A stretch of 64,000 nucleotides of DNA from Haladaptatus litoreus (GCF_900156425.1 NZ_FTNO01000006.1:124001-188000); one strand, 5' to 3'. Shown: positions 1-64,000, numbered from the stretch's first letter. Made by a program: numbers and translations. The notes: a model not told the origin generated them from the sequence alone.

Positions 1-192
1 GAGCAAGGCGAAGTAGATCTCGAACTGACTAAGGGTAAAACAAAACGAATCGAGACTATTGGATATGGAGTTGGAATCGGAATAACAGATACCGTAAGGT
101 GTTCATCATGCGGCCAGGAGCTCACCAAGCAAAATCCACTTCATACGATAGAAGAAGGAGTTCGATGTATGGAGTGTATTGAAAACTTATGA
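1..192 (+). CDS. 3' end of a zinc-ribbon hypothetical protein
   Basis: An open frame runs from the first base to a TGA at 190-192 and encodes the last 63 residues of a protein whose start lies outside the window. The visible part has two CxxC pairs (CSSC and CMEC, 19 residues apart), the pattern of a small C-terminal zinc ribbon. The segment before it is hydrophilic and has no motif I recognise. The function is unknown; nucleic-acid binding is possible but only inferred from the zinc ribbon. No gene was seen in the 246 bases that follow. Confidence 0.6.
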   Translation, partial: EQGEVDLELTKGKTKRIETIGYGVGIGITDTVRCSSCGQELTKQNPLHTIEEGVRCMECIENL

Positions 193-438
193 GATAAAAC
201 AATAACAGTACGAATAATTCAGGCCTGTGTCAAGGAGGTAAAACCTGTTCGGATGTAATCGGTACTCTGGTTGTGGCTACTATTAATCGTCAATTTAAAA
301 ATTGCTAGCAATTCCAATCCGTAAAACTTCGGTCCAATCCATAGCTAGGGTGTATTTGGTACCTGATTTCTCGCTATCTCACTCGTTGGCGTGTGGATAA
401 CCATCTGTTCAATCATTCAACTGTAGATGGACCCAAGA

Positions 439-3321
439 TTATGGCATCTTCGGTTCCTTAGATCCACTTGTGTCCTTGTACACTGCTAAGTTGTCTAAAA
501 CTCTGTTCGCAGAGCATTCAATAACTGCTTCAGCATCCAGCTGAACTATCGATTCCGATTGTAAAGATCCTGGAGGAAGATAATAAACCGTGTTTTGCTC
601 TAGATCGGTATCTACACGTAAATAACACCACTTCTGGACATCTTCCCAATGTGGTTTGAATATATACGCTCCTAATTTGTGCTCCGATTCTATCTCTCCT
701 ATAACCGGGAGCTCGCTAGCCATTCTATCAAGAATATCTGTTACTCGATTTTTAATTTCTTTATATTCCTCTTCCGATAACCAGGATTGTCGATCGTGAC
801 CTAACATATTACGAACTGCTATCACATCTTCTTCCCCTACGAGTGGTTCATCAAACAGATTACAAACACTATTGATCCAGAGACAGTTTTCCATCGTCTC
901 GGTATTCAGGAAATTTCTTAGTGCTCCGAATGAGAGCCGTCCTTCACTATTTTGTGAGTATTGATCTGCCCAATTTGGCCCAATTATCTTTTGACCATAA
1001 TAGTCTGCGACAAATTCTAAAGTCTGTTCTAATAATTTTAGAAGTGCGAGGCCTCGATCTGAGAAATTATCTCTAGCTACTATTTCATCAGCCTCTATTT
1101 CCTGAAACCGTTTAACGACATGTATAGGGAATTTGAATTTCCACTGTTTGCTTAAGCCAATGTCATGAACTCCCCGCTCTTCTATCGTATGCTTTGCTTG
1201 GTCTGGAGCGAGGACATCCCGGAGAGATATTGCAATGAGATCATTTAGGAAAGAAGAATCAATGCCCAGCTTTTGAAGACGCTGAGCTGCAAGTATATTC
1301 GCTAGTGCTGGTCTGTATTCATGTCCGTAATTAAATGGAAATTCCTCGGCAGATTCTTCAACTTCTGGCAGAGACTCTAATTGTTCAAATACCTCTGGTG
1401 CACTAAGTTGCATGTTATTCTCGTAGCTATCAAGCACGTCCAAGAGGAGTTCAATATGATTGGCTTCTACACCTGCTATATTTTTACTATCAAGATGTGG
1501 TTGTATGAGTTTCCTTGCTTGTCCCCAATCAAGATCTACTAGTGCTTTTTTTGCCGCGCAAACTTCTGCTCGAGAGGTGTTAAAAGATTTAAAATATTTA
1601 GAATCTGCATTTTCAGCTACTGCTCTGTGAGCAATTTCTGCATCAGCAAATTCTCCCCGTTGTTCAGCTATCTGAGCGGAAATGAGTTTTTGTCGTCGAA
1701 TCAAGTATGATTTCTTATCATTTCTTTTGATGGCAATATATTTGCCAATAGCTTGTCCATAGCTCCGTTTCGCAGCATCTAATTGATTTTTTGATAATAG
1801 TTGATCTCCTTCCGATTCATATTGAAGTGCTTCAAGATGAAGAATGCAATCCTGTCTAGTTTTCTCATCACGGACTACAGACAATGATTTTAAAAATGCT
1901 CTTCCCTCATTTGCGGTCTCTTTAGCGCTCTCATAGTTGTCGTCTCTTCTTGACCACTCAATACGAGTGAAAAACAATTGGAAAATTGCCCATTCTGGTG
2001 CAGTAAATCGTCTTTCTTCAATCTTCATACCTTCTTCTAAAGATAGCTCAAGAGCCTGTTTGAACTCATCGCAAGCATCTTCGTGGTAATTTTCTGCCCG
2101 ATAGCGTCGTCCTCTTTTCATATGGTACTGATATTTCGCTGTTCTTGCGCGACCATAGCTGCCCACTCTCTCAGATAATTCTGATCTTGCTTTACACATC
2201 TCTTCATCAAGGTAGAGCGGGGGATTCTGTGAATCACGTGAATTCTGAAATTTATGAATATAGAGACTAGATACGAAATAGAGATCTTGCTCTGGTAGTG
2301 TTGCTGCCTTACGCAGGAGAAGTTGGCACGTGCGAATCGCTTTTTCTCCGCTCAAAGTTTTTGCATCCTCAATCTCGTCATTAATGTCATCTGCCTCTAT
2401 CAAGGGACCTAGCCAATTAATTATAATCTGCTCAACTTTTTCAAGATCTTCTTCGATAAGTGCCCTTCCTAAAAGGGCCGTCATTTGTTCATCCCATAAG
2501 AATTCTCTCCAATAGTTACTAGCAAGTCCAAATCGCTGCTCAAGCTCCCAGAGCTGATTCATATCTCCATTTTTATGAACCATGCGGACTGTTTTCCTTA
2601 TAATCTCGAATTTGTTAATGTGCGGAATGTATTGCAGCGATTCGCAAGTTGAGATTATCCGATCCAACTCTTTCTGAGACATTATATCAAAGGCCACTCT
2701 ACTATCAGAATAAGCGAGTTGTGAAGCGAGGAAATCACCTATTCTATCCGCATTCAATTTTCGCTTAATATCATCTGAAATACGCGCGGCGGCATTCAGA
2801 ATTTGGAAATTATTGGTAACGGTGATCCACTTCTCTAGATCCTCAAGTAAAGAAAAAGCAGCCCCCATGTCATTGTCCCTATCATATATCTCAGAAATAC
2901 AATCTAATTCTTCACAACTATCTTCTCTACGAAGTAATTCTCCTGCTGTTTCTATTGCATCATATGGAGGAATAGGTATTGTGAAGGGTCCAACTATTGT
3001 TTGTTCTATTTCACAATAGACGCGAATATTTGTCGGGTCTATAGACGGTGAAATAATTGTAGATTTCTCAGTAATAACTTCCTTATTCTCTTGGAATTCG
3101 TTAATAATCGCAGGATCGATAGCGCCTCTATCGTCCTTCTCAAGTAGTATTTCGTTGAATTTCTCCTGATTTTCCATATGAATTGATAATTCAATAGAAA
3201 ATCGAGATAGGTTAGAAAATATTACTTTATTATTACTATCGTCTGGATCAGGATGTTCAATTGAAGCACAAATCTTGGAAATAGAATCGATATTTGGATT
3301 CTGTTGGTGATAAAGCTGCAT
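439..3321 (-). CDS. Large TPR-like protein with C-terminal HEPN-like motif
   Basis: This is a 960-residue soluble protein with no signal or membrane segment. The middle (about 330-700) is almost wholly helical, with TPR-like periodicity (for example YHEDACDEFKQALELSLEEG). Near the C-terminus a helical stretch contains VRNMLGHDR, which gives R837-x4-H842, the active-site spacing of HEPN ribonucleases, followed by another long helix. I place the start at 3321 rather than 3510: an ATG there lies about 30 nt behind a TATA-like box at 3350-3356, and the extra 63 upstream residues look non-coding. Codon use (many ATA, TTA and AGA) is more AT-rich than in the genes that follow, suggesting separate acquisition. 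Family knowledge: TPR-HEPN proteins often act as conditional RNases in defence. The function here is inferred. Confidence 0.75.
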   Translation of the reverse strand: MQLYHQQNPNIDSISKICASIEHPDPDDSNNKVIFSNLSRFSIELSIHMENQEKFNEILLEKDDRGAIDPAIINEFQENKEVITEKSTIISPSIDPTNIRVYCEIEQTIVGPFTIPIPPYDAIETAGELLRREDSCEELDCISEIYDRDNDMGAAFSLLEDLEKWITVTNNFQILNAAARISDDIKRKLNADRIGDFLASQLAYSDSRVAFDIMSQKELDRIISTCESLQYIPHINKFEIIRKTVRMVHKNGDMNQLWELEQRFGLASNYWREFLWDEQMTALLGRALIEEDLEKVEQIIINWLGPLIEADDINDEIEDAKTLSGEKAIRTCQLLLRKAATLPEQDLYFVSSLYIHKFQNSRDSQNPPLYLDEEMCKARSELSERVGSYGRARTAKYQYHMKRGRRYRAENYHEDACDEFKQALELSLEEGMKIEERRFTAPEWAIFQLFFTRIEWSRRDDNYESAKETANEGRAFLKSLSVVRDEKTRQDCILHLEALQYESEGDQLLSKNQLDAAKRSYGQAIGKYIAIKRNDKKSYLIRRQKLISAQIAEQRGEFADAEIAHRAVAENADSKYFKSFNTSRAEVCAAKKALVDLDWGQARKLIQPHLDSKNIAGVEANHIELLLDVLDSYENNMQLSAPEVFEQLESLPEVEESAEEFPFNYGHEYRPALANILAAQRLQKLGIDSSFLNDLIAISLRDVLAPDQAKHTIEERGVHDIGLSKQWKFKFPIHVVKRFQEIEADEIVARDNFSDRGLALLKLLEQTLEFVADYYGQKIIGPNWADQYSQNSEGRLSFGALRNFLNTETMENCLWINSVCNLFDEPLVGEEDVIAVRNMLGHDRQSWLSEEEYKEIKNRVTDILDRMASELPVIGEIESEHKLGAYIFKPHWEDVQKWCYLRVDTDLEQNTVYYLPPGSLQSESIVQLDAEAVIECSANRVLDNLAVYKDTSGSKEPKMP

Positions 3322-3349
3322 CAGTATTTTCCTCTTTACCACTCTCGTG

Positions 3350-3356
3350 TTATATG
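3350..3356 (-). promoter_or_regulatory. TATA-like box of the TPR-HEPN gene
   Basis: On the minus strand the sequence CCATATAACA lies about 30 nt before the ATG at 3321, the spacing expected of a haloarchaeal TATA box for a leaderless or short-leader transcript. It supports the downstream start. Confidence 0.4.
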
Positions 3357-3603
3357 GTTTAACTTTGTTGCTGTAGGAAAAACTGAGTAAAACTAGGCTT
3401 CTATGTCTGGGTCCAGGCGCCCGATATTGACAAAGAATTCTATATTGTCTATTCCGTTGTGTTGGACACCCCCGGACAAATCGGCTGAACTCCCTCTTTG
3501 TGTGAGTCAACCAAAACCAGCGCTGGAGGTGATTAGGTTCAATCCGACAGATCTCACTGCCATATCAGCGGTGTCTTCACTCACTACCCACATTTGGTAT
3601 CCA

Positions 3604-3996
3604 ATGCAACAACGTGTACACGCTCCCGATGACAGGGACAATACAGAAACAAAACCACCGACTGACGTGCTTTCCGAGTTTCCCCCAAGTGCAAAACTGG
3701 TTGTAAAGACATTCGAATACAACAACGATGCGCTCACACAGGGTGGACTCGCCGAGAAAACCTTACTCCCAGTACGGACGGTTCGCTACGCACTCACCCA
3801 ACTCGAAGACCACGATCTCGTCAACTCACGCTTCTCATTTACTGATGCACGAAAACGCTGCTATTCTCTTTCCTCGACAATAGTTAGCTTAGCTAACTAT
3901 TGTACCTATTCCTCAGGAATCCACCAAATAACCACCCGCGGACTCAATATCCTGCGTTCTAACTCACCACGCTCATGCAGCTCCTCGAGCCGCTGA
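3604..3996 (+). CDS. MarR-like winged-helix protein, C-terminus run-on
   Basis: The frame contains a winged-helix domain at about residues 18-85 of this start: PPSAKLVVKTFEYNN, then LTQGGLAEKTLLPVRTVRYA as the helix-turn-helix, then a wing ending in DARKRCYSL. Haloarchaea have many small one-domain transcription factors of this type. The ORF is open further upstream, but residues before M3604 do not look coding. After the wing the frame enters a 13-bp perfect palindrome and then reads antisense to a different wHTH relic for about 30 codons. The real protein was probably truncated here by a rearrangement. Target genes are unknown. Confidence 0.5.
   Translation: MQQRVHAPDDRDNTETKPPTDVLSEFPPSAKLVVKTFEYNNDALTQGGLAEKTLLPVRTVRYALTQLEDHDLVNSRFSFTDARKRCYSLSSTIVSLANYCTYSSGIHQITTRGLNILRSNSPRSCSSSSR
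3877..3903. repeat. 27-bp perfect palindrome at a gene junction
   Basis: Two 13-bp arms (ACAATAGTTAGCT and its exact complement) are separated by a single T. The element sits at the point where the wHTH gene at 3604 loses family-like sequence and just before the stop codon of an opposite-strand wHTH relic. It could be a bidirectional hairpin terminator between two convergent genes or a recombination scar. Confidence 0.6.
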
Positions 3997-4135
3997 TGGA
4001 CTGGCCGCCGTTCCATTGCAACCGTATCTGCAACCCACCGAGCGGTCACTGCCGGAAACTCGGATTCACGAATCACTCGAAGAATCTCGTCATCAGTGAT
4101 CCGAATTGCTGGCTCTTATTTCACCACTCAGACAT
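3906..4135 (-). pseudogene. Frameshifted small winged-helix gene
   Basis: The minus strand reads ITDDEILRVIRESEFPAVTA, then a recognition helix and a wing ending VVIWWIPEE before a TAG at 3908-3906. This is a compact haloarchaeal wHTH. The frame has an in-frame TAA directly before the conserved part, while an ATG reading MSEW at 4135 lies in another frame, so the N-terminus is frameshifted. Two relatives in the window (near 26700 and 55700) share the E/G-FP-A/G-VTA-x-WV core and are also broken. Confidence 0.55.
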
Positions 4136-4235
4136 TTATCTCCTGTAGTACTATCTCGTCTACGATCGCTGAGCCCGATCTTGAAACCAACATCCAAGAG
4201 TAAATTACATAACACAGACAAATAGCGAATATGTA

Positions 4236-5276
4236 ATGTATCTCAACACCCCGGACGAAATCGACCACGAACGCGCCCATCACCAAGCGGTAATCCAAGG
4301 CTGCGATGACGTAGACGTCAAACGGATCGGGAACCTCGGTGAACTCGCGTTCGAACAGTTCTGCCGTGAATACCTTCCTGTCGAAATGTGGGAGTGGGAA
4401 AACGAAACAGCCATCCGGCGCTGTAATTCCGAGAGTTTCTCCGGCCACGACTTCGAGGTCTTCGGCTACAAAATCGACGTGAAAACATCACGGGATGTCT
4501 CTGCATTCCGGCCTGCGAACATCCTCGCAAACGACCCCGACGACGACATCATCGTCATGGTCTGGCATCGAGATAACGAAGATGCACTTATTCTCCTCGG
4601 CTGGGAGCGAACTGAAACGCTGAAATCGAAAGTCACGACGCAGGAAGCCTACTCGGGCGAGGAACCAGCGAAACTCGCACATCTTGCTGCTCGTCCGATG
4701 AATGAACTGCACGACCTGGGCCCGAACACCGCCCATCTGAACCAGAAGCCCGAAAACCCGTTCACGCCTGGCGACCGCGTGGTGAAAGCAGGTGACGAAG
4801 ACGGGTCGGTTGCAGTGGTCGTCGAGGTACTCCCCCCAGAAAAAAACACCACCGCTTACGGGCAGGAGATGGATGGCGAAGCGGTGAATGTTGCGTTCCC
4901 GAACATGCTCGATGAGGGGCCGGGTAATTGGCGCGAAATCCATCCTGCGAAGCTCGCCTCCTACTGTGATGACCAGGATATCAAGCTCTACACGTACAAG
5001 CATACGAATCTGGAGGTTGCCGAGAATCCGTTTACGCCAGGTGACTACGTTATCAAGCCCGATTACGATGACCCGGATTTGGCGGTGGTTCTCACAGTCG
5101 CTAAGGAAAAAGACGATGATCGGAACATCAATATCGCGTTTCTCCACCATCTTGAAGGAGAGGTCGGTGACAATGCGTATATGTCTCCAACTGATCTCGA
5201 GTCATTTTGCGACGAGTCTGGTATCAAGTCGTACTCGTACAACTATGCCGAATTATGTTTTGAGCATCAATTTTAA
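4236..5276 (+). CDS. PD-(D/E)XK nuclease-like protein with duplicated C-terminal domain
   Basis: The first 150 or so residues look like a restriction-endonuclease fold: NLGELAFEQF (E36), GHDFEVFGYKIDVKTS (D72, D81-x-K83), with Mrr/PD-(D/E)XK spacing. The rest is two copies of a domain of about 85 residues, each starting NPFTPGD and having a hydrophobic VVVEVLP or VVLTVAK strand, a V(N)AF strand and a closing SYC/SFCD, then KLYTY or KSYSY. The repeats may be small beta-barrel reader or binding modules. The gene stands alone between a wHTH relic and the McrB-like gene, 109 bases upstream of the latter. A modification-dependent or stand-alone nuclease is inferred from fold and position. A frameshifted relic of the repeated domain lies at 12635-13002. 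Confidence 0.65.
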   Translation: MYLNTPDEIDHERAHHQAVIQGCDDVDVKRIGNLGELAFEQFCREYLPVEMWEWENETAIRRCNSESFSGHDFEVFGYKIDVKTSRDVSAFRPANILANDPDDDIIVMVWHRDNEDALILLGWERTETLKSKVTTQEAYSGEEPAKLAHLAARPMNELHDLGPNTAHLNQKPENPFTPGDRVVKAGDEDGSVAVVVEVLPPEKNTTAYGQEMDGEAVNVAFPNMLDEGPGNWREIHPAKLASYCDDQDIKLYTYKHTNLEVAENPFTPGDYVIKPDYDDPDLAVVLTVAKEKDDDRNINIAFLHHLEGEVGDNAYMSPTDLESFCDESGIKSYSYNYAELCFEHQF

Positions 5277-5385
5277 CATTATTTAGTCCCACGAACTTTT
5301 CGCTCAATATATAGATGGTTGCTCTTAGAACAGATTACCATCGAAAGCGAAAGTTTCAACCAGTGCCACACTTCTTTTCCTCTAA

Positions 5386-8052
5386 ATGACGAAGCTCTAT
5401 TTTCATCCAGTTAACGACCACTGGCTTCCTCACTTCGAGCGAACCGTCGAAACACCACTTAACCTATCTGAAGCAGTAGGATTGCCTGCTGAATTAGAGC
5501 ATCTCGACAAAGCACGCGTCTGGGGGACGACGTATGAAATCAAAAAGGAACGCTACCACGAGGATATCGAACCAGAAGATCTCGTTCTCTTCTCGCAAGA
5601 TGGCCGATTTTTCGCTGCAGGGCGTATCCAACACGCATTCCGAAGTCGAGAATTCGGAGAGTGGGCGTGGGATAATGCAGATAGCGAACTCGTATATACA
5701 CTCATAGACTTCGAAGAAATGTCAATCCCAACAAATGCCATCACAGACCTGCTCGGCTATAGTGGTGGGTACAGAGTTCAGGGATTTACACGACCCACCA
5801 GTGAACGACTACAAAAATTACGTTCAGAATTCGGGTCTCTTGACAAGGCATTAAAAGCCCTCAAGACAGAGTACACTCCAACCAGCGTCGATGGGGGACA
5901 GGAGACGCTCGTCAGTGAATACGATACGCAGACAACCACCAAAGATCCACTCGATGACGACCCTATCACAGAGACTGCCCCGTACTACTGGGTAAACCAA
6001 AGCCACGAAGAACTCGAGGCGGGATATCTCCAAGCTCCTCGAACCAGCTTTCCGAACTACGACCTCCAGAAGCTCGAAATCGAGGATATCGTTTTTAATT
6101 ATGTTGACGGCGAAGTCGTTGGTTACTCGGAGGTCACTAAACCAGCCTATCTCGTCGCAGATGAGAATGAAGAGAAACGACGAGTAGACATCGACGTCCA
6201 TCCCTTCGATACCCCTCTCCAGTTCGTCGATGTCTTTCCCTACCTCTGGCGAGAAGATGTTCGACTCGAGAAGTACTACCCGATCAATCGAGCGGGCGTC
6301 AATCAGCAGTATCTGTTCAATTTGAGCAAAAAAGCGGGGGACTATCTCCTCGAGAAAGGCAACGAGGAAGAACCACTCTCCAACCCCGACCACCACCTCA
6401 TCACACACCTCCAAAACACGCCCCACTCCGTCTACAAGGTCACCTCACCACCAGATTACTGGCTGACGGCATACGAACACGCTGCTGTGGGCTTAGAGGA
6501 CAACGACCGACCGTCCTGGTCAGATATCGAAGCTGGCGACGTTCTTATTTTCCACTCACGGGAAAGTCCAAGTCGAAACGAACTCGCCGATCAGGGTAGT
6601 TGCATTCTCGGTGCTGGTATCGTCCGAGCAAAAACGACCAAACCTGAAGACGAAGCATGGTGGCACGACGAACACAAAACCGGGTCAGACGGCAAGAAAC
6701 ACTCCAACCTCATTACCTTCGAACGGCTGTACCTTGCTGGTGATTTCGACGCCATCGATCACACACAGCCCTTGACAGCAAAAGCACCCTCGACAATCGA
6801 CAACGATCTCGAAGCTCTCACCGCAAATGCTCTCGATATCGCCGAAGCAGACTACCTCTGCAACCAAGTCGCTGACAGTGACTTTCCCCAGAACCACACT
6901 ATCGAACCACTCGAGACATCCGATAACCATGCCAAAGCACTCGCGCTAGCAGATGCACTCGCTGACCACCTCGAAGAAGTCCCACCAGTTGCCCTGCATA
7001 AATCCTTCAATGGAGATATCGCCAACAACACTCTTGATGGTCTCTACTTCCCAAACAACCAGGGCGAAGCCATCCTCGCCCAAATCGAAGGCGCGCTTCG
7101 CTCCGGAAAACACATCGTCTTCACTGGCCCACCAGGAACAGGCAAGACCGAAATCGCTCGGCGAGTCGCCGATTACCTCGCAGCGTATTACCCCTATCTC
7201 TACACCGGCTCACAACTGACGACCGCGACCTCTGACTGGTCTACCTTCGATACCGTGGGTGGTTACATGCCCACTGAAGACGACACTGACTCGGGTAACA
7301 ACCTCGAGTTCACACCTGGACTCGTTCTCAATCGCTTCAAATCCAGGAAAACGAATACCCAGAAGAACGACTCACTCGTTATCGACGAACTCAATCGCGC
7401 CGATATCGACAAAGCATTTGGCCAACTGTTCACAGTGCTCTCCGGACAGTCCGTCCAACTCCCATACACCAAGGATGGTGAGGAAGTCAACCTCGCACCA
7501 GCCAATAGAAACGCCCTCTCACAACCACACGAATACCGAATCCCAGAATCATGGACGCTGTTTGCGACGCTCAACACTTACGACAAAACCTCCCTCTACG
7601 AGATGAGCTACGCATTCATGCGGCGCTTTGCATTCATTCGTGTCCCTGAACCTGACCTTGTAGACCTCAATGACAGCGACCTCCGCCCACTTCTCAACGA
7701 GTACATGGACGCGTGGGGAGTCCACACGATCGATTTCGACGTCGACCACTCTAAACCCTTGCTGGACGTTGGACACGTTTGGCAGGCGGCTAACGGCGCT
7801 ATCGACGACCGTGCTATTGGTCCCGCGGTCGTCAAAGACATCATCGCCTACCTCACCGAAACAACCGGTCTCGAGTGGGAACAAAGACTCACACAGGCTG
7901 TTATCAGCTACATCCTGCCACAACTCGAAGGCGTCCCGAAGCGCAAACAGGTGGTCACCGAACTCGCAGCAGTCGATCGAATCGACAGTCAACTGCTCGA
8001 TACTGCAGCCCGTGATATGCTCCAAGTAAGCATCATCAAGAGCGATGGATAG
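5386..8052 (+). CDS. McrB-like AAA+ NTPase with three EVE/PUA-like modules
   Basis: This 888-residue protein begins with three modules that resemble EVE/PUA-type modified-base readers: about 1-130 (ARVWGTTYE, DLVLFSQDGRFFAAGRI), about 200-310 (YYWVNQSHEEL) and about 345-470 (VYKVTSPPDYWLTAYEHAA, GDVLIFHSRE). The AAA+ motor follows, with Walker A GPPGTGKTE near 581-589, Walker B LVIDELNRAD near 664, and the McrB-type TLNTYD with an arginine-rich MRRFAFI sensor near 730-745. McrB proteins form hexameric motors that use GTP to activate an McrC-type nuclease at modified DNA. The next gene overlaps it by 8 nt, so the pair is cotranscribed. The triple reader differs from the single N-terminal DNA-binding domain of E. 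coli McrB, so the recognised base cannot be predicted. Confidence 0.85.
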   Translation: MTKLYFHPVNDHWLPHFERTVETPLNLSEAVGLPAELEHLDKARVWGTTYEIKKERYHEDIEPEDLVLFSQDGRFFAAGRIQHAFRSREFGEWAWDNADSELVYTLIDFEEMSIPTNAITDLLGYSGGYRVQGFTRPTSERLQKLRSEFGSLDKALKALKTEYTPTSVDGGQETLVSEYDTQTTTKDPLDDDPITETAPYYWVNQSHEELEAGYLQAPRTSFPNYDLQKLEIEDIVFNYVDGEVVGYSEVTKPAYLVADENEEKRRVDIDVHPFDTPLQFVDVFPYLWREDVRLEKYYPINRAGVNQQYLFNLSKKAGDYLLEKGNEEEPLSNPDHHLITHLQNTPHSVYKVTSPPDYWLTAYEHAAVGLEDNDRPSWSDIEAGDVLIFHSRESPSRNELADQGSCILGAGIVRAKTTKPEDEAWWHDEHKTGSDGKKHSNLITFERLYLAGDFDAIDHTQPLTAKAPSTIDNDLEALTANALDIAEADYLCNQVADSDFPQNHTIEPLETSDNHAKALALADALADHLEEVPPVALHKSFNGDIANNTLDGLYFPNNQGEAILAQIEGALRSGKHIVFTGPPGTGKTEIARRVADYLAAYYPYLYTGSQLTTATSDWSTFDTVGGYMPTEDDTDSGNNLEFTPGLVLNRFKSRKTNTQKNDSLVIDELNRADIDKAFGQLFTVLSGQSVQLPYTKDGEEVNLAPANRNALSQPHEYRIPESWTLFATLNTYDKTSLYEMSYAFMRRFAFIRVPEPDLVDLNDSDLRPLLNEYMDAWGVHTIDFDVDHSKPLLDVGHVWQAANGAIDDRAIGPAVVKDIIAYLTETTGLEWEQRLTQAVISYILPQLEGVPKRKQVVTELAAVDRIDSQLLDTAARDMLQVSIIKSDG

Positions 8053-9394
8053 AGACGATCTCCTCGATCAGCTGACTGAGGACATCCTCGCCTACGTCAT
8101 GCACGGGGCGTTCCCAGAGCGGGAGTTCGCTAACGCGATCAAACCCGACGCACTTGACGAGCGTTTCACCGAATATGAGCTCTTGCTGGATCTCCACTTC
8201 ATCCTCTCGCCAAGCGTGATTGAATTCGTCGAGCAACTTCCTCAACGCGTTCGGAACCTCCAGACCGACACCGAGTCGATCACCCGGACGAGACGGGGGA
8301 CGATCGATGGGAAGATCAACTGGAGTGCCACCATCAAACAGCGCTACGCACAGAATCCCGGTGATCGGTCTGTCTTCGTCTGCGATAATCGAACCGAGGA
8401 TTACGACACTGACGAAAATCTCGTGTTCAAGCGCGTCGTTGCCATCATCTACGAGACGCTTCGTGAGGCAGACGAGTATCTCCAGAAGGAATATGCGTGG
8501 GTGAACGACCGCTGGGATGCAACGCTCGTCAACCATCTCCGACGAATAGTAGAACAGAACGTCCACGTGCGTCGGATCCGAAAGCCGAAAGCATACGAAC
8601 CAACTGATCGGATGGTCAATACCGCATCCGAATCACGCCATCCTATCTACCGTGATGCTGCAGCGCTGCTCGAACAGCGCCGCCGGTTGTTCGAGGGTGA
8701 CCGCGAGCAACTTGAGACACTGCTCACCGAAACGGCGATTACACCCGATGACGACGAAACCCTGCTCGAACTCTTCGTTCTCTTTCGCTTTATCGCAACC
8801 CTCGAAGAACTCCACGAGACGAACGCACAGTTTGAGACGATCAAAACCGGCCGCCAAGAGGTCGCCCAACTCACGAACGATGATGGAACTGAAATCGCGG
8901 TCTATCACGACAACTCCGCTTCGAAGCGCGGTCTCTCCTTCCGAGCGTTTCCGGATGATCAAGACGACCTCTCTCGAACTGAGAAAGTGCACACGACCGG
9001 TTTCGACATTGCGAACGATTACTTCCAAGATCGCAATTTCCAAACGCACACTGGTCGGCCCGATATCATCGTTCTCGAAATTACCCACCCCGATGGTGAG
9101 CACGACTACCTCATCACCGAGGTCAAAAACAGCACGAACACGAAAACGATTCGACAAGGAATCAAAGAGACGCTCGAGTACCTTGCGTTTCTCCAGCAGG
9201 ACGACAAATTCGTTTACGATGATAGAGAATCCACGGGAGAGTATTTCGGTGATGGATGGAACGGGCTCTTAGTCATTCAAGATCTCGTGGAAGAGACTGC
9301 CTCACTCGACGATCAGCAAGACAACGAAATCAAAATTTTGCAAGCATCCGAAATTGAACGAGAACTTGCGGACGCCCTCAAGCGATTCTTTTGA
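8045..9394 (+). CDS. McrC-like restriction nuclease subunit
   Basis: This 449-residue protein is the nuclease partner of the McrB-like motor it overlaps by 8 nt. The N-terminal half has features of McrC/DUF2357-like proteins: a region with LPQRVRNL, then RRGTIDGKINWSATIKQR and YDTDENLVFKRV. The C-terminal half carries a PD-(D/E)XK core, GRPDIIVLEI near 337-346 and DYLITEVKNS near 352-361, the acidic residue and E-x-K triad. The extreme C-terminus (DEQ/DDQQDNEIKILQA, ending ELADALKRFF) reappears as an isolated relic at 15575-15706. Expected role: cutting DNA that carries the modification read by the McrB-like subunit. Confidence 0.8.
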   Translation: MDRDDLLDQLTEDILAYVMHGAFPEREFANAIKPDALDERFTEYELLLDLHFILSPSVIEFVEQLPQRVRNLQTDTESITRTRRGTIDGKINWSATIKQRYAQNPGDRSVFVCDNRTEDYDTDENLVFKRVVAIIYETLREADEYLQKEYAWVNDRWDATLVNHLRRIVEQNVHVRRIRKPKAYEPTDRMVNTASESRHPIYRDAAALLEQRRRLFEGDREQLETLLTETAITPDDDETLLELFVLFRFIATLEELHETNAQFETIKTGRQEVAQLTNDDGTEIAVYHDNSASKRGLSFRAFPDDQDDLSRTEKVHTTGFDIANDYFQDRNFQTHTGRPDIIVLEITHPDGEHDYLITEVKNSTNTKTIRQGIKETLEYLAFLQQDDKFVYDDRESTGEYFGDGWNGLLVIQDLVEETASLDDQQDNEIKILQASEIERELADALKRFF

Positions 9395-9443
9395 TTCTCA
9401 GATAATTATATACACATCCTGTTACAATAATACTCTCACTTGT

Positions 9444-10286
9444 ATGAATCAGAATCGAGTGACGGCAGTTGCAGAAGCCTTAGCTGCACTCGGCCATGAT
9501 GGAATCGCTGCATTCGACCGTACGGAACCAGAATACGATACGCTCACAACCCTCTACGATGAGTACGACGACGAAACGTACGTCAAGTTACTCGGCATCG
9601 TCACTACGACTGAAGATTTTCAATTGAACGGCAACGCACAACGCTTTTGGAAGAAGCTCACAGAGGTCGCGCTTGACCACGGCGAGTTAGCGTCCATTCA
9701 GGACGTAGAAGGGATCATGGATGCCTTCATGAGTGCCTCCGTGAATGCCCGATTCAACAGCATGAAACGAGGTCGACTAACTACACTGTTCAACTCGGGG
9801 TTCCCACAATGGTTCGTCGAAAATCATCGCACTGTAGCTCCAGTCACAGTCTGGAACGAACTTGCCTATGGCCTAAATAACGAGCGACACAAGAAGACGG
9901 TTGTCCTCTCGATGAAGATCTTCGACATTGCGCATCTGATTCGTCACGGCGAGTACCTAGAATTCCCCCACGATATTCCGATCCCATGTGATCTTCAAGT
10001 GGAACGAGTCTCCCGAACGTCTGGCATCATCAATACTGATAAAACTACGAATATTCTCGAAGCTTGGGCCGAAGTAATGGCTTTAACAAGTGAATTATTG
10101 AACGAACATATCTCACTCCTTCGAATCGACTCGATCGTTTGGCAAGCAGGACAAATAATCGGCAAAGAGGAACCAGACCAGAGTGCAGCGAGAGAAGCAC
10201 TAATAAGTCACTTCAAATCCGTCGGCATCGGTAGATCTGAACGAACTCGGCTGGCAGATGAACTCACTGCAGCAATGGTAGAATAA
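9444..10286 (+). CDS. AGOG-like 8-oxoguanine DNA glycosylase/lyase
   Basis: This 280-residue protein matches the archaeal AGOG family of bifunctional DNA glycosylases (helix-hairpin-helix superfamily). The diagnostic region reads HKKTVVLSMKIFDIAHL, then DIPIPCDLQV: a lysine (about 151) followed 32 residues later by aspartate (about 183). From memory, that is the spacing of the catalytic Lys and Asp of Pyrobaculum AGOG (K140, D172). I chose ATG 9444; the open frame extends further upstream but would overlap the McrC-like gene. It starts 49 bases after the nuclease gene on the same strand. The normal role is excision of 8-oxoguanine. A role in restricting modified invader DNA is suggested only by the position. 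Confidence 0.7.
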   Translation: MNQNRVTAVAEALAALGHDGIAAFDRTEPEYDTLTTLYDEYDDETYVKLLGIVTTTEDFQLNGNAQRFWKKLTEVALDHGELASIQDVEGIMDAFMSASVNARFNSMKRGRLTTLFNSGFPQWFVENHRTVAPVTVWNELAYGLNNERHKKTVVLSMKIFDIAHLIRHGEYLEFPHDIPIPCDLQVERVSRTSGIINTDKTTNILEAWAEVMALTSELLNEHISLLRIDSIVWQAGQIIGKEEPDQSAAREALISHFKSVGIGRSERTRLADELTAAMVE

Positions 10287-10443
10287 CCAACTAAATGACG
10301 CCATTTTACTTATTGAAATTGAGCCATTGATCGATAGATCTCCTTCGCTCAATCAGCAGCTTGGTCACTGCTACTTGCGTTGTGAGAAATAGTCACAAGG
10401 ACGAGTAAGTGTATTGACGGGGAAGTAGATACCGTCAGACGCG

Positions 10444-10542
10444 ATGGGCTTGTACGATCACGTTCGGATCGAAGACGGACTCAAGATCAACCTTCCAGAG
10501 TTCGATGGCGACCCGACCGATGTTGATCTCATCCTCCGATGA
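10444..10542 (+). pseudogene. N-terminal stub of a haloarchaeal hypothetical gene
   Basis: A 32-codon frame starts MGLYDHVRIEDGL and has the N-terminus of a longer haloarchaeal hypothetical family that I recall beginning MGLYDxxxFEDGL. It meets TGA at 10540-10542, just where family members continue. I read it as the 5' remnant of a gene whose remainder was lost. Confidence 0.4.
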
Positions 10543-10737
10543 CAGTTTCACGAGACCCTCCTTCTCGAATTGTAGTCACACTGTGTCTGAGTCACGATCG
10601 GGTATTAAGTTGATTTTATTGACTCTTCGTCAAAAGCGATTCGTCGATGGTTTCAGAAGTACCCTTGTTGGGTTGGACCTCATCATCACACACCCCGAGA
10701 CGAAACTTGACGGTTATATACGAAACCCCGAGGGACA

Positions 10738-10993
10738 ATGATAGTTGGAGATACGTTCAACCCTGCGAGCGACCCCCTACCAACCGGGCGACGACGTACA
10801 GGTCTACGTCTCAGAGACTGACCCCGACAGCGAACACCACAGGAAGGAAGGCAACATCACGGATGTCCTGCAGGACACTCTTGGAGACAAAACTGGGCGC
10901 GAGCTAGACTCCCATAGTTACCGCATCGAAACCAATGGTGAGGAAATCGATGTCTGGTTCCGGCATCGCGACTTAGTGCCTGTATCACAGTAA
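10738..10993 (+). pseudogene. Small haloarchaeal protein gene (SETDPD family), frameshifted
   Basis: ATG 10738 opens MIVGDTFNPASDPLP. After a run of five C near 10771-10775 the coding sense moves to the neighbouring frame, YQPGDDVQVYVSETDPDSEH, continuing to a C-terminal WFRHRDLVPVSQ and TAA at 10991-10993. Read together the two frames give a compact beta-rich acidic protein of about 84 residues with no known function. A TATA-like TTATATA at about 10713-10719 precedes the ATG. The alternative is a short product initiated at TTG 10745. A second, 5'-truncated copy lies at 52963-53122. Confidence 0.55.
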
Positions 10994-11016
10994 CCAATTA
11001 CCGATACTCCACTGCA

Positions 11017-11350
11017 ATGGGCGATAACAAAAGCAGACCAACGTGGCCACAATCCGAGATGCACTCGAAGCCAACGGGGATCGCCTTCTCAGTGCATGGC
11101 TCACGGGCAGTTTTGTGACCCCGACGAAGGAAGTCACACGAGAGAGCGATGTCGATGTTGTCCTCGCATTCGAGAGCTTCGATACTATGGACGAATTCGA
11201 CTAGGATGGGCGCTATCTGGAGACGATTGCGATCGGTGGTATCAGCCGAGAGCTAGATCTCATCATCGGTGGTCCTGAGAGCAATTACGATGATGGTGAG
11301 AGCGAATTGCTCTATGCGCATCCCAACGACGAATTCGAACGACGTCACTC
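11017..11350 (+). pseudogene. MNT-type nucleotidyltransferase gene, broken
   Basis: The frame encodes RDALEANGDRLLSAWLTGSF, then a spacer and ESDVDVVLAFESF: the GS...DxD signature of minimal nucleotidyltransferases (polymerase-beta fold, MNT/HEPN antitoxin type). The probable start MGDN at 11017 is out of frame with this core. An in-frame TAG follows DEFD near 11200, and the reading resumes as GRYLETIAIGGISRELDLII. It is therefore a double-lesion pseudogene. Three other fragments of the same gene are present in the window. Intact relatives usually pair with a HEPN RNase and AMPylate it, so this may be the antitoxin relic of such a module. Confidence 0.6.
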
Positions 11351-11504
11351 AATTGAGAGCGTACGAAGATCACGCTCTGAATGGCTTCTTTGCTATATTT
11401 GAGAAGGTTATCTCTCTCGTTAGCGTCATCCAATCAAGGAGTGACCGTTCCTCCGTCCGAATCCAAATCATACGATACGCTCTTGGCTTTCTACTCGTCA
11501 GAGA

Positions 11505-12046
11505 TTAAGATTCAAAATAACCCACCGGTTCGCTGATTTCTTCTTGTAAATTATTCCGAGCAGATTCAACGGCATTAGCCATCTCTGTTTCGTTAAATAA
11601 GATATATTCGTCAGGGATTTCCTCACCCGGGCCCTTTTCGTCCGAATATCGCACATGCCAGCTAAAGAAGCCGTTAGCCCACTTGAATTCTTCCAGACCT
11701 TTGCCATTACTTTGACCTGATCCTCATCCAAGTAGATAGAGACGCGCCGCATTGCGTACTCGAAATCATAGAACCCTTCTAAGATGTCTGATTTGTACTC
11801 GTCTTCGTCCATCCGAGGTGTGTCTTCCCAGTTGAAACGATAGTTTTGATGGCACTTCTCTAATTGCATGTGTAACTCGGTCAGGCTCTCCACCTTTTGC
11901 TGTAAATAATAGTCTGCGCGCCGTCTCGTGGTATTCGCCTGTATTTGTTGCCTTGTCGATAGAAAGTGAAATGCTCCAGTTAGCAGCGAGCCGAGTAAGG
12001 CCCCGGTGACACCGATTGCCCCGCCGAGAACGGTCTCTGAAACCAT
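11505..12046 (-). pseudogene. Membrane-anchored hypothetical protein, probable frameshift
   Basis: From ATG 12046 (alternative 12052) the frame encodes one N-terminal transmembrane segment (VLGGAIGVTGALLGSLLTGA), then a coiled-coil-like helix (RRADYYLQQKVESLTELHMQ) and a helical domain. Around 11700 the reading deteriorates, while the next frame becomes protein-like (EEFKWANGFFSWHVRYSDEK, ending EEISEPVGYFES, TAA at 11507-11505). A one-base shift here is the simplest explanation. Without it the product is 182 residues with a basic tail, ending at 11498. The topology (one TM plus a cytosolic helical domain) recalls small accessory or defence proteins, but no family was recognised. Confidence 0.5.
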
Positions 12047-12133
12047 GTACATTCGTGGAACTGTTGACATATAAATATAGTACCCCATCTCTCATCCATA
12101 GTAGTTCAAAGTAACAAACAATCATACAATAGA

Positions 12134-12148
12134 TTTAATATTATTAAA
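12134..12148 (+). promoter_or_regulatory. Palindromic TATA element of the DUF6884-like gene
   Basis: TTTAATATTATTAAA is a perfect 6+3+6 palindrome ending 14 nt before the ATG at 12163. Its centre lies about 22 nt upstream, which fits a TATA box for a leaderless transcript. The symmetry could also serve a repressor. Confidence 0.4.
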
Positions 12149-12162
12149 TTTCATTTCATCCT

Positions 12163-12627
12163 ATGAGAATTCTTGGGGTCGTCCATGGTGGTAGCACTCA
12201 ACAGAACGAAAAACTACCTGCCCGAGTGCAGTACAAGTCCGGTTATTATGGTCTCAAAGCCGAATATGCTGAGAAATGCTGTGATGATTGGGTCATCATT
12301 TCTGAAAAGCATGGTATAATTTCTCCAGAAAAAGAGATAAAACCGTATAATACTCATATAGACGATCTTAGCGGTCTAAATCTCCAAAACTGGAGGAAAG
12401 AAGTCCAAACAGGGATTGATCAAACACTCTTTGACAAAGATGGTTCTCTCCAATTTGACAAAATGGTCTTCCTCGCTAGTGGAAATTTTATTAAAAAAAT
12501 CGAGCCAGTAATAAAGCAAACGAAGTCATATAATGTCGAGGTTGAGTCACCATTACCCGATCAAGGTCGTATTGGATATCAGCAACAATGGCTACGAAAT
12601 CAGATTGATCGCACACGAAGAGCCTAG
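12163..12627 (+). CDS. DUF6884-like protein
   Basis: This 154-residue protein opens with a beta strand and glycine-rich turn (MRILGVVHGGSTQQNEKLPA), followed by WVIISEKHGIISPEKEIKPY and a closing strand (FDKMVFLASGNF). This is the pattern of DUF6884 proteins, which are distantly like YaaA and queuosine-type transglycosylase helper domains and are common in phages, plasmids and defence islands. The biochemical role is unknown. The gene is monocistronic, with its own TATA palindrome, and is AT-rich compared with neighbouring genes. Confidence 0.55.
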   Translation: MRILGVVHGGSTQQNEKLPARVQYKSGYYGLKAEYAEKCCDDWVIISEKHGIISPEKEIKPYNTHIDDLSGLNLQNWRKEVQTGIDQTLFDKDGSLQFDKMVFLASGNFIKKIEPVIKQTKSYNVEVESPLPDQGRIGYQQQWLRNQIDRTRRA

Positions 12628-12634
12628 TTCGGAA

Positions 12635-13002
12635 TCATATACTGACTCCATTCCCTGGAACTTCAACTACGACTGCAGGATCAAGATTGTCGTGTGAAGT
12701 CTTGATAACGTACTCACTAAGCATGAACATCTGCTATGCAAACACACAATTTGTGTTCGTAGACGTGTAGCGTGTGGTCTCTTGGTAGTACGATATGACG
12801 CTAACAATGCCGGATGAATTTCACACCAATCGTTTGATCCTCCATCAAGACTCCCAAGGAACGCTACACTGACCGCCTTACTGTCTATCGATTGCCCATA
12901 GAGATTCACATTTTTCTCTAGTGGCAGTACCTCGACGACGAATGGCACCTCTGTCTCGTCATCACCACTGTTCACAATTCGATTACCGGACGAGAATGAA
13001 TT
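12635..13002 (-). pseudogene. Frameshifted relic of the NPFTPGD repeat domain
   Basis: On the minus strand the frame NSFSSGNRIVNSGDDET, FVVEVLPLEKNVNLYGQSID and DWCEIHPALLASY aligns with the first C-terminal repeat of the protein at 4236-5276. After LLASY the match moves to another frame (DQETTRYTSTNTNCVFA), then shifts again (FMLSEYVIKTSHDNLDPAVV), matching the start of the second repeat. It stops at a TGA at 12637-12635. No nuclease-like domain remains. It is a decayed paralogue or displaced copy. Confidence 0.6.
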
Positions 13003-13190
13003 ATACTAGTCCAAGACGCTCCAATGCAGGATACTGACCAAGCGTCTCAAACTCTCCAAACTCCTCTATGTCTATCCATAAGTGCGTAAAACCTCAACAA
13101 TCGTACCGCTGTCAGATGGTTTTCCTATTTAGACAGTACTGATGCGCATGTCTTCAAAGTATATTATCTCATAGTTGTCCAGTTTACGTA

Positions 13191-13787
13191 CTATTTGCGA
13201 TCTAGGGGAGCGGACATGTCTAATAGCGTGGGAACATATTCTTCGGAAAAGTGCCTCTTAAGTGTTTGTAGCGCCTCTTTAATCTCCGGCCCAGTCTCAA
13301 CAGGGAGATATACGATACCGGGAGCATGTTTCGCGTAGTGATGCCAGAGGTCGTCTCCGAATCGGAGTTCATCCCATCCATCTTGCGCCTCTGTGCGCTC
13401 TCTCACGGTCTCGAACCGGGATTCCGAGCCGTGCTGTATCTTGTACATTGCATAGCAGAGCGACCCTTCATAGGCTGCTTCTTCGTCTTGTTGTTCTGGC
13501 TTGACCCACTCGACTGCGATGTTCACCATCGGTCGATTACCGTTCTCGTTCTCGACGTTCATTTGGAACTCGGTGCGGATCGTTGCAAGCGTGCGGCTCT
13601 TTCCCGCTGCGAATACCTTTTCCTGTAAACTGGCGTCGTCGTCGACGAGTTTAGGATGGTCGTCGATAATTTCTTGACACGTCCCATTGATCACCTCCGT
13701 GATCTCTGACTCGAAGCGGTGAACGAGCTCTGTTGCTTTCAGGTATCGATTCGCGTTCAGTCCGTCGTTGATAAAGTTCTCATCCAT
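13191..13787 (-). CDS. Partner protein of a PD-(D/E)XK nuclease, unknown family
   Basis: This 198-residue acidic protein has no membrane or signal segment. The N-terminal third is helical (YLKATELVHRFESEITEVIN); the middle is predicted beta-rich (TLATIRTEFQMNVE, MVNIAVEWVKP, SLCYAMYKI); the C-terminus is helical. The start at 13787 overlaps the end of the upstream nuclease gene by 8 bases, so the two are translationally coupled and probably act together. I do not recognise the family. A regulatory, specificity or immunity role for the nuclease is inference from gene order. Confidence 0.6.
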   Translation of the reverse strand: MDENFINDGLNANRYLKATELVHRFESEITEVINGTCQEIIDDHPKLVDDDASLQEKVFAAGKSRTLATIRTEFQMNVENENGNRPMVNIAVEWVKPEQQDEEAAYEGSLCYAMYKIQHGSESRFETVRERTEAQDGWDELRFGDDLWHHYAKHAPGIVYLPVETGPEIKEALQTLKRHFSEEYVPTLLDMSAPLDRK

Positions 13788-14661
13788 GGGTGATCTCTTC
13801 CAGTAGGTTATCGAGATATGCAAGCTGGTCGTCGGGATCGATCGATTGGAACCGTTCGATGTCCGAAATACCGAACGACGATGCACGGTACGCCTCTAGT
13901 GAAGGGAGTGCGTAGAATCGGAGGATTTGCTCTTCGATTAGCGTAATGAACAGATAGGCGCTCCCAGCCCAGTGCGTGCTTGGTTCGACATCGGCGAGAA
14001 GTGTTCTCCGGAGGGCTTGAGCAACCTCTGACCAGTAGATAACCGTGATATCTCGCTCTTGCGCTGCTGTGGCGGTGATTCTTGGTCTGTGTTCGTCGCT
14101 ATCCTTCAGCCGTTCCCCAAAAGCCCCCTGTAGTGCGTTCTCCTTGGAGCGGGGGAGAAGCAGATAGTGTGTCCAGTCCAGATCTCGTTGGTGATGTTTC
14201 TCAGTCAAGTATGCAGTTTGTGGCGTTTTCTCGTAGTGTTCATCTCCGATCTTGACCTCTATCGTCATACCTAGTTGCCCGAATTCAGCGAGGATGTCCA
14301 CTCTTCGATCGTGGAGCTCTTCATCGTGGTAGGCGCGTTCGCGACGTACGTATGTTGGGCTCGTGTCGAACAGGGGGCCGAGGAGCTCGGCGCAGTAATC
14401 CCCCATAGAGTCTCGAAGGAGGTGTGCCAGCCATTGCGACCAATTTTCCTCTTGGTTCGTCCGCAGTGGCCCATCCTGGGGGTTCGTCTCTGTCCAGTCG
14501 CCGACGAGTGGATCGTCGTCATACGCACATGTGCTTTGCTCCCACTCCTTGTTAAGTGAATCCAGCCGCTCACGGAGTTCGATGAGACCGCTCTCCTGCT
14601 CGCGGACGTAACAGTCCCACCACGAGTCGATGTTATCCCATCGCGCGTCCAAATCCGGCAT
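13780..14661 (-). CDS. PD-(D/E)XK nuclease family protein (PDDEXK_4-like)
   Basis: This 293-residue protein has an N-terminal helical region (about 1-80) followed by TNQEENWSQWLAHLLRD, the conserved E-N-x-x-T/S helix of PDDEXK_4-type proteins. The catalytic core is HDRRVDILAEF (about 117-127) and MTIEVKIGDE (about 131-140), the D...E-x-K triad, followed by TAYLTEKHHQRDLDWTHYLL. The C-terminal part (about 190-290) is a variable helical extension. It is the first gene of a two-gene operon. Many stand-alone PDDEXK_4 proteins sit in defence islands, and a DNA-cleaving role is likely. The substrate is unknown. Confidence 0.7.
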   Translation of the reverse strand: MPDLDARWDNIDSWWDCYVREQESGLIELRERLDSLNKEWEQSTCAYDDDPLVGDWTETNPQDGPLRTNQEENWSQWLAHLLRDSMGDYCAELLGPLFDTSPTYVRRERAYHDEELHDRRVDILAEFGQLGMTIEVKIGDEHYEKTPQTAYLTEKHHQRDLDWTHYLLLPRSKENALQGAFGERLKDSDEHRPRITATAAQERDITVIYWSEVAQALRRTLLADVEPSTHWAGSAYLFITLIEEQILRFYALPSLEAYRASSFGISDIERFQSIDPDDQLAYLDNLLEEITHG

Positions 14662-14762
14662 CAGAGACCACCATGCTCCATCCTGTTGATCAGCCGCATC
14701 GAAATTCTGCTTCGATGATTTACCATGGATTATGTTAAATGTTTACGCAAGACGACCCCTAA

Positions 14763-15035
14763 TGGGCTTCTCACTGGGGTCGAGAATATCTCTTTGCAGT
14801 TCAATCATCACTCGAACAGATTCCCATCGAGACGACAGCCGTTGTATTTGCTGCTAAATCGAACCAGGATCTCGTTGAGGAGTGCATGTGGGTCCAGTCA
14901 TCCGAGGCAGAGCGTGATCGTCTCGAAGCGACTCATATGGAGTTAAAAGGCCGCCAGTTGCTTGATCTGCCCCAACGTGCATCGACAGCTGTAGAACTCT
15001 CAGACGAACTCGGTCGGCGAAATAGCAGCAGCTAG
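14763..15035 (+). pseudogene. C-terminal gene fragment of unknown family
   Basis: A frame without a start codon begins after TAA 14760-14762 and reads WASHWGREYLFAVQSSLEQ, then TTAVVFAAKSNQDLVEECMW and LPQRASTAVELSDELGRR to TAG at 15033-15035. Codon use looks genuinely coding and no other frame does. I do not recognise the family. It may be the tail of a gene removed by the same rearrangement that collapsed the cassette just downstream. Confidence 0.35.
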
Positions 15036-15096
15036 TTTCTGAAACGTCTTTTCACTAAACCGTAGATTCAAGTGAGAATACTTTCTCTACAAACTC

Positions 15097-15564
15097 ATGT
15101 CCCAACTTTGGCTTATCCCCGTAGATGAGCAGTCCTTCCAGCGGACGCTTGATCAACCAATCGATCTGAGTGACCGAGACGAGAAACCGGAGCGCTTTCC
15201 TGACCGAACTCGAGTGTGGGGCGTGCGGACTGATCAGGAGCAGGGCGATTGGAAACGAAACCGCCGTAATCTTGAGCGAATGGAGACAGGCGACCCACTG
15301 CTGGTGTATCGAAACGAAACGAGTCAGTACCACGCGAAAGGACGAATCGGTGAATTCTGGCAGACGGAATACGTTCGTGATGAATACTGGGGTGGTGGTC
15401 CAGCAATAGATGTCTTCTCTGTCGATCAGTACGAAGAGATAGACGTGCAACCAAACGAAGTCAATACAGTTCTAGATTACAACGAGCGATTTTGGCCGCA
15501 GGGACTCTGGCGTGTTGCGGATGATCGACCGACTGATCGACTCGTCCAAAAACTCGATATCTGA
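15097..15564 (+). CDS. EVE/PUA-like reader domain, truncated McrB N-terminus
   Basis: This 155-residue protein aligns with the first module of the McrB-like protein at 5386: MSQLWLIPVDEQSFQRTLDQ, TRVWGVRTDQEQ, DPLLVYRNETSQYHAKGRIG. It ends in RPTDRLVQKLDI where the longer protein continues RPTSERLQKL. Directly behind it lies the C-terminal tail of an McrC-like gene. The simplest reading is that this is the 5' stump of a second EVE-McrB gene left by an internal deletion. It could still be expressed as a stand-alone modified-base-binding protein, since the module is complete and has its own ATG. Confidence 0.6.
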   Translation: MSQLWLIPVDEQSFQRTLDQPIDLSDRDEKPERFPDRTRVWGVRTDQEQGDWKRNRRNLERMETGDPLLVYRNETSQYHAKGRIGEFWQTEYVRDEYWGGGPAIDVFSVDQYEEIDVQPNEVNTVLDYNERFWPQGLWRVADDRPTDRLVQKLDI

Positions 15565-15574
15565 TACTCTTGAC

Positions 15575-15706
15575 CGAAGTATTCTCGTTACTGGTGACTC
15601 TGAGGAGACTACACCACTCGACGAACAGCAGAACAACGAAATCAAAATTCTACAAGCTTTCGAGATTGAGACCGAGCTTACAGACATCTTAGAGAAGTTT
15701 TTCTAG
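15575..15706 (+). pseudogene. C-terminal tail of a lost McrC-like gene
   Basis: The frame encodes ILVTGDSEETTPLDEQQNNE followed by IKILQAFEIETELTDILEKF, ending at TAG 15704-15706. This is nearly collinear with the last 40 residues of the McrC-like protein ending at 9394 (ASLDDQQDNEIKILQASEIE). No nuclease core is present. With the EVE stump at 15097 it brackets a deletion that removed the AAA+ motor and the nuclease domain. Confidence 0.7.
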
Positions 15707-15777
15707 TATTATAATCTAATATTACTTATCCTAGGGTAGTCAGTGCCTTCATTAGGTTCCGTTGATGTGATAGTGAT

Positions 15778-18543
15778 ATGTCTGAGTGGCGTGAAACGAT
15801 TCGTGCTGAAGTTGATCTCTACTGCCAGCAAAACAGTACTCAGGAGTTCGAACTACAGAGCTTTCTCGAATTTTCTCGACCGACGATTCGAGAGCAATTT
15901 CCGAAGAACAATAACTGGGAGGCAGCAGTTCGGGGAACACTGCAAGAATTACGTGACAGAGATGAGATTGAGTTTCTCAGCAACGGACGATATCGAGTCA
16001 GAAAAGAGAAATCATCACCGTCTGTATGGATTGAGAAGACCCAGGTGACAGACCGGCCATACAAGCAAGACGGAGAGTTACAGCTTGGTCGTGCAATTAT
16101 GGCACCTAGCCGAGATACCGGTGGTGGCAAGCGGTATGAAGCACTTCGTGATGCCGATGTCGGCGATATTGTGGTTCATTACCTTCAAGACAAACAGACG
16201 ATCGTCGGCGTTTCTACAATCGAGTCTGAATTAGAGGAGGACTTCGACGGGCCACCGACTGGTCGCTGGACTGAGAGGCAAGAACAAGAGGGTGGGTATC
16301 TACGGTGGCTCACAAATTATCAGGAACTCGACTCTCCAATCGCTATTTACGACGATATCCTCCATAATCCTGTATTTGAAGACCGGCTCCGGCAGATCCG
16401 CGAAGAGGAAGAGAAGATTCTGTATAGTAAAAATCTTTCAATCAATCAGGGTCACTACTTTACGAGATGCCCCAGTGACCTCGTTGAGATCCTTGCGGAA
16501 GCCTCGTCAGATCTTGCTGACCAATTGGCAGATCGAGGTGTCGAAGGGGTTGTCGACCAATCAACCGAGCCAGCGGATTCATACGATGGAATTGTTTCGG
16601 CTACAGAAGACATTCGAAGTCGTCTCGAACAACAAACAGGGGAACAGAATTGGCTTGGTGAACAGGTCGCCGAGACGATTGTCGCAGATTGGACCGAGGC
16701 ACTCCGACGAAGTAACCTAATCAAAGGCAAAGTCACTGGAGCGGACGCCGTTAAATGCGACCAGATCATCCAGCTCTACGAAGACAATACTAACCGATTG
16801 GCTGAACAAGCAGCAACGATTGGCTCAGCAACAATTCAAAAGTCGAACCTCTCTGCGGATCAAGTGTTGTTTACCGTCCTCCTTCGTGACCTCCAAGAGG
16901 AGATCGTTGGCACGTCGAACATGAACCACGTGAAGTTCGACAAACTCCTCAAAGCCGTTCATAGAGGTGCGCAGGAGAGTGAGGAACTTCCATCGGTTGC
17001 TGAACAACCCGCGAATACAGAAACGATCACGCGCCAACTACAACGTGCAAAACAGGTCGTCTTCTACGGGCCACCTGGAACCGGCAAGACGTATACCGCA
17101 CGGCAATTCGCTCGCTGGTGGCTCCACCAACACTCCCCACAATCCCCAACCACTGACCAGCTTGAAGTCGTAACGTTCCATCCGTCGTTCTCTTACGAAG
17201 ATTTCATTGAAGGTCTAACCGCCGAGGCGAACGATGGCGCTGTCGAATACCGCATTGAGGAGGGCGTGTTCAAACGGATCTGCCAGCGTGCACAGACCGC
17301 ATATGACTATGCGAACCAGCAGGAAGACACTGGCGAAGCACCACCCTACGTACTGATTATCGACGAGATTAACCGCGGGAATCTCGCTCAAATCTTCGGT
17401 GAAGTCATCACTCTTCTCGAGGCAGACAAACGCGGAAACTTCGAAATCGAGCTCGCACACTCCGGTGAGTCGTTCACCATCCCGCCGAATCTCTACGTCA
17501 TCGGCACGATGAACACGGCTGATCAATCTATCGCACTGGTCGACACTGCACTTCGCCGTCGGTTTCGGTTCATCGACTTCCCACCAGATCTCGATATCAT
17601 CTTCCAGCAGTACGAAACAGAATCACCCGACGCACAGGTCGCTGTCACTGGCCACTCAAGTGGAATCACCCGCCGGGAACGACTCTTGGGAGCGAGCGTA
17701 CTCGCAACCTACGAACTCAACGAACGCATCCTCAACGCACCACAGCTTGGCAAAGGCAAACAACTCGGCCACACATACTTCCTCAACCACAATTCATCCG
17801 ACGACATCGTCGATGCGTGGCGATACGACATTCTCCCGCAACTCGAAGAATACTACTTCGGACAGTTCGACCGTCTCCGCGATGAACTCCTCAACGAAAC
17901 CGACACCCGCCTGATCGACTGGGAGACTGAACGGATTCAATCATTCGACGCCCAGGCACTCTATTCAGCTCTCTGTGATCTCGCCGGCGCTGAGAACCCG
18001 GCCTTACTCGTCGATGCAATGCAAGCCATGCCGGACGGAAACGGAACAGGAGCCATACAAAGACAACCAGACGATGCATGGGCTGCTGGAGACCGAACAC
18101 CAGACACATTCCGCGAGCGAATACAATCTACCCTTGATGATGACTCGGTAGAAAGTATGGTTCGTGTCCTTGATGCCGGCGAAGAATTCGGGTTTCTTGA
18201 TGCCGGGCGGGGCGACGGGGCATCGATAATGCTGAAGTCCGACTCAGTAGATCCTCGTGTTGGAATTATCAAACTCTCACAGGACGGTAAAATCGACTTC
18301 CGGTGGAATTGGCTTCTCGATGTGGATACGAATTCACTCACCCGCAAATTCATCGAAGATGCCTCGCGTGTCTTCACCGACGTCAGTGGCTACAAGCATC
18401 GATGGGACCCCAGTATGAGAGAAAACGGTGGATTCGTGGAACCACGATTCGATGTGGGTGACCTCTCTGACCAGGATATCACAGCCTTAATCGAGGGTCT
18501 TCGGTCGTTCACCGAACGGGCGGCAACGTTCCAGCATGACTGA
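15778..18543 (+). CDS. mcrB: McrB-like restriction NTPase (second system)
   Basis: This 921-residue protein has an N-terminal winged-helix-like module (about 1-80: VRGTLQELRDRDEIEFLSNG) like those fused to many restriction NTPases, then an EVE-like region (about 85-230) and a helical linker. The AAA+ motor has Walker A YGPPGTGKTYT near 430, Walker B LIIDEINRGN near 526, and the McrB hallmark GTMNTADQS with LRRRFRFI near 575-595. A C-terminal domain (about 790-921) is of unknown fold. It overlaps the McrC gene by 8 nt. Role: motor subunit of a type IV, modification-dependent restriction system. It is distinct in sequence from the triple-EVE McrB-like protein 8 kb upstream. Confidence 0.88.
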   Translation: MSEWRETIRAEVDLYCQQNSTQEFELQSFLEFSRPTIREQFPKNNNWEAAVRGTLQELRDRDEIEFLSNGRYRVRKEKSSPSVWIEKTQVTDRPYKQDGELQLGRAIMAPSRDTGGGKRYEALRDADVGDIVVHYLQDKQTIVGVSTIESELEEDFDGPPTGRWTERQEQEGGYLRWLTNYQELDSPIAIYDDILHNPVFEDRLRQIREEEEKILYSKNLSINQGHYFTRCPSDLVEILAEASSDLADQLADRGVEGVVDQSTEPADSYDGIVSATEDIRSRLEQQTGEQNWLGEQVAETIVADWTEALRRSNLIKGKVTGADAVKCDQIIQLYEDNTNRLAEQAATIGSATIQKSNLSADQVLFTVLLRDLQEEIVGTSNMNHVKFDKLLKAVHRGAQESEELPSVAEQPANTETITRQLQRAKQVVFYGPPGTGKTYTARQFARWWLHQHSPQSPTTDQLEVVTFHPSFSYEDFIEGLTAEANDGAVEYRIEEGVFKRICQRAQTAYDYANQQEDTGEAPPYVLIIDEINRGNLAQIFGEVITLLEADKRGNFEIELAHSGESFTIPPNLYVIGTMNTADQSIALVDTALRRRFRFIDFPPDLDIIFQQYETESPDAQVAVTGHSSGITRRERLLGASVLATYELNERILNAPQLGKGKQLGHTYFLNHNSSDDIVDAWRYDILPQLEEYYFGQFDRLRDELLNETDTRLIDWETERIQSFDAQALYSALCDLAGAENPALLVDAMQAMPDGNGTGAIQRQPDDAWAAGDRTPDTFRERIQSTLDDDSVESMVRVLDAGEEFGFLDAGRGDGASIMLKSDSVDPRVGIIKLSQDGKIDFRWNWLLDVDTNSLTRKFIEDASRVFTDVSGYKHRWDPSMRENGGFVEPRFDVGDLSDQDITALIEGLRSFTERAATFQHD

Positions 18544-19831
18544 GATCACACCGGTTGGGTATCTCGGTCCACCAATCAACCGAACAGATGCAGGCGAGAC
18601 AGTTCCACCGTCAGATCCTATCTCGCTCGAAGAACACGATCGCACTGACCCCTTCGAGATCAGCCGAGAAGATGCAGTCTTCTTGGAATCACTCGAAGAA
18701 CGATGTCGAGCGAACCCATTGAACATCTCGTTTACCAGCGACGGCAAAGCGATTATCAAAACCAGCAGTCACGTTGGCGTCCTCACGCTGCCGAGTGGCG
18801 TCCAAATCGAGGTCACACCCAAACAGACGGTGACACGCCTTCTGTGGGCGCTCAAATACGCGTTCGACACCCCCGTGGATTCACTTGAATTCGAGACCGA
18901 ATTCACCGGTGCATCGTCCTTTTTCGATGCGATCGGCGTCCTCTTTCAGGCCGAGCTCCAGTCCGTGCTTGCGCAAGGACTTCATAGAGAATACGTTCGA
19001 ACACACTCAGTCCGCGACCACGTCCAGGGTCGGATCGACGTCCAGCGACAACTTCAACGGCCGGCAGCTGTCACAACCGACTTTGCAGCCACTCACGACG
19101 ATTTCACTGCAGATAATCTCCTGAATCAGGCTGTTCTCGCAGCAACTCGTATCCTTGTGACGCTTGTACGCGACAGCAGGCTCTCAAGCCGACTGCATTA
19201 TCAAGAACAACGCCTTCGAGAGTTTGTGTCCGTCGAAAACGTCTCTCCGAGAGACGTCGATAGAATTGAGCTCTCACGATTGAACGACCACTACGAGGCC
19301 CTCCTCGGGCTCACACATCTCGTCCTCGACCGAGAGTTCTTCGATGACGTGCGCGCCGGTGATCGTCGATCCTTGGCGCTGTTCGTCAATATGAACGACG
19401 TATTCGAACGCATCGTCGAACGGGCGTTCACTGCAGCAGCACAGGAACTCGGGGATTTCACCGTCGAAGGACAGGCATCGATTCCAAACGTGGTTGAAGG
19501 ACCGCATGCAGTTTCGATGCGACCAGACGTCTTCGTTACTCGGAGCGATGGCACACCCGTACTGGTAGTTGACGCCAAGTGGAAGACAGGATCGGCGTCG
19601 TCCAGTGATGTCTATCAGCTTACGTCGTACATCCTCGCACTCGAAGTGTCGGGAGTACTCATCTATCCCGGTCGAGATGATCGGATCGCAGAGGAATCCC
19701 GAGTAATGAATGAGTATCGTCTTCGCTCCGGTGCGTTGGCCACGAACGCAGCCGTCGAGTCCTATGATGACTACGCTGCAGCGATCGAATCGAGTGCACT
19801 CCAATTCTTGAAGGAATCAGCCAAACAATAG
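18536..19831 (+). CDS. mcrC: McrC restriction nuclease subunit (second system)
   Basis: This 431-residue protein has the typical McrC layout: an N-terminal beta-rich region (about 1-110) followed by VRDHVQGRIDVQRQL, a helical middle with MNDVFERIVERAF near 285-300, and a C-terminal PD-(D/E)XK core, SMRPDVFVTRSDGTPVLVVD followed by AKWK (about 325-350), then DVYQLTSYI. The D...D-x-K triad is intact. Translation is coupled to McrB by an 8-nt overlap. The McrC subunit cleaves DNA when the McrB motor translocates to it. Confidence 0.88.
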   Translation: MTEITPVGYLGPPINRTDAGETVPPSDPISLEEHDRTDPFEISREDAVFLESLEERCRANPLNISFTSDGKAIIKTSSHVGVLTLPSGVQIEVTPKQTVTRLLWALKYAFDTPVDSLEFETEFTGASSFFDAIGVLFQAELQSVLAQGLHREYVRTHSVRDHVQGRIDVQRQLQRPAAVTTDFAATHDDFTADNLLNQAVLAATRILVTLVRDSRLSSRLHYQEQRLREFVSVENVSPRDVDRIELSRLNDHYEALLGLTHLVLDREFFDDVRAGDRRSLALFVNMNDVFERIVERAFTAAAQELGDFTVEGQASIPNVVEGPHAVSMRPDVFVTRSDGTPVLVVDAKWKTGSASSSDVYQLTSYILALEVSGVLIYPGRDDRIAEESRVMNEYRLRSGALATNAAVESYDDYAAAIESSALQFLKESAKQ

Positions 19832-19940
19832 GGCAATTCACTATTATTGAGCTCTCTGTAGCTGCCCCACTAGTCTATCCATCACTGACTGTACTCATCC
19901 CGACCCGGCACCAGAGAGAATAGCATGTCCTCGTTAATAT

Positions 19941-19985
19941 GCGTAGTCAATAGATATATTGCGTACTAACTCGTATTTCTGCGTA
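19941..19985 (+). promoter_or_regulatory. Three GCGTA repeats at exact 20-nt spacing around a TATA box
   Basis: GCGTA occurs at 19941, 19961 and 19981. The last reaches the ATG at 19985, and a TATA-like AGATATATT lies between the first two at 19952-19960. Exact 20-nt spacing is close to two helical turns, so a protein could bind all copies on one face of the DNA. The likely ligand is the winged-helix protein encoded immediately downstream (autorepression, as in toxin-antitoxin operons). This is inference. Confidence 0.55.
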
Positions 19986-20512
19986 TGAGCAATACAAACG
20001 AACGAGGCCCACCCAATACCGATTTTGCATCCGAGTTCGCCGACAGACTGGAGAACGCCCCTGCCGACGAACGAGTCTACAGAATCGCCCTCGAACTCAC
20101 CGACCCAACCCGTGTTGCCGAGGTTGCAGACCGCGCAGACTGCTCTGCAAATGCGGCCCGTCGTCATCTCAAACGACTTGCCAAGATCGGTCTCTTGACC
20201 CGTGTGACAGAGAACCCGGCGACGTACAAACGAAACGAAGCGTATTTCAAATGGCGACGGCTGAATCGGTTGGCAAAGTTGAGCGAACAGGAGTACAAAT
20301 CCCGTCTTGGTGATTTGCTTGCTGAGAACGAAGAGTACAAACAGACCTACGATGTCGAAAACCCCGACGATATCGATCCCCTAGAGTATGCAGAGTACGG
20401 AGATCCAGAACAGGTCTGGTTAGATATCACCAATTGGGAGGCAGTCAGACAGGAGATTCACGATCTCCGCCGTGTCAACCGCGATAGTGCGACGGATGAA
20501 GGGATCGTCTGA
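19985..20512 (+). CDS. Winged-helix regulator, antitoxin-like (DUF7342-like)
   Basis: This 175-residue protein has an N-terminal winged helix (about 28-80): YRIALELTDPTRVAEVADRA, then NAARRHLKRLAKIGLLTRVT, followed by a long charged helical C-terminus (RLNRLAKLSEQEYKSRLGDL) ending in a tail rich in D and R. It resembles the haloarchaeal DUF7342-type HTH proteins. The gene is followed after 2 bases by a small gene with a His-rich motif, and its promoter has regularly spaced repeats. Together these suggest the DNA-binding antitoxin of a two-gene module. Confidence 0.6.
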   Translation: MSNTNERGPPNTDFASEFADRLENAPADERVYRIALELTDPTRVAEVADRADCSANAARRHLKRLAKIGLLTRVTENPATYKRNEAYFKWRRLNRLAKLSEQEYKSRLGDLLAENEEYKQTYDVENPDDIDPLEYAEYGDPEQVWLDITNWEAVRQEIHDLRRVNRDSATDEGIV

Positions 20513-20514
20513 GT

Positions 20515-20952
20515 GTGGTGGACGGGAAGAGAAAGCGGACACCAAATCGTGCTTTACTACGGGAAATCGCATCGATTCTCGGATTTGAGGAGTGGATCGA
20601 GACGATTTCCGTCTTTCCATCGAATCGGCCGGATTCGATCGTCATCTCGCTTCGTGACGAACACTACCCAGAAGAGTATGTAAGAGATGCATACATCGAG
20701 ATCCAATCGTATGTCAACGGTGATTTCCATATCACGTACTTGGAAGATCATTTCGGCGATGATTGGATGTGTCGGTGGGATCGCCACGAGAGTGAGGATT
20801 ATTCAAGGGACCATTTTCACTCGCCACCAAACGCGACTCACGACGATGGGATGAATCGAGACTATCCACTGGAGTTGCCGTCGGTGTTCTCGCGTGTCGT
20901 TGTCCCTTGGGTCTATGATCGAATGGGAGACATTTGGACTGAATATGAGTGA
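20515..20952 (+). CDS. TumE-like (DUF6516-like) putative toxin
   Basis: This 145-residue acidic protein likely starts at GTG 20515 (GTG 20518 is possible), 2 nt after the stop of the wHTH gene. The conserved-looking core is CRWDRHESEDYSRDHFHSPP, an R-W-D then H-F-H pattern resembling TumE/DUF6516 toxins, which have a YRxD...HxH signature. The preceding EEYVRDAYIEIQSYVNGDFH supplies the beta-rich scaffold. TumE family members are paired with wHTH antitoxins (TumA) in archaea and bacteria. The assignment rests on motif and gene order, not a full alignment. Confidence 0.5.
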   Translation: MVDGKRKRTPNRALLREIASILGFEEWIETISVFPSNRPDSIVISLRDEHYPEEYVRDAYIEIQSYVNGDFHITYLEDHFGDDWMCRWDRHESEDYSRDHFHSPPNATHDDGMNRDYPLELPSVFSRVVVPWVYDRMGDIWTEYE

Positions 20953-21000
20953 ACGAGGCCGCTGATTGAATCGGTGATGTCTACCTTTCTCGACGAAACG

Positions 21001-21025
21001 ATTTTATAATCCGATTGTGACAATC
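21001..21025 (+). promoter_or_regulatory. TATA box and palindrome before the AddB-like gene
   Basis: TTTTATAA at 21002-21009 lies about 25 nt before the GTG at 21031. A palindrome GATTGT-G-ACAATC (21013-21025) sits between the box and the start codon, where a bound repressor would block transcription. Confidence 0.45.
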
Positions 21026-21030
21026 GTCAC

Positions 21031-23619
21031 GTGTCAATTACACGGTCGAAATCGATTACAACTATCTATGAAGAATGCAAGGATTTTGACCTTGTCCTCG
21101 TACCTGATGCCCCTCTCGCAAGCGCAATCAACCGCCGCCTTGACCGTCCACAATTCGGATCATTCGCAATCACCCCCCGCCGCCTTGCAGCAAAACGCCG
21201 AGAACAAGCTGAAGACCGACTCGCCTTTCTCCAACTAATTACCGAGACAGACCTCGAGTGGAAAGAGGCCGCCTATGCCGTCGAAAACATCCTCGCATGC
21301 TGGGAATTCCGCGGTCATATCGATGCCATTCTGGAATACGACGCGTTCGCAACCGATACCATCCGAACAGCGGTCGACGCCATTGCCGAGATGGACACCA
21401 CAGTTCAGCGACTCACTGAGTACTCCATCGATGAAGACAAATCGGTCGCGGTTGTCGGTGAAAAACAACTCACGGAACTCGAACGCTCGATCCTCCCACC
21501 GGAATATACCACAATTGACCCCTTCACAGACGAATCGTTCGACCAACCTCCCTTCCATGTGCTCGACTCACCGGCTGCGATCATCGATACCGTTCTCGAG
21601 ACGATCACCGCAGAGAATGCCGAGAATATCGCAGTCGTCCACGATCGAACGAGCGAGTACGGTTCGCTCATTCGGTCAGCTCTCGAAGCTGCAGAGATTC
21701 CCTATTATGGCGGGCTCGGATTCACCGATGAACCACATCATAGAGCCTTCTTACAGCTCCTCCGAAGTGCCCACGCTGGTCGTGATACTCGTGTCGGCGA
21801 GATCAAACCCCTACTCACTCAATTGGAGATCTCAATCGACCTGGAACATGACGAAAAACGTCTCTCCCATTTCGACAATCCAGCAATAGACTGGTTTCTT
21901 GATTTCAGCAACTCGATTAGCACCTATACATTCGAGGACGCGATCGAAGTCTACGAAGATGCTACGGATAGCCAGCTCACTATATTCCGAGACGAACTCT
22001 CGCAACTCGGCATCGAGAACGAGTTTGTCACCGAGGGTGCACTCGATCGACTCGAATTCTATCTTCAATCCTATGATGTACCTGTTGATCACGAGAATGA
22101 GGGTGTGCTACTCGCCGATGCCACATCCGCTGCATATGTAGATCGGCCACTCGTATTCTATCTGGGGCTTGATGAGCGGTGGACACACTCGACACCACAC
22201 CGACCTTGGGTTGATCGCGAGCAGTATTTCGAACAGAATATCCGACAGTTCCAACTTCTCCTTCAAAATGGGCAAGACCAATACTACCTCGTTCAAGATT
22301 CCGCTGGTGGCACACCGGTCACACCGTGCCTGTACTTCGAGGAACTACTGGATGAGAAGTTCGAGCGATTCAGTGATCTTGACTCAATGTCACACGCACG
22401 AGCAACCCGGCCAACCCAGGATGGCTTCAAGAAAGAGTCCAACAACGCACCCACCAAAGAAATCGAGGCGATCAGCCAATCGAGTTTGAATACCTACGTC
22501 AATAGTCCACGGGACTATTTCTACAGCCGCCTTGTCCAGACGCCCGATAAGGAGCATTTCAAAGAAGGCAATATGTTCCACGATTTCGCGGAGTTCTACG
22601 TCAACCATCCCGACCAGATTACGCCAAGTACACTCGATGAGATTGCAATCATCATTCTTGAAGAGATGAAACCCTACCTTCGGAGCGTCGATCACAATGT
22701 TCGACGTACGAAGTACCGGATCGGACTGGAAACCATTACCGACTACCTCGATACCAATCCACTACAAACGGACGCGTTTCTCACACCTGATGGTGGCTAC
22801 GGTCAAAATCACTTTGCGGAGTATTTCGACAAGCCAGTCCAGTCTCCTTACACCGAACAATGGTTCGAAAACACTGACCTAGGAGTGAAAGGGAAGATCG
22901 ACCTTGTTCACGGCCCGACCCAGCTGCTCGATTACAAGAGCGGGTCGAAGAACTCCCCCAAGGATATCGTCAAAAATTCAGATATCGAATCACCCACAGA
23001 CAGACCGAATTTCCAGGCACTCCTCTACCTCACCCAGCAGAGAAGCGAACACCCCGACCAACAACTCCAGTTCACATTCTTCCATTTCCTCGAGACACTC
23101 GATGATGTCGTCACTGGCAATGCGAACATCGACGACTGTCTCACGACGGTGACGTATTATCCGACAACGCACGAGGAGTACATCGCGACGGAAGTCATTT
23201 TCACTGAACTGCAAGAAGAAGCATATGGCGACTGCAAAAAGACGTTCTCGAAGATCGACTACGGTACCTACCAGGCGTTCCTCGACGAACACGACTTCCC
23301 CACCACGAGAGACAAGAACGAGCTCATCGAATCCGAGTTCGGCCACGCTCTCACTGACCGGATGGTGGACGCCGTTGGTGACTACAAGTACGTCAAAAAT
23401 GGCTGTAAACAGGCGCTCAAATACCTGCTCGGCATCAGAAACCGGAACTACTTCGCCGAGGATCTCGATGCGTTCGAGACATACGTCCAGGACCGACTCA
23501 CGGAACTCACCGATCGGCATAACGGTGGGGAACGCTTCCCCGTCGAAGGCCCTGGCGAGGAACCAAACTACCGATACGTGGATCACCGTGACTGCATTCT
23601 GGAGGAGGGATCACGATGA
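21031..23619 (+). CDS. AddB-like nuclease subunit
   Basis: This 862-residue protein starts at GTG 21031. The N-terminal half looks like a degenerate helicase scaffold with no Walker A (FDLVLVPDAPLASAINRRLD), as in AddB. The C-terminal third has RecB-family nuclease motifs: ISQSSLNTYVNSPRDYFYSR near 475, GNMFHDFAEFYV, GVKGKIDLVHG near 619, LLDYKSGSK near 631 and FQALLYLTQQ. The cysteine that in many AddB proteins precedes the nuclease domain and ligates an iron-sulfur cluster is replaced here (NSPRDYF). The stop overlaps the ATG of the helicase gene by 4 nt. The inferred complex processes DNA ends or degrades linear foreign DNA. These proteins are well known in bacteria and less studied in haloarchaea. 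Confidence 0.7.
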   Translation: MSITRSKSITTIYEECKDFDLVLVPDAPLASAINRRLDRPQFGSFAITPRRLAAKRREQAEDRLAFLQLITETDLEWKEAAYAVENILACWEFRGHIDAILEYDAFATDTIRTAVDAIAEMDTTVQRLTEYSIDEDKSVAVVGEKQLTELERSILPPEYTTIDPFTDESFDQPPFHVLDSPAAIIDTVLETITAENAENIAVVHDRTSEYGSLIRSALEAAEIPYYGGLGFTDEPHHRAFLQLLRSAHAGRDTRVGEIKPLLTQLEISIDLEHDEKRLSHFDNPAIDWFLDFSNSISTYTFEDAIEVYEDATDSQLTIFRDELSQLGIENEFVTEGALDRLEFYLQSYDVPVDHENEGVLLADATSAAYVDRPLVFYLGLDERWTHSTPHRPWVDREQYFEQNIRQFQLLLQNGQDQYYLVQDSAGGTPVTPCLYFEELLDEKFERFSDLDSMSHARATRPTQDGFKKESNNAPTKEIEAISQSSLNTYVNSPRDYFYSRLVQTPDKEHFKEGNMFHDFAEFYVNHPDQITPSTLDEIAIIILEEMKPYLRSVDHNVRRTKYRIGLETITDYLDTNPLQTDAFLTPDGGYGQNHFAEYFDKPVQSPYTEQWFENTDLGVKGKIDLVHGPTQLLDYKSGSKNSPKDIVKNSDIESPTDRPNFQALLYLTQQRSEHPDQQLQFTFFHFLETLDDVVTGNANIDDCLTTVTYYPTTHEEYIATEVIFTELQEEAYGDCKKTFSKIDYGTYQAFLDEHDFPTTRDKNELIESEFGHALTDRMVDAVGDYKYVKNGCKQALKYLLGIRNRNYFAEDLDAFETYVQDRLTELTDRHNGGERFPVEGPGEEPNYRYVDHRDCILEEGSR

Positions 23620-26486
23620 CGGCACCAAATGACCAACAGCAAGACCTCATCGATAGTATAGAGGGAATTCATGTGGTCGACGCTGGTGCTGGTACCGGAA
23701 AGACGTTCACTGTCACACGACGGTATGCAGGCATCATTGATCAGGATGACGTCGAACCGGAGGACGTCCTACTGGTGACGTTCACCAATAACGCTGCGAC
23801 CGAGATGAAAGACCGGATCGTATCCCAGTGTGAGTATGGGATGCGCGAATTCTCGGATGCACCCATCCAGACATTCCATAGCCTCTGTCACGACATTCTC
23901 ATGGAACACGGGTTCGAGGCCCCGACATTGCTTGGAATTGATGACCGCATTACCCAATCGACACGCATCATCGAGGACGAGACCGTAGAGCAGGGGCTCT
24001 TTCGGGAGTTCATTCGTCGTTTCATGGACGACCATCCCGAGCATGATGACTTCTTCCGCGCGATTACCGACCCAACTGAACTCCTCGGCCTCATCAACCA
24101 ACTCGCATCGAAAGGTGTGTTCCCAACTGCGGATGGTTGGTATCGGAATGGTGAACGCCATCTGGATGGGGACTTTGAGGCGTTCAAAAGCATGTTCGAT
24201 GAGCTGAACGAGCCACAAAACGATGGGAACAAGCAATCGCGACTCCGGTACAAACTCGGTCGATACGGACACGAGAAATGCTTTCTTCCGGAGGCTCCGA
24301 AAAAGGCCGAACTACGAGGGAGCCGTGGCACGAAACAAGTCCCAGCAGACGTTGCCCGAGAGGCCTTCGAAGAGGATCGCGAGGACCTCAAACAATTCGT
24401 CCACGATGTTTACTATGAGTATCTCTCGTTCGCTCTCGGTCGGAACTACCTGAACTTCGGATCCCTCCAGCTGTTCGCCTTCGTCCTCCTCTGTGAGGAT
24501 CACCAACTGCGAGAGACCATCGAGTTCGACTACGTGATGATCGACGAGTTCCAGGACTCCAGCGAAATTCAATTCAAACTTGCCCTCTTACTCGCCGGAA
24601 CACACAACCTCTGTGTGGTCGGTGATTGGAAACAGAGCATCTACTCGTTCCAATATGCTGCCGTCGAGAACATCACGCAGTTTGAATCCCGACTCAATCG
24701 CTTCGTCCGGGAGTTGAATGCCGACTACGAGCGCATCTCCTTTTCGACGAGTCCAATTAGGGAGATCGAACTCATCGAGAACTATCGCTCGACACAGTCG
24801 ATTCTCGACTTCTCCGAACAGAGTCTCGTCACACCTGCATCGAGTACGGATCGCATCGATACCGAGGCAGTCTACGACCGTGTCGTCTCCCTATCCTCGA
24901 ATGCAACGCATGAGAACTCCCAAATCGAAGCGATTCAGCACGAAGACGAGGAAGGAGCTGTTCTCACCAAGATTCAGGAGATTGTTGGTAACGAAGCCTA
25001 TCAGATCGAAGACGACGGTGAACTCCGACAGCCGGAGTACAAGGATATCGCCGTCCTCACGCGGACACGTGACTTCGGGCGAGAACTCCTCACTGTAGCT
25101 GAAGAGTATGACCTGCCGTTGGCCTACGAGGGCGGTATCGAACTGTTCCGCTCGGATCAAGCGAAGCTCCTCTTAGCGTGGCTTCGCATCCTCGAATCAG
25201 ACTCAAGACGTGGCTGGGCAGCCGTCCTTGAGGAAGCAGGCTACTCCTTAGAGGAGGTTCGACATATTCTGGGCCACGAAGCATACCCATCGAACATGCA
25301 GGCGTTCAGAGCGGAGTTGCAGACAATGGAGACGATTGGAGGGATTGCCGAGCGTGTCTTTTCTCAGTATGGATACAACGGCTCGTATGCTGATGTTCTT
25401 TTGACGACGATTCAGTCAGTTCACAACTCGACAATTCAGACACGAGGTGACCTAATTCGATTTATCGAGACTGGTATTGATGAGGGGAGCAGACACGATG
25501 TACATGCGATTGCTGGCGTGAATTCAGTGACTGTCCAGACGATTCACGCGGCAAAGGGGCTCGAACATCCCATCGTCATCCTCGCCAATATGAACTCTCG
25601 TCGATTCCCGCCCTCTGGTGGAAGTAGTAGTGCAATCACGTTCGACGATCCGATTGGGTTACGCCAACGGAAACAGTATGCTGACGATTACGGCTATCCC
25701 CATATCCACGACAACTGGCGGACTGACGTCCTCCGCAAATGCTTGCCGCGTGGCTATGATGAAGAGCGTCGGTTGCTCTACGTCGCAACGACCCGTTCGA
25801 AGAGTCATCTCGTCTTTTCAGCAGGCGAGAACCCGAACACGTTCCTCGAAGAGATTCCTGTGGATATGGAAGCGTATTCTCCAGATGTCCAGGAATTCCA
25901 TGACGGAGAGACGACACAATCTCATCTCCAGATTTCAATCCCAACTCCTGAGGGCCCAGTTGGCCACTCACCGCACTCGCTGATGAATGACGATGTGTTT
26001 GAGAAGGTAGAAGATGGTAGGGGTTCAGAGTTCGGAACACGGACACACGAATTCGCCGAGCGGTACGTACTTGGTGAAGCTGTGGAACCAGCGAACGACG
26101 ATGAGCGTCATATCAAACGCTTCATCGACTCATTAGATGGTGACCTGCGAGTTGAACAAGATGCCTATCTACCGCTGACTGTTGATAGCGAACGAATTAC
26201 CATTTATGGGATCGTTGATCTCGTCCATCTTCAACCCGAGACCGTGGATATCATCGACTTCAAAACAGATCGTAGTCGACTTGCCGAGTCAGAATATCGG
26301 AAGCAGTTGAGCATCTACTATCACGTACTCACAGAGTGGTTCCCAGAAAGAACCGTGACAGCGAGCATTTTCTACACAGCTAATGAACAGCAGGTTGAGA
26401 TTGACCCACTCTCGAAGAATGAGCTCTGTGATCTTGTAAAACTCGCAGAGAGGTCTACTACCGAATCAGCACCTATACTTGACTAA
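23616..26486 (+). CDS. AddA-like UvrD-family helicase-nuclease
   Basis: This 956-residue protein has a complete SF1A helicase core: Walker A VDAGAGTGKTFTV (21-33), TFTNNAATEMKDRI, IDEFQDSS near 308, VVGDWKQSIYSFQ, ENYRSTQSIL near 388, TIHAAKGLEHPIV near 641 and RRLLYVATTRSKSH near 718. A C-terminal RecB-type nuclease (about 800-956) carries GTRTHEFAERYV, YGIVDLVHL, DIIDFKTDR and EYRKQLSIYYH. The subunit architecture matches AddA. It is the second gene of the operon, overlapping AddB by ATGA. A truncated relic of a close paralogue lies at 51924-52962. Confidence 0.82.
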   Translation: MTAPNDQQQDLIDSIEGIHVVDAGAGTGKTFTVTRRYAGIIDQDDVEPEDVLLVTFTNNAATEMKDRIVSQCEYGMREFSDAPIQTFHSLCHDILMEHGFEAPTLLGIDDRITQSTRIIEDETVEQGLFREFIRRFMDDHPEHDDFFRAITDPTELLGLINQLASKGVFPTADGWYRNGERHLDGDFEAFKSMFDELNEPQNDGNKQSRLRYKLGRYGHEKCFLPEAPKKAELRGSRGTKQVPADVAREAFEEDREDLKQFVHDVYYEYLSFALGRNYLNFGSLQLFAFVLLCEDHQLRETIEFDYVMIDEFQDSSEIQFKLALLLAGTHNLCVVGDWKQSIYSFQYAAVENITQFESRLNRFVRELNADYERISFSTSPIREIELIENYRSTQSILDFSEQSLVTPASSTDRIDTEAVYDRVVSLSSNATHENSQIEAIQHEDEEGAVLTKIQEIVGNEAYQIEDDGELRQPEYKDIAVLTRTRDFGRELLTVAEEYDLPLAYEGGIELFRSDQAKLLLAWLRILESDSRRGWAAVLEEAGYSLEEVRHILGHEAYPSNMQAFRAELQTMETIGGIAERVFSQYGYNGSYADVLLTTIQSVHNSTIQTRGDLIRFIETGIDEGSRHDVHAIAGVNSVTVQTIHAAKGLEHPIVILANMNSRRFPPSGGSSSAITFDDPIGLRQRKQYADDYGYPHIHDNWRTDVLRKCLPRGYDEERRLLYVATTRSKSHLVFSAGENPNTFLEEIPVDMEAYSPDVQEFHDGETTQSHLQISIPTPEGPVGHSPHSLMNDDVFEKVEDGRGSEFGTRTHEFAERYVLGEAVEPANDDERHIKRFIDSLDGDLRVEQDAYLPLTVDSERITIYGIVDLVHLQPETVDIIDFKTDRSRLAESEYRKQLSIYYHVLTEWFPERTVTASIFYTANEQQVEIDPLSKNELCDLVKLAERSTTESAPILD

Positions 26487-26502
26487 CTGCCCGTACCGCG
26501 GG

Positions 26503-26790
26503 CTACTCGGTCTTTTCAACGTTCCCGCAGTTCCGGCAGCGCTTCATCCCGCCGTGGACGTCGCCGTAGTTGTGTTTGATGCCCGTGATGCACAGCACGT
26601 CCTGGAGGAGTCCCATACCAGACAAGTACCGCGGCCGCCGGATTACGGTTTTCCGTTCTGCTTGTGGAGCCACTACCCATTGAGCGGTCACGGCAGGAAA
26701 CTCGGACTCACGCATCGTCGTCAGAATATCGCCGTCAGTCGTTTCCTCTGTAAATTGACCACTCGTATCGCGTTCTCTCTCGCCTGTCAT
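26503..26790 (-). pseudogene. Chimeric relic: wHTH N-terminus plus zinc-finger tail
   Basis: From ATG 26790 the minus strand reads MTGERERDTSGQFTEETTDG, DILTTMRESEFPAVTAQWV: the start of a common haloarchaeal wHTH, sharing its core with the relic at 3906-4135. After WVV the sequence loses the domain and becomes PRYLSGMGLLQDVLCITGIK, then MKRCRNCGNVEKTE, which looks like the C-terminus of an unrelated small zinc protein. I read the locus as two gene remnants joined by deletion. Confidence 0.45.
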
Positions 26791-26877
26791 CGTAGCCATC
26801 AGTTCACAACACATGGTGGGCGTCGAAACCCCGTCGAGTGATGGTCGCTCGATGCCTTCCCACCGGGGAAAGCGACG

Positions 26878-26960
26878 AGTGTGAGTATCGGCGAGTCTGA
26901 GAGGGATTATGATGATAGTGAGAGCGAATTGCTCGAGCTCGTCAGTTCGCTCGTCTTTCT
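26878..26960 (+). pseudogene. Fragment of MNT-type nucleotidyltransferase gene
   Basis: The segment encodes GESERDYDDSESELLELVSS, matching the SNYDDGESELL and SDYDDNESELL segments of the relics at 11017 and 53586. Only about 25 codons remain, with no catalytic motif. The rest of the 26487-27151 gap shows nothing further that I can support. Confidence 0.45.
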
Positions 26961-27151
26961 CGATTACTTCTGTTTCCAATTTGGTTTAATGTGGAAGTGA
27001 GCAAGCTTGGCGCTATTGGGTGACTCTCATTTCCGTTTCACAGTTTGAAATATTTCTATAGTTGGAATTATTCCGACCAATAAGTATAATTTGTCTTGGT
27101 TCTTATTTGACTATCTATATATAGGATTTGACGTACATAGAGACCAACATC

Positions 27152-30100
27152 ATGACTACAACACCAGATAGAAACACACCGTTTGACAGTCAATCAACAG
27201 CTTGCGACACTTTTCCAGTCGACAGACGAACGCTCTTGAAAACTCTCGGGTTAAGTGTCACAACAAGCGTGGCAGGATGCAATGAAATACTTCATCCGAC
27301 AGGTGGGGCCAATGATGAGCACGTCCCATTCGATATCTGGAAAGAAGTTCAGATAGCACTTCGGACAAGCCCGGATCATTTGCCCGCTCGCGCAAACCAC
27401 TTGGTCACTAAGGGTGATCCCGAAGCACTCTTTCAGTTTGTGCGCGACGAAATTGTCACCTATCCGGACATGGTTGACCGGCTTAGCTACTCCGGAGATC
27501 AAATTCGGTGGGGCGTTCGTGGAACACTCCGTGGTGGAGCTGGGACACCTCGTGAAAAAGCCGAACTGTTAGCGACTTTGTATCGCCGTGCCGGCTGGGA
27601 AGCTGACATTCTAACCGGTGACGGACTACCAGACTCCGACCAGGTCAAGCGCCTGTTATGCCGGCCCGTTGACCGGCGCTTTGCCCCGGATATTGACAAC
27701 GCACAGATCGGAGAATGGCAAGATCGGCTGAAACAACCCAAAAAAGAAAGTTCTGCTATCGAAGCGATCGATAAAAATGGTGATGAGAGCAAGCACCTCG
27801 GCAAACGACTCTATGAACAACTCCCAGACGAGGATCTATCACCGCAAGAATTTGACTGGGACAGTGGAAATTTGCCAATCGTACGTGTCGTCATTGACGG
27901 AACGGAACACTACGCCGATCTGTTTGCACTTAACGCAGCATTCGGCGAAACTCGTGAGTCAATCGAACGGCTAGACGAGGCTCCTGAAGCGTCCGAGACG
28001 CTGCCAGTTGAGGTCACGCTCTCGGCCGCGACAGCTGATGATCCCGAGGAACCAGTTGATCTCGTTTCAGGTTCGTGGAGTGCCGATGAACTCGTTGGCC
28101 GCCAACTGCTTGTCCAGACCCTCCCAGGAATCGATCCGTTTGACCAACCGACTGTTACCTTCCAGGACGTCCAAACTTTCATCCCCGCATTAACGGTGCA
28201 GGGGATGGATCTCAATCAAGAGAAGATGGCTGGTCTCTCAGTGATGGGTGACGCAGTGACTCGCGCTGGCGATCAGCTTCACATCGAGGAGGACGGCACA
28301 GTACTCCGTAATGGTGAGCCATTCGTTGCGCCTGATGGAGGAACCGGGGCGACTGCCGTCTCTGAACTCAGGGTGAGTGCTGATAGCGGACGATTCCCCG
28401 AAATTCAGCTTAATGTGCATGCACTCGATGATGCAGGCGATCCAGTGGAAGGACTTCCTGCAATGGCGTTCGAAGTCGAAGACGGGAAAGACCCAGTTGG
28501 TGTCGCGGTGACGGCGAACGAACAGGCTCCACGCGTGCTGATTCTCTCTGATACTTCAATCAGTATGCCAAGCGAGTACCGTAATGAGGGCATGGAAGCA
28601 CTTGTAAAGACGCTCCGTGACAAAGTTGTTAGCGAGTATCCAAACGCAAAGGTCAAACAACAATATACCAGCTCAGATATTTGGACGTCACTCGGTAATA
28701 GTGCTGGCACTGACGCGAATCTTATCGTATACGCTACTGACGGTCATGTGAACGACGAACTCACTCCGGAAATCGAAACAGCACTCCGACAGGGACCACC
28801 TGCGGTAATGTTGAGTGTTACTGATGACCTCAAAGACGAAAATCTCCAGCAGATGGCGTCCCTCACCGACGGAACGCTGATTGCTGCGAGCGATCAGACC
28901 AACGCGAAAGACGCCATCATGGATTATCTTGAGACACTGGTCACTGACCTCCCGACCTACGTGTTAACCTATGGCTCTCCTGCACCCGAAGACGCATCGG
29001 GCAAGCGCCAGGTCTCCGTAGGTATCACTGATAGTAGGGCCAATGGAAGGGGTAGCTATCTGATTCCTGATTCCCCTGCACTCCCTCCCCATTTCGCTGG
29101 GCTCTATCTCACAGTAACTATCGGCAAACAGGAGGTCACACGAACCCTCGCCGGTTATGATCCTGTTCGACATAAAAATCAACCAGCCACACAGAAAATG
29201 GTTGACGAGGTCGCAGGCGCACTATTCGGAAACCATATGCTCGCATTCGAAGCCGCTGCACCATCATTTTCGGTCTGGTTCGACGACTTTCTCAGTGCAA
29301 AGCTCTCTGTGGCAGAGCTCGACAAAGTACTGCAGGACGGCGACAACAAAGCAGTACAACAGCAAAAGAGTGTAGGAATCGCGGCCCTGCCGCCAGAACT
29401 GTTCCAACTCGTGGCACCACTTCCAGACGCGGTCACTGATCAATCGCTCACCTTCCAAGATGGCCCTCGTGTGGTGTTACATCAACAGCGACCGGTCTTT
29501 GGCGCAGATCACATTGTTCGCCACGCCGATCTGTTACCCTTCTCGGGATTTGCCACAGCTGCCGACGATCCATCGGAGGCATTCCGTCTTACTCTTGAGC
29601 AGACTGCTCGATTAGCCATCGTTGAGAGCGCACTCTTTGAAACTAGTACGCGCTCGATGTTAGCAGGAGCCAGCCTCGGAGAGATTGGAGAGATAGACCG
29701 GGAGAAGTGGGATGATGAGAATTGGGACAAATGGGATCGGCTCCTTGATCCGTATTCTGGATCTGACTACCAGTTGTTACCTGAAAATGGGGCGTTCGAC
29801 TCCGTCTTCGGCGCGTTCTGGAATATTGATCAAAATACAGGTGAACTAATGGGTATTCTTGGGGATGGGAGTGGTGGCGGGACGGCAAAAGATGGTATCC
29901 GCAAGCAAATCAAGGCAATCGATCGAGTCGTTAGCATGTTGAATATTCTCGTGATAGGTTCTGGGGCAGCGGGGATCGTCACAGGACCTGGTGCGCTCGC
30001 TCTGGGGATTGTCGCAGCATATGGCCAGACGCTCGCCCGTCTCTATGGTGCTGCTGCACTTGCAATTGCCATTATGGACGCTTCCAAGGTCAACAAGCAA

Positions 30101-30235
30101 GTCGATGCAGCACTAGCATTACTAGTTTGCAATGTCGCGAAGAAAATTACTTACGCTCTAACCGGGGCATGGGTCATAGCGATGGCCGAAAACCTCCTCG
30201 GTCTCGGTGCTGGAAATCCACTCTCTTGCACATAG
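27152..30235 (+). CDS. Tat lipoprotein with transglutaminase-like and VWA-like regions
   Basis: This 1027-residue protein starts at ATG 27152 (an upstream TTG is possible). The N-terminus is VDRRTLLKTLGLSVTTSVAG followed by C, a Tat signal with lipobox, so the protein is exported folded and lipid-anchored. Residues about 90-165 resemble a transglutaminase-like fold (RGGAGTPREKAELLATLYRR, AGWEADIL) but with no Cys at the usual catalytic position. Residues about 445-600 resemble a von Willebrand A domain, with MIDAS-like DTSIS and ATDGH. The C-terminus (about 910-970) has hydrophobic, glycine-rich segments (SGAAGIVTGPGALALGIVAA) that may be membrane-associated. It is monocistronic. A surface adhesion or binding role is inferred; no enzyme activity is predicted. 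Confidence 0.7.
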   Translation: MTTTPDRNTPFDSQSTACDTFPVDRRTLLKTLGLSVTTSVAGCNEILHPTGGANDEHVPFDIWKEVQIALRTSPDHLPARANHLVTKGDPEALFQFVRDEIVTYPDMVDRLSYSGDQIRWGVRGTLRGGAGTPREKAELLATLYRRAGWEADILTGDGLPDSDQVKRLLCRPVDRRFAPDIDNAQIGEWQDRLKQPKKESSAIEAIDKNGDESKHLGKRLYEQLPDEDLSPQEFDWDSGNLPIVRVVIDGTEHYADLFALNAAFGETRESIERLDEAPEASETLPVEVTLSAATADDPEEPVDLVSGSWSADELVGRQLLVQTLPGIDPFDQPTVTFQDVQTFIPALTVQGMDLNQEKMAGLSVMGDAVTRAGDQLHIEEDGTVLRNGEPFVAPDGGTGATAVSELRVSADSGRFPEIQLNVHALDDAGDPVEGLPAMAFEVEDGKDPVGVAVTANEQAPRVLILSDTSISMPSEYRNEGMEALVKTLRDKVVSEYPNAKVKQQYTSSDIWTSLGNSAGTDANLIVYATDGHVNDELTPEIETALRQGPPAVMLSVTDDLKDENLQQMASLTDGTLIAASDQTNAKDAIMDYLETLVTDLPTYVLTYGSPAPEDASGKRQVSVGITDSRANGRGSYLIPDSPALPPHFAGLYLTVTIGKQEVTRTLAGYDPVRHKNQPATQKMVDEVAGALFGNHMLAFEAAAPSFSVWFDDFLSAKLSVAELDKVLQDGDNKAVQQQKSVGIAALPPELFQLVAPLPDAVTDQSLTFQDGPRVVLHQQRPVFGADHIVRHADLLPFSGFATAADDPSEAFRLTLEQTARLAIVESALFETSTRSMLAGASLGEIGEIDREKWDDENWDKWDRLLDPYSGSDYQLLPENGAFDSVFGAFWNIDQNTGELMGILGDGSGGGTAKDGIRKQIKAIDRVVSMLNILVIGSGAAGIVTGPGALALGIVAAYGQTLARLYGAAALAIAIMDASKVNKQVDAALALLVCNVAKKITYALTGAWVIAMAENLLGLGAGNPLSCT

Positions 30236-30633
30236 TGATGAGTCCAGCCTCTAAAACATCAGGATGTTAAATAGTTAAACACACATATACCTAACATGGG
30301 ATTCCCTTCCACGTTCTGCATAAGTGGTGTCACAGCAGAAAAGTCCATCTCTCCAATCGCATCCCGTTTGACATGTTCCGACAGGTTGAGATTAGTCCTG
30401 GTTCGGAAGCAACAGTCAGATGGAATAGTAGTTGATTCAGATCAGTAATTTATTTGTTGTCATCTCCAGGTTCTTGATTGAATAGTTCTACCAGGTATGT
30501 TGCCTACGTCATACCAGTGTACATGCGGTGCGATTCTCAAGTTCAAACAGAATCTTACGAGGGAACAAGGTGTGTTTATCCGACGTGGAAGTGTAAAAAC
30601 TGTGGAACGCCAGTTCCTGAACAAATATACGAA
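30236..30633. other. Gene-poor stretch between lipoprotein and LeuA-like relic
   Basis: No complete gene was seen. The minus strand has a short coding-like run near 30250-30400 (SEHVKRDAIGEMDFSAVTPL, then MQNVEGNPMLG) ending in a stop, possibly the tail of a lost gene. The plus strand from 30478 is open into the relic that follows but shows no family resemblance before 30634. Confidence 0.3.
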
Positions 30634-31110
30634 GTTGGCGTTAGGAAGGCAGATGCTAGTGGTGCCTCACTCAATGGACGAGCCAGCAATTCAGCTTTCA
30701 AAGAAATTATCGTCAGTGGAATCGTCGAACATAATACGTCGTTTGATGTTGCCGAGGACAAATTGATTCCAACGTGTCGGTCGGTTCTTGATATTCTCGA
30801 AGAATCGAATGCTCCTGCCCCGCGAAAAGCAATTCTCGGTTCGGAAGTAACAGAACACGAATCAGGAATACACACAGCGGTCATGCTTCAAGAACCAAGC
30901 GTTTTCGAACCATTTGACCCTCATGTATTCGGAGGTCGTCGAGAATTACTGTTTGGCAAGGGTACCGGTGCCTCGGGTCCCTCAACGCTGTTACCTCGTG
31001 CTAGTATTGAACCGACGAAGCAACGAATTAAACGCTTTCTTGAGCTCTTCGCGGATGAAGGTCTGATGAATGAAGATGAGGCGCTTGTGCTTGCACAATC
31101 GATCATGTGA
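30634..31110 (+). pseudogene. C-terminal relic of a LeuA/homocitrate-synthase-like gene
   Basis: From about 30634 the frame GVRKADASGASLNGRASNSA aligns position by position with GVGKIDVSVAGVGERAGNTA of the intact enzyme encoded at 31274. It continues through VLDILEESNAPAPRKAILGS, HESGIHTAVMLQEPSVFEPF and the helical C-terminus. The N-terminal TIM barrel, including the metal-binding HxH, is missing, so the product cannot be catalytic. The open frame reaches back to 30478, but that sequence is unrelated. It is a decayed tandem paralogue. Confidence 0.65.
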
Positions 31111-31273
31111 GCGCTATAGTTTTATTTTTAGTTAAATACAGGCGCTAAGCCCCTTTTGCAGTGATATATGACGAGTGAGGTTCTTCCCCGTCATTTTCTA
31201 AACTTATAATGAAATTTTCATTGGAATATCTGTTTCTCGGAAAGTCTATACGGTCTCTCCGACATCATATTGT

Positions 31274-32350
31274 ATGGAACTGTTAGACCTTACACTACGT
31301 GAGGGTGAGCAACGATCCGGATATACGTACACCACCGAGCAAAAAATAGCTGTAGCAGAAAATCTTTCAGAATTAGGTGTAGAATATATCCAGCTTGGGT
31401 TTCCAGTTGTTGACTCCCAGACAAAGGAAGTCTGTACTGATCTTGATATTACGGCAAAAACGACTGGTATTGCGCGTGCAATTCAAAGTGATATCGATGC
31501 AGCAGCAGATGCAGGAGTTGATGTTATTGACCTATTCGCCCCGACGAGCGATTTGCAGCGTACTCATATTCTTGGAGTCGGTAAAGAAGAACTACTCTCA
31601 CGTATCGAAGCCTCCCTTGATTACGCTCACGAGACTGGACGTGAGGTTCATTTCTCCGCAATGGACGGATTTCGAACAGAAATCGATTTCCTAAATGAAA
31701 TTATCGAGCGTGTGAACGCAGATTACATTACAATTGCCGATACCGTAGGATCCCAAACTCCTAAAATGGTCGAACAAACGCTCACTGGTCTGACTACTGA
31801 CTTGTCTGAGGTTGGGGTTCACTTTCATGATGACTTAGGCTTAGCAACAGCAAATGCACTTACAGCAAGTGATTGTGGTGTGGGTAAAATCGATGTGTCT
31901 GTTGCCGGCGTTGGAGAACGAGCAGGAAACACAGCACTTGAGGAGTACGTTATTGCCCAGTCTCGAGAAAGTGATCCTACCAAGCTTGGCGTCAACAAGA
32001 GTCAATTAATTTCTGCACTCGAATCAATTCTTGATATCCTTGATGAGGATATCGCACCACAGAAACCGATTTTAGGCAAGGGAGTATTCGAACATGAATC
32101 TGGCCTCCATACAGCTGCGATGCTAGATACTCCAGCAACATTCGAACCATTTGACCCTGCTGATTTTGGAGGACAACGGCACCTGCTATTCGGGCCATCA
32201 ACGGGAACAGGGGCAGCGAAGAAATTACTAGAACGAGCAAATCGGGATCCAACTGACAATCGAATTGAACTCCTTCTTACCGAACTCGACAGTCAAAATG
32301 AAGATCTTCAACTCGAAGAGGCTGTTGCCCTCGCAAAGGATATCAGATAA
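31274..32350 (+). CDS. LeuA/homocitrate-synthase family acyltransferase
   Basis: This 358-residue protein begins LLDLTLREGEQRSGYTYTTE, the R-E-GEQ signature of the HMGL-like family (isopropylmalate, citramalate and homocitrate synthases), which condense acetyl-CoA with a 2-oxo acid. The metal site is VHFHDDLGLATANAL near 187-201, and VAGVGERAGNTALEEYV near 215 is also typical. A short C-terminal domain (HESGLHTAAML) is present, but the longer regulatory domain of LeuA is absent, favouring homocitrate-synthase-type or catabolic relatives. The substrate cannot be fixed from sequence. Its end overlaps the convergent CoA-transferase gene by 8 nt, and the shared locus suggests CoA-ester metabolism of an imported compound. 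Confidence 0.7.
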   Translation: MELLDLTLREGEQRSGYTYTTEQKIAVAENLSELGVEYIQLGFPVVDSQTKEVCTDLDITAKTTGIARAIQSDIDAAADAGVDVIDLFAPTSDLQRTHILGVGKEELLSRIEASLDYAHETGREVHFSAMDGFRTEIDFLNEIIERVNADYITIADTVGSQTPKMVEQTLTGLTTDLSEVGVHFHDDLGLATANALTASDCGVGKIDVSVAGVGERAGNTALEEYVIAQSRESDPTKLGVNKSQLISALESILDILDEDIAPQKPILGKGVFEHESGLHTAAMLDTPATFEPFDPADFGGQRHLLFGPSTGTGAAKKLLERANRDPTDNRIELLLTELDSQNEDLQLEEAVALAKDIR

Positions 32351-33530
32351 TCTGATCCGACGCCAGTTGTTCGATTGTTTCTGCTGAATATCCGAACTTG
32401 GTGAGAATCGCGATCGTATTTTCTCCTAACTGTGGAGGATCTCGATTTTTTCCCTGCTGAAATCCAGTGCTTTGTGCTGGAAATCGAGGTACTTGAATCG
32501 CTTTTTCGTTCCCTTCTACAGTGTTTATTTCTGTGAGTGCATCAGTCATGTTTAGATGAGGATCGTCGACAACCTCTTGGAGGTTCTGCACCGGCGCCAC
32601 CGGGACGTTCACATCACGAAGTCGAGAAACAAGCTCCTCTCGATCGAACTGTTGAAATTCGGCCTGAAGTAATGTTACTAGCTCATCGTCATTTTGCCGT
32701 CGAGCCTCGATTGTAGCGAATCGGTCATCATCATCAAATGGAAGGTCAAATTCCGTGCAGAGCCATTTCCACTGACGTTCTGACGACGGTCCCACGAAAA
32801 CCCATTCCTCGTCCTGGGTTTGGAAAACATCATATGGCGACCAATTTGGGTGCCCTGCACCGAGAGAATCCGGGATATCGTCATAGGCTTGTGTATATGC
32901 TAACCAATAACCCATCAGCGCAACCGTACTTTCGAACAGGGGAACCGTGATATGCTGTCCCGAGGCTGTTGTATCTCGCTGTAGAAGTGCGCCAAGGATA
33001 GAGATTACGCCATACAGCGATGCAGCCATGTCAGCAATACTTGTTCCGGCACGGACGGGTGGTTGTCCAGGATTACCTGTCATACTCATTAGGCCACTCA
33101 TCGCCTCTGCAACCGGGTCAAGTGCTGGATAGTCCTCGTACGGTCCTGGATTAAAACCCTTAATGGAACAATAGATAAGCTGTTCATTGTGCTCTTTCAA
33201 ATCAGTATATCCGATGTTAAGTCGATCAGTCGTGCCCGGCCCGAAATTTTCAACAATAACGTCTGCTTGCTTAACGAGATCAATAAATACGGCATGCCCG
33301 CGATCGGCCTTTAGATTCAGCGTTAGACTCTTTTTATCACGGTTGACGTAGTTGAACGAGCTATTTCCAGTTGGGCTTGAGTCACGAACAGCATCTCCCC
33401 CATTTGGATTCTCGATTTTGATCACCTCTGCACCGAGATCGGCGAGTGTGAGCGTACAGAAGGGGCCTGCAACGATATGGCCCAGCTCAAGCACGGTAAT
33501 ATCAGACAGTGGCAACTTTTCGGTTGTCAT
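32343..33530 (-). CDS. CaiB/BaiF family (class III) CoA-transferase
   Basis: This 395-residue protein starts at ATG 33530, overlapping the ABC ATPase stop by ATGA; an upstream in-frame ATG at 33545 is less likely. It has class III CoA-transferase hallmarks: VLELGHIVAGPFCTLTLADL, GAEVIKIENPNGGD, YVNRDKKSLTLNL, DVIVENFGPGTTDRL and AGTSIADMAASLYG, whose D167 should be the acyl-carrying aspartate. These enzymes move CoA between carboxylic acids. As the last gene of an importer operon, it probably activates the imported acid or sugar acid as a CoA thioester. Confidence 0.85.
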   Translation of the reverse strand: MTTEKLPLSDITVLELGHIVAGPFCTLTLADLGAEVIKIENPNGGDAVRDSSPTGNSSFNYVNRDKKSLTLNLKADRGHAVFIDLVKQADVIVENFGPGTTDRLNIGYTDLKEHNEQLIYCSIKGFNPGPYEDYPALDPVAEAMSGLMSMTGNPGQPPVRAGTSIADMAASLYGVISILGALLQRDTTASGQHITVPLFESTVALMGYWLAYTQAYDDIPDSLGAGHPNWSPYDVFQTQDEEWVFVGPSSERQWKWLCTEFDLPFDDDDRFATIEARRQNDDELVTLLQAEFQQFDREELVSRLRDVNVPVAPVQNLQEVVDDPHLNMTDALTEINTVEGNEKAIQVPRFPAQSTGFQQGKNRDPPQLGENTIAILTKFGYSAETIEQLASDQII

Positions 33531-34669
33531 TGTTCTGACCCCCATTGTGCTTGTGACTGGTTTTCAGTAAGTTCCTCACCGAACAACCGCGTTGCTCCGT
33601 CCGCATCGAAGAAATATAGATGATCCTGGTCGAATGATGCTGTAATCGACTCCCCAGGTGAGAGATCATCGGCGGCATCAGAAACAATATCTAATCGTGT
33701 ATCATCGAGTGTACGAGCATGAACTACAGACTCCGTTCCAAGAGGCTCAACGACCTCAACTGTCGCCTCAACTGAGTGGTCACCAGTTCCAAGCGAGAGA
33801 TACTGTGGTCTAATACCGATTTTGATATCGTCACCAGTAGACGAGGATAGATCCTGGTTTGGTAATGGGATTTCTAATCCATGACCTGTGACCGTGGGTA
33901 CCCCATCGATGATTTCTATCCGGCATTCAAGAACGTTCGTCGACGGTGTCCCAATAAATCGAGCAACGTATTCTGACTTCGGATAATCGAACAGGGTTTT
34001 CGGTGGATCGAACTGCTCAAGAGAACCCTCATTAAGCAAGACAACGTTATCACTCATTGTCATCGCTTCCGTTTGATCGTGTGTGACATAGACAACAGTC
34101 GTATCGAGTTCTTGGTGAAGTCGCTGAACTTCGACTCGCAACTCTGCTTTTAGTTTAGCATCGAGATCACTCATTGGCTCGTCTAAGAGAAGCACGTCGG
34201 GGTTCTGAACGAAGGCGCTTCCGAGGGCGACACGCTGCTGTTGACCACCAGAGAGCTCAGCTGGTTTTTTGTCAAGCTGATCTGTGATTTGCAGCGTCCG
34301 GGCGGCCTCTTTGATTGACTCGTTGCGCTTGGCTTGTGAAACCCCTGCGATCTTTAATCCGTAGCCAATGTTTTCACGAACACTCATGTGTGGATAAAGT
34401 GCGATACTTTGGAAAACCATTGCAATATTTCGCTCCTGTGGCCTGAGATTGGTCACCTCCTCCTCACCAAAGTGGATTTGCCCACTTGTTGGCGTCTCTA
34501 ACCCTGCAAGCATTCGAAGTGTCGTCGTCTTCCCACAGCCGGAGGGCCCAACGATAGTCGTAAAGGACCCTGCCGGGATGTCGAGGGATAGGTTGTCGAT
34601 TGCTTCGAACTCTTTGCCGCCAGATTTGAACACTTTGCGTACCTCTGTAAGGTGGATTGATTTTGCCAT
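33527..34669 (-). CDS. ABC transporter ATPase, CUT1/MalK-UgpC type
   Basis: This 380-residue protein starts at MAKSIHL (34669), one base after the permease stop. Motifs present: Walker A VGPSGCGKTTT, Q-loop VFQSIALYPHMSV, signature LSGGQQQRVALG, Walker B DVLLLDEPMSDLDAKLK and switch VTHDQTEAMTM. The C-terminal about 140 residues form the TOBE/OB-like regulatory domain typical of MalK/UgpC (IGIRPQYLSLG). It energises the two permeases encoded just upstream. Confidence 0.92.
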   Translation of the reverse strand: MAKSIHLTEVRKVFKSGGKEFEAIDNLSLDIPAGSFTTIVGPSGCGKTTTLRMLAGLETPTSGQIHFGEEEVTNLRPQERNIAMVFQSIALYPHMSVRENIGYGLKIAGVSQAKRNESIKEAARTLQITDQLDKKPAELSGGQQQRVALGSAFVQNPDVLLLDEPMSDLDAKLKAELRVEVQRLHQELDTTVVYVTHDQTEAMTMSDNVVLLNEGSLEQFDPPKTLFDYPKSEYVARFIGTPSTNVLECRIEIIDGVPTVTGHGLEIPLPNQDLSSSTGDDIKIGIRPQYLSLGTGDHSVEATVEVVEPLGTESVVHARTLDDTRLDIVSDAADDLSPGESITASFDQDHLYFFDADGATRLFGEELTENQSQAQWGSEQ

Positions 34670-34670
34670 A

Positions 34671-35543
34671 TTACTCAAGACCTCCAACGCTGAATCCCTG
34701 GAGCAGGTAATTTTGAAGGAACAATGCAATTAGGAAGGGTGGAATGCACATCAGAAACGAGACGGCCATCGTCTCGCTCCAACCGACAGATACCCGATCA
34801 AGGAACAAGCTCGCACCGACCGTAATCGTGTACATATTGTCGCTACTCATCACGACTCGAGCCATCGTGAAGTCATTCCACGCGACTGCGAACGAAAAAA
34901 TCGCAGCTGAAATGTAGCCTGGCCGAGCCACCGGCAAGACAACATCTCGAACCGTGCGCCACCGACTCGCTCCGCGAACCCATGCCGACTCTTCGAGCGA
35001 AATTGGAATTGTCTGGAAGTACTGCCACATTAACCAAATCGCAAAGGGCGTTGAAATCGCCGTCAACGAGAGTGTGAGCGCAAAATAGCTATTCAACAGC
35101 CCAGCCGTATAGAAAAGCACGTACAACGGGATGGCGAGTACGATCGGGCTGAACATATACGAGAAAAGAACCGCACGTGCAGTGAGGCTCTTACCCCGGA
35201 AATCAAACCGAGTAAGCCCATACCCGGCCATGACAGCAATACTTGTCGAGAGAACCATTGAACTTCCAGTGACGATGATACTGTTGGTCATGTATCGAAC
35301 CGTCTTTGTCGTAGTTAGCAACTCGTTGAAATTCTGGAATGTCAGCGTCTGTGGGATCAAATTCACTTGTCCTCCAGAGAATACCACCTCAGGCGGTTGG
35401 AACGATAACAAGAGCATGATGTAGACCGGAATCGTGACGAAGATAGAAACGAGAATCGCTGTAGTATAGACTCCAACTCGTTTGATTTGTTGCTGTCTCT
35501 TCTGAGAAACAATGCTTCCTGCACCTTTTGAGCTGGTAGCCAT
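34671..35543 (-). CDS. ABC transporter permease, MalG/UgpE type
   Basis: This 290-residue protein has six predicted transmembrane segments. The EAA loop is ESAWVRGASRWRTVRDVVLP (about 193-212), where the ATPase docks. Position and length match the MalG/UgpE subunit of CUT1 importers. The start codon overlaps the previous permease stop by one base (TAATG). Confidence 0.9.
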   Translation of the reverse strand: MATSSKGAGSIVSQKRQQQIKRVGVYTTAILVSIFVTIPVYIMLLLSFQPPEVVFSGGQVNLIPQTLTFQNFNELLTTTKTVRYMTNSIIVTGSSMVLSTSIAVMAGYGLTRFDFRGKSLTARAVLFSYMFSPIVLAIPLYVLFYTAGLLNSYFALTLSLTAISTPFAIWLMWQYFQTIPISLEESAWVRGASRWRTVRDVVLPVARPGYISAAIFSFAVAWNDFTMARVVMSSDNMYTITVGASLFLDRVSVGWSETMAVSFLMCIPPFLIALFLQNYLLQGFSVGGLE

Positions 35544-36454
35544 TAGGCACCCACCTCCTCACTTGGATTGAACACCCGAAAGTACACGGTTGCGACAACC
35601 GCGAGGAGGAAAAACATTATTCCAGCCAATGCTGTTGCAGCACCGAAGTTTACCTCGTTGAAGGCGAGCTGGTAAACCCGGATTGGGAGGGTTGTTGTTG
35701 CTTTTAGTGGCCCTCCGTTTGTTGAGAGGAAAATAATGTCGAATTTGTTGAACATCCATATCCCTCGGACGAGGAGTATGATAAGAATCGCACCTTTCAG
35801 ATGCGGGAACGTGATATCACGGAATGCTTGCCACGTAGTGGCACCTTCAACCCGCGCTCGTTCATACAAATCGGGATCAATTGCCTGAAGACGGGCGAGA
35901 AGAATGAAAAAAGAGAACGAGCCAAATTTCCAGACACTCGTTACGACGACTCCTGCCATCGCCCACTTGAGAGACGAGAAAAACCCAATAGGCTGTGCAA
36001 TGAGCCCAGCATCGACAAGAACCTGATTGAGGATTCCAACATTCGGATCAAGGATGAATTTCCATAGGAAGATCACCACTAATGTTGGGAGCAAATATGG
36101 GAATATCATCATCGTTCGTAGTATACTTCGACCTTTTATTCGCTGATTTACGACAAGTGCGAGCCCAAGCCCGACCAAGAGACTAAGAATTGTCGTGGAA
36201 AGGGCGTAGACAACGCTATTCCAAAGAAATGTCCAAAAGCCAGGACTCGATAATAATTCAGTATAGTTGGCGAGCCCAACAAACACAGCCTCCTGTGTGG
36301 GATTGGAGAAGAGACTCATATTAAGTGCATAAAGTATCGGAAGCACCCACACAACTGTGAAAAATATCACAAGTGGTAGAAAGCAGACTAACAGTAAGAA
36401 CCGACGTCCGCCGAAAAACCGCCGAGAGTGGGCAGTTCGTGTTTCCATACTCAT
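35543..36454 (-). CDS. ABC transporter permease, MalF/UgpA type
   Basis: This protein is about 303 residues long from MSMETRTAH (36454), overlapping the binding-protein stop by one base. It has six transmembrane segments, beginning LLLVCFLPLVIFFTVVWVLP. The EAA loop is ERARVEGATTWQAFRDITFP. It is the partner permease of the MalG-like protein. A longer frame up to 36490 would run into the binding-protein gene and was rejected. Confidence 0.9.
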   Translation of the reverse strand: MSMETRTAHSRRFFGGRRFLLLVCFLPLVIFFTVVWVLPILYALNMSLFSNPTQEAVFVGLANYTELLSSPGFWTFLWNSVVYALSTTILSLLVGLGLALVVNQRIKGRSILRTMMIFPYLLPTLVVIFLWKFILDPNVGILNQVLVDAGLIAQPIGFFSSLKWAMAGVVVTSVWKFGSFSFFILLARLQAIDPDLYERARVEGATTWQAFRDITFPHLKGAILIILLVRGIWMFNKFDIIFLSTNGGPLKATTTLPIRVYQLAFNEVNFGAATALAGIMFFLLAVVATVYFRVFNPSEEVGA

Positions 36455-37770
36455 TAATTCTTCAACCCCTGTAGCTGCTTTGCGACCCAATCCACTGTCT
36501 GTTCAGGAGATTTTCCACCAACAAGAAGTTGGTCAGCCGATTGTCCGAGCAACTGTTGACCGTATGCATCAGCCGCAACGATATTTGGTGCCCCATCTTT
36601 TCCAGTTGCCAAGATCGTCGAGAACGAGTCCCAATTCTCTTTTACGAGTTTCATCACTGCTGGGTGGTTCTGAATCGTTTCATTGTTCTTGACCGCTTTG
36701 CTGTCGAGTCCTTTCCGTGTGGGAGGGAACTGAAACAGTGGTGCCGAAAGGACGAAATCCATGAATTTATCCGATCTTGAGAAAAAGTCGGCAAAGGCCT
36801 TTGCGCCCTCGGTTGCCTTTCCATCGTTCCGAACGACGTGCCCTTCCATATACGCCCACCACTTGCTCTGCTTTGTGCCCTGTGGATGTGGGTACGGTGA
36901 TGGAGACAATTTTTCGACTAAGTCTGGGCGATTCTCAGCAATGGTTAAAATCGGTAGCCCGCCGACGCTTGCTATTGCTGCTGCATTTTCCTGCTGAAGC
37001 GCCTCAATTGCATCTCCCCATTCCCATCCGCTACCATTGGGGGAGTATTGGCTCATCGTTTTCAGCCACTGGTAGGTTTCGACTGCCTTCTGCCGATTAG
37101 CACCGTCGGCGATGGTAACTTGGATGTTATCGGATGGACCGTTATAGATATCTACATCATTTTGCCACAGATATTGTGTGATTTGCGTGTCTGCGTTGTT
37201 CGTCTGTCCAGATTGAATAACAAACCCTTTGATATTATTTGATTGGGAGACCTGTTTCGCCTCCGTTTCCCACTTAGACCAGGATTCTGGGTTCGAACTA
37301 TAGAGATCGTTCCGATACCAGAACATCAGGGGCTCGACCATTGTCGGTGCGAAGTATGATTCCCCATCCACATTGACTGGGTCCGGGAGTTCACTATCTT
37401 GGACAACATTCGAAATCGCTGCCAAATCACCATCTCTTTGATATCGGTACGCATCGGCAGAAGTATCAAAAATAAGATCCGGTGGATTGCCAGCGGCCAC
37501 CATTTTTTGTAATTGTTGATCTGTTGATGTCCCTTTTGATGTGTACGTAACGTTCACTTTGTAGTCATGATTCTTCTCGAATTCGCCAATGATTTCGTTA
37601 ATGATTTGTTTCGAATCGCCGCGGTCGCTAAGATAGGAAATCGTTTTTCCTTTCCCATCACTATCGTTGTTATTTCCTGAAAGGATGCTTGAACATCCTG
37701 CTAGCCCAACAGCAGTTCCAGCGGTGGTCACTCGGAGAAACCCTCGTCTACCTATGTCACGAGTTGCCAT
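36454..37770 (-). CDS. ABC transporter substrate-binding lipoprotein (CUT1 family)
   Basis: This 438-residue protein begins DIGRRGFLRVTTAGTAVGLA followed by GC: a Tat signal and lipobox. The mature part has a family 1 solute-binding fold (TISYLSDRGDSKQIINEIIG, AAGNPPDLIFDTSADAYRYQ, PLMFWYRNDLY). Such proteins capture oligosaccharides, glycerol-phosphate esters or related polyols. With a CoA-transferase in the same operon the ligand might be converted to an organic acid, but the sequence does not identify it. It is the first of five tightly packed genes. Confidence 0.88.
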   Translation of the reverse strand: MATRDIGRRGFLRVTTAGTAVGLAGCSSILSGNNNDSDGKGKTISYLSDRGDSKQIINEIIGEFEKNHDYKVNVTYTSKGTSTDQQLQKMVAAGNPPDLIFDTSADAYRYQRDGDLAAISNVVQDSELPDPVNVDGESYFAPTMVEPLMFWYRNDLYSSNPESWSKWETEAKQVSQSNNIKGFVIQSGQTNNADTQITQYLWQNDVDIYNGPSDNIQVTIADGANRQKAVETYQWLKTMSQYSPNGSGWEWGDAIEALQQENAAAIASVGGLPILTIAENRPDLVEKLSPSPYPHPQGTKQSKWWAYMEGHVVRNDGKATEGAKAFADFFSRSDKFMDFVLSAPLFQFPPTRKGLDSKAVKNNETIQNHPAVMKLVKENWDSFSTILATGKDGAPNIVAADAYGQQLLGQSADQLLVGGKSPEQTVDWVAKQLQGLKN

Positions 37771-37807
37771 GTCCTAAACTAACATATGTGAAGAGAGTCT
37801 ACTTTGT

Positions 37808-37823
37808 CCCTACACACGTAGGG
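37808..37823. other. Short hairpin between regulator and importer operon
   Basis: CCCTAC-ACAC-GTAGGG is a perfect 6-bp stem with a 4-base loop. It lies directly behind the stop codon of the bat-type regulator gene and 38 bases before the binding-protein ATG. No T-run follows on the minus strand, so an operator or processing site is as likely as a terminator. Confidence 0.45.
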
Positions 37824-37826
37824 GCA

Positions 37827-38492
37827 TTAAATACTATTATCGAGTATAAACTTACGTTCCGCTGGAGCGGTAGCAGATTGAGTCTTCTTTTCAAGTGCAT
37901 CGATTAATAACTTTTTTTCTGCTTTCCGGAGATGCTCGAGGAATGTGGGATGCGCAATATCTAGCTTCGAAGCTAAATCTTGTGCTTCGATTTTTCGAGG
38001 CCAATCATAATATCCAGACACCAAAGCAAGTTCGATGACTTCTGCTTGTCTAGAAGAAAGTAGTCGTGATTGAGGTTCAAATGGGGATAATTTACCAAGA
38101 CTTACTGAGCCAATTTCAGAGAGTTCCGCAATTATCCTTTTCAAGTCTTCACGTCGGAATACGACGATATCAAAAATCCGCTGACTACCGTTGACTTTAT
38201 CCATCCCATCTAGCATCCCGTGGTTCTGACGGATGATTGGAAGCGCTCCACACGATTTTTTCGTTACAAGTAACCGGCTTTCATCAAGCGATTCGACCGA
38301 TTTTACTTGCTCTGATGCTATCAATTTTCCTTTAAGTGATGTTTGTTCCTCACCCGCTTCAATTACGAAAGTGATAAAATAGTCATCCCGAACTTCTTCT
38401 TGTGTAACATTAAATGGTTGATCACTTAGTGATGTGATTTCGCTCAATATACAGTCCTTTTGTAAATCGAAATAAATCTTAGCCCGGAACAT
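37827..38492 (-). CDS. Bat-type HTH transcriptional regulator
   Basis: This 221-residue protein carries, at about 155-205, the haloarchaeal HTH-10 (bat-type) domain: LSSRQAEVIELALVSGYYDW, PRKIEAQDLASKLDIAHPTF, LEHLRKAEKKLL. The N-terminal about 150 residues form a beta-rich sensing region with no recognised domain. It lies 56 bases upstream of the importer operon on the same strand, so it is probably the substrate-responsive regulator of that operon and may be cotranscribed with it. Confidence 0.8.
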   Translation of the reverse strand: MFRAKIYFDLQKDCILSEITSLSDQPFNVTQEEVRDDYFITFVIEAGEEQTSLKGKLIASEQVKSVESLDESRLLVTKKSCGALPIIRQNHGMLDGMDKVNGSQRIFDIVVFRREDLKRIIAELSEIGSVSLGKLSPFEPQSRLLSSRQAEVIELALVSGYYDWPRKIEAQDLASKLDIAHPTFLEHLRKAEKKLLIDALEKKTQSATAPAERKFILDNSI

Positions 38493-38839
38493 GTTCTGTG
38501 TCCCTCATCGTTATGTGCTCCAGCAAAATAGCCCTATCTTTTAAATTTCTGAACTATAGTTATTCAGCCGATAGAATGTAGATCACTGAATTACTGACAT
38601 TCTCTCTTTTTCTTTGTTGAATTCGAAAAAAGCATGTCTTCATTGATTCCACTGTATGCCATCTAACAACCGCGAACATTCCTTATCGGTGCTAGTACAA
38701 TTGTTGCTGGCGCAGGTGGCAACTGGATATCAATGCCGTTTGAAATATATGTACTTTCACCGACCGTCGTTAGACGGAAGTCAGACATACCTCAATAAAA
38801 CTCGAAAATGAATATATTATTCAACCCAGTATAGTAATT
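38493..38839. other. Intergenic stretch
   Basis: No complete gene was seen. One short plus-strand run near 38676-38806 reads FLIGASTIVAGAGGNWISMP and stops soon after. It could be the tail of a lost membrane or exported protein. Confidence 0.25.
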
Positions 38840-38986
38840 ATGCCTCGAAGTAACCCAACAAACTCGATCGGACAACCGATCTGTGGATACATTGATCACG
38901 TATCCGATGAACCATGCCAATGTGTCGTTCCCTCTCCTGGGAGAGTATGTCCACAACACAGAACGAAACGAGAGAATAATTGGTGA
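38840..38986 (+). CDS. Cys-rich mini-protein (48 residues)
   Basis: ATG 38840 to TGA 38984-38986 encodes 48 residues with a C-x10-C-x-C-x8-C-x2-H pattern (CGYIDHVSDEPCQCVVPSPG, then RVCPQH). This fits a small zinc-binding mini-protein of the sort abundant in haloarchaea. A TATA-like ATATATTATT precedes it by about 25 nt. The alternative, a longer GTG-initiated frame at 38883, reads poorly. Confidence 0.45.
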   Translation: MPRSNPTNSIGQPICGYIDHVSDEPCQCVVPSPGRVCPQHRTKRENNW

Positions 38987-39234
38987 TTTCCGACTCCTCC
39001 CGGAGATTTCGAACGTGGAGTTCGGTCGCCGTATTCCACACATATACACTGTTTCTCATTACCGTACAGGCGGTTCGGAGTGTCCCACTCCTACCAGATG
39101 GACACTCAGCCACCACGTCCGGTGCACGCTGTTTGTCGCGTTTGAACACCGGACGCATTGCAGTGAGTGTCTTACTACTGATTTCGACCGCCAAAGGAGT
39201 AAGGCTATGCCGTACAGTGAAAGTAACCAAAGAC

Positions 39235-39299
39235 GGCGGGTAAGCCCCCTCCCTACTCGCTCGCGGTGCTCGCTCCTTGAGGAAGGGGGCTTACCCGCC
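39235..39299. repeat. 16-bp inverted repeat, long hairpin
   Basis: Perfect arms GGCGGGTAAGCCCCCT (39235-39250) and its complement (39284-39299) flank a 33-base loop that can pair further (CCTC/GAGG). Hairpins of this size occur at the ends of IS200/IS605-type elements and MITEs in haloarchaea. Flanking open frames on the minus strand are basic and look like remnants, but no transposase motif survives. The remainder of 38987-39570 holds no gene I can support. Confidence 0.5.
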
Positions 39300-39570
39300 T
39301 GCATTTCAGCTAAAGAAGGTTCTTGAACGGTTTTTCTGAGAGCCTTCTTCGTCTGAACGTGTATTCTATAGTTGGTCATCGTGTACTGATATCACTCATC
39401 TTGAATAGAAATCTCGGTGACTTTTTCCCATCGTTAAAACAGTTGATTGAATCAGCTTCTGGCTGCCAGTAGTTTGATCGCACTGACTGGACTAGCTGGC
39501 AGTATGCCACGACATTCGAACATAATTCGTTGCACCACCGAACATTGGACCGATACTTCGAATCCGCGAA

Positions 39571-40926
39571 TCACTCATCCTCGACCCCTCTAGTTTTCAC
39601 GGGCGCATCATCAGGCGTCCCACTCTTGTTCAACAACGTTTCTGGATATACGTCGTAGGCAAGCCCGATCAACAACGGTTCGACTTCAGCAAGTGTCGCT
39701 GGCACCCCATACGGACCATCGTTATCCTGACTCCAAGCATACACCCACAAATACGTCTGCTCTTTTAGCGTCCGACTCCCCGGCTCAAACAATGCATCCG
39801 CCCAGTGGGCCTTTCGCTCGTCCTCACCACGGAGTGCCATCGAGAGTTCACCACTGTGCCAGTAATTCCCGTCACCCCATCGTGCAAAACTTCGTGTCGC
39901 GTTTCGATTCTTCGAGATCTCGACGAAGTTCGAACTCAACTCGCGCTGTTTTCCGTACGCTTCCGCTTTGCCGATATACCGTGGAATCACATCGACTGGA
40001 TCAACATCTTCGACTGGCGCATCGAGTTGGTACATCATGTACAGCAGACCCTCACAGCCATCCTCACGGACACCACCCGAATCGACGCAGTGTAATCCTG
40101 CTCGACGAATCTGCTCATCAATCGCTGCAGAGCGCTTCAGACTGCCGTCCTCCGTCAACTGCACCTCCAACCCATCCTCAGCGAAGATTGGAATCGGATC
40201 CGGACTCACATCTTCCTGTATGTCCGCGATGATCGTCCCACCGACCCACTGGTACCAACGATCGGCTTTCGAATCCGCTGCCTGAGGGGGTCTCTGTTCA
40301 TTACTTGGCTGTGAGTCACCTACCGATTCACTATCCACTGCGACCCAGTCCGGACCGACTTGCCCGATCTCATAGAGGATACGATTCGGGACGAACTCCC
40401 GATTCGCACTCATCCGTTCGTACTGCGATTGTGCGTAAACGAGACCGACGAGTTTCGCTTCCAACTCCTGTCGATACGTTGGATAGCCGTATGGACCCGC
40501 ATTCAGTTCGTCTACATCGATAATCCAGACGTATAGCGGCTGTTCGGTGTGTTCCTGAATCAGTGCAATGTGATCGTATTTCGAAAAACTCCCCCAATCT
40601 CCATCGTCTTCCCACGTCGACGTCGGCAGCGCAGCTCGAATCTTTCGCGAGTGATTACCGATTCGCGTACTGATGTTATTGGACTCGCCGATGTAAACCG
40701 GGGCGATCGCAGTCGCATCCTCAGCTGGTTTATCGAGGAGATAGAGCAAATAGAGATAGTCACCGTCGTTCTTCCCCCATTTGTATTTCCTTAGTGCCTA
40801 GCTGGTCTCAAGTTTGCCATCCATCGTCTCGAAGAAGGGAACTGGATCCGGTGTGTCACTTTCCCGGATATTATGGAGTACCGTCTCCGCGATCCAGTAT
40901 TGCCATATGGTACTCTTATTGATCAT
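39571..40926 (-). pseudogene. Tandem GIY-YIG-like protein gene with one premature stop
   Basis: Starting at ATG 40926 the frame reads KSTIWQYWIAETVLHNIRES, then DGKLETS, a TAG at 40800-40798, and KYKWGKNDGDYLYLLYLLDK onward to 39571. Two similar halves are evident. Each has a helix (QYWIAETVLHNIRE or YQWVGGTIIADIQE), then a GIY-YIG-like strand pair (LYLLYLLDKPAED ... PVYIGES and LLYMMYQLDAPVED ... PRYIGKA), then a long helical part ending in a TYLWVYAW or PLYVWIID strand. Read through, it would have 451 residues. Only the stop codon breaks it, so an active shorter product from an internal TTG (40749) remains possible. The function is unknown; GIY-YIG domains are usually nucleases. Confidence 0.6.
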
Positions 40927-41157
40927 CTAGGTACTGATATAAACAAGGTGTTGACAGGATTTATAGACACTTATCCAAACATGGTACGGTTATTAAGTGA
41001 GTATTTATCTATTTTCAGCAAGACTTTCACAGAGATCTCATTAACGGGTAGTTCATCGAATCACTATTTACTGCCCACCCCCTTCTGAAGGAGTCGTTGA
41101 GCGAGCAGGAATAGAAACCCCGACTTTCCTTGAAAAAGTAATGCTATATCGGAATAC

Positions 41158-41178
41158 TGTATATGTATACAATATACA
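41158..41178. promoter_or_regulatory. Palindromic AT-rich element before the exported beta-helix gene
   Basis: TGTATA...TATACA arms (41158-41163 and 41173-41178) enclose GTATAC. The element is about 100 nt before the ATG at 41281 in a 354-base gap that otherwise holds nothing clear. It could be an operator or part of a promoter. Confidence 0.35.
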
Positions 41179-41280
41179 TTTATCACATCCCTCGTGGTAA
41201 AATCTCGGTTTCAAATATATTCTACTCTAGCCCAATTTGATGAGTAAGTGTTTACCACCTTCAACGAAGGCTGGACCGTG

Positions 41281-42693
41281 ATGGATGATACCTCACAAGA
41301 AGACACTGATCGCCGAGGAGAGGAGACACCAACAAGTTCCCGACGCGGATTTCTGGGTGCAATGGGGATCGGAAGTACCGCATTCTGGCCGTCATTTAAC
41401 CAGGGCGATGATGACCCAGCTTCACACTACAACCGAAGGCATAGGCCATGGGCACCACGTGATCACGACCACAGCGGACAGAATGGATCGACGAGTCATC
41501 TGGGCAAATCATCTCCAGTACGATCGATCACGGTCAACGAACTCGAAGTAGCTCAACAGTCGAATATCGTGATCGTATCCGCGCTCCCAGTAGTATCTGG
41601 GAGTGGCACGCGCACTGATCCGTATGTCTCCCCCTCCCAAACCGGCGGCATGCAGGAGGCATTCGAACGACTAGATGCGATCGGAGGCGGTGTCATCTAC
41701 TATCCGAGTGGCTACTATGGGAGCGGCACGTCTGCGTGGAAAATCGACCTTGCTGAATACGATAATTTGCGAAACAACTGGGCGATCTACGGTGATGGAC
41801 TCGAATCGTCACGAATCCAATGTGGAACAGAGAGTGGAAACGGAATTCAGATCCACGATTCAGCTGGGACAGCGATGTTCTACACCGAAATAGTTGGAGT
41901 TCGATTCGAAGGCGATTGTGGTGACTTCACCTTCGTCTGGGGGTCAGATGATTTGGCTGATGCGTACAACAGCTGCTGGTCACGGTTCTCGACGTCGAAC
42001 AGTAACCCAGATGGGACCGGTGCCTGCCAACTGAATTTCATCCTGAACTCCTACCATTATGGTGTTCACAATGCGGCAGGCGGCATCGGTGTAGAGATGC
42101 GCCGCGTTCAATTCTCTGGTATCGAAGGGAGTTTCAGTTCCGGCGAAAACGCTGATGACACCGCCCTCCGAGTTCGAGAGTATTCGTTTGCGAACCACTT
42201 CCGCTATCTGAATATCGAAGCAACCCACCACGGGATCCATATCGCCGACTCACGGGCGATCTACAACATCTTCCAAAACGCCTACTTCGCAAACGTGCGC
42301 GGAACAGCCGTTATCCAAGACATCGACGAGAATGGACCCCGATTCCCTGCATCAGCCGAACAGGGAACGTACTTCCACAACCCGTTCGTCGCGGGAGCAG
42401 TCGAGAACATCGTCGAGCATACCGGTGGTACACTCTACGTGGATGGATCGTCGAGAAAGTGGCCGTCTGCAACCCAACAAACCTTCGAAGGTGATCGATA
42501 CGGCGGGAACTATCGCGATGCATCGTCTTTTGAATTCGAACCCCGATCTACCCCACCTGAACACCAACTCGGTCGTATCGCACTCGCTGATGGTCAGTCG
42601 TGGGATCCTGACGCCGATGGTTATCCGGAGCTTGTAATCTCGAACGGTACCGAATGGATCGAACTGACTGATCTCTCATCATCAGCCTCGTAG
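41281..42693 (+). CDS. Tat-exported beta-helix (pectate-lyase-like) protein
   Basis: This 470-residue protein starts at ATG 41281. The Tat motif is SRRGFLGAMGIGSTAFWPSF, followed by a His-rich linker (RDHDHSGQNGSTSH). The rest is a right-handed beta-helix type sequence: QEAFERLDAIGGGVIYYPSG, NWAIYGDGLESSRIQCGTES, FANHFRYLNIEATHHGIHIA, with many short strands and turns. This is the profile of pectate-lyase-like or phage-tailspike-like polysaccharide-active proteins. No catalytic residues can be assigned. It ends 12 bases from the convergent ABC ATPase gene, and the neighbouring import genes suggest it binds or cuts an extracellular polysaccharide. Confidence 0.7.
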   Translation: MDDTSQEDTDRRGEETPTSSRRGFLGAMGIGSTAFWPSFNQGDDDPASHYNRRHRPWAPRDHDHSGQNGSTSHLGKSSPVRSITVNELEVAQQSNIVIVSALPVVSGSGTRTDPYVSPSQTGGMQEAFERLDAIGGGVIYYPSGYYGSGTSAWKIDLAEYDNLRNNWAIYGDGLESSRIQCGTESGNGIQIHDSAGTAMFYTEIVGVRFEGDCGDFTFVWGSDDLADAYNSCWSRFSTSNSNPDGTGACQLNFILNSYHYGVHNAAGGIGVEMRRVQFSGIEGSFSSGENADDTALRVREYSFANHFRYLNIEATHHGIHIADSRAIYNIFQNAYFANVRGTAVIQDIDENGPRFPASAEQGTYFHNPFVAGAVENIVEHTGGTLYVDGSSRKWPSATQQTFEGDRYGGNYRDASSFEFEPRSTPPEHQLGRIALADGQSWDPDADGYPELVISNGTEWIELTDLSSSAS

Positions 42694-42705
42694 AAAACGA
42701 CTATC

Positions 42706-43917
42706 TTATGCCTGCGAATCTGCTGATTGTGTCGCTTCTACGGTTATTTCGTGATCAGAACCAATGTGGAAGGCATCCTCACCGAGTCCTGCAGATTTGA
42801 GTGTAGTGCCATCGTCCGCAAAGAGATGGAGGTTCGATTCTTCGAAGAAGTAGGCTATTTGCTCTCCTTCCGTGAGATTCAGATCTTCATCCACGCGGGC
42901 AGTCCACGAATTTTGACCGACAAGAAGATAGAGGAAATCGTCACTCCCCATCGGCTCAACCACGTCAAGCATCGCGGTTTGCATATGATTGTTCGTCCCC
43001 TCGTCGTCTGCCACCGAGATATCTTCTGGTCGCACACCCACAGTCAACCTCTGACCAATCGTCAAATCACATCCCTGGACGATCGATTCGTCGATCGGGT
43101 ACGCAAATGTGGGATCATCATCGTCGTCTGTTAGGACATACTGGCCGTCTGTCTCGCTAAGTCGAACAGCGAGGAAGTTCATCGATGGTTCGCCGAGGAA
43201 CCCGGCGACGAACTGATTTACGGGATGATGGTAGACGTAATCCGGTGTTCCGATCTGCTGTAGCTCTCCGTTATTCATCACCGCAATACGATCGGACATC
43301 GTCATCGCCTCGGTCTGGTCGTGCGTGACATATATCGTCGTCACACCGAGTTTCCGATGGAGACGTTGAATCTCGGTTCGCATTTGGGCACGAAGTTTTG
43401 CGTCGAGATTCGATAGTGGTTCGTCCATCAAGAACACTTCCGGATCACGAACGATCGCACGTCCAAGGGCAATTCGTTGTTTCTGCCCACCGGATACTTG
43501 GGCTGGCTTTTTATCGAGAATACCTTCGATGTCCATGATCGTTGCTGCCTCGTGGACGCGAGAGGTGCGTTCCTCTTCCGAGAGGTCAGTGGTCATCTTC
43601 AGCCCGAAGCTCATGTTTTCCGCAGCCGTCATATGCGGATAGAGCGCAAAGTCTTGGAACACCATCGCCATATCCCGCTGTTGTGGCGAATTGTCCGTAA
43701 TGTTAGTTTCGTCGAGTCTGATCGAACCAGACGTTGGTGTTTCAAGGCCCGCAATGCAGCGAAGCGTCGTTGACTTTCCACAGCCACTCGGGCCAAGCAA
43801 AACCAGGAACTCTCCCTCTTCGACGGTGATATCCAGGTTATCGACCGCGATGACTTCGTTGACACTATCCGCTGTTGTGAACGACTTGACTAATCGATCG
43901 ATCCGAAGTATACCCAT
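42706..43917 (-). CDS. ABC transporter ATPase, MalK/UgpC type (second importer)
   Basis: This 403-residue protein starts at MGILRID (43917). Motifs: Walker A LGPSGCGKSTTL, Q-loop VFQDFALYPHM, signature VSGGQKQRIALG, Walker B EVFLMDEPLSNLDAKLR, switch VTHDQTEAMTM, then a TOBE-type domain (VGVRPEDISV). It is separated from its permeases and binding protein by the glycosidase-like and DUF624-like genes, but it is the only ATPase in the locus and likely serves them. Confidence 0.88.
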   Translation of the reverse strand: MGILRIDRLVKSFTTADSVNEVIAVDNLDITVEEGEFLVLLGPSGCGKSTTLRCIAGLETPTSGSIRLDETNITDNSPQQRDMAMVFQDFALYPHMTAAENMSFGLKMTTDLSEEERTSRVHEAATIMDIEGILDKKPAQVSGGQKQRIALGRAIVRDPEVFLMDEPLSNLDAKLRAQMRTEIQRLHRKLGVTTIYVTHDQTEAMTMSDRIAVMNNGELQQIGTPDYVYHHPVNQFVAGFLGEPSMNFLAVRLSETDGQYVLTDDDDDPTFAYPIDESIVQGCDLTIGQRLTVGVRPEDISVADDEGTNNHMQTAMLDVVEPMGSDDFLYLLVGQNSWTARVDEDLNLTEGEQIAYFFEESNLHLFADDGTTLKSAGLGEDAFHIGSDHEITVEATQSADSQA

Positions 43918-44027
43918 GATTAATTCTGTAATCTGTGAACGAGTACCAAAACGATTGGCCTCAAGATGGGGTGGTAACCAACATTTTTGGAAATAACCAA
44001 ACAACCGTAGCGATTGACTAATTCGGC

Positions 44028-45122
44028 TTACCGAGTGCTCGCTGGGCCATATTCTCGATCGAAATAATCGATTTCATCAAACATCTTCGTCGCAGTGTCC
44101 CACTGGTCTGGCGTCAATCGACCGATGTTCGCCCCATCGGAGAAAAGCGAAACTCCGCAAGCGCCGCCATGTAGCGCGAGTTGAATCGCACTGACGAGTT
44201 CGTCGTCCTCCAACCGATTGAAGGGCCGTTCGCCTCGCCCGGTACGAATCGATGGTGTAATCGGCGTGTTCGTCTGTTGGCGAAGCGAGCGGACGACTTC
44301 ACGGATCCATACCGGATGCATATCGAGGTCGATATGTGCTGTCCGCGGAGTAAGCATATCAGCGTATTCCGCAATATCACGTTGGTCAATGCCGAGAATT
44401 CTCCGGCTGTCGTTGATAGCAGTGTCAAGGTTGGAAAACGTCTCTAATTCGATATTGATGAGAAAATCCGGTCGGTCGTGGAACGGGTCACTGAGCTTTC
44501 TGAGGAGTGAATCGATCTGTTTGCACCGTCGATCAATCCACGCTGGGGATTGATCCGACACGCCCTGAGTCTCATCTTTATCTTGGCATTTCTCACAGTA
44601 GCAGGACAGATAGCTGGACTCTCCATTGACGATTGGCTGGAATTCGAAATGAGTGAACTGGATTCCATCGACCTCGTAGTCAGCGATCTCGTTGGTAATT
44701 GCTTGCAGGTGCTCCGAGACGATGTCGTGATTCGGGCACGCCCAGTGCATGTGCTCAGCCGAGACATTCGGATATCTGATCTCCGTTCCTTCCTTTGCTA
44801 CCTGAACCGTTTCAGGGTACTGCTCGAGAAGGTACTTGTCGCAAAGGACGAAGATCGTCGGAACGATGTTGATGTCGTGTACCGCTGCTGCGTCGGCGAG
44901 CTCCCCGAGTAAATCACGACCAGGAACCTGGTTTGGTGCGACCTCAGAATCATAGAATACCCGACCGTCACTCTCCTTCGTAACAACGAAAATCGTATTC
45001 ACACCGTTATTGGCGAGCCGTTTCAGTTCGACGTCGGGTTGCATCGTCGCCCACGGATAGAGGGTTACTGCACGTAGTAACTGAGCGTTCCACCATGGAT
45101 CGACTGTGTTCCCTTTAGACAT
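44028..45122 (-). CDS. Putative glycosidase-like TIM-barrel protein
   Basis: This 364-residue cytoplasmic protein starts at MSKGNTVDPWW (45122). It reads as a beta/alpha barrel: KRLANNGVNTIFVVTKESDG, AAVHDINIVPTIFVLCDKYL, EVDGIQFTHFEFQ, followed by a SCYCEKC cysteine cluster, RPDFLINIELETF and a C-terminal LHGGACGVSLFSDGANIG. The layout recalls the Cys-containing family-10-like or DUF4015-like putative glycosidases found beside sugar ABC transporters. Candidate catalytic acids (E of HFEFQ, E of NIELE) are inferred. It probably acts on the imported oligosaccharide. Confidence 0.6.
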   Translation of the reverse strand: MSKGNTVDPWWNAQLLRAVTLYPWATMQPDVELKRLANNGVNTIFVVTKESDGRVFYDSEVAPNQVPGRDLLGELADAAAVHDINIVPTIFVLCDKYLLEQYPETVQVAKEGTEIRYPNVSAEHMHWACPNHDIVSEHLQAITNEIADYEVDGIQFTHFEFQPIVNGESSYLSCYCEKCQDKDETQGVSDQSPAWIDRRCKQIDSLLRKLSDPFHDRPDFLINIELETFSNLDTAINDSRRILGIDQRDIAEYADMLTPRTAHIDLDMHPVWIREVVRSLRQQTNTPITPSIRTGRGERPFNRLEDDELVSAIQLALHGGACGVSLFSDGANIGRLTPDQWDTATKMFDEIDYFDREYGPASTR

Positions 45123-45295
45123 CGCAATATTCCATTCAAACACATACTGAAGTTTAACTCTGTGGCTCGTATCGACCGAAATATTCCATCTTTAGAACCA
45201 TACGAATATGTTTGGCTATTATCGAACATCACCCCTAATTTCAATATATCCCGACTGAGACTCATTCACATGGCACGAGCTGGCCATCACTCACT

Positions 45296-45637
45296 ATGAA
45301 CAATTCACGCTTCACTCGGCAAGTCCCTAATGCACGGTCTCACCCTCGCCCCCAACGGACACTTGAGCCCGAGGAGTCCGAAATCCTCTCCGTTGCGACA
45401 GCGATGGGTTCCGAGACACGGTGGGAAATAATCAGAGCACTATCAACAGAGACACGAACGATTCACGAACTTACCGAACTCGTCGACTTATCGAAGGGGA
45501 CGGTTTCGGTTCATGTAAAGCAACTCGAAGAGGCCGGACTCGCCGCATCACGGTTCAATGTGAGCGACAACGGTGGCGTCGAGAAAGAAATTTCACTCGC
45601 GGTTGACGAAATTACCGTCGATTTGCGTGATATCTAA
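45296..45637 (+). CDS. ArsR-like winged-helix regulator
   Basis: This 113-residue protein has a basic N-terminal tail, then a winged helix at about 35-95: SETRWEIIRALSTETRTIHE, LTELVDLSKGTVSVHVKQLE, EAGLAASRF. It is transcribed divergently from the glycosidase/ATPase genes across a 173-base intergenic region and convergently with the DUF624-like gene. It is the only local regulator in the sugar locus, so it likely controls the divergent operon. Confidence 0.72.
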   Translation: MNNSRFTRQVPNARSHPRPQRTLEPEESEILSVATAMGSETRWEIIRALSTETRTIHELTELVDLSKGTVSVHVKQLEEAGLAASRFNVSDNGGVEKEISLAVDEITVDLRDI

Positions 45638-45741
45638 GCCACCGTTTTGCTCAGGTTTCAAATCCCACCAAGTCTCCCATATACGTGAGAAACTCATCGA
45701 GAGGACGGAGAGCGTGAGCAGGAGGTTCGTCGCAGGTTTCG

Positions 45742-46371
45742 TTACTCTGGCTCCACTCTCGCCGAGAGATAGCGCGTCGCAAGGATCAGAATGGTCGCGA
45801 TCATGCCTGGCCCGAGAAGCACAAAGCCAACTACGGTAAATCCAAACAAGACACCAACAGAGAGGCAGAAAGCTACTAATCCGATAGTTGGTATCAATCG
45901 CATGAATACGAGTTCTACCGATTGTCGAGCTGTCTTGCGAGCAGAACGGTTACCATCAACCAAGAGCGGATAATAATACAGCAACAACACCGAGAGAACG
46001 ATCAGTATATCGACCGACAAAAAGGCGAGCAGACCGTATGCAAGCTCACCGGTTCGCAGAAACTGAAGCCACGAAAGGCCAGCGATGTCGATGAAAATCA
46101 ACGTCGGAACGAGTGGAAGTTGACTCCGCCAGAAATACCTTCGGAATACAGACAACGCAGTGCGCAGTCTGAACCGATCTCCACGAAGTATGTTTCCAGC
46201 GGCGGCGACAGCGGTGGCGGTCGCTGGACCGAGGAGAACGATGGTTGGTGCTAGAAAACACCAGCAAACGCTTACGATGACGATGACCGGTAGCGATCGA
46301 TACGCCGCAGCGACGGCTTCTTTCGAGAGGCCGATAAAGTTGACCCGATTTCGATGAGTGTCGACAACCAT
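45742..46371 (-). CDS. DUF624/YesL-like membrane protein
   Basis: This 209-residue protein has five or so transmembrane segments (SLPVIVIVSVCWCFLAPTIV, LLGPATATAVAAA, LLAFLSVDILIVLSVLLLYY, IGLVAFCLSVGVLFGFTVVG). The arrangement and the early P-T/LGPAT motif resemble DUF624 (YesL) proteins, which in Bacillus-like bacteria sit in CUT1 oligosaccharide operons. It lies 33 bases behind the second permease on the same strand. Its function is unknown, but the operon position is typical. Confidence 0.65.
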   Translation of the reverse strand: MVVDTHRNRVNFIGLSKEAVAAAYRSLPVIVIVSVCWCFLAPTIVLLGPATATAVAAAGNILRGDRFRLRTALSVFRRYFWRSQLPLVPTLIFIDIAGLSWLQFLRTGELAYGLLAFLSVDILIVLSVLLLYYYPLLVDGNRSARKTARQSVELVFMRLIPTIGLVAFCLSVGVLFGFTVVGFVLLGPGMIATILILATRYLSARVEPE

Positions 46372-46403
46372 TGCTTTGGAACCTGTGTTGGATGATCGAA
46401 CAA

Positions 46404-47279
46404 CTATACCTTGAGTCCGGACATGGTGACTCCCTTGATGAAGTACCGCCGCAACAGTAGAAACAGCAGTATCGTTGGGAGTGCGAGGAGTGTTGCACCG
46501 GCCATCAACGGGCCCATGCTGTTACCATAGAGGCCCGTCTTGGCGAACAGGGTGATACTCACCGGCAGCGTGTACATGCTTTCGTTTTTGATCACGATGA
46601 GATCCCAGAGCATCTGGTTCCAGCGGTTCATAAAGGTGAAAATCGCGACCGTCGCGATAGCGGGCATCGAATTCGGCAATACGATACGAAAGACGATATC
46701 GAGTTCGCTACACCCGTCCATCCGTGCGGCGTCGATGAGGCTGTCGGGGAACTGTTTGAAGAATTGGGTCAATAGGAAAATGCCGAACGAACTAATCGCG
46801 AAGGGGGCGATCATCGCCTGATACGTGTTGACCCATCCGAGTTCGACGATAATGACGAATTGAGGAATCAACAGCAGGATTCCGGGAATCATCATTGTCG
46901 CGAGGATGAAGTTGTAGGTTACACCACGTCCATACCAGTCCAGCTTCGCGAGGGAGTAGGCGACGATGCACGACGTGATAACCACCGAGACGACTACAGC
47001 GCCGGTGACGATGATGCTATTGATCAACTGACGTACAATCGGGACGTTTTCGAGAAGGAATCGGTAGTTTTCCAGCGTGAATGTCGACGGGATTACCTGT
47101 AACGAGTAGATTTCACTTGCTGGTTTGAACGACATTGAAACCATCAGTGCGAACGGAAATACGGGGAGAATCACACCGATCGTCAATGCTACGTATACGA
47201 GCACCTTCTTGCCCGAAATCTCGGACAGTCGTTCCTGACCGTCGGCGAACACACCGGAATCGTCGGTTTCGATGCTCAT
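46404..47279 (-). CDS. ABC transporter permease, MalG type (second importer)
   Basis: This 291-residue protein has six transmembrane segments. The EAA loop is DAARMDGCSELDIVFRIVLP. The start codon overlaps the preceding permease stop by one base (TAATG). It belongs with the binding protein and MalF-like subunit upstream. Confidence 0.9.
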   Translation of the reverse strand: MSIETDDSGVFADGQERLSEISGKKVLVYVALTIGVILPVFPFALMVSMSFKPASEIYSLQVIPSTFTLENYRFLLENVPIVRQLINSIIVTGAVVVSVVITSCIVAYSLAKLDWYGRGVTYNFILATMMIPGILLLIPQFVIIVELGWVNTYQAMIAPFAISSFGIFLLTQFFKQFPDSLIDAARMDGCSELDIVFRIVLPNSMPAIATVAIFTFMNRWNQMLWDLIVIKNESMYTLPVSITLFAKTGLYGNSMGPLMAGATLLALPTILLFLLLRRYFIKGVTMSGLKV

Positions 47280-48259
47280 TACATCGACACCTCCTGATCG
47301 ACATAGTTACGTTCGACGTAGCTGATGACGAAGATCATCGCCGCGAGTACGACGCCGATCGTACTCGCATAGCCCATCTCGAGATACGAGAAGGCATTTC
47401 GGTAGATGACGAGAACGAACGTTTTGGTTGCGCCGTTCGGCCCACCACTCGTCATGATGAACGGCTCGGTGAAAATCTGGAATGCAGTAATCGTCGAGAG
47501 GATCACAACGACTAGAATACTCGGATTCAACAGCGGGAGAGTAATGTAGCGGAACTGTTGCCACTCGCTGGCCCCATCGAGCGATGCCGATTCATAGATT
47601 GTTTCCGGGAGTGATTGTAGATTCGCAAGAAAGATGATCGCGTAGTAGCCGATGAACTTCCAGGACACCATCATCGCAATGGCTGGCATTGCCCATGTGG
47701 TACTGCCCAGAAAGTTGATCTCCGTTCCCGCAATAGCGAGAATCTGATTGATGTATCCGTCGGGCGCGTAAATCCACTTGAAGACGACGGCTACGACGAC
47801 GCCGCTTGTAACATATGGGACGAAATATCCCGCCATATAGAGTGCCCGTCCGCGGACGATCCGATCCAGTAGCACCGCTACGCCGAGAGCAAGCACTATC
47901 TGTGTCGGAACGTTCACGACGAAGAAGTACAACGTGTTTCCGAGAAGCTGCCAGAAGAGGTCGCTCGTCAGTAATTGCACGTACTGGTCGATCCCGACGA
48001 ACACCGTCTCGGGGCTGATAATGGACCATTTGTGAAAACTCAAGTAAAGTGCGAACAGGAATGGGAAGATCAGAAATACCGACGCCCAAAGAAACCACGG
48101 TACGATAAGAGCCCATCCCATCAAGTTGTCGTCGTGATCCCCGAGGCGTTTGGTTGCAGTTCCGAGAAGGGGCAAATGTGCTATCCGTTGGCGAAGTCCA
48201 CTTTTCGTGGCCGATGTGTCCGCTTTCCGTGCTCCTGGTTCGGTTGTCGCGTCTGGCAT
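47279..48259 (-). CDS. ABC transporter permease, MalF type (second importer)
   Basis: This 326-residue protein has a charged N-terminal extension of about 45 residues and then six transmembrane segments (WALIVPWFLWASVFLIFPFL). The EAA loop is ESASLDGASEWQQFRYITLP. It starts 17 bases after the binding-protein gene. Confidence 0.9.
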   Translation of the reverse strand: MPDATTEPGARKADTSATKSGLRQRIAHLPLLGTATKRLGDHDDNLMGWALIVPWFLWASVFLIFPFLFALYLSFHKWSIISPETVFVGIDQYVQLLTSDLFWQLLGNTLYFFVVNVPTQIVLALGVAVLLDRIVRGRALYMAGYFVPYVTSGVVVAVVFKWIYAPDGYINQILAIAGTEINFLGSTTWAMPAIAMMVSWKFIGYYAIIFLANLQSLPETIYESASLDGASEWQQFRYITLPLLNPSILVVVILSTITAFQIFTEPFIMTSGGPNGATKTFVLVIYRNAFSYLEMGYASTIGVVLAAMIFVISYVERNYVDQEVSM

Positions 48260-48276
48260 AGATGTTGAACCCGTTT

Positions 48277-49605
48277 CTATCCGTTGAGTGCTTGATTGAT
48301 ACCGTTCTCAGCGTCGTCGAGGCCTTTCTGAGGCGGTTTCTTTCCTAATGCAACTGGCACGAAACACTGTTCGCCAAACACGTTCATGATCTTCGTATAA
48401 TCCGGCGTGTATGCCGGTGGGTGTGACGTTTCGAGTGCTTGTGCGTACGGTTTGACATCGGGGTTTTTGTCGAAGAAGCCGCTTGCGGAACTGACGAGAT
48501 CCTTTCGAAGCGGCAGTTGGAGCGTCTTTTTCAGGAATTTCGTATCCCATTTCGACTGCTGCTCGAAACGGACGAACTTCCAAGCTTGGTTTGGCTGTGT
48601 GGCCGAGGCAAAAATCGTGGTGTTCTTCGGATCTGCGTACGTGTGACTGTTCTGTGAGACTCCGTCTGGAACTGGGGGATTCATGTGGGACATCGAGACG
48701 TCCTTGTTGACGCCTTTGAAGTACGGGATAACCCACGGCCCACCAGTGTTGATAATCGCTTCGTTGTGTGGGAATTTTGGCTTCTCGCTCCCTTGTGTCG
48801 GGGCGAGATCAGCGCTATAGAGGTCCTGGAAGAACTGGAGTATGGTCTTTGCCGTTTTGTTATTAAATGCTGGTTTGACATTGTCTCCTTTCTGAGTGAA
48901 CATCGATTTCTTCCCCTCTGATGCGGCAAGATACAATGGGAGAAAGTCGAACCAACGCTCGTACCACGTCGGTTTCGGAGCTCGATCCCACAATACCTTC
49001 GCACCACCATCACCGACAATCTTCTTCCCAGCCTTAAGCAGTCCAGACAGCGTCGTCGGATACTCATCCGGGTTTTTATACCCTGCTTTCTTGAGGACGG
49101 TATCATTGTACTGGAACAACACCGGATTCGCCTTCCAGGGTGCCTGATAGAGCCCACCGTCTGGCGCTTCATAGCGTTTCAAAATAGTCTTACCACACCG
49201 GTCAGTCAGGGAACTCTTGGCCCCCTCGATTTCGTACAAATTCTTTGCGGCGCCATTTTCCTGGAGCTGCGCCGCGAACCCAGGGAAAACGTTTGCGAAC
49301 ACGTCGGGTTCAGTATTCGAGGCAAGTGCCGACAGGACCACTTGCTCGGAGCTGTCCCCTTCCGGAACCGGTCGCACCTTTAGCTTCGAATCGTGTGATT
49401 TGAGGAACGCTTTCTTTGCGTTGTTGTGAAACGCCAGTTCCTGTTTGTTCGGCGATGACCAAAATTCGGTTTTCCCATTGTTTTTCCCATTCGATCCACC
49501 ACCCAATCCACCCGTACAACCAGCGAGGGTGAGCATTGCTGCCGTGCTTGTACCGGCTGTAGCTTTCACGAATTGTCGACGGGGAAGTGTATTGTGCCTC
49601 GTCAT
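48277..49605 (-). CDS. Sugar ABC transporter substrate-binding lipoprotein (second importer)
   Basis: This 442-residue protein begins LPRRQFVKATAGTSTAAMLT, LAGC: a Tat signal with lipobox, followed by a Gly/Asn-rich linker. The fold is of the family 1 solute-binding type (TEFWSSPNKQELAFHNNAKK, NTEPDVFANVFPGFAAQLQE, ALDNGINQALNG-like end). It opens the permease operon and determines ligand choice. The locus context points to an oligosaccharide. Confidence 0.88.
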   Translation of the reverse strand: MTRHNTLPRRQFVKATAGTSTAAMLTLAGCTGGLGGGSNGKNNGKTEFWSSPNKQELAFHNNAKKAFLKSHDSKLKVRPVPEGDSSEQVVLSALASNTEPDVFANVFPGFAAQLQENGAAKNLYEIEGAKSSLTDRCGKTILKRYEAPDGGLYQAPWKANPVLFQYNDTVLKKAGYKNPDEYPTTLSGLLKAGKKIVGDGGAKVLWDRAPKPTWYERWFDFLPLYLAASEGKKSMFTQKGDNVKPAFNNKTAKTILQFFQDLYSADLAPTQGSEKPKFPHNEAIINTGGPWVIPYFKGVNKDVSMSHMNPPVPDGVSQNSHTYADPKNTTIFASATQPNQAWKFVRFEQQSKWDTKFLKKTLQLPLRKDLVSSASGFFDKNPDVKPYAQALETSHPPAYTPDYTKIMNVFGEQCFVPVALGKKPPQKGLDDAENGINQALNG

Positions 49606-49838
49606 GTGTTTGCTTCACAACTGTGCAATCAATTGTGATGTATAAACCTCGCTCCCGAGTTTGATTTGCATCAAACGAATTTGAGAAATATCGATAGTTC
49701 ATCGCCAGCAACCGATGTATGCGCACTGAAAGATAGCTAAGCTGACCGACAAGAAATGATGAGCTCTCAAGTATTAATACTGATTCTCGGAAAATGAGGC
49801 GCGCATACTGCTCGCTGTTGAGAGGGTAGAGTGTATCG

Positions 49839-50621
49839 CTACAGACACCCGCGAAGATACTCTATTGCCTGCGGAACCGCCTCGAAGTCATCGTCTTCGC
49901 CTTCGTATTCGAGCGTCACAAAGTCGTCATAGCCGCGCTCAGACAGCGCTGTCAGTGATTCATCGTAGTAGGGATAGTTTGGCTCGGATCCGTCCTCGGC
50001 AAGATCATCATACGCCGCGTGGACATGATCCGCTAAGTGCAACGTTCGATCGATCGATGGTTTCCCATCGATGTAGTTTGCCAGGTCTAGAACGAGACCG
50101 AGGTCGCCGTTAACGAGGCTTCGGATGTGGAAGATGTCGTCTGCCGTCCGAATGAGGCCATCATGGTTATGATTTTCAACGGCGAGCGTCGTCTCAACGG
50201 TCTCACCATAGTCGATACATTCCTGCAAACTCGTCGCCACATCTGTCCACACCTGTGGATCATCGTGTTCGCGGTCATGGAGCCCCGGGAATCCGGTAAA
50301 TGCTCGAAGCACTGGTGCACCGAGTTGATCGCCGTGGTCCAACCACGTTTTGACCACCTCGACGTCTTCACGTCGCTCTTCAGGTGCTCCCTTGGCGAAG
50401 TCGTTGTAAAAGACGGATAAACACGCGATCTCCAGATCGTACTCTGAAAGAAGATCCGAAACCTCCCCGATCGTCTCTTCATCGTCTCCTGGAAGATGTC
50501 CATCGAGCAGTTCGACGCCCGAAATTTCGAGTTCCGAACTGCAAATTTCGAAGAACTCCTCGAGAGACATCTCGTCTTCGAGTTCGTCGTGGTAAGAATA
50601 CGAACTGCAAGCAAGCTTCAT
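49839..50621 (-). CDS. Sugar phosphate isomerase/epimerase
   Basis: This 260-residue protein starts at MKLACSSYSYH (50621), overlapping the oxidoreductase stop by ATGA. It has an AP-endonuclease-2-like TIM barrel: ISGVELLDGHLPGDDEETIG, LAVENHNHDGLIRTADD, GLVLDLANYIDGKPS, DHVHAAYDD and VTLEYEGED, with the expected metal-binding E/D/H/E residues on strand ends. Such enzymes interconvert ketoses or inositol-type sugars in cytoplasmic catabolism. It is coupled to a Gfo/Idh/MocA dehydrogenase, a common pair in inositol or rare-sugar pathways. Confidence 0.82.
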   Translation of the reverse strand: MKLACSSYSYHDELEDEMSLEEFFEICSSELEISGVELLDGHLPGDDEETIGEVSDLLSEYDLEIACLSVFYNDFAKGAPEERREDVEVVKTWLDHGDQLGAPVLRAFTGFPGLHDREHDDPQVWTDVATSLQECIDYGETVETTLAVENHNHDGLIRTADDIFHIRSLVNGDLGLVLDLANYIDGKPSIDRTLHLADHVHAAYDDLAEDGSEPNYPYYDESLTALSERGYDDFVTLEYEGEDDDFEAVPQAIEYLRGCL

Positions 50622-51679
50622 TTGTCCGCCTCCGTTTCGAGCGGGAAGTGAACGCGTTGCCCGGATTCCGACGATTGATAGATGGCCATAACGACTTCGA
50701 GTGCACGTTTTCCGTCTCGACCAGTTACGGTCGGTTTGATGTCGGTTCTGACAGATCGGATAAAGTGTTCGACCGGACCGCCGTACTTCGATTGTTCCGG
50801 AATCGGAACGTCGACGGTTCCACAATTGCTACCCAATTCGAGCCGAAGAGAAGGCGCGACTTTGTCGACGTAAATAACGCCTTCTTCACCGACGATCTGC
50901 ATCTCGATAGATTCGGGATCCGTTCGCCACGCTGTCTCAAAAGTCCCCAGTACACCATCTTCGAACCGAAGAGCAGCAACAGCCGTATCCTCAACGTCTG
51001 CATCCATCGATAAGGTGTCGCTATATCCTGATAGAGACGAAACCGAACCGAATAGATGGTTGATGAGGTCAGCATTGTGGACGCCAATATCGATGAGCGC
51101 ACCACCACCGGATGTATCGGCATCCGTAAACCACGTCGACCGCGGTGACCATCCCTCCGGACCAGGATGACTAAACCGACTTCGCACTGACAGCACATTG
51201 CCGATTATCCCCTTCTCGAGTACCTCTTTGGTCTTCTCATACACCGGGTTGAAACGTTCGGTCTGGTCGATCATCAGGAATGCTTCACTGGCATCCGCCG
51301 CGTCGATCATCGCATCGGCTTCAGCTAAGGATGTGCTGATCGGCTTCTCACAGAGAACGTGGATATCGTGTTTGAGAGCGGTACAGACGACTTCTTTGTG
51401 AAGATGATTCGGAAGACACACACTGACAGCATCGACACTGCCTGATTCGATCATCTCGGTATAATCCGTGTAGTATGAATCGATCTCGAATTCCTCCGCG
51501 ACCATCGCAGCTTTCTTTTCCTCGACATCGCACACGGCTACGAGGTCGACCAATTCGCTCGTTCGATATGCGGGTATGTGAAGCCGCTGAGCGATTGCTC
51601 CGGTACCGATAACTGCTGCTCGTAGATTCTCGGTCTCAAGACCCTCCATTTCGGAGGAAATCATAATCTCTTGGCTCAT
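50618..51679 (-). CDS. Gfo/Idh/MocA family NAD(P)-dependent oxidoreductase
   Basis: This protein is about 353 residues from MSQEIMISSE (51679); the downstream MEGLETE at about 51649 is also possible. It has a Rossmann domain, RAAVIGTGAIAQRLHIPAYR, then VSVCLPNHLHKEVV and HVLCEKPIS (the conserved EKP), followed by the substrate domain with SGGGALIDIGVHNADLINHL, where D and H of DIGVHNAD should be catalytic. These enzymes oxidise sugars or sugar acids. It is the first gene of the pair and precedes the importer operon on the same strand. Confidence 0.87.
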   Translation of the reverse strand: MSQEIMISSEMEGLETENLRAAVIGTGAIAQRLHIPAYRTSELVDLVAVCDVEEKKAAMVAEEFEIDSYYTDYTEMIESGSVDAVSVCLPNHLHKEVVCTALKHDIHVLCEKPISTSLAEADAMIDAADASEAFLMIDQTERFNPVYEKTKEVLEKGIIGNVLSVRSRFSHPGPEGWSPRSTWFTDADTSGGGALIDIGVHNADLINHLFGSVSSLSGYSDTLSMDADVEDTAVAALRFEDGVLGTFETAWRTDPESIEMQIVGEEGVIYVDKVAPSLRLELGSNCGTVDVPIPEQSKYGGPVEHFIRSVRTDIKPTVTGRDGKRALEVVMAIYQSSESGQRVHFPLETEADK

Positions 51680-51923
51680 ATTCACGCGACTGTCGTTCGA
51701 CACTCCCAATTAATGTCTTCCTCAAATTTGATTAGAACGATCGATATTTGGAAACCATCGAATATCTATGTATTTCATTGATCTATATACTCCTCAAAAT
51801 ACAGACACTGACTGGTGGCTCCGGGGAAGAGGAAAAATCCCCACGGAAATTCAACCGAATTGGATGACAATATGGACGTCCAACGCAGCAACCACCGTCG
51901 GTCACCGGACATAACCCGGCCAG

Positions 51924-52962
51924 TTCATCGAAACAGGGATTGATGACGGCAGTAGCACACGATGTGCATGCGAGTGCTGGCATGAATTCAGTAACTGTCC
52001 GGACGATTCACGCGGCAAAGGGGCTCGAGCATCCCATCGTCATCCTTGCTAATATGAATTCCCGGCGATTCCCTCCGTCTGGTGGGAGTAGCAGTGCAAT
52101 CACGTTCGACGATCCCATCGGATTGCGCCAACGGAAACAGTACGCTGAGGACTACGGCTATCCCCATATCCACGACAACTGGCGGACTGACGTCCTCCGC
52201 AAATGCTTGCCACGTGGGTACGATGAGGAACGCCGGCTGCTCTACGTCGCTATGACGCGTGCAAAGAGCCATTTGGTCTTTTCAGCAGGCGAGAAACCAA
52301 ACACGTTCCTTGAGGAGCTTCCTGTGGAGATTGAAGAGTTCCAGCCAGACGTCCAGGAATTCCACGACAATGAGTCGGTTCAAGATCACCTACAGATTTC
52401 AATTCCAACTCCTGATGGGCCAATTAGCTACTCTCCGCATTCGCTCATGCGTGAAGATATCTTCGAAAATGTCGAGCATGGAATGGGAACAGCGTTCGGG
52501 ACAGAGGTTCATGAGTTCGCTGAAGCGTATGCTCGCGGTGATGCTGTTCCAATTGATGAGAACGAAACGGAACCCGACAAACAGAACGTCAAAGCGTTTC
52601 TCGATGGGTTGTCTGGAGAATTGTGTGTTGAAGAGGACGCGTATCTGCCATTGACGGTTGATGGCGAGCGAGTCACCATCTATGGAATCATTGACCTCGT
52701 CCATCTTTGTCCCGGGACTGTGGAGATCATCGACTTCAAAACAGATCGCAGTCGGGTTGCTGAGTCCGAGTATCGGAAGCAATTGAGCGTTTACTATCAC
52801 GTACTCTCAGAGTGGTTCCCAGAGCGAGACCTGACGGCAAGTATCTTCTATACCGCTGCTGGTGAGCAAGTCGATATTGACCCTCTATCGAAGAGTGAAC
52901 TAAGTAGGCTTGTTGAACGTGTAAATGGATCTTCTATCGAATCGGTCTCTCTGCTTGAGTAA
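51924..52962 (+). pseudogene. C-terminal third of an AddA-like gene (truncated duplicate)
   Basis: From 51924 the sequence matches the AddA-like gene at 23616 closely: FIETGIDDGSS, then after a one-base shift SVTVRTIHAAKGLEHPIVIL, RRLLYVAMTRAKSHLVFSAG, FGTEVHEFAEAYARGDAVP, IIDFKTDRSRVAESEYRKQL and the same C-terminus. All Walker A and motif II regions are missing. An internal ATG at 51940 would give 340 residues comprising helicase motifs V-VI and the RecB nuclease domain, so an isolated nuclease product cannot be excluded. The sequence diverges enough from the intact gene to be an old duplicate or a copy from another lineage. Confidence 0.75.
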
Positions 52963-53122
52963 ACACCACGGGAAAGAAGGCACCATCACGGACATCCCTC
53001 AGGACACTCTCGGAGACGAAACTGGGCGCGAACTATACTCCTATAGCTACCGCATCGAAACCGAAGACGAGGAAATCGATGTCTGGTTCCGGCATCGCGA
53101 CTTCGTACCGGTCTCACAGTAA
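52963..53122 (+). pseudogene. 5'-truncated copy of the SETDPD-family small gene
   Basis: Immediately after the AddA relic stop, KHHGKEGTITDIPQDTLGDE, TGRELYSYSYRIETEDEEID and VWFRHRDFVPVSQ repeat the second half of the gene at 10738-10993. The similarity continues past the stop to an identical ATGGGCGATAAC at 53143 (11017 in the other copy), so a block of roughly 190 bases was duplicated. The N-terminal half is absent. Confidence 0.65.
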
Positions 53123-53224
53123 CCAAGTACCGATACGCCGCTGCAATGGGCGATAACGAACCACTACATTGTACCGTCGGCGGACGCTACCTCGGCTTCT
53201 CTTCCAATTCACGCTCTTGCCCGA

Positions 53225-53422
53225 TTACGCAGCCGTCGTTTCGTCTGCGAGTCCGGTTTCTGTGGCACTCTGACGGCTGGATACCCAGGTGCTCAGGGCC
53301 ACTGACGCCCCGGTCAGGAGGCCGATTCGCGTCCCGAGTTGCTTCCCGCCGACTACACGGGCAACGGCAGTCGCGACTATAAACGCGATGAGACCACTCA
53401 GAAGGCTCTTTTTCAGGGCCAT
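53225..53422 (-). CDS. Small membrane protein (65 residues)
   Basis: MALKKSLLSGLIAFIVATAV followed by ARVVGGKQLGTRIGLLTGAS gives one or two short transmembrane helices and a polar C-terminal tail. It resembles the many small haloarchaeal membrane proteins of unknown role. It sits within the duplicated MNT/SETDPD region, where it seems to be an insertion relative to the copy near 11 kb. Confidence 0.55.
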   Translation of the reverse strand: MALKKSLLSGLIAFIVATAVARVVGGKQLGTRIGLLTGASVALSTWVSSRQSATETGLADETTAA

Positions 53423-53585
53423 ACGGCCATTATTTCAAGCAGATAAAAGGACCCATCGGTTGAGAACTGGACAGATATCCGTGAACGGTGCTCGTGATCT
53501 CCAGAGGGACAACGAGCCTTCAAGACTTACTCCTCTGTCTTCAGCACGCGATTCGTATCATCTGTTGAAGATTTCAATTGAGCCA

Positions 53586-53760
53586 TGAATTCGAATATGA
53601 TGGGCGCTCTCCGGAGACGATTGCGGTCGGTGACATCATCCGAGAGCTAGATCTCATCATCGGTGGTCCTGAGAGCGATTACGATGATAATGAGAGCGAA
53701 TTGCTCTATGCCCGTCCCAACGACCAATTCGAATAACGTCACTCAATCGAGAGGGGACGC
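53586..53760 (+). pseudogene. C-terminal fragment of MNT-type nucleotidyltransferase gene
   Basis: HEFEYDGRSPETIAVGDIIR, ELDLIIGGPESDYDDNESEL and LYARPNDQFE end at a TAA. The fragment corresponds to the part of the relic at 11017 downstream of its in-frame stop. The catalytic GS...DxD part is absent. Confidence 0.55.
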
Positions 53761-53840
53761 GGATCACGTTCTGAATGACTTCTTTGTTTGAGAGTGCCAC
53801 CTCGCATCAGATCGTGACCCTCCATACTAACGAACGATTG

Positions 53841-54071
53841 TTATTCTGTTCGAATCCAGATCACTCGACGCGCCTCGGGCTTCTTCTTTCGAATCTCGCC
53901 GTTCTCATGCAGCCGGCTAAGAACGTTATACGTCGACCGTCGGAACCATCCAAGCTCGTCCGCGATCTCGCTCGTCATGTAGGGTTCGAGCGGTTCCATA
54001 ACCTCAAACACATCCGCTGGTTTGCGTTCTTGAACGAACTTGCCCTCCTCCACGTACTTTCTCGTCTCCAT
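53841..54071 (-). CDS. Small winged-helix protein (76 residues)
   Basis: The protein is a single wHTH: EVMEPLEPYMTSEIADELGW, FRRSTYNVLSRLHENGEIRK, KKPEARRVIWIRTE. It is a compact DNA-binding protein, intact, and closely similar to the 57-residue protein at 61675-61848. It probably regulates transcription; the target is unknown. Confidence 0.65.
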   Translation of the reverse strand: METRKYVEEGKFVQERKPADVFEVMEPLEPYMTSEIADELGWFRRSTYNVLSRLHENGEIRKKKPEARRVIWIRTE

Positions 54072-54202
54072 TCAGTAGAGTTCGCTCTGACGTCACTTGT
54101 TCTACTAGATTCTGAGTTGGCACCAAGTTAGTATTATATTCTAACTCAGAGCCTCGCCATTTCTGACTATTCTCCAACCCTCGTTATCAATATGAGAAAT
54201 AA

Positions 54203-54754
54203 CTAGAGCGAAATCAATTCTTGGCGTTTCCCTACCATCACGGGAATATCGGTCGTATATTCTTTCCCAGTAAATACGACTGTTACGGTCACATGGTTCG
54301 GAAGTTTTGCTACCAAATCTCTGCGTGTTATCGATGGGCCAGTTGGAAACACAGTCACGTATGGCTGATCATCTTCAGACTCCAGTGCCGATGAAATGTC
54401 CTCATCCGTCCTAAATCGAATTGGAATCTCCTGCTGAACTGTCCGGGTTGCAATCGACCCAGCTTCGAATTCAGCCCACCATTTGAACGATCGCGTTGCA
54501 AACTCAACCGGGCCCTCAGCATTCCGTGCTGTCACAATCCGAACTTCATCCGTGTCAGGCAGATATTCCACATTCTTACTTTTGACCCGTTGGTGGGCAG
54601 TCAGTGGCTTTCCAGTCGCTCGGATTCCTGGAAGTGGCGATAGAACCGAGGTAATCCGTGCCTTCGTATATTCATTCGCTTGGGTACCAACCAGGCCAAT
54701 ACCTACAGAAGCGCCGCCCATTGCAAGGAATTTTCGCCGTGAATAGCGAGCCAT
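54203..54754 (-). CDS. Tat-exported hypothetical protein
   Basis: This 183-residue protein begins YSRRKFLAMGGASVGIGLVG, a Tat signal without a lipobox. The mature part is beta-rich (EVRIVTARNAEGPVEFATRS, HVTVTVVFTGKEYTTDIPVM) with no recognised domain. It lies 123 bases downstream of the membrane-linked HTH protein on the same strand and may be controlled by it. Confidence 0.6.
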   Translation of the reverse strand: MARYSRRKFLAMGGASVGIGLVGTQANEYTKARITSVLSPLPGIRATGKPLTAHQRVKSKNVEYLPDTDEVRIVTARNAEGPVEFATRSFKWWAEFEAGSIATRTVQQEIPIRFRTDEDISSALESEDDQPYVTVFPTGPSITRRDLVAKLPNHVTVTVVFTGKEYTTDIPVMVGKRQELISL

Positions 54755-54877
54755 GTAAACTCATTATCATAGTTATCATTAACTGTCTCGTACACTCAAA
54801 TAGTGATTTAACCGATTACAGCACTCGAACACCACCAACCAGACAATGATCGCCAACCCGTAGAAAGTACGTGCCAA

Positions 54878-55489
54878 CTATTCTGACTGGAGTGCGTTCC
54901 ATACCACAGCCCCAAGCAGAACCGTAAGCCCACCTGCGAAAAAGATGAGACCTGGCGGTACCCAAAACAGGGGTTCCGGTTCTGCTGATGCACCTGTTGG
55001 GCTTGCGAGGCTGATAAAACCGTCCGAAACGGAACGAACATCAAGTAGCTCTTGGTTGGCCAACCACTCGACTACGAGACTGCCCACAACTAAGAGACCA
55101 ATCCCACCGAGAAGATCCGACAGTCGTGAGCGCACTTTCTCAAGGCGACTTTCTGATCCACTCACGATAATGAGTGGATCATCAGTTGCCGCATAGACGT
55201 TCATCTCACTTCCTTTTGAGGAATACTCTGTGTCTGTGATTTCAACTAACTCTGCTTCTTGTAGCTTGGTGAGATGGTATTGGGTGTTTTGGATCGACGT
55301 ATCCACTTGAGCAGCAATTTCTGAAGCAGTCGCGGTCGTATTCTGCAAATACAGATAGATCAAACGCGCTGTTTCGGATGAAAGTACGCTGAAGACGCGT
55401 GCTCCAGAGTCATCTGCAAGATCGCATAGCGTTCCTTGTTGTGCTGGTTGCGAGCGCGTTCCTGAGAGTTTCTGGAGGAAGTTGTTCAT
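54878..55489 (-). CDS. ArsR-like HTH regulator with membrane C-terminus
   Basis: This protein is about 203 residues from MNNFLQKLSG (55489). A winged helix spans about 30-90 (RVFSVLSSETARLIYLYLQN, IAAQVDTSIQNTQYHLTKLQ, EAELVEITDTEYSSKGSEMN). Two transmembrane segments follow (LLGGIGLLVVGSLVVEWLA and VPPGLIFFAGGLTVLLGAVV) with an exported loop between them. This layout is common in haloarchaea for membrane-tethered regulators sensing an external signal. The partner gene is unknown; the Tat protein downstream is a candidate. Confidence 0.7.
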   Translation of the reverse strand: MNNFLQKLSGTRSQPAQQGTLCDLADDSGARVFSVLSSETARLIYLYLQNTTATASEIAAQVDTSIQNTQYHLTKLQEAELVEITDTEYSSKGSEMNVYAATDDPLIIVSGSESRLEKVRSRLSDLLGGIGLLVVGSLVVEWLANQELLDVRSVSDGFISLASPTGASAEPEPLFWVPPGLIFFAGGLTVLLGAVVWNALQSE

Positions 55490-55643
55490 TTGGAGAAATA
55501 TATTTTGGAACTGTCTTAAATACCATATCAACTCTATTTGATAGCTATCTCGTCCGCAATTTGCGTAGTCGACTCATCTCGAAACCACGCTGAAAACAGA
55601 AACGTGAAAAGCCGACAATCGCTACCTAAGGTACCTATTGTAC

Positions 55644-55825
55644 CTATTTTTCCGGAATCCACCAGATGACCACTCGTGGACTCAATTTCCCACGCTCAAC
55701 CTCTCCATTCTCGTCAACTCCTCCAGCCGTCGATGCGCAGACGGCCGCTCGATCTCAAGCGTATCCGCCACCCAGCGAGCGGTCACTCCAGGAAACCCTG
55801 ACCCATATATTGTCAAAAGAATTTC
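55644..55825 (-). pseudogene. Frameshifted wHTH relic
   Basis: The minus strand reads EILLTIYGSGFPGVTARWVA, DTLEIERPSAHRRLEEL, then shifts by one base to DENGEVERGKLSPRVVIWWI, PEK and TAG at 55646-55644. It is the same family as the relic at 3906-4135. No start codon is evident at the 5' end. Confidence 0.55.
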
Positions 55826-55946
55826 AATAACTTATCAGTATATAATATATTGTATAGACAATATTCTGGGCATGATTATAAGTAGTTTTAAATTTATTAT
55901 TGAACATATATCTCCCATCGTTAACGATTGGGAGATGTGATAAAGT

Positions 55947-57176
55947 ATGACTGAACACACTCATTCCCATGACTGTTGTAATGGCATTGATCGACGTAGA
56001 TTCCTGCAGGGCTGCGGAGCAGTATTCGCTCTCGCAGCGGCAACAACGGCGACTGCAGCGGAAGATAATCCACAACCCGGTGATTTGGACACACTTCTCT
56101 GTGGATTACCGACAAACTGGGGACGGTGGGGGGAGAGTGACGAACTCGGCGCGTTGAACTTCCTTGGCAGCCGTGAGTCTTTCGATGGTATGAAGGCCGC
56201 AATGAAGGGTGGGAGCAAGCAGATCGAACGATTCACCCTCCAGTTATCAGTCACCGGCAGTGCCGATACTGACCCATTGTTTGTTGGCCGCTTTCCTGCA
56301 CGAAAGGACAATACACTCGACGCTCGCTTCGACGGCATGGACGGAAGTCCGATTCCGCTTCCTGGTGGACTGAAATACGCTGACGATACGTTCGTCACTC
56401 GCTTTTTCCTCCAAGGGACGACCCATGTCGATGCGCTCGGCCATGCGTGGTACGGCAAACACCTATACAACGGCTACCACCAATCGACGACGGCAACGGC
56501 GACGAGCTACCCCGAAGCAGTCACCGGGCTTCGCGATAGCAACGGTGACGGAGATCTCGAGGCGACGCCCATCGATATGACCTACGGACTCGGTGCAGCA
56601 GATATCACTGCTGCTGCGGGGGCAGGCATCGCTGGTCGCGGAGTATTGCTTGACGTTGGACGGCACATAGGCGACGATGATAACCGACTGCCGACGGATT
56701 ACGGCATCTCGCTTGAAGACCTGTTGTCGACCGCCGAAAAACAGGAAACTGACCTGCGGAAACGTGATATCATCCTCATCCGAACTGGGTCTGTAGAGCG
56801 TGCACGTGATCCGACTGCGAGCTACGATCCACTCGATGAGCCTGGTCTTGTCTTCAGTGAAGAACTCGTCCAGTGGTTCCACGAGATGGAGACGCCCGTT
56901 ATTGGGGCTGACAACGTCGCCATCGAACGCGCTTCACAGATGATCGATGGTTCCGTTTACTTCGCGCCACTCCACGGTGCACTGCTCCGGAATCTCGGTA
57001 TTTCGCTCCTTGAGATTCTCGATCTACAGTCGCTCAGCGAGGCCTGCGCTACCGATGGTATCTACGACTTCCTGTTCACTACCGCGCCGCTGAACGTCCC
57101 TGGCGGTACTGGCGCTCCCGCTAATCCCGTGGTCCTCAAGGCGACACGAACTGATGAAAACGACGATGAGCGTTAA
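55947..57176 (+). CDS. Tat-exported cyclase-family (kynurenine-formamidase-like) protein
   Basis: This 409-residue protein begins GIDRRRFLQGCGAVFALAAA, a Tat signal. The mature domain has the cyclase-family metal site GTTHVDALGHAWYG near 151-164 (His, Asp, His), preceded by RFFLQ, and a C-terminal GADNVAIERAS and APLHGALLRNLGI. Family members hydrolyse cyclic or amide substrates such as N-formylkynurenine with a divalent metal. It is monocistronic and predicted to act outside the membrane. Confidence 0.78.
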   Translation: MTEHTHSHDCCNGIDRRRFLQGCGAVFALAAATTATAAEDNPQPGDLDTLLCGLPTNWGRWGESDELGALNFLGSRESFDGMKAAMKGGSKQIERFTLQLSVTGSADTDPLFVGRFPARKDNTLDARFDGMDGSPIPLPGGLKYADDTFVTRFFLQGTTHVDALGHAWYGKHLYNGYHQSTTATATSYPEAVTGLRDSNGDGDLEATPIDMTYGLGAADITAAAGAGIAGRGVLLDVGRHIGDDDNRLPTDYGISLEDLLSTAEKQETDLRKRDIILIRTGSVERARDPTASYDPLDEPGLVFSEELVQWFHEMETPVIGADNVAIERASQMIDGSVYFAPLHGALLRNLGISLLEILDLQSLSEACATDGIYDFLFTTAPLNVPGGTGAPANPVVLKATRTDENDDER

Positions 57177-57347
57177 CTGATGCCTGCTAATTCGTTCTCC
57201 TATCCCTCTTGAAACAGAGCATTCTGCTAATAATTTGGTCTGGAGCGCTTGAAGCTGCCGAGACGGCACAGCACCGCGCACAGGCCGAACAGTTCGGCTT
57301 TCGTGTCGAAGGATGTGCCGTAATACCATTATCTATGGATGATATCT

Positions 57348-59372
57348 TCAATCGTCATCAGAGTTCATTTCACAGTTTCCGTGGGAAGGTACGTCCTGAT
57401 TTTCGATCGCATGTTGAGGTGGTACATCAATTGCCGGACTCTTCTCAAAGAAGTTTACTGGTTGTAACTTGAAGCTGTAGACTTGTGCTGAAAGAACCGG
57501 CCAATCTTCCGGGCGGGTGACGTGATTTACACCGAGCGTATACCAGAGCACGAGGTCTTCCTCCTCGATATTGCGGTTCTCTTGAGTCCATGCGGGAAGG
57601 CCATCTCCGCCAGGATGCTGATTCGGGTAGTTACCCGCGGGGAACTTCTCATCCTCGTGGAATGGCGTCACCCATAGATGGTTTTTAATGAACCCCGAAC
57701 GCTCCATTACAGGAGAGTCGGGTTGCATCGCGGCTTCGACGTTTCCGCCGGGCATCAAGCGATAGCCAGTCGGCTTGCCGAGCCGATTCTTTTTCTTCGG
57801 ATTGACTACCTTCCAGTACCGTCCTTTGAGTGGGTCGATTAGATCCTGTGCCTCCTTTTCTCTTGTGAGCTTCTCCTGCTTGGCATAGAAGGCGTTTCCA
57901 CCAGGATTGAGTGTCCGCTCGTCGGCCTTTTCCAGTGGGTTGAGGTCACCTGGTCCAGTTGGAATAGGCTGGTTTTCGACCCGATAGAGTGTGTTTGGGC
58001 CATCGTCGACATTCATATCAAGCCGAAAGTTGAAGAAGTGTTGATGGATTGGTGCATTCAACTGTGGAGCAACAAGTTCGCCGTACCCTCCAGGATCTTC
58101 ATCTGGGCCAATCGCAGAGACGTTATTGATCCCCGTCAAACGAACTTCAACTTCCATAGAAGCATCTTGGTAGAAGTACCAGTTAAAGACATAATCGTAG
58201 TTGCCGACAGCCGCGACAAATGAGACGACGAGTCGTCGTCGTCGCCGGACTTCGCTTGACTCAGTACGCCAATCGGATCGTTCCCATAGCGTGCCGTTGT
58301 CTTCCTCATGCAAACAGATTGCGTTATCTACGACGTTCACCTCACCATCGGCAGTGTTCATTACGGCGTCCCAGTAGTGCATGTAGCCAAGGCAATCACA
58401 GCCATTTGTCAATGATTTTGCGAGACGACCAATATTGTACTCACCGACGTCCATTGCATTCTTGAATCGATCATTGATGCTTTGTTCGCCATAGGGGACA
58501 GACATTTCCGCACATGAAGCGCGATCAATGACCGAGCGGATCTCATCGTCGTCCTCATAGGAGATATTATGAAGGACAAGCCCTTCTCGCTGAGTCCATC
58601 CTACATGCATCTGCCAGCCCTGCCACTCAAGCTTGTGACCGTCAACACTCCAGCTCGGGCCATCGGGCTGGTTGATATTGTACGCAGTTAGATCGTCTCG
58701 AAGCTCGACTTCACCCTCTCGATAAGCCATTCCCTCTGGTGGAAACGGCTCATCCTCGTCAGGAGGACCGTAGTCAGTGACCTTTACAACCTCCATGCAA
58801 TCTAAGTCTACAAACACGTGAAGCCCCGAAACAGGTCGAGCGTACCCTTCATCGCCAGCATCCTCGCTCGGACGGAGGTAGGTTAGTCCATGGGCCAATC
58901 GCTTTGAACGGTCGATATCCTTTGGAATGAAGTCGTAGCCGGCCGACCAAGGGTCTACCATCCCACGGTCAGTGTTCTCGACTCCCCGTCGTTGCAGGGC
59001 TTCCTGCCACTCCTCGTTCGCTTTGACCGTCTCCTCACACGCTATGAACTCTTCAATCGCAATCGAGGGTTGAACTCCTTCGATATGTTCCCAATACACA
59101 ACTGATTGTTCATTGAGCGAGACAACTGCCTCGATGGTTTTCCGATCCGAACTATTTCGCACAACGATTCGTGCTCGTCGATCCGGGTGTTTATTGGCGC
59201 CATCATCTGCCTTGAGAGCGTCTTTGGGCGGCTCTGAAAGTTCGATTTTAATACAGAGACTTTCCTCACCGAGATCGTATTCGGTAGTTAGTATTTCATA
59301 AGCCGTCTCAATCTCTTCTGGTTTGAGTGGTTCAAATGGGTTGTTATCGAACGGAATCTGTCCAGGTGCCAT
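57348..59372 (-). CDS. Copper-containing primary amine oxidase
   Basis: This protein is about 674 residues from MAPGQIPF (59372). The topaquinone precursor tyrosine is in AAVGNYDYVFNW (N-Y-D-Y consensus). The copper ligands are H-x-H in APIHQHFFNFRLD and a third His in VTPFHEDEKFPAGNYPNQHP. The catalytic-base region is seen in YARPVSGLHVFVDLD. Length and order match bacterial and archaeal tyramine-oxidase-type enzymes, which convert primary amines to aldehydes with release of ammonia and hydrogen peroxide. No signal sequence, so it is probably cytoplasmic. It is convergent with the cyclase gene. Confidence 0.9.
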   Translation of the reverse strand: MAPGQIPFDNNPFEPLKPEEIETAYEILTTEYDLGEESLCIKIELSEPPKDALKADDGANKHPDRRARIVVRNSSDRKTIEAVVSLNEQSVVYWEHIEGVQPSIAIEEFIACEETVKANEEWQEALQRRGVENTDRGMVDPWSAGYDFIPKDIDRSKRLAHGLTYLRPSEDAGDEGYARPVSGLHVFVDLDCMEVVKVTDYGPPDEDEPFPPEGMAYREGEVELRDDLTAYNINQPDGPSWSVDGHKLEWQGWQMHVGWTQREGLVLHNISYEDDDEIRSVIDRASCAEMSVPYGEQSINDRFKNAMDVGEYNIGRLAKSLTNGCDCLGYMHYWDAVMNTADGEVNVVDNAICLHEEDNGTLWERSDWRTESSEVRRRRRLVVSFVAAVGNYDYVFNWYFYQDASMEVEVRLTGINNVSAIGPDEDPGGYGELVAPQLNAPIHQHFFNFRLDMNVDDGPNTLYRVENQPIPTGPGDLNPLEKADERTLNPGGNAFYAKQEKLTREKEAQDLIDPLKGRYWKVVNPKKKNRLGKPTGYRLMPGGNVEAAMQPDSPVMERSGFIKNHLWVTPFHEDEKFPAGNYPNQHPGGDGLPAWTQENRNIEEEDLVLWYTLGVNHVTRPEDWPVLSAQVYSFKLQPVNFFEKSPAIDVPPQHAIENQDVPSHGNCEMNSDDD

Positions 59373-59561
59373 ATGATGGCAATCATCGTATATCACTATA
59401 TAGTTTAGTATATAAAATCATAAATATTATATGACTCACTATAATTACTGTATTAATATATGAATTAGATGAGGACTAATCCACGGAGATGCTGACACTT
59501 TATACGGCTATCGCCGTTACTTCTGTTACTATCTGAGTAGACAGAGGAGAATTCGATGTGA

Positions 59562-59781
59562 GATGCACTCGAAGCCAACGAAGATCGCCTTTGCAGTGCG
59601 TGGCTCACGGGCAGTTTTGTGAACCCGACGAAGGACATCACACGAGAGAGCGATGTCGATGTTGTCCTCGCATTCGAGAGCTTCGGTGCTATGGACGAAT
59701 TCGACTATGATGGGCGCTCTACGGAGACGATTACGGTTGGTAGCATCACCTGAGAATTAGATCTCATCATCGGTGGTGTCG
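59562..59781 (+). pseudogene. Fragment of MNT-type nucleotidyltransferase gene
   Basis: DALEANEDRLCSAWLTGSFV, NPTKDITRESDVDVVLAFES and DYDGRSTETITVGSIT appear, with a TGA where the parent has an Arg codon just before DAL and another TGA after GSIT. The GS...DxD motif is intact but the gene is not. The rest of the 59373-60062 gap shows no further gene. Confidence 0.6.
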
Positions 59782-60062
59782 TTACTGCGTCTCGCTGGCT
59801 CGGACTTAACGTCGGATGACTTCGCGTTGTTATCTATCGAGGAAGGTTTCTACCGAGTCGTGTCCTTAACTACGCCGGCATTGAGTCATTAGGGAGGCAG
59901 GACGAAGTCTTCGTAATCGTGTCATTGCCCTCGCCTGGAACGTTTACCAATCGGTTGCCCTATTGTGAGGTCATACTGCTACACCGTACCTTTTAGGAAC
60001 AATTAAAATATTTAATACAAATATAAAAATATTTAATATACAAATGGATGTATTAAAATGCT

Positions 60063-61010
60063 ATGTTCGATGAGTTCCCACGGCGAAAGTTCATTCAATG
60101 GATCGGTGCCACATCGATTGGAACAGCACTTGGAATAAGCACTGGATCAGCAACTACAGGGACGGCCAACCAATACGACAGTCAATTCCCGTCTAGCAAT
60201 CGCCCGACTCTGCTTAAGGCATGCTCGTTCAACATTCGCTATGATAATCCTGATGATGAGTATTCGTGGGACGAACGGTTAAGCCGTGTTGCTAAGACGA
60301 TTACTGATATTGATTCGGGTCTTCTCGGCATACAAGAGGCACAACCAAATCAATACGACGATCTCCGTGAAGAGGTTGATGAATACAATTGGTACGGTGT
60401 TGGGAGAGAAGATGGCGATCGAGAAGGTGAAATGGTGCCTGTCGCATGGGATCCTGACCGATTTGAAGCGATCGAACGAGGTGCGTTTTGGCTCTCAGAA
60501 ACACCCGATGAGCCGAGCGTCGGTTGGGATGCCGATCTCCCTCGTGTGACGACATGGGTGAGTCTTCGTCATCGGGAGACGAGAAGACGGCTGTGGTTTT
60601 GCAATACTCACTTTTCTCATGTCGGAGAAACCGCCCGAACTGAGTCTGCGAAACTCATTCGTAAGCGTGCCCGTGAGCGCTCAGAAGACGGTGAAGATGT
60701 TGTAATCACTGGTGACTTCAATTCCAAACCAAGTCGGAAACCATACCAAATCATGACTGGAACAGGTGGAAGTACCGAGGATCTTTTATTCGATCCTCGA
60801 AGAGAAGCCAATACAGACACTGTTTACGGCCCATGGGGAACCTATCACGGATTTACTAACGACATTGAGAATCGGATTGACTATATTTTCACACTTGATA
60901 CTGCTACTATTAGCTGGTATCGAACACTTGATGTGCAAGAGGACAACTATCGGTCTGACCATCTGCCTATTGTGACAGAGTTTGAATATAGCGCTCGTTG
61001 CCGACGCTAA
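60063..61010 (+). CDS. Tat-exported endonuclease/exonuclease/phosphatase family protein
   Basis: This 315-residue protein begins FPRRKFIQWIGATSIGTALG, a Tat signal. The EEP fold has all key blocks: LKACSFNIRYDNPDDEYSWD, DSGLLGIQEAQ (metal-binding Glu), FCNTHFSHVG, VVITGDFNSKPS and YRSDHLPIVTEF. The family includes extracellular nucleases, phosphodiesterases and sphingomyelinase-like enzymes; the substrate cannot be told from sequence. Two AT-rich stretches precede the ATG. Confidence 0.82.
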   Translation: MFDEFPRRKFIQWIGATSIGTALGISTGSATTGTANQYDSQFPSSNRPTLLKACSFNIRYDNPDDEYSWDERLSRVAKTITDIDSGLLGIQEAQPNQYDDLREEVDEYNWYGVGREDGDREGEMVPVAWDPDRFEAIERGAFWLSETPDEPSVGWDADLPRVTTWVSLRHRETRRRLWFCNTHFSHVGETARTESAKLIRKRARERSEDGEDVVITGDFNSKPSRKPYQIMTGTGGSTEDLLFDPRREANTDTVYGPWGTYHGFTNDIENRIDYIFTLDTATISWYRTLDVQEDNYRSDHLPIVTEFEYSARCRR

Positions 61011-61135
61011 GAGCAGATTTAATAGTACTGTCAAGGCAATCCTTTTCTCCAAATGCAGCTTTCGTCGATTACCACGGGTCGACAATCAAATAAAAACACA
61101 AGCCGGTCGATATTAGCGATCCGAGTCATCGGTAG

Positions 61136-61315
61136 ATGCTTGTACCGCTTGAATCACTTGATTGGATTCAAGACCGACTACAGGAACCGTCCCAGCAAGC
61201 TGGCGTGCAATGGTCGTTTGATCAACCCTTGCTGCCCTACTCAAGGGTCGCCTCAACGGTTGGTGCTTATCAGCGTCGGGAATCGAAGCGGTACCACCAC
61301 TACGGAGAACGGTAA
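61136..61315 (+). CDS. Short hypothetical ORF (59 residues)
   Basis: MLVPLESLDWIQDRLQEPSQ, QAGVQWSFDQPLLPYSRVAS and TVGAYQRRESKRYHHYGER end at TAA 61313-61315. The composition and codon use look coding, while other frames do not. The family was not recognised; the basic C-terminus could contact nucleic acid. It may be a gene fragment. Confidence 0.35.
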   Translation: MLVPLESLDWIQDRLQEPSQQAGVQWSFDQPLLPYSRVASTVGAYQRRESKRYHHYGER

Positions 61316-61422
61316 TACCTCAATCAGATGTCAACACCTTCAACGATCTCTCAAAATTCGTAGTCCTCTTTCGACTATTTTGCCGCTGTCTTTTTGTAGT
61401 ATTCTACCGTCTGGACGCTTGT

Positions 61423-61590
61423 ATGGCTGATTTGATTGTCAAATCCGCGGTGAAAGAACAGCTCGAAGGACAGAATGTGGCCAGCGACTTCTACGATGCA
61501 CTTGATGACGAAGTCGCATCAATTCTCGAGGACGCTGCTCGTCGAGCCGAAGAGAACGATCGAAAAACCGTCCAAGCGCGCGATTTGTAG
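61423..61590 (+). CDS. DUF1931-like histone-fold mini-protein
   Basis: This 55-residue protein reads MADLIVKSAVKEQLEGQNVA, SDFYDALDDEVASILEDAAR, RAEENDRKTVQARDL. It closely fits the haloarchaeal DUF1931 family, whose members adopt a single histone-like fold and end in a KTVQxRDL motif. The expected role is DNA binding or chromatin-like compaction; whether it wraps DNA is not known. It lies about 440 bases upstream of a RadA paralogue. Confidence 0.75.
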   Translation: MADLIVKSAVKEQLEGQNVASDFYDALDDEVASILEDAARRAEENDRKTVQARDL

Positions 61591-61674
61591 CGATCCATCA
61601 CTTCGCTTGGCGTCAAACCGTTCGTTTCCGTTTCTACGCGTAGAATCCACATCGTTAGCGACGGACTGCTATTC

Positions 61675-61848
61675 TTACTGAATCCAGATCACCCGACGAG
61701 CTTCGGGTTTCTTCTTCCGAATTTCTCCCTCCTCAGCAAGTCTATTCAACACCTTATACACCGTCCAACGTGGCCACCCAAGCACCTCCGCAATCTCGCT
61801 TGTCACACAGGGCTCAAACGGTTCCAGTGCCTCGTGTATATCCTTCAT
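61675..61848 (-). CDS. Small winged-helix protein (57 residues)
   Basis: MKDIHEALEPFEPCVTSEIA, EVLGWPRWTVYKVLNRLAEE and GEIRKKKPEARRVIWIQ form one wHTH, intact from ATG 61848 to TAA 61675. It is a near relative of the 76-residue protein at 53841-54071, mainly lacking its N-terminal extension. It is divergent from the RadA paralogue and could regulate it. Confidence 0.65.
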   Translation of the reverse strand: MKDIHEALEPFEPCVTSEIAEVLGWPRWTVYKVLNRLAEEGEIRKKKPEARRVIWIQ

Positions 61849-62034
61849 CGTAATTCAATGCAGCTATCCTCTCTGTCACTCAGTCGTTCTTCTGAATTAG
61901 GTGCTGATACAGTTAATATATAATACTAATAAGAACACAAACTATCATACAAGTAGGGGCCACTTTTACAATGGTTTTCACTTACACTACCCTGTTAACG
62001 AAGGTTTATGCGAGTATGTGTGCATTGGTCACAT

Positions 62035-63063
62035 ATGACAGTAGAGCTCAACCAGTTACCGGGAGTTGGTCCCACAACAGCAGATAAGCTGCTCGAGGCT
62101 GGTTTCAATTCCTATGAAGCCCTGGCCGTTGCGAGCCCTGGGAAGCTCACTAACACCGCTGATATTGGCGAGAGCAACGCCAATGAAATCATTCAGGCGG
62201 CGCGGAAGGCTGCCAACATTGGCGACTTCGAAACCGGAACTACGGTACGTCGACAGCGCGAACAAATCGGAAAACTCAGCTTGCTAATCGATACGGCTGA
62301 TACGCTACTCGGTGGTGGTATCGAAACCCAGTCGATCACCGAATTTTACGGCGAGTTTGGCTCAGGTAAGTCACAGATCACCCACCAGCTATGTGTGAAC
62401 GTCCAACTGCCCAAGGACAATGGTGGTCTCCATGGCCGCGCAATCTTCATCGACACCGAAGACACATTTCGCCCGGATCGCATCGACGATATGGTGCGAG
62501 GGTTACCAGACGAAGTTATCCAAGCAACGATGATCGACCGTGGTATCGATGGAGATGTTGACGACGCGGCTGCCTTAAACGAGTTGGTCGATCATGTTTT
62601 GAATCATATTCACGTCGCGAAGGGCTTCAATTCGGCGCATCAGATCTTACTCTCCGAGAAGGCCCGGGAACTCGCGGGCAAGTATGCCGATACTGAATGG
62701 CCTGTTCAGGTAATATGCGTTGATTCACTAACGGCCCACTTTCGGGCAGAGTACATTGGTCGAGGAAAATTGGCTGAACGTCAACAGAAACTCAATAAGC
62801 ACCTGCACGACTTGATACAGCTCGCAAATTTACACAACACAGCAATCGTTGTGACTAACCAGGTCTCGTCCAACCCAGATTCGTTTTTCGGTGATCCGAC
62901 ACAGCCGATTGGTGGACATATCCTTGGACACAGCAGTACCGTTCGTATCTACCTCCGTAAATCAAAAGGCAATAAGCGTATTGTCCGGCTAGTTGATGCA
63001 CCGAACCTACCGGATGGCGAGGCGGTGATTCGTATAGTCGAACCAGGATTGAAATCTGAATAA
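62035..63063 (+). CDS. RadA-family recombinase
   Basis: This 342-residue protein starts at MTVELNQLPG (62035). The N-terminal helix-hairpin-helix region is LPGVGPTTADKLLEAGF, followed by QSITEFYGEFGSGKSQITHQ (Walker A), VQVICVDSLTAHFRAEYIGR (Walker B and polymerisation region), and the L2/ssDNA region NTAIVVTNQVSSNPDSFFGD. All catalytic elements for ATP-dependent strand exchange are present. The chromosomal RadA of haloarchaea is normally single, so a copy in this island-like setting may be an accessory or plasmid-borne paralogue. Whether another exists in this genome cannot be seen. Confidence 0.85.
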   Translation: MTVELNQLPGVGPTTADKLLEAGFNSYEALAVASPGKLTNTADIGESNANEIIQAARKAANIGDFETGTTVRRQREQIGKLSLLIDTADTLLGGGIETQSITEFYGEFGSGKSQITHQLCVNVQLPKDNGGLHGRAIFIDTEDTFRPDRIDDMVRGLPDEVIQATMIDRGIDGDVDDAAALNELVDHVLNHIHVAKGFNSAHQILLSEKARELAGKYADTEWPVQVICVDSLTAHFRAEYIGRGKLAERQQKLNKHLHDLIQLANLHNTAIVVTNQVSSNPDSFFGDPTQPIGGHILGHSSTVRIYLRKSKGNKRIVRLVDAPNLPDGEAVIRIVEPGLKSE

Positions 63064-63149
63064 GACGGTCAAATATAGTACTTCTACCGACTCTAGTTCA
63101 TCAGCCTTGTACGAACACCGTGTAATACCTTGTTCCACACACTTCCTGC

Positions 63150-63454
63150 CACGCCCCCGGACTCATCGAAGTCACCAATGAGAGCCACGAGAACCCCGCA
63201 GCCCACCAATACGTTGTCTCTATCGACGACGTGACCGACGAACTGATGGCCTGTACGTGCCCGCATCACGTCCACCGCAACGCTGTCTGCAAACACATGG
63301 CCGCCGTCGAGAATGCGACGGACGACGGGACGCTAGAGGCGTCCCCTCTGAGGACGACGACGAGACCGAACCCGAAGACTGTGACTGCGCTGGTCTCAAT
63401 GGCTTCCCGTGCTGGCCGTGCGTGAGAACAGGACGAAAAGAACTGCCGAATTAA
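63150..63454 (+). pseudogene. SWIM zinc-finger protein, truncated and frameshifted
   Basis: With no start codon, the frame reads GLIEVTNESHENPAAHQYVV, SIDDVTDELMACTCPHHVHR, NAVCKHMAAVENATDD: the CxCxnHxC SWIM zinc-finger core. Around 63330 the sense moves one base to EDDDETEPEDCDCAGLNGFP, then CWPCVRTGRKELPN and TAA. Haloarchaeal SWIM proteins of this type are common on plasmids and near replication or repair genes. Confidence 0.6.
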
Positions 63455-63478
63455 TCACCACTTCAGCTGTTTTTATCC

Positions 63479-63583
63479 ATGACACGCCAAGTGACGGTCT
63501 CAGATATCACCGGCCAGCGAACGCTGACGGAAAGCGCGAACGCAGCGACCGACAATAGACGCATTATCTTCGTTATCGAATAA
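63479..63583 (+). CDS. Short ORF downstream of the SWIM relic (34 residues)
   Basis: MTRQVTVSDITGQRTLTESA, NAATDNRRIIFVIE ends at TAA. It is strongly biased like a real coding sequence and starts 24 bases after the SWIM stop. The family and function are unknown. Confidence 0.35.
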   Translation: MTRQVTVSDITGQRTLTESANAATDNRRIIFVIE

Positions 63584-63764
63584 GTCCAATCTGGCTTGAT
63601 TTGGATCGTCGTTTGAGGAAGTATCTTCATTCCCTCTACTTATTGGGTAGGGTTCCCACCGGGGCCACCACTGCCACCCGTTTGAGTTGCAACCACCCTG
63701 ATATCGAAACCCGTGGTAACTAGGTCACGACTACCTTATTTCGGTGGATGGCGTTCTACTAGGT

Positions 63765-64000
63765 ATGACAACTAGGGCGAGTAAAGGAGCGGAACCATCA
63801 GTAATGAGCGCTAATAAAGCCGCCCAACGGGAGGGTGCAGCTCGTCAGAGATTGCTTGTCCGTCATCCGTTGACCTTTTACTTCCTTTTCGCCTACGCTT
63901 TCGCATGGTTCGTGTGGGTGCCCCTGGCGCTCTCCGAAGATGGCGCCGGCGTTTTGTCGTTTCGTAGTCCGGTAGGGGCCTCTGCGTCTATCGTCATCGC
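63765..64000 (+). CDS. CPBP-family intramembrane protease, N-terminal part
   Basis: ATG 63765 opens a frame that runs off the window. After a charged N-terminus it has LLVRHPLTFYFLFAYAFAWF, VWVPLALSEDGAGVL, the first transmembrane segment and loop typical of haloarchaeal CPBP (CAAX-type) membrane proteases. The catalytic EExxxR and H motifs would lie downstream. The stretch appears higher in GC than most of the window. Confidence 0.6.
   Translation, partial: MTTRASKGAEPSVMSANKAAQREGAARQRLLVRHPLTFYFLFAYAFAWFVWVPLALSEDGAGVLSFRSPVGASASIVI

What the first reader, a model, noticed from the sequence alone, without database searches (positions are those of the whole stretch)
5386..10286. EVE-rich McrB/McrC-like pair followed by an AGOG DNA glycosylase
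Three same-strand genes in tight order combine a modified-base reader with three EVE/PUA-like modules, a PD-(D/E)XK nuclease and an 8-oxoguanine-type glycosylase/lyase. A glycosylase could turn recognised modified bases into abasic sites or nicks, giving a two-step attack on base-modified viral DNA. I know of no described system with this composition.
Basis: partly seen in the sequence, partly recalled or inferred. Interest (0 to 1): 0.72.

Follow-up and report, generated by a model that had tools for sequence, protein, structure and literature searches.

The report
McrBC beside a variant DNA glycosylase
A salt-loving archaeon carries an ordinary kind of modified-DNA restriction pair next to an unusual DNA-repair-type enzyme; across relatives the pair does not travel with that enzyme, whose conserved partner is instead a small YaaA-like DNA-base protein, suggesting an undescribed base-removing module in archaea.

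Summary
The three genes are real. McrB (5386-8052) and McrC (8045-9394) form a type IV-like restriction pair. AGOG (9444-10286) keeps the catalytic Lys and Asp. Of three proposed EVE modules, one is clear (matches the VcaM4I EVE chain, E=3e-7), one weak (TgMcrB-like) and one undetectable.

The proposed three-gene system is not conserved. All 20 fetched McrBC homologues lack AGOG. AGOG is rare (10 of 392 Halobacteria). Of ten other intact haloarchaeal AGOG loci, only one (G646) has an McrBC upstream, of another subtype and 247 bp away.

What AGOG does keep company with is DUF6884 (YaaA-like; DpdC superfamily). It is adjacent or nearby in 8 of 14 haloarchaeal loci (expected 0.04 for the first 12 scored), directly downstream in Archaeoglobi, and fused to AGOG in several genomes. 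In the window a divergent DUF6884 lies 1.9 kb downstream.

In all 21 divergent AGOG proteins compared, the Gln that reads the N7-H of 8-oxoguanine is Glu. The contacts to the rest of the guanine face are mostly kept.

Best reading: McrBC acts alone, and beside it sits a component of an undescribed AGOG-DUF6884 base-excision module, probably aimed at a modified guanine. Defence is likelier than housekeeping repair, but neither is shown.

The parts
5386..8052 (+). McrB-like protein (888 aa): three N-terminal modules plus AAA+ motor
   Evidence: Pfam AAA_5; weak NCBIfam PRK11331 McrB hit; motifs
5386..5889 (+). McrB module 1 (residues 1-168), fold unassigned, homologous to the standalone ORF 15097-15564
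   Evidence: no PDB or Pfam hit; BLAST homology
5893..6381 (+). McrB module 2 (residues 170-332), EVE-like modified-base reader
   Evidence: profile hit to EVE-HNH endonuclease VcaM4I chain 6yex residues 2-138, E=3e-7; weak Pfam EVE in 2 of 5 members
6382..6915 (+). McrB module 3 (residues 333-510), possibly TgMcrB/YTH-like
   Evidence: best PDB hit TgMcrB N-terminal domain 6p0f, E=0.11; conserved in 17 homologues
7111..7629 (+). McrB AAA+ NTPase domain (residues 576-748)
   Evidence: Pfam AAA_5; Walker A/B and LNTYDK
8045..9394 (+). McrC-like PD-(D/E)XK nuclease subunit (449 aa), overlaps McrB by 8 bp
   Evidence: invariant GRPD (nt 9053-9064) and E-x-K (nt 9119-9127) across 11 homologues; weak PDDEXK_9
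9406..9412 (+). TTATATA, TATA-like element centred 35 bp before the AGOG ATG in a 49-bp, 29% G+C gap
   Evidence: promoter role is inference
9444..10286 (+). Divergent AGOG-family N-glycosylase/DNA lyase (280 aa); K151 and D183 catalytic; E30 in place of the 8-oxoG-reading Gln
   Evidence: PF09171 E=1.2e-25; alignments; model and fold search
12163..12627 (+). DUF6884 (YaaA-like) protein, 1.9 kb downstream; divergent from AGOG-linked DUF6884s (26-30%) and lacking the CxxxK motif
   Evidence: PF21818 E=2e-21; alignment A2; adjacency of AGOG and DUF6884 elsewhere

Best explanation
Two neighbouring accessory units lie in a defence island. Unit 1, McrB-McrC, is a type IV-like modification-dependent restriction pair: reader modules flip and bind a modified base, the AAA+ motor translocates, and the PD-(D/E)XK subunit cuts; it works without the glycosylase. 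Unit 2 is the glycosylase, a divergent AGOG. Its normal partner across Halobacteria and Archaeoglobi is a DUF6884 (YaaA/DpdC-superfamily) protein. Together they would act as a base-excision module: DUF6884 binds or processes a flipped guanine-type base or its abasic product, and AGOG removes the base through the Lys151/Asp183 Schiff-base mechanism and can nick the strand. The target is a guanine changed at the N7/C7 edge, more likely in foreign DNA than routine 8-oxoguanine in the host. Shown by computation: the families, the catalytic residues, the Q-to-E change, the AGOG-DUF6884 linkage and fusions, and the lack of conserved McrBC linkage. Inferred: the substrate, the order of steps, and the defence role.
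For: McrBC pairs are conserved without AGOG: 20 of 20 fetched homologues keep McrC next to McrB, 0 of 20 carry AGOG. AGOG is sporadic: 2 of 28 (family), 10 of 392 (class), 7 of 146, 2 of 171, with remnants in G074, G206 and G084, while the genome has five other HhH-GPD glycosylases. AGOG-DUF6884 proximity: 7 of 12 haloarchaeal places within 3 kb, expected 0.04, P about 1e-15, and still about 1e-6 if both are confined to 5% of the genome; G646, found later, adds another. In Archaeoglobi DUF6884 lies directly behind AGOG, with AGOG-DUF6884 fusions (PF24701+PF09171+PF21818 in one 554-aa ORF; L114 AGOG+YaaA). E30 replaces Pab-AGOG Gln24 in 21 of 21 divergent AGOGs, and Gln is kept in all five canonical ones; Gln24 reads the N7-H of 8-oxoG and its loss kills activity (PMC9638937). 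DUF6884 is linked to abasic-site binding (YfjM, PMC11701544) and weakly resembles DpdC, whose PF03883 family hydrolyses dPreQ0 in DNA (PMC12839542). Csa3-like HFX_2341/DUF6293 regulators neighbour it in both groups.
Against: In this window the DUF6884 is 1.9 kb away, divergent, lacks the CxxxK motif, and is separated by decayed DNA, so the pair may be broken here. Five haloarchaeal AGOG loci (L018, L019, L022, L025, L139) have no DUF6884 nearby, nor do three E-type AGOGs in other families (L116-L118). Glu could still accept the N7-H of 8-oxoguanine. The AGOG start is only 49 bp after McrC, so read-through transcription is possible. G646 is a second McrBC-AGOG neighbourhood. Only one EVE module is well supported.
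Confidence: 0.6

Rival explanations
1. McrB, McrC and AGOG form one system: the EVE-bearing McrB recognises a modified base, AGOG excises it, McrC cuts.
For: Tight same-strand order with a 49-bp gap; a second haloarchaeal AGOG (G646) lies downstream of a different McrBC; DNA glycosylases do serve in phage defence (Brig1 and Brig3).
Against: 0 of 20 close McrBC homologues carry AGOG; other AGOG loci, apart from G646, lack McrB/C by tblastn; the pair's family is common (258 of 392 genomes with some match) while AGOG is rare; the G646 McrBC is a different subtype with a 247-bp gap. In crowded islands one such neighbour in ten other loci is not surprising (my estimate, not computed).
Confidence: 0.12
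2. AGOG-DUF6884 is an accessory DNA-repair module for oxidised guanine (8-oxoG or similar) that spreads by gene transfer, not a defence system.
For: Catalytic residues and the guanine-face contacts K158, D229, P181 and W233 are mostly kept; E. coli YaaA acts in peroxide stress and YfjM binds abasic lesions (PMC11701544); Glu could accept an N7-H.
Against: Sporadic distribution, pseudogenes, placement in islands and on a plasmid; five other HhH-GPD glycosylases in the same genome; the 8-oxoG-reading Gln is replaced throughout; CARF-like regulators nearby.
Confidence: 0.27
3. AGOG here is a lone relic of a transferred island fragment with no current role.
For: Decayed DNA between AGOG and the DUF6884; an McrC remnant at 15602-15703 shows turnover of the island.
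Against: An intact 280-aa frame with all catalytic residues and a high-confidence fold.
Confidence: 0.08

Closest known systems
McrBC type IV restriction systems with EVE/YTH reader domains (TgMcrB; EVE-McrB fusions, PMC7641849)
   Same: AAA+ McrB with N-terminal modified-base reader, overlapping McrC with PD-(D/E)XK motif; EVE-McrB reported in nearly 300 genera
   Different: Three stacked N-terminal modules; LNTYDK at the McrB signature position; scores far below the NCBIfam McrB cut-off
AGOG 8-oxoguanine DNA glycosylases (Pyrobaculum, Pyrococcus, Thermococcus)
   Same: Fold, catalytic Lys/Asp and most guanine-face contacts
   Different: Glu30 for Gln24; Gln66 and Gln185 for the Glu59-Arg176 pair; Leu or Phe for Phe146; DUF6884 partner and fusions; sporadic accessory gene
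Brig1/Brig3 anti-phage DNA glycosylases (PMC11078745, PMC13160076)
   Same: Would remove a modified base from foreign DNA, found in defence islands; Brig3 has a partner that edits the base first (BapA)
   Different: Brig proteins are uracil-DNA-glycosylase superfamily; this is HhH-GPD/AGOG with lyase chemistry
Dpd 7-deazaguanine DNA modification system (DpdC, PF03883/YaaA family)
   Same: DUF6884 is distantly related to YaaA/DpdC
   Different: Apart from a DpdC-like DUF6884, no DpdA/DpdB-type partner was identified at the AGOG loci (not searched for systematically); a glycosylase is the partner
Base-excision restriction enzymes (R.PabI type, PMC10273834)
   Same: Restriction by base removal and abasic sites
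   Different: Different fold; they remove unmodified bases in a recognition sequence

Membership tests
McrBC | AAA+ motor with Walker A/B and MNTxD-type signature | tested here: met
   GPPGTGKT, DELNRA, LNTYDK (MNTYDK in most homologues)
McrBC | McrC partner with PD-(D/E)XK motif in overlapping gene | tested here: met
   GRPD340, E359-x-K361 invariant; 8-bp overlap; pair kept in 20 of 20 homologous loci
McrBC | Score above curated NCBIfam McrB/McrC cut-offs | tested here: not met
   PRK11331 51.5 bits vs 637; no McrC family hit for the 449-aa protein; so McrBC-like, divergent subtype
McrBC | GTP-dependent cleavage of modified DNA | not testable with these tools
   needs biochemistry
EVE domain | Sequence-profile match to EVE/PUA-fold readers, module 2 | tested here: met
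   6yex E=3e-7
EVE domain | Same for module 3 | tested here: inconclusive
   TgMcrB 6p0f E=0.11
EVE domain | Same for module 1 | tested here: inconclusive
   no hit; single-sequence structure prediction failed, pLDDT 30
AGOG | Pfam PF09171 above cut-off and AGOG fold | tested here: met
   90.7 bits vs 26.1; nine significant Foldseek hits, all AGOG
AGOG | Catalytic Lys and Asp | tested here: met
   K151, D183 align with Pae K140 and D172
AGOG | Gln reading N7-H of 8-oxoguanine | tested here: not met
   Glu30; Glu in 21 of 21 divergent AGOGs compared
AGOG | 8-oxoguanine excision | not testable with these tools
   needs enzyme assay; so it is AGOG-family by fold and catalysis, not shown to be an 8-oxoG enzyme
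Brig-type defence glycosylase | Uracil-DNA-glycosylase superfamily | tested here: not met
   AGOG/HhH-GPD fold
AGOG-DUF6884 module (proposed here) | DUF6884 adjacent or fused to AGOG | tested here: inconclusive
   Met in many relatives; in the window DUF6884 is divergent and 1.9 kb away

The most novel reading that the evidence does not exclude
AGOG and DUF6884 form an undescribed archaeal base-excision restriction module that removes 7-substituted 7-deazaguanines (such as dPreQ1, about 30% of G in halovirus HVTV-1, PMC6884629) from viral DNA. Glu30 would pair with the charged C7 side chain, DUF6884 would edit or flip the base as DpdC does, and nucleases, in places McrBC, would finish the broken DNA.
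Probability: 0.13. Interest if true: 0.88.

Novelty: new variant of a known kind. Interest (0 to 1): 0.55.

Why it matters
Defence by base excision is so far known from uracil-glycosylase-type Brig enzymes and from R.PabI-type enzymes. A conserved AGOG-DUF6884 module with a changed base-reading residue would extend it to the HhH-GPD superfamily and to archaea, would give DUF6884/YaaA proteins a testable role, and could be the host answer to deazaguanine-modified haloviruses. It also corrects a tempting three-gene reading built on one neighbourhood.

Tried and rejected
AlphaFold on the McrB N-terminal 558 residues without relatives failed (pLDDT 30); profiles were used instead. Scans of viral contigs and phage records found no relative of this AGOG, so a viral gene is not indicated; one plasmid copy exists. 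The idea that AGOG is the cell's housekeeping 8-oxoG enzyme was dropped: most relatives lack it and five other HhH-GPD glycosylases are present. PADLOC, Pfam and NCBIfam do not list this McrBC or AGOG as a named defence system. DUF6884 vs PDB gave only spurious hits, plus YaaA at E=0.32. The small genes next to AGOG in L155, L017 and L105 look PD-(D/E)XK-like by motif, but Pfam and PDB searches gave nothing, so they are only noted. The best non-AGOG glycosylase-like structural neighbour is the queuosine glycosylase DUF2419 (7u1o, TM 0.48, E=2.2): a lead, not evidence.

Full report
Observation. The window (G000 contig 8, bases 124001-188000) encodes, on one strand, an 888-aa McrB-like AAA+ protein (5386-8052), a 449-aa McrC-like protein (8045-9394, 8-bp overlap) and a 280-aa AGOG-family protein whose natural start is ATG 9444. 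Pfam gives AAA_5 for the first and PF09171 AGOG (E=1.2e-25) for the third. The second shows only a weak PD-(D/E)XK match by profile, but its GRPD and E-x-K motifs are invariant in 11 aligned homologues. The AGOG model (pLDDT 91) matches solved AGOG structures and nothing else significantly.

Reader modules. Profiles of the three N-terminal McrB segments were searched against the PDB. Residues 170-332 hit the EVE-HNH endonuclease VcaM4I (6yex, E=3e-7; PMC7897488). Residues 333-510 hit the TgMcrB N-terminal domain best but weakly (E=0.11). Residues 1-168 hit nothing. So 'EVE-rich' is partly right. Modules 1 and 2 are shared at about 50% identity with an McrB whose motor is only 39% identical (L100), which shows module shuffling.

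Is it one operon system? Close McrBC homologues were fetched from 20 loci: every one keeps McrC next to McrB, and none carries AGOG. McrB-family matches occur in 258 of 392 Halobacteria genomes, AGOG in 10 of 392, 2 of 28 of the own family, 7 of 146 and 2 of 171 of two other families. A tblastn of McrB and McrC against AGOG neighbourhoods found McrB only at G646. There an McrB of another subtype (MrcB_N domain) and an McrC-like gene lie 247 bp upstream of an operon AGOG / putative nuclease / DUF6884. In the window a TTATATA lies 35 bp before the AGOG ATG in a 49-bp, 29% G+C gap, which would suit a near-leaderless haloarchaeal promoter (inference).

The real partner. DUF6884 (PF21818, YaaA-like) lies next to AGOG in haloarchaea: overlapping by 4 bp in L016, 6 bp away in convergent orientation in L017, next in L020 (with a residue of the G646 nuclease between) and L155, 2.7 kb away in L021, and beside AGOG remnants in L023 and at G084. 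For the first 12 haloarchaeal places, 7 lie within 3 kb against 0.04 expected (P about 1e-15; about 1e-6 if both genes are confined to 5% of the genome). Two separate gene-fusion architectures and long-range conservation are strong evidence of functional coupling. A Csa3/CARF-like regulator (HFX_2341/DUF6293) is a second recurrent neighbour; HFX_2341 itself represses cas genes in Haloferax (PMC11434293). In the window, DUF6884 (12163-12627) is 1.9 kb downstream, only 26-30% identical to the AGOG-linked type, and lacks the CxxxK motif, so the local pair may be rebuilt or broken.

Residues. Mapped on Pab- and Pae-AGOG, the catalytic Lys and Asp are K151 and D183. The contacts to O6, N1 and N2 of guanine (Pab K149, D208, P172, W212) are kept as K158, D229, P181 and W233 (Phe in L025). 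Gln24, which reads the N7-H of 8-oxoG and whose replacement in Pae-AGOG abolishes activity (PMC9638937), is Glu in all 21 divergent AGOGs compared and Gln in the five canonical ones. In the haloarchaeal clade the Glu59-Arg176 phosphate clamp is also changed to Gln66-Gln185 (His in one). The tree separates canonical from divergent AGOGs on a long branch, and haloarchaeal from Archaeoglobi-type ones. This predicts a guanine-derived substrate altered at the N7/C7 edge. 8-oxoG is not excluded, because Glu can also accept an N7-H.

Mechanism. Shown here: families, motifs, linkage, fusions and distribution. Inferred: AGOG excises the base by Schiff-base chemistry and may nick; DUF6884 flips, binds or edits the base, by analogy with YfjM (abasic binder, PMC11701544) and DpdC (dPreQ0 hydrolysis, PMC12839542), to which DUF6884 is weakly similar. 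Haloviruses do carry such bases: HVTV-1 has dPreQ1 at about 30% of G (PMC6884629). Sporadic occurrence, remnants, a plasmid copy and five other HhH-GPD glycosylases in the genome argue for an accessory, probably defensive, role.

Known or new. Base-excision defence is known (Brig1 and Brig3, UDG superfamily; R.PabI-type enzymes, PMC10273834). The held library has only two papers that mention DUF6884, and the EVE survey does not mention glycosylases; no description of an AGOG-DUF6884 pair was found, which is not proof of absence because most subscription journals are not held. I rate it a new variant of a known kind. The McrBC pair by itself is an ordinary, divergent member of a known kind.

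Noticed in passing
window 15097-19831: A second McrBC-type cluster: standalone module-1-like ORF (15097-15564), McrB2 with DpnI_C winged helix (15778-18543) and McrC2 (18536-19831).
   Followed up: partly
window 15602-15703: Remnant of an McrC of the first type (34 aa, 71% identical) between the two, a sign of island turnover.
   Followed up: no
window 4236-5276 and 12667-12975: The 346-aa protein upstream of McrB has a 56%-identical fragment downstream on the other strand, flanking the McrBC-AGOG-DUF6884 stretch; possible duplication at the ends of an inserted segment.
   Followed up: no
window 21031-26486: AddAB-like pair: PD-(D/E)XK protein and UvrD helicase-nuclease.
   Followed up: no
   Followed up: partly
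L025:3915-10842: AGOG 107 bp downstream of a 1990-aa TmtA-like defence protein.
   Followed up: no
L103:6601-8667: An McrC followed by a DUF6884-like ORF (28% to the window's DUF6884), without AGOG.
   Followed up: no
L134:7-2202: Large haloarchaeal TGT-like proteins (open frame about 970 aa) carry a C-terminal YaaA/DpdC-like domain (CSGSK, ISAGFG).
   Followed up: no
L106:2655-3377, L108:3801-4370, L109:9199-9954: A third gene without Pfam match follows DUF6884 in several Archaeoglobi-like loci, beginning with a Cys/His-rich FCxHGK motif.
   Followed up: no
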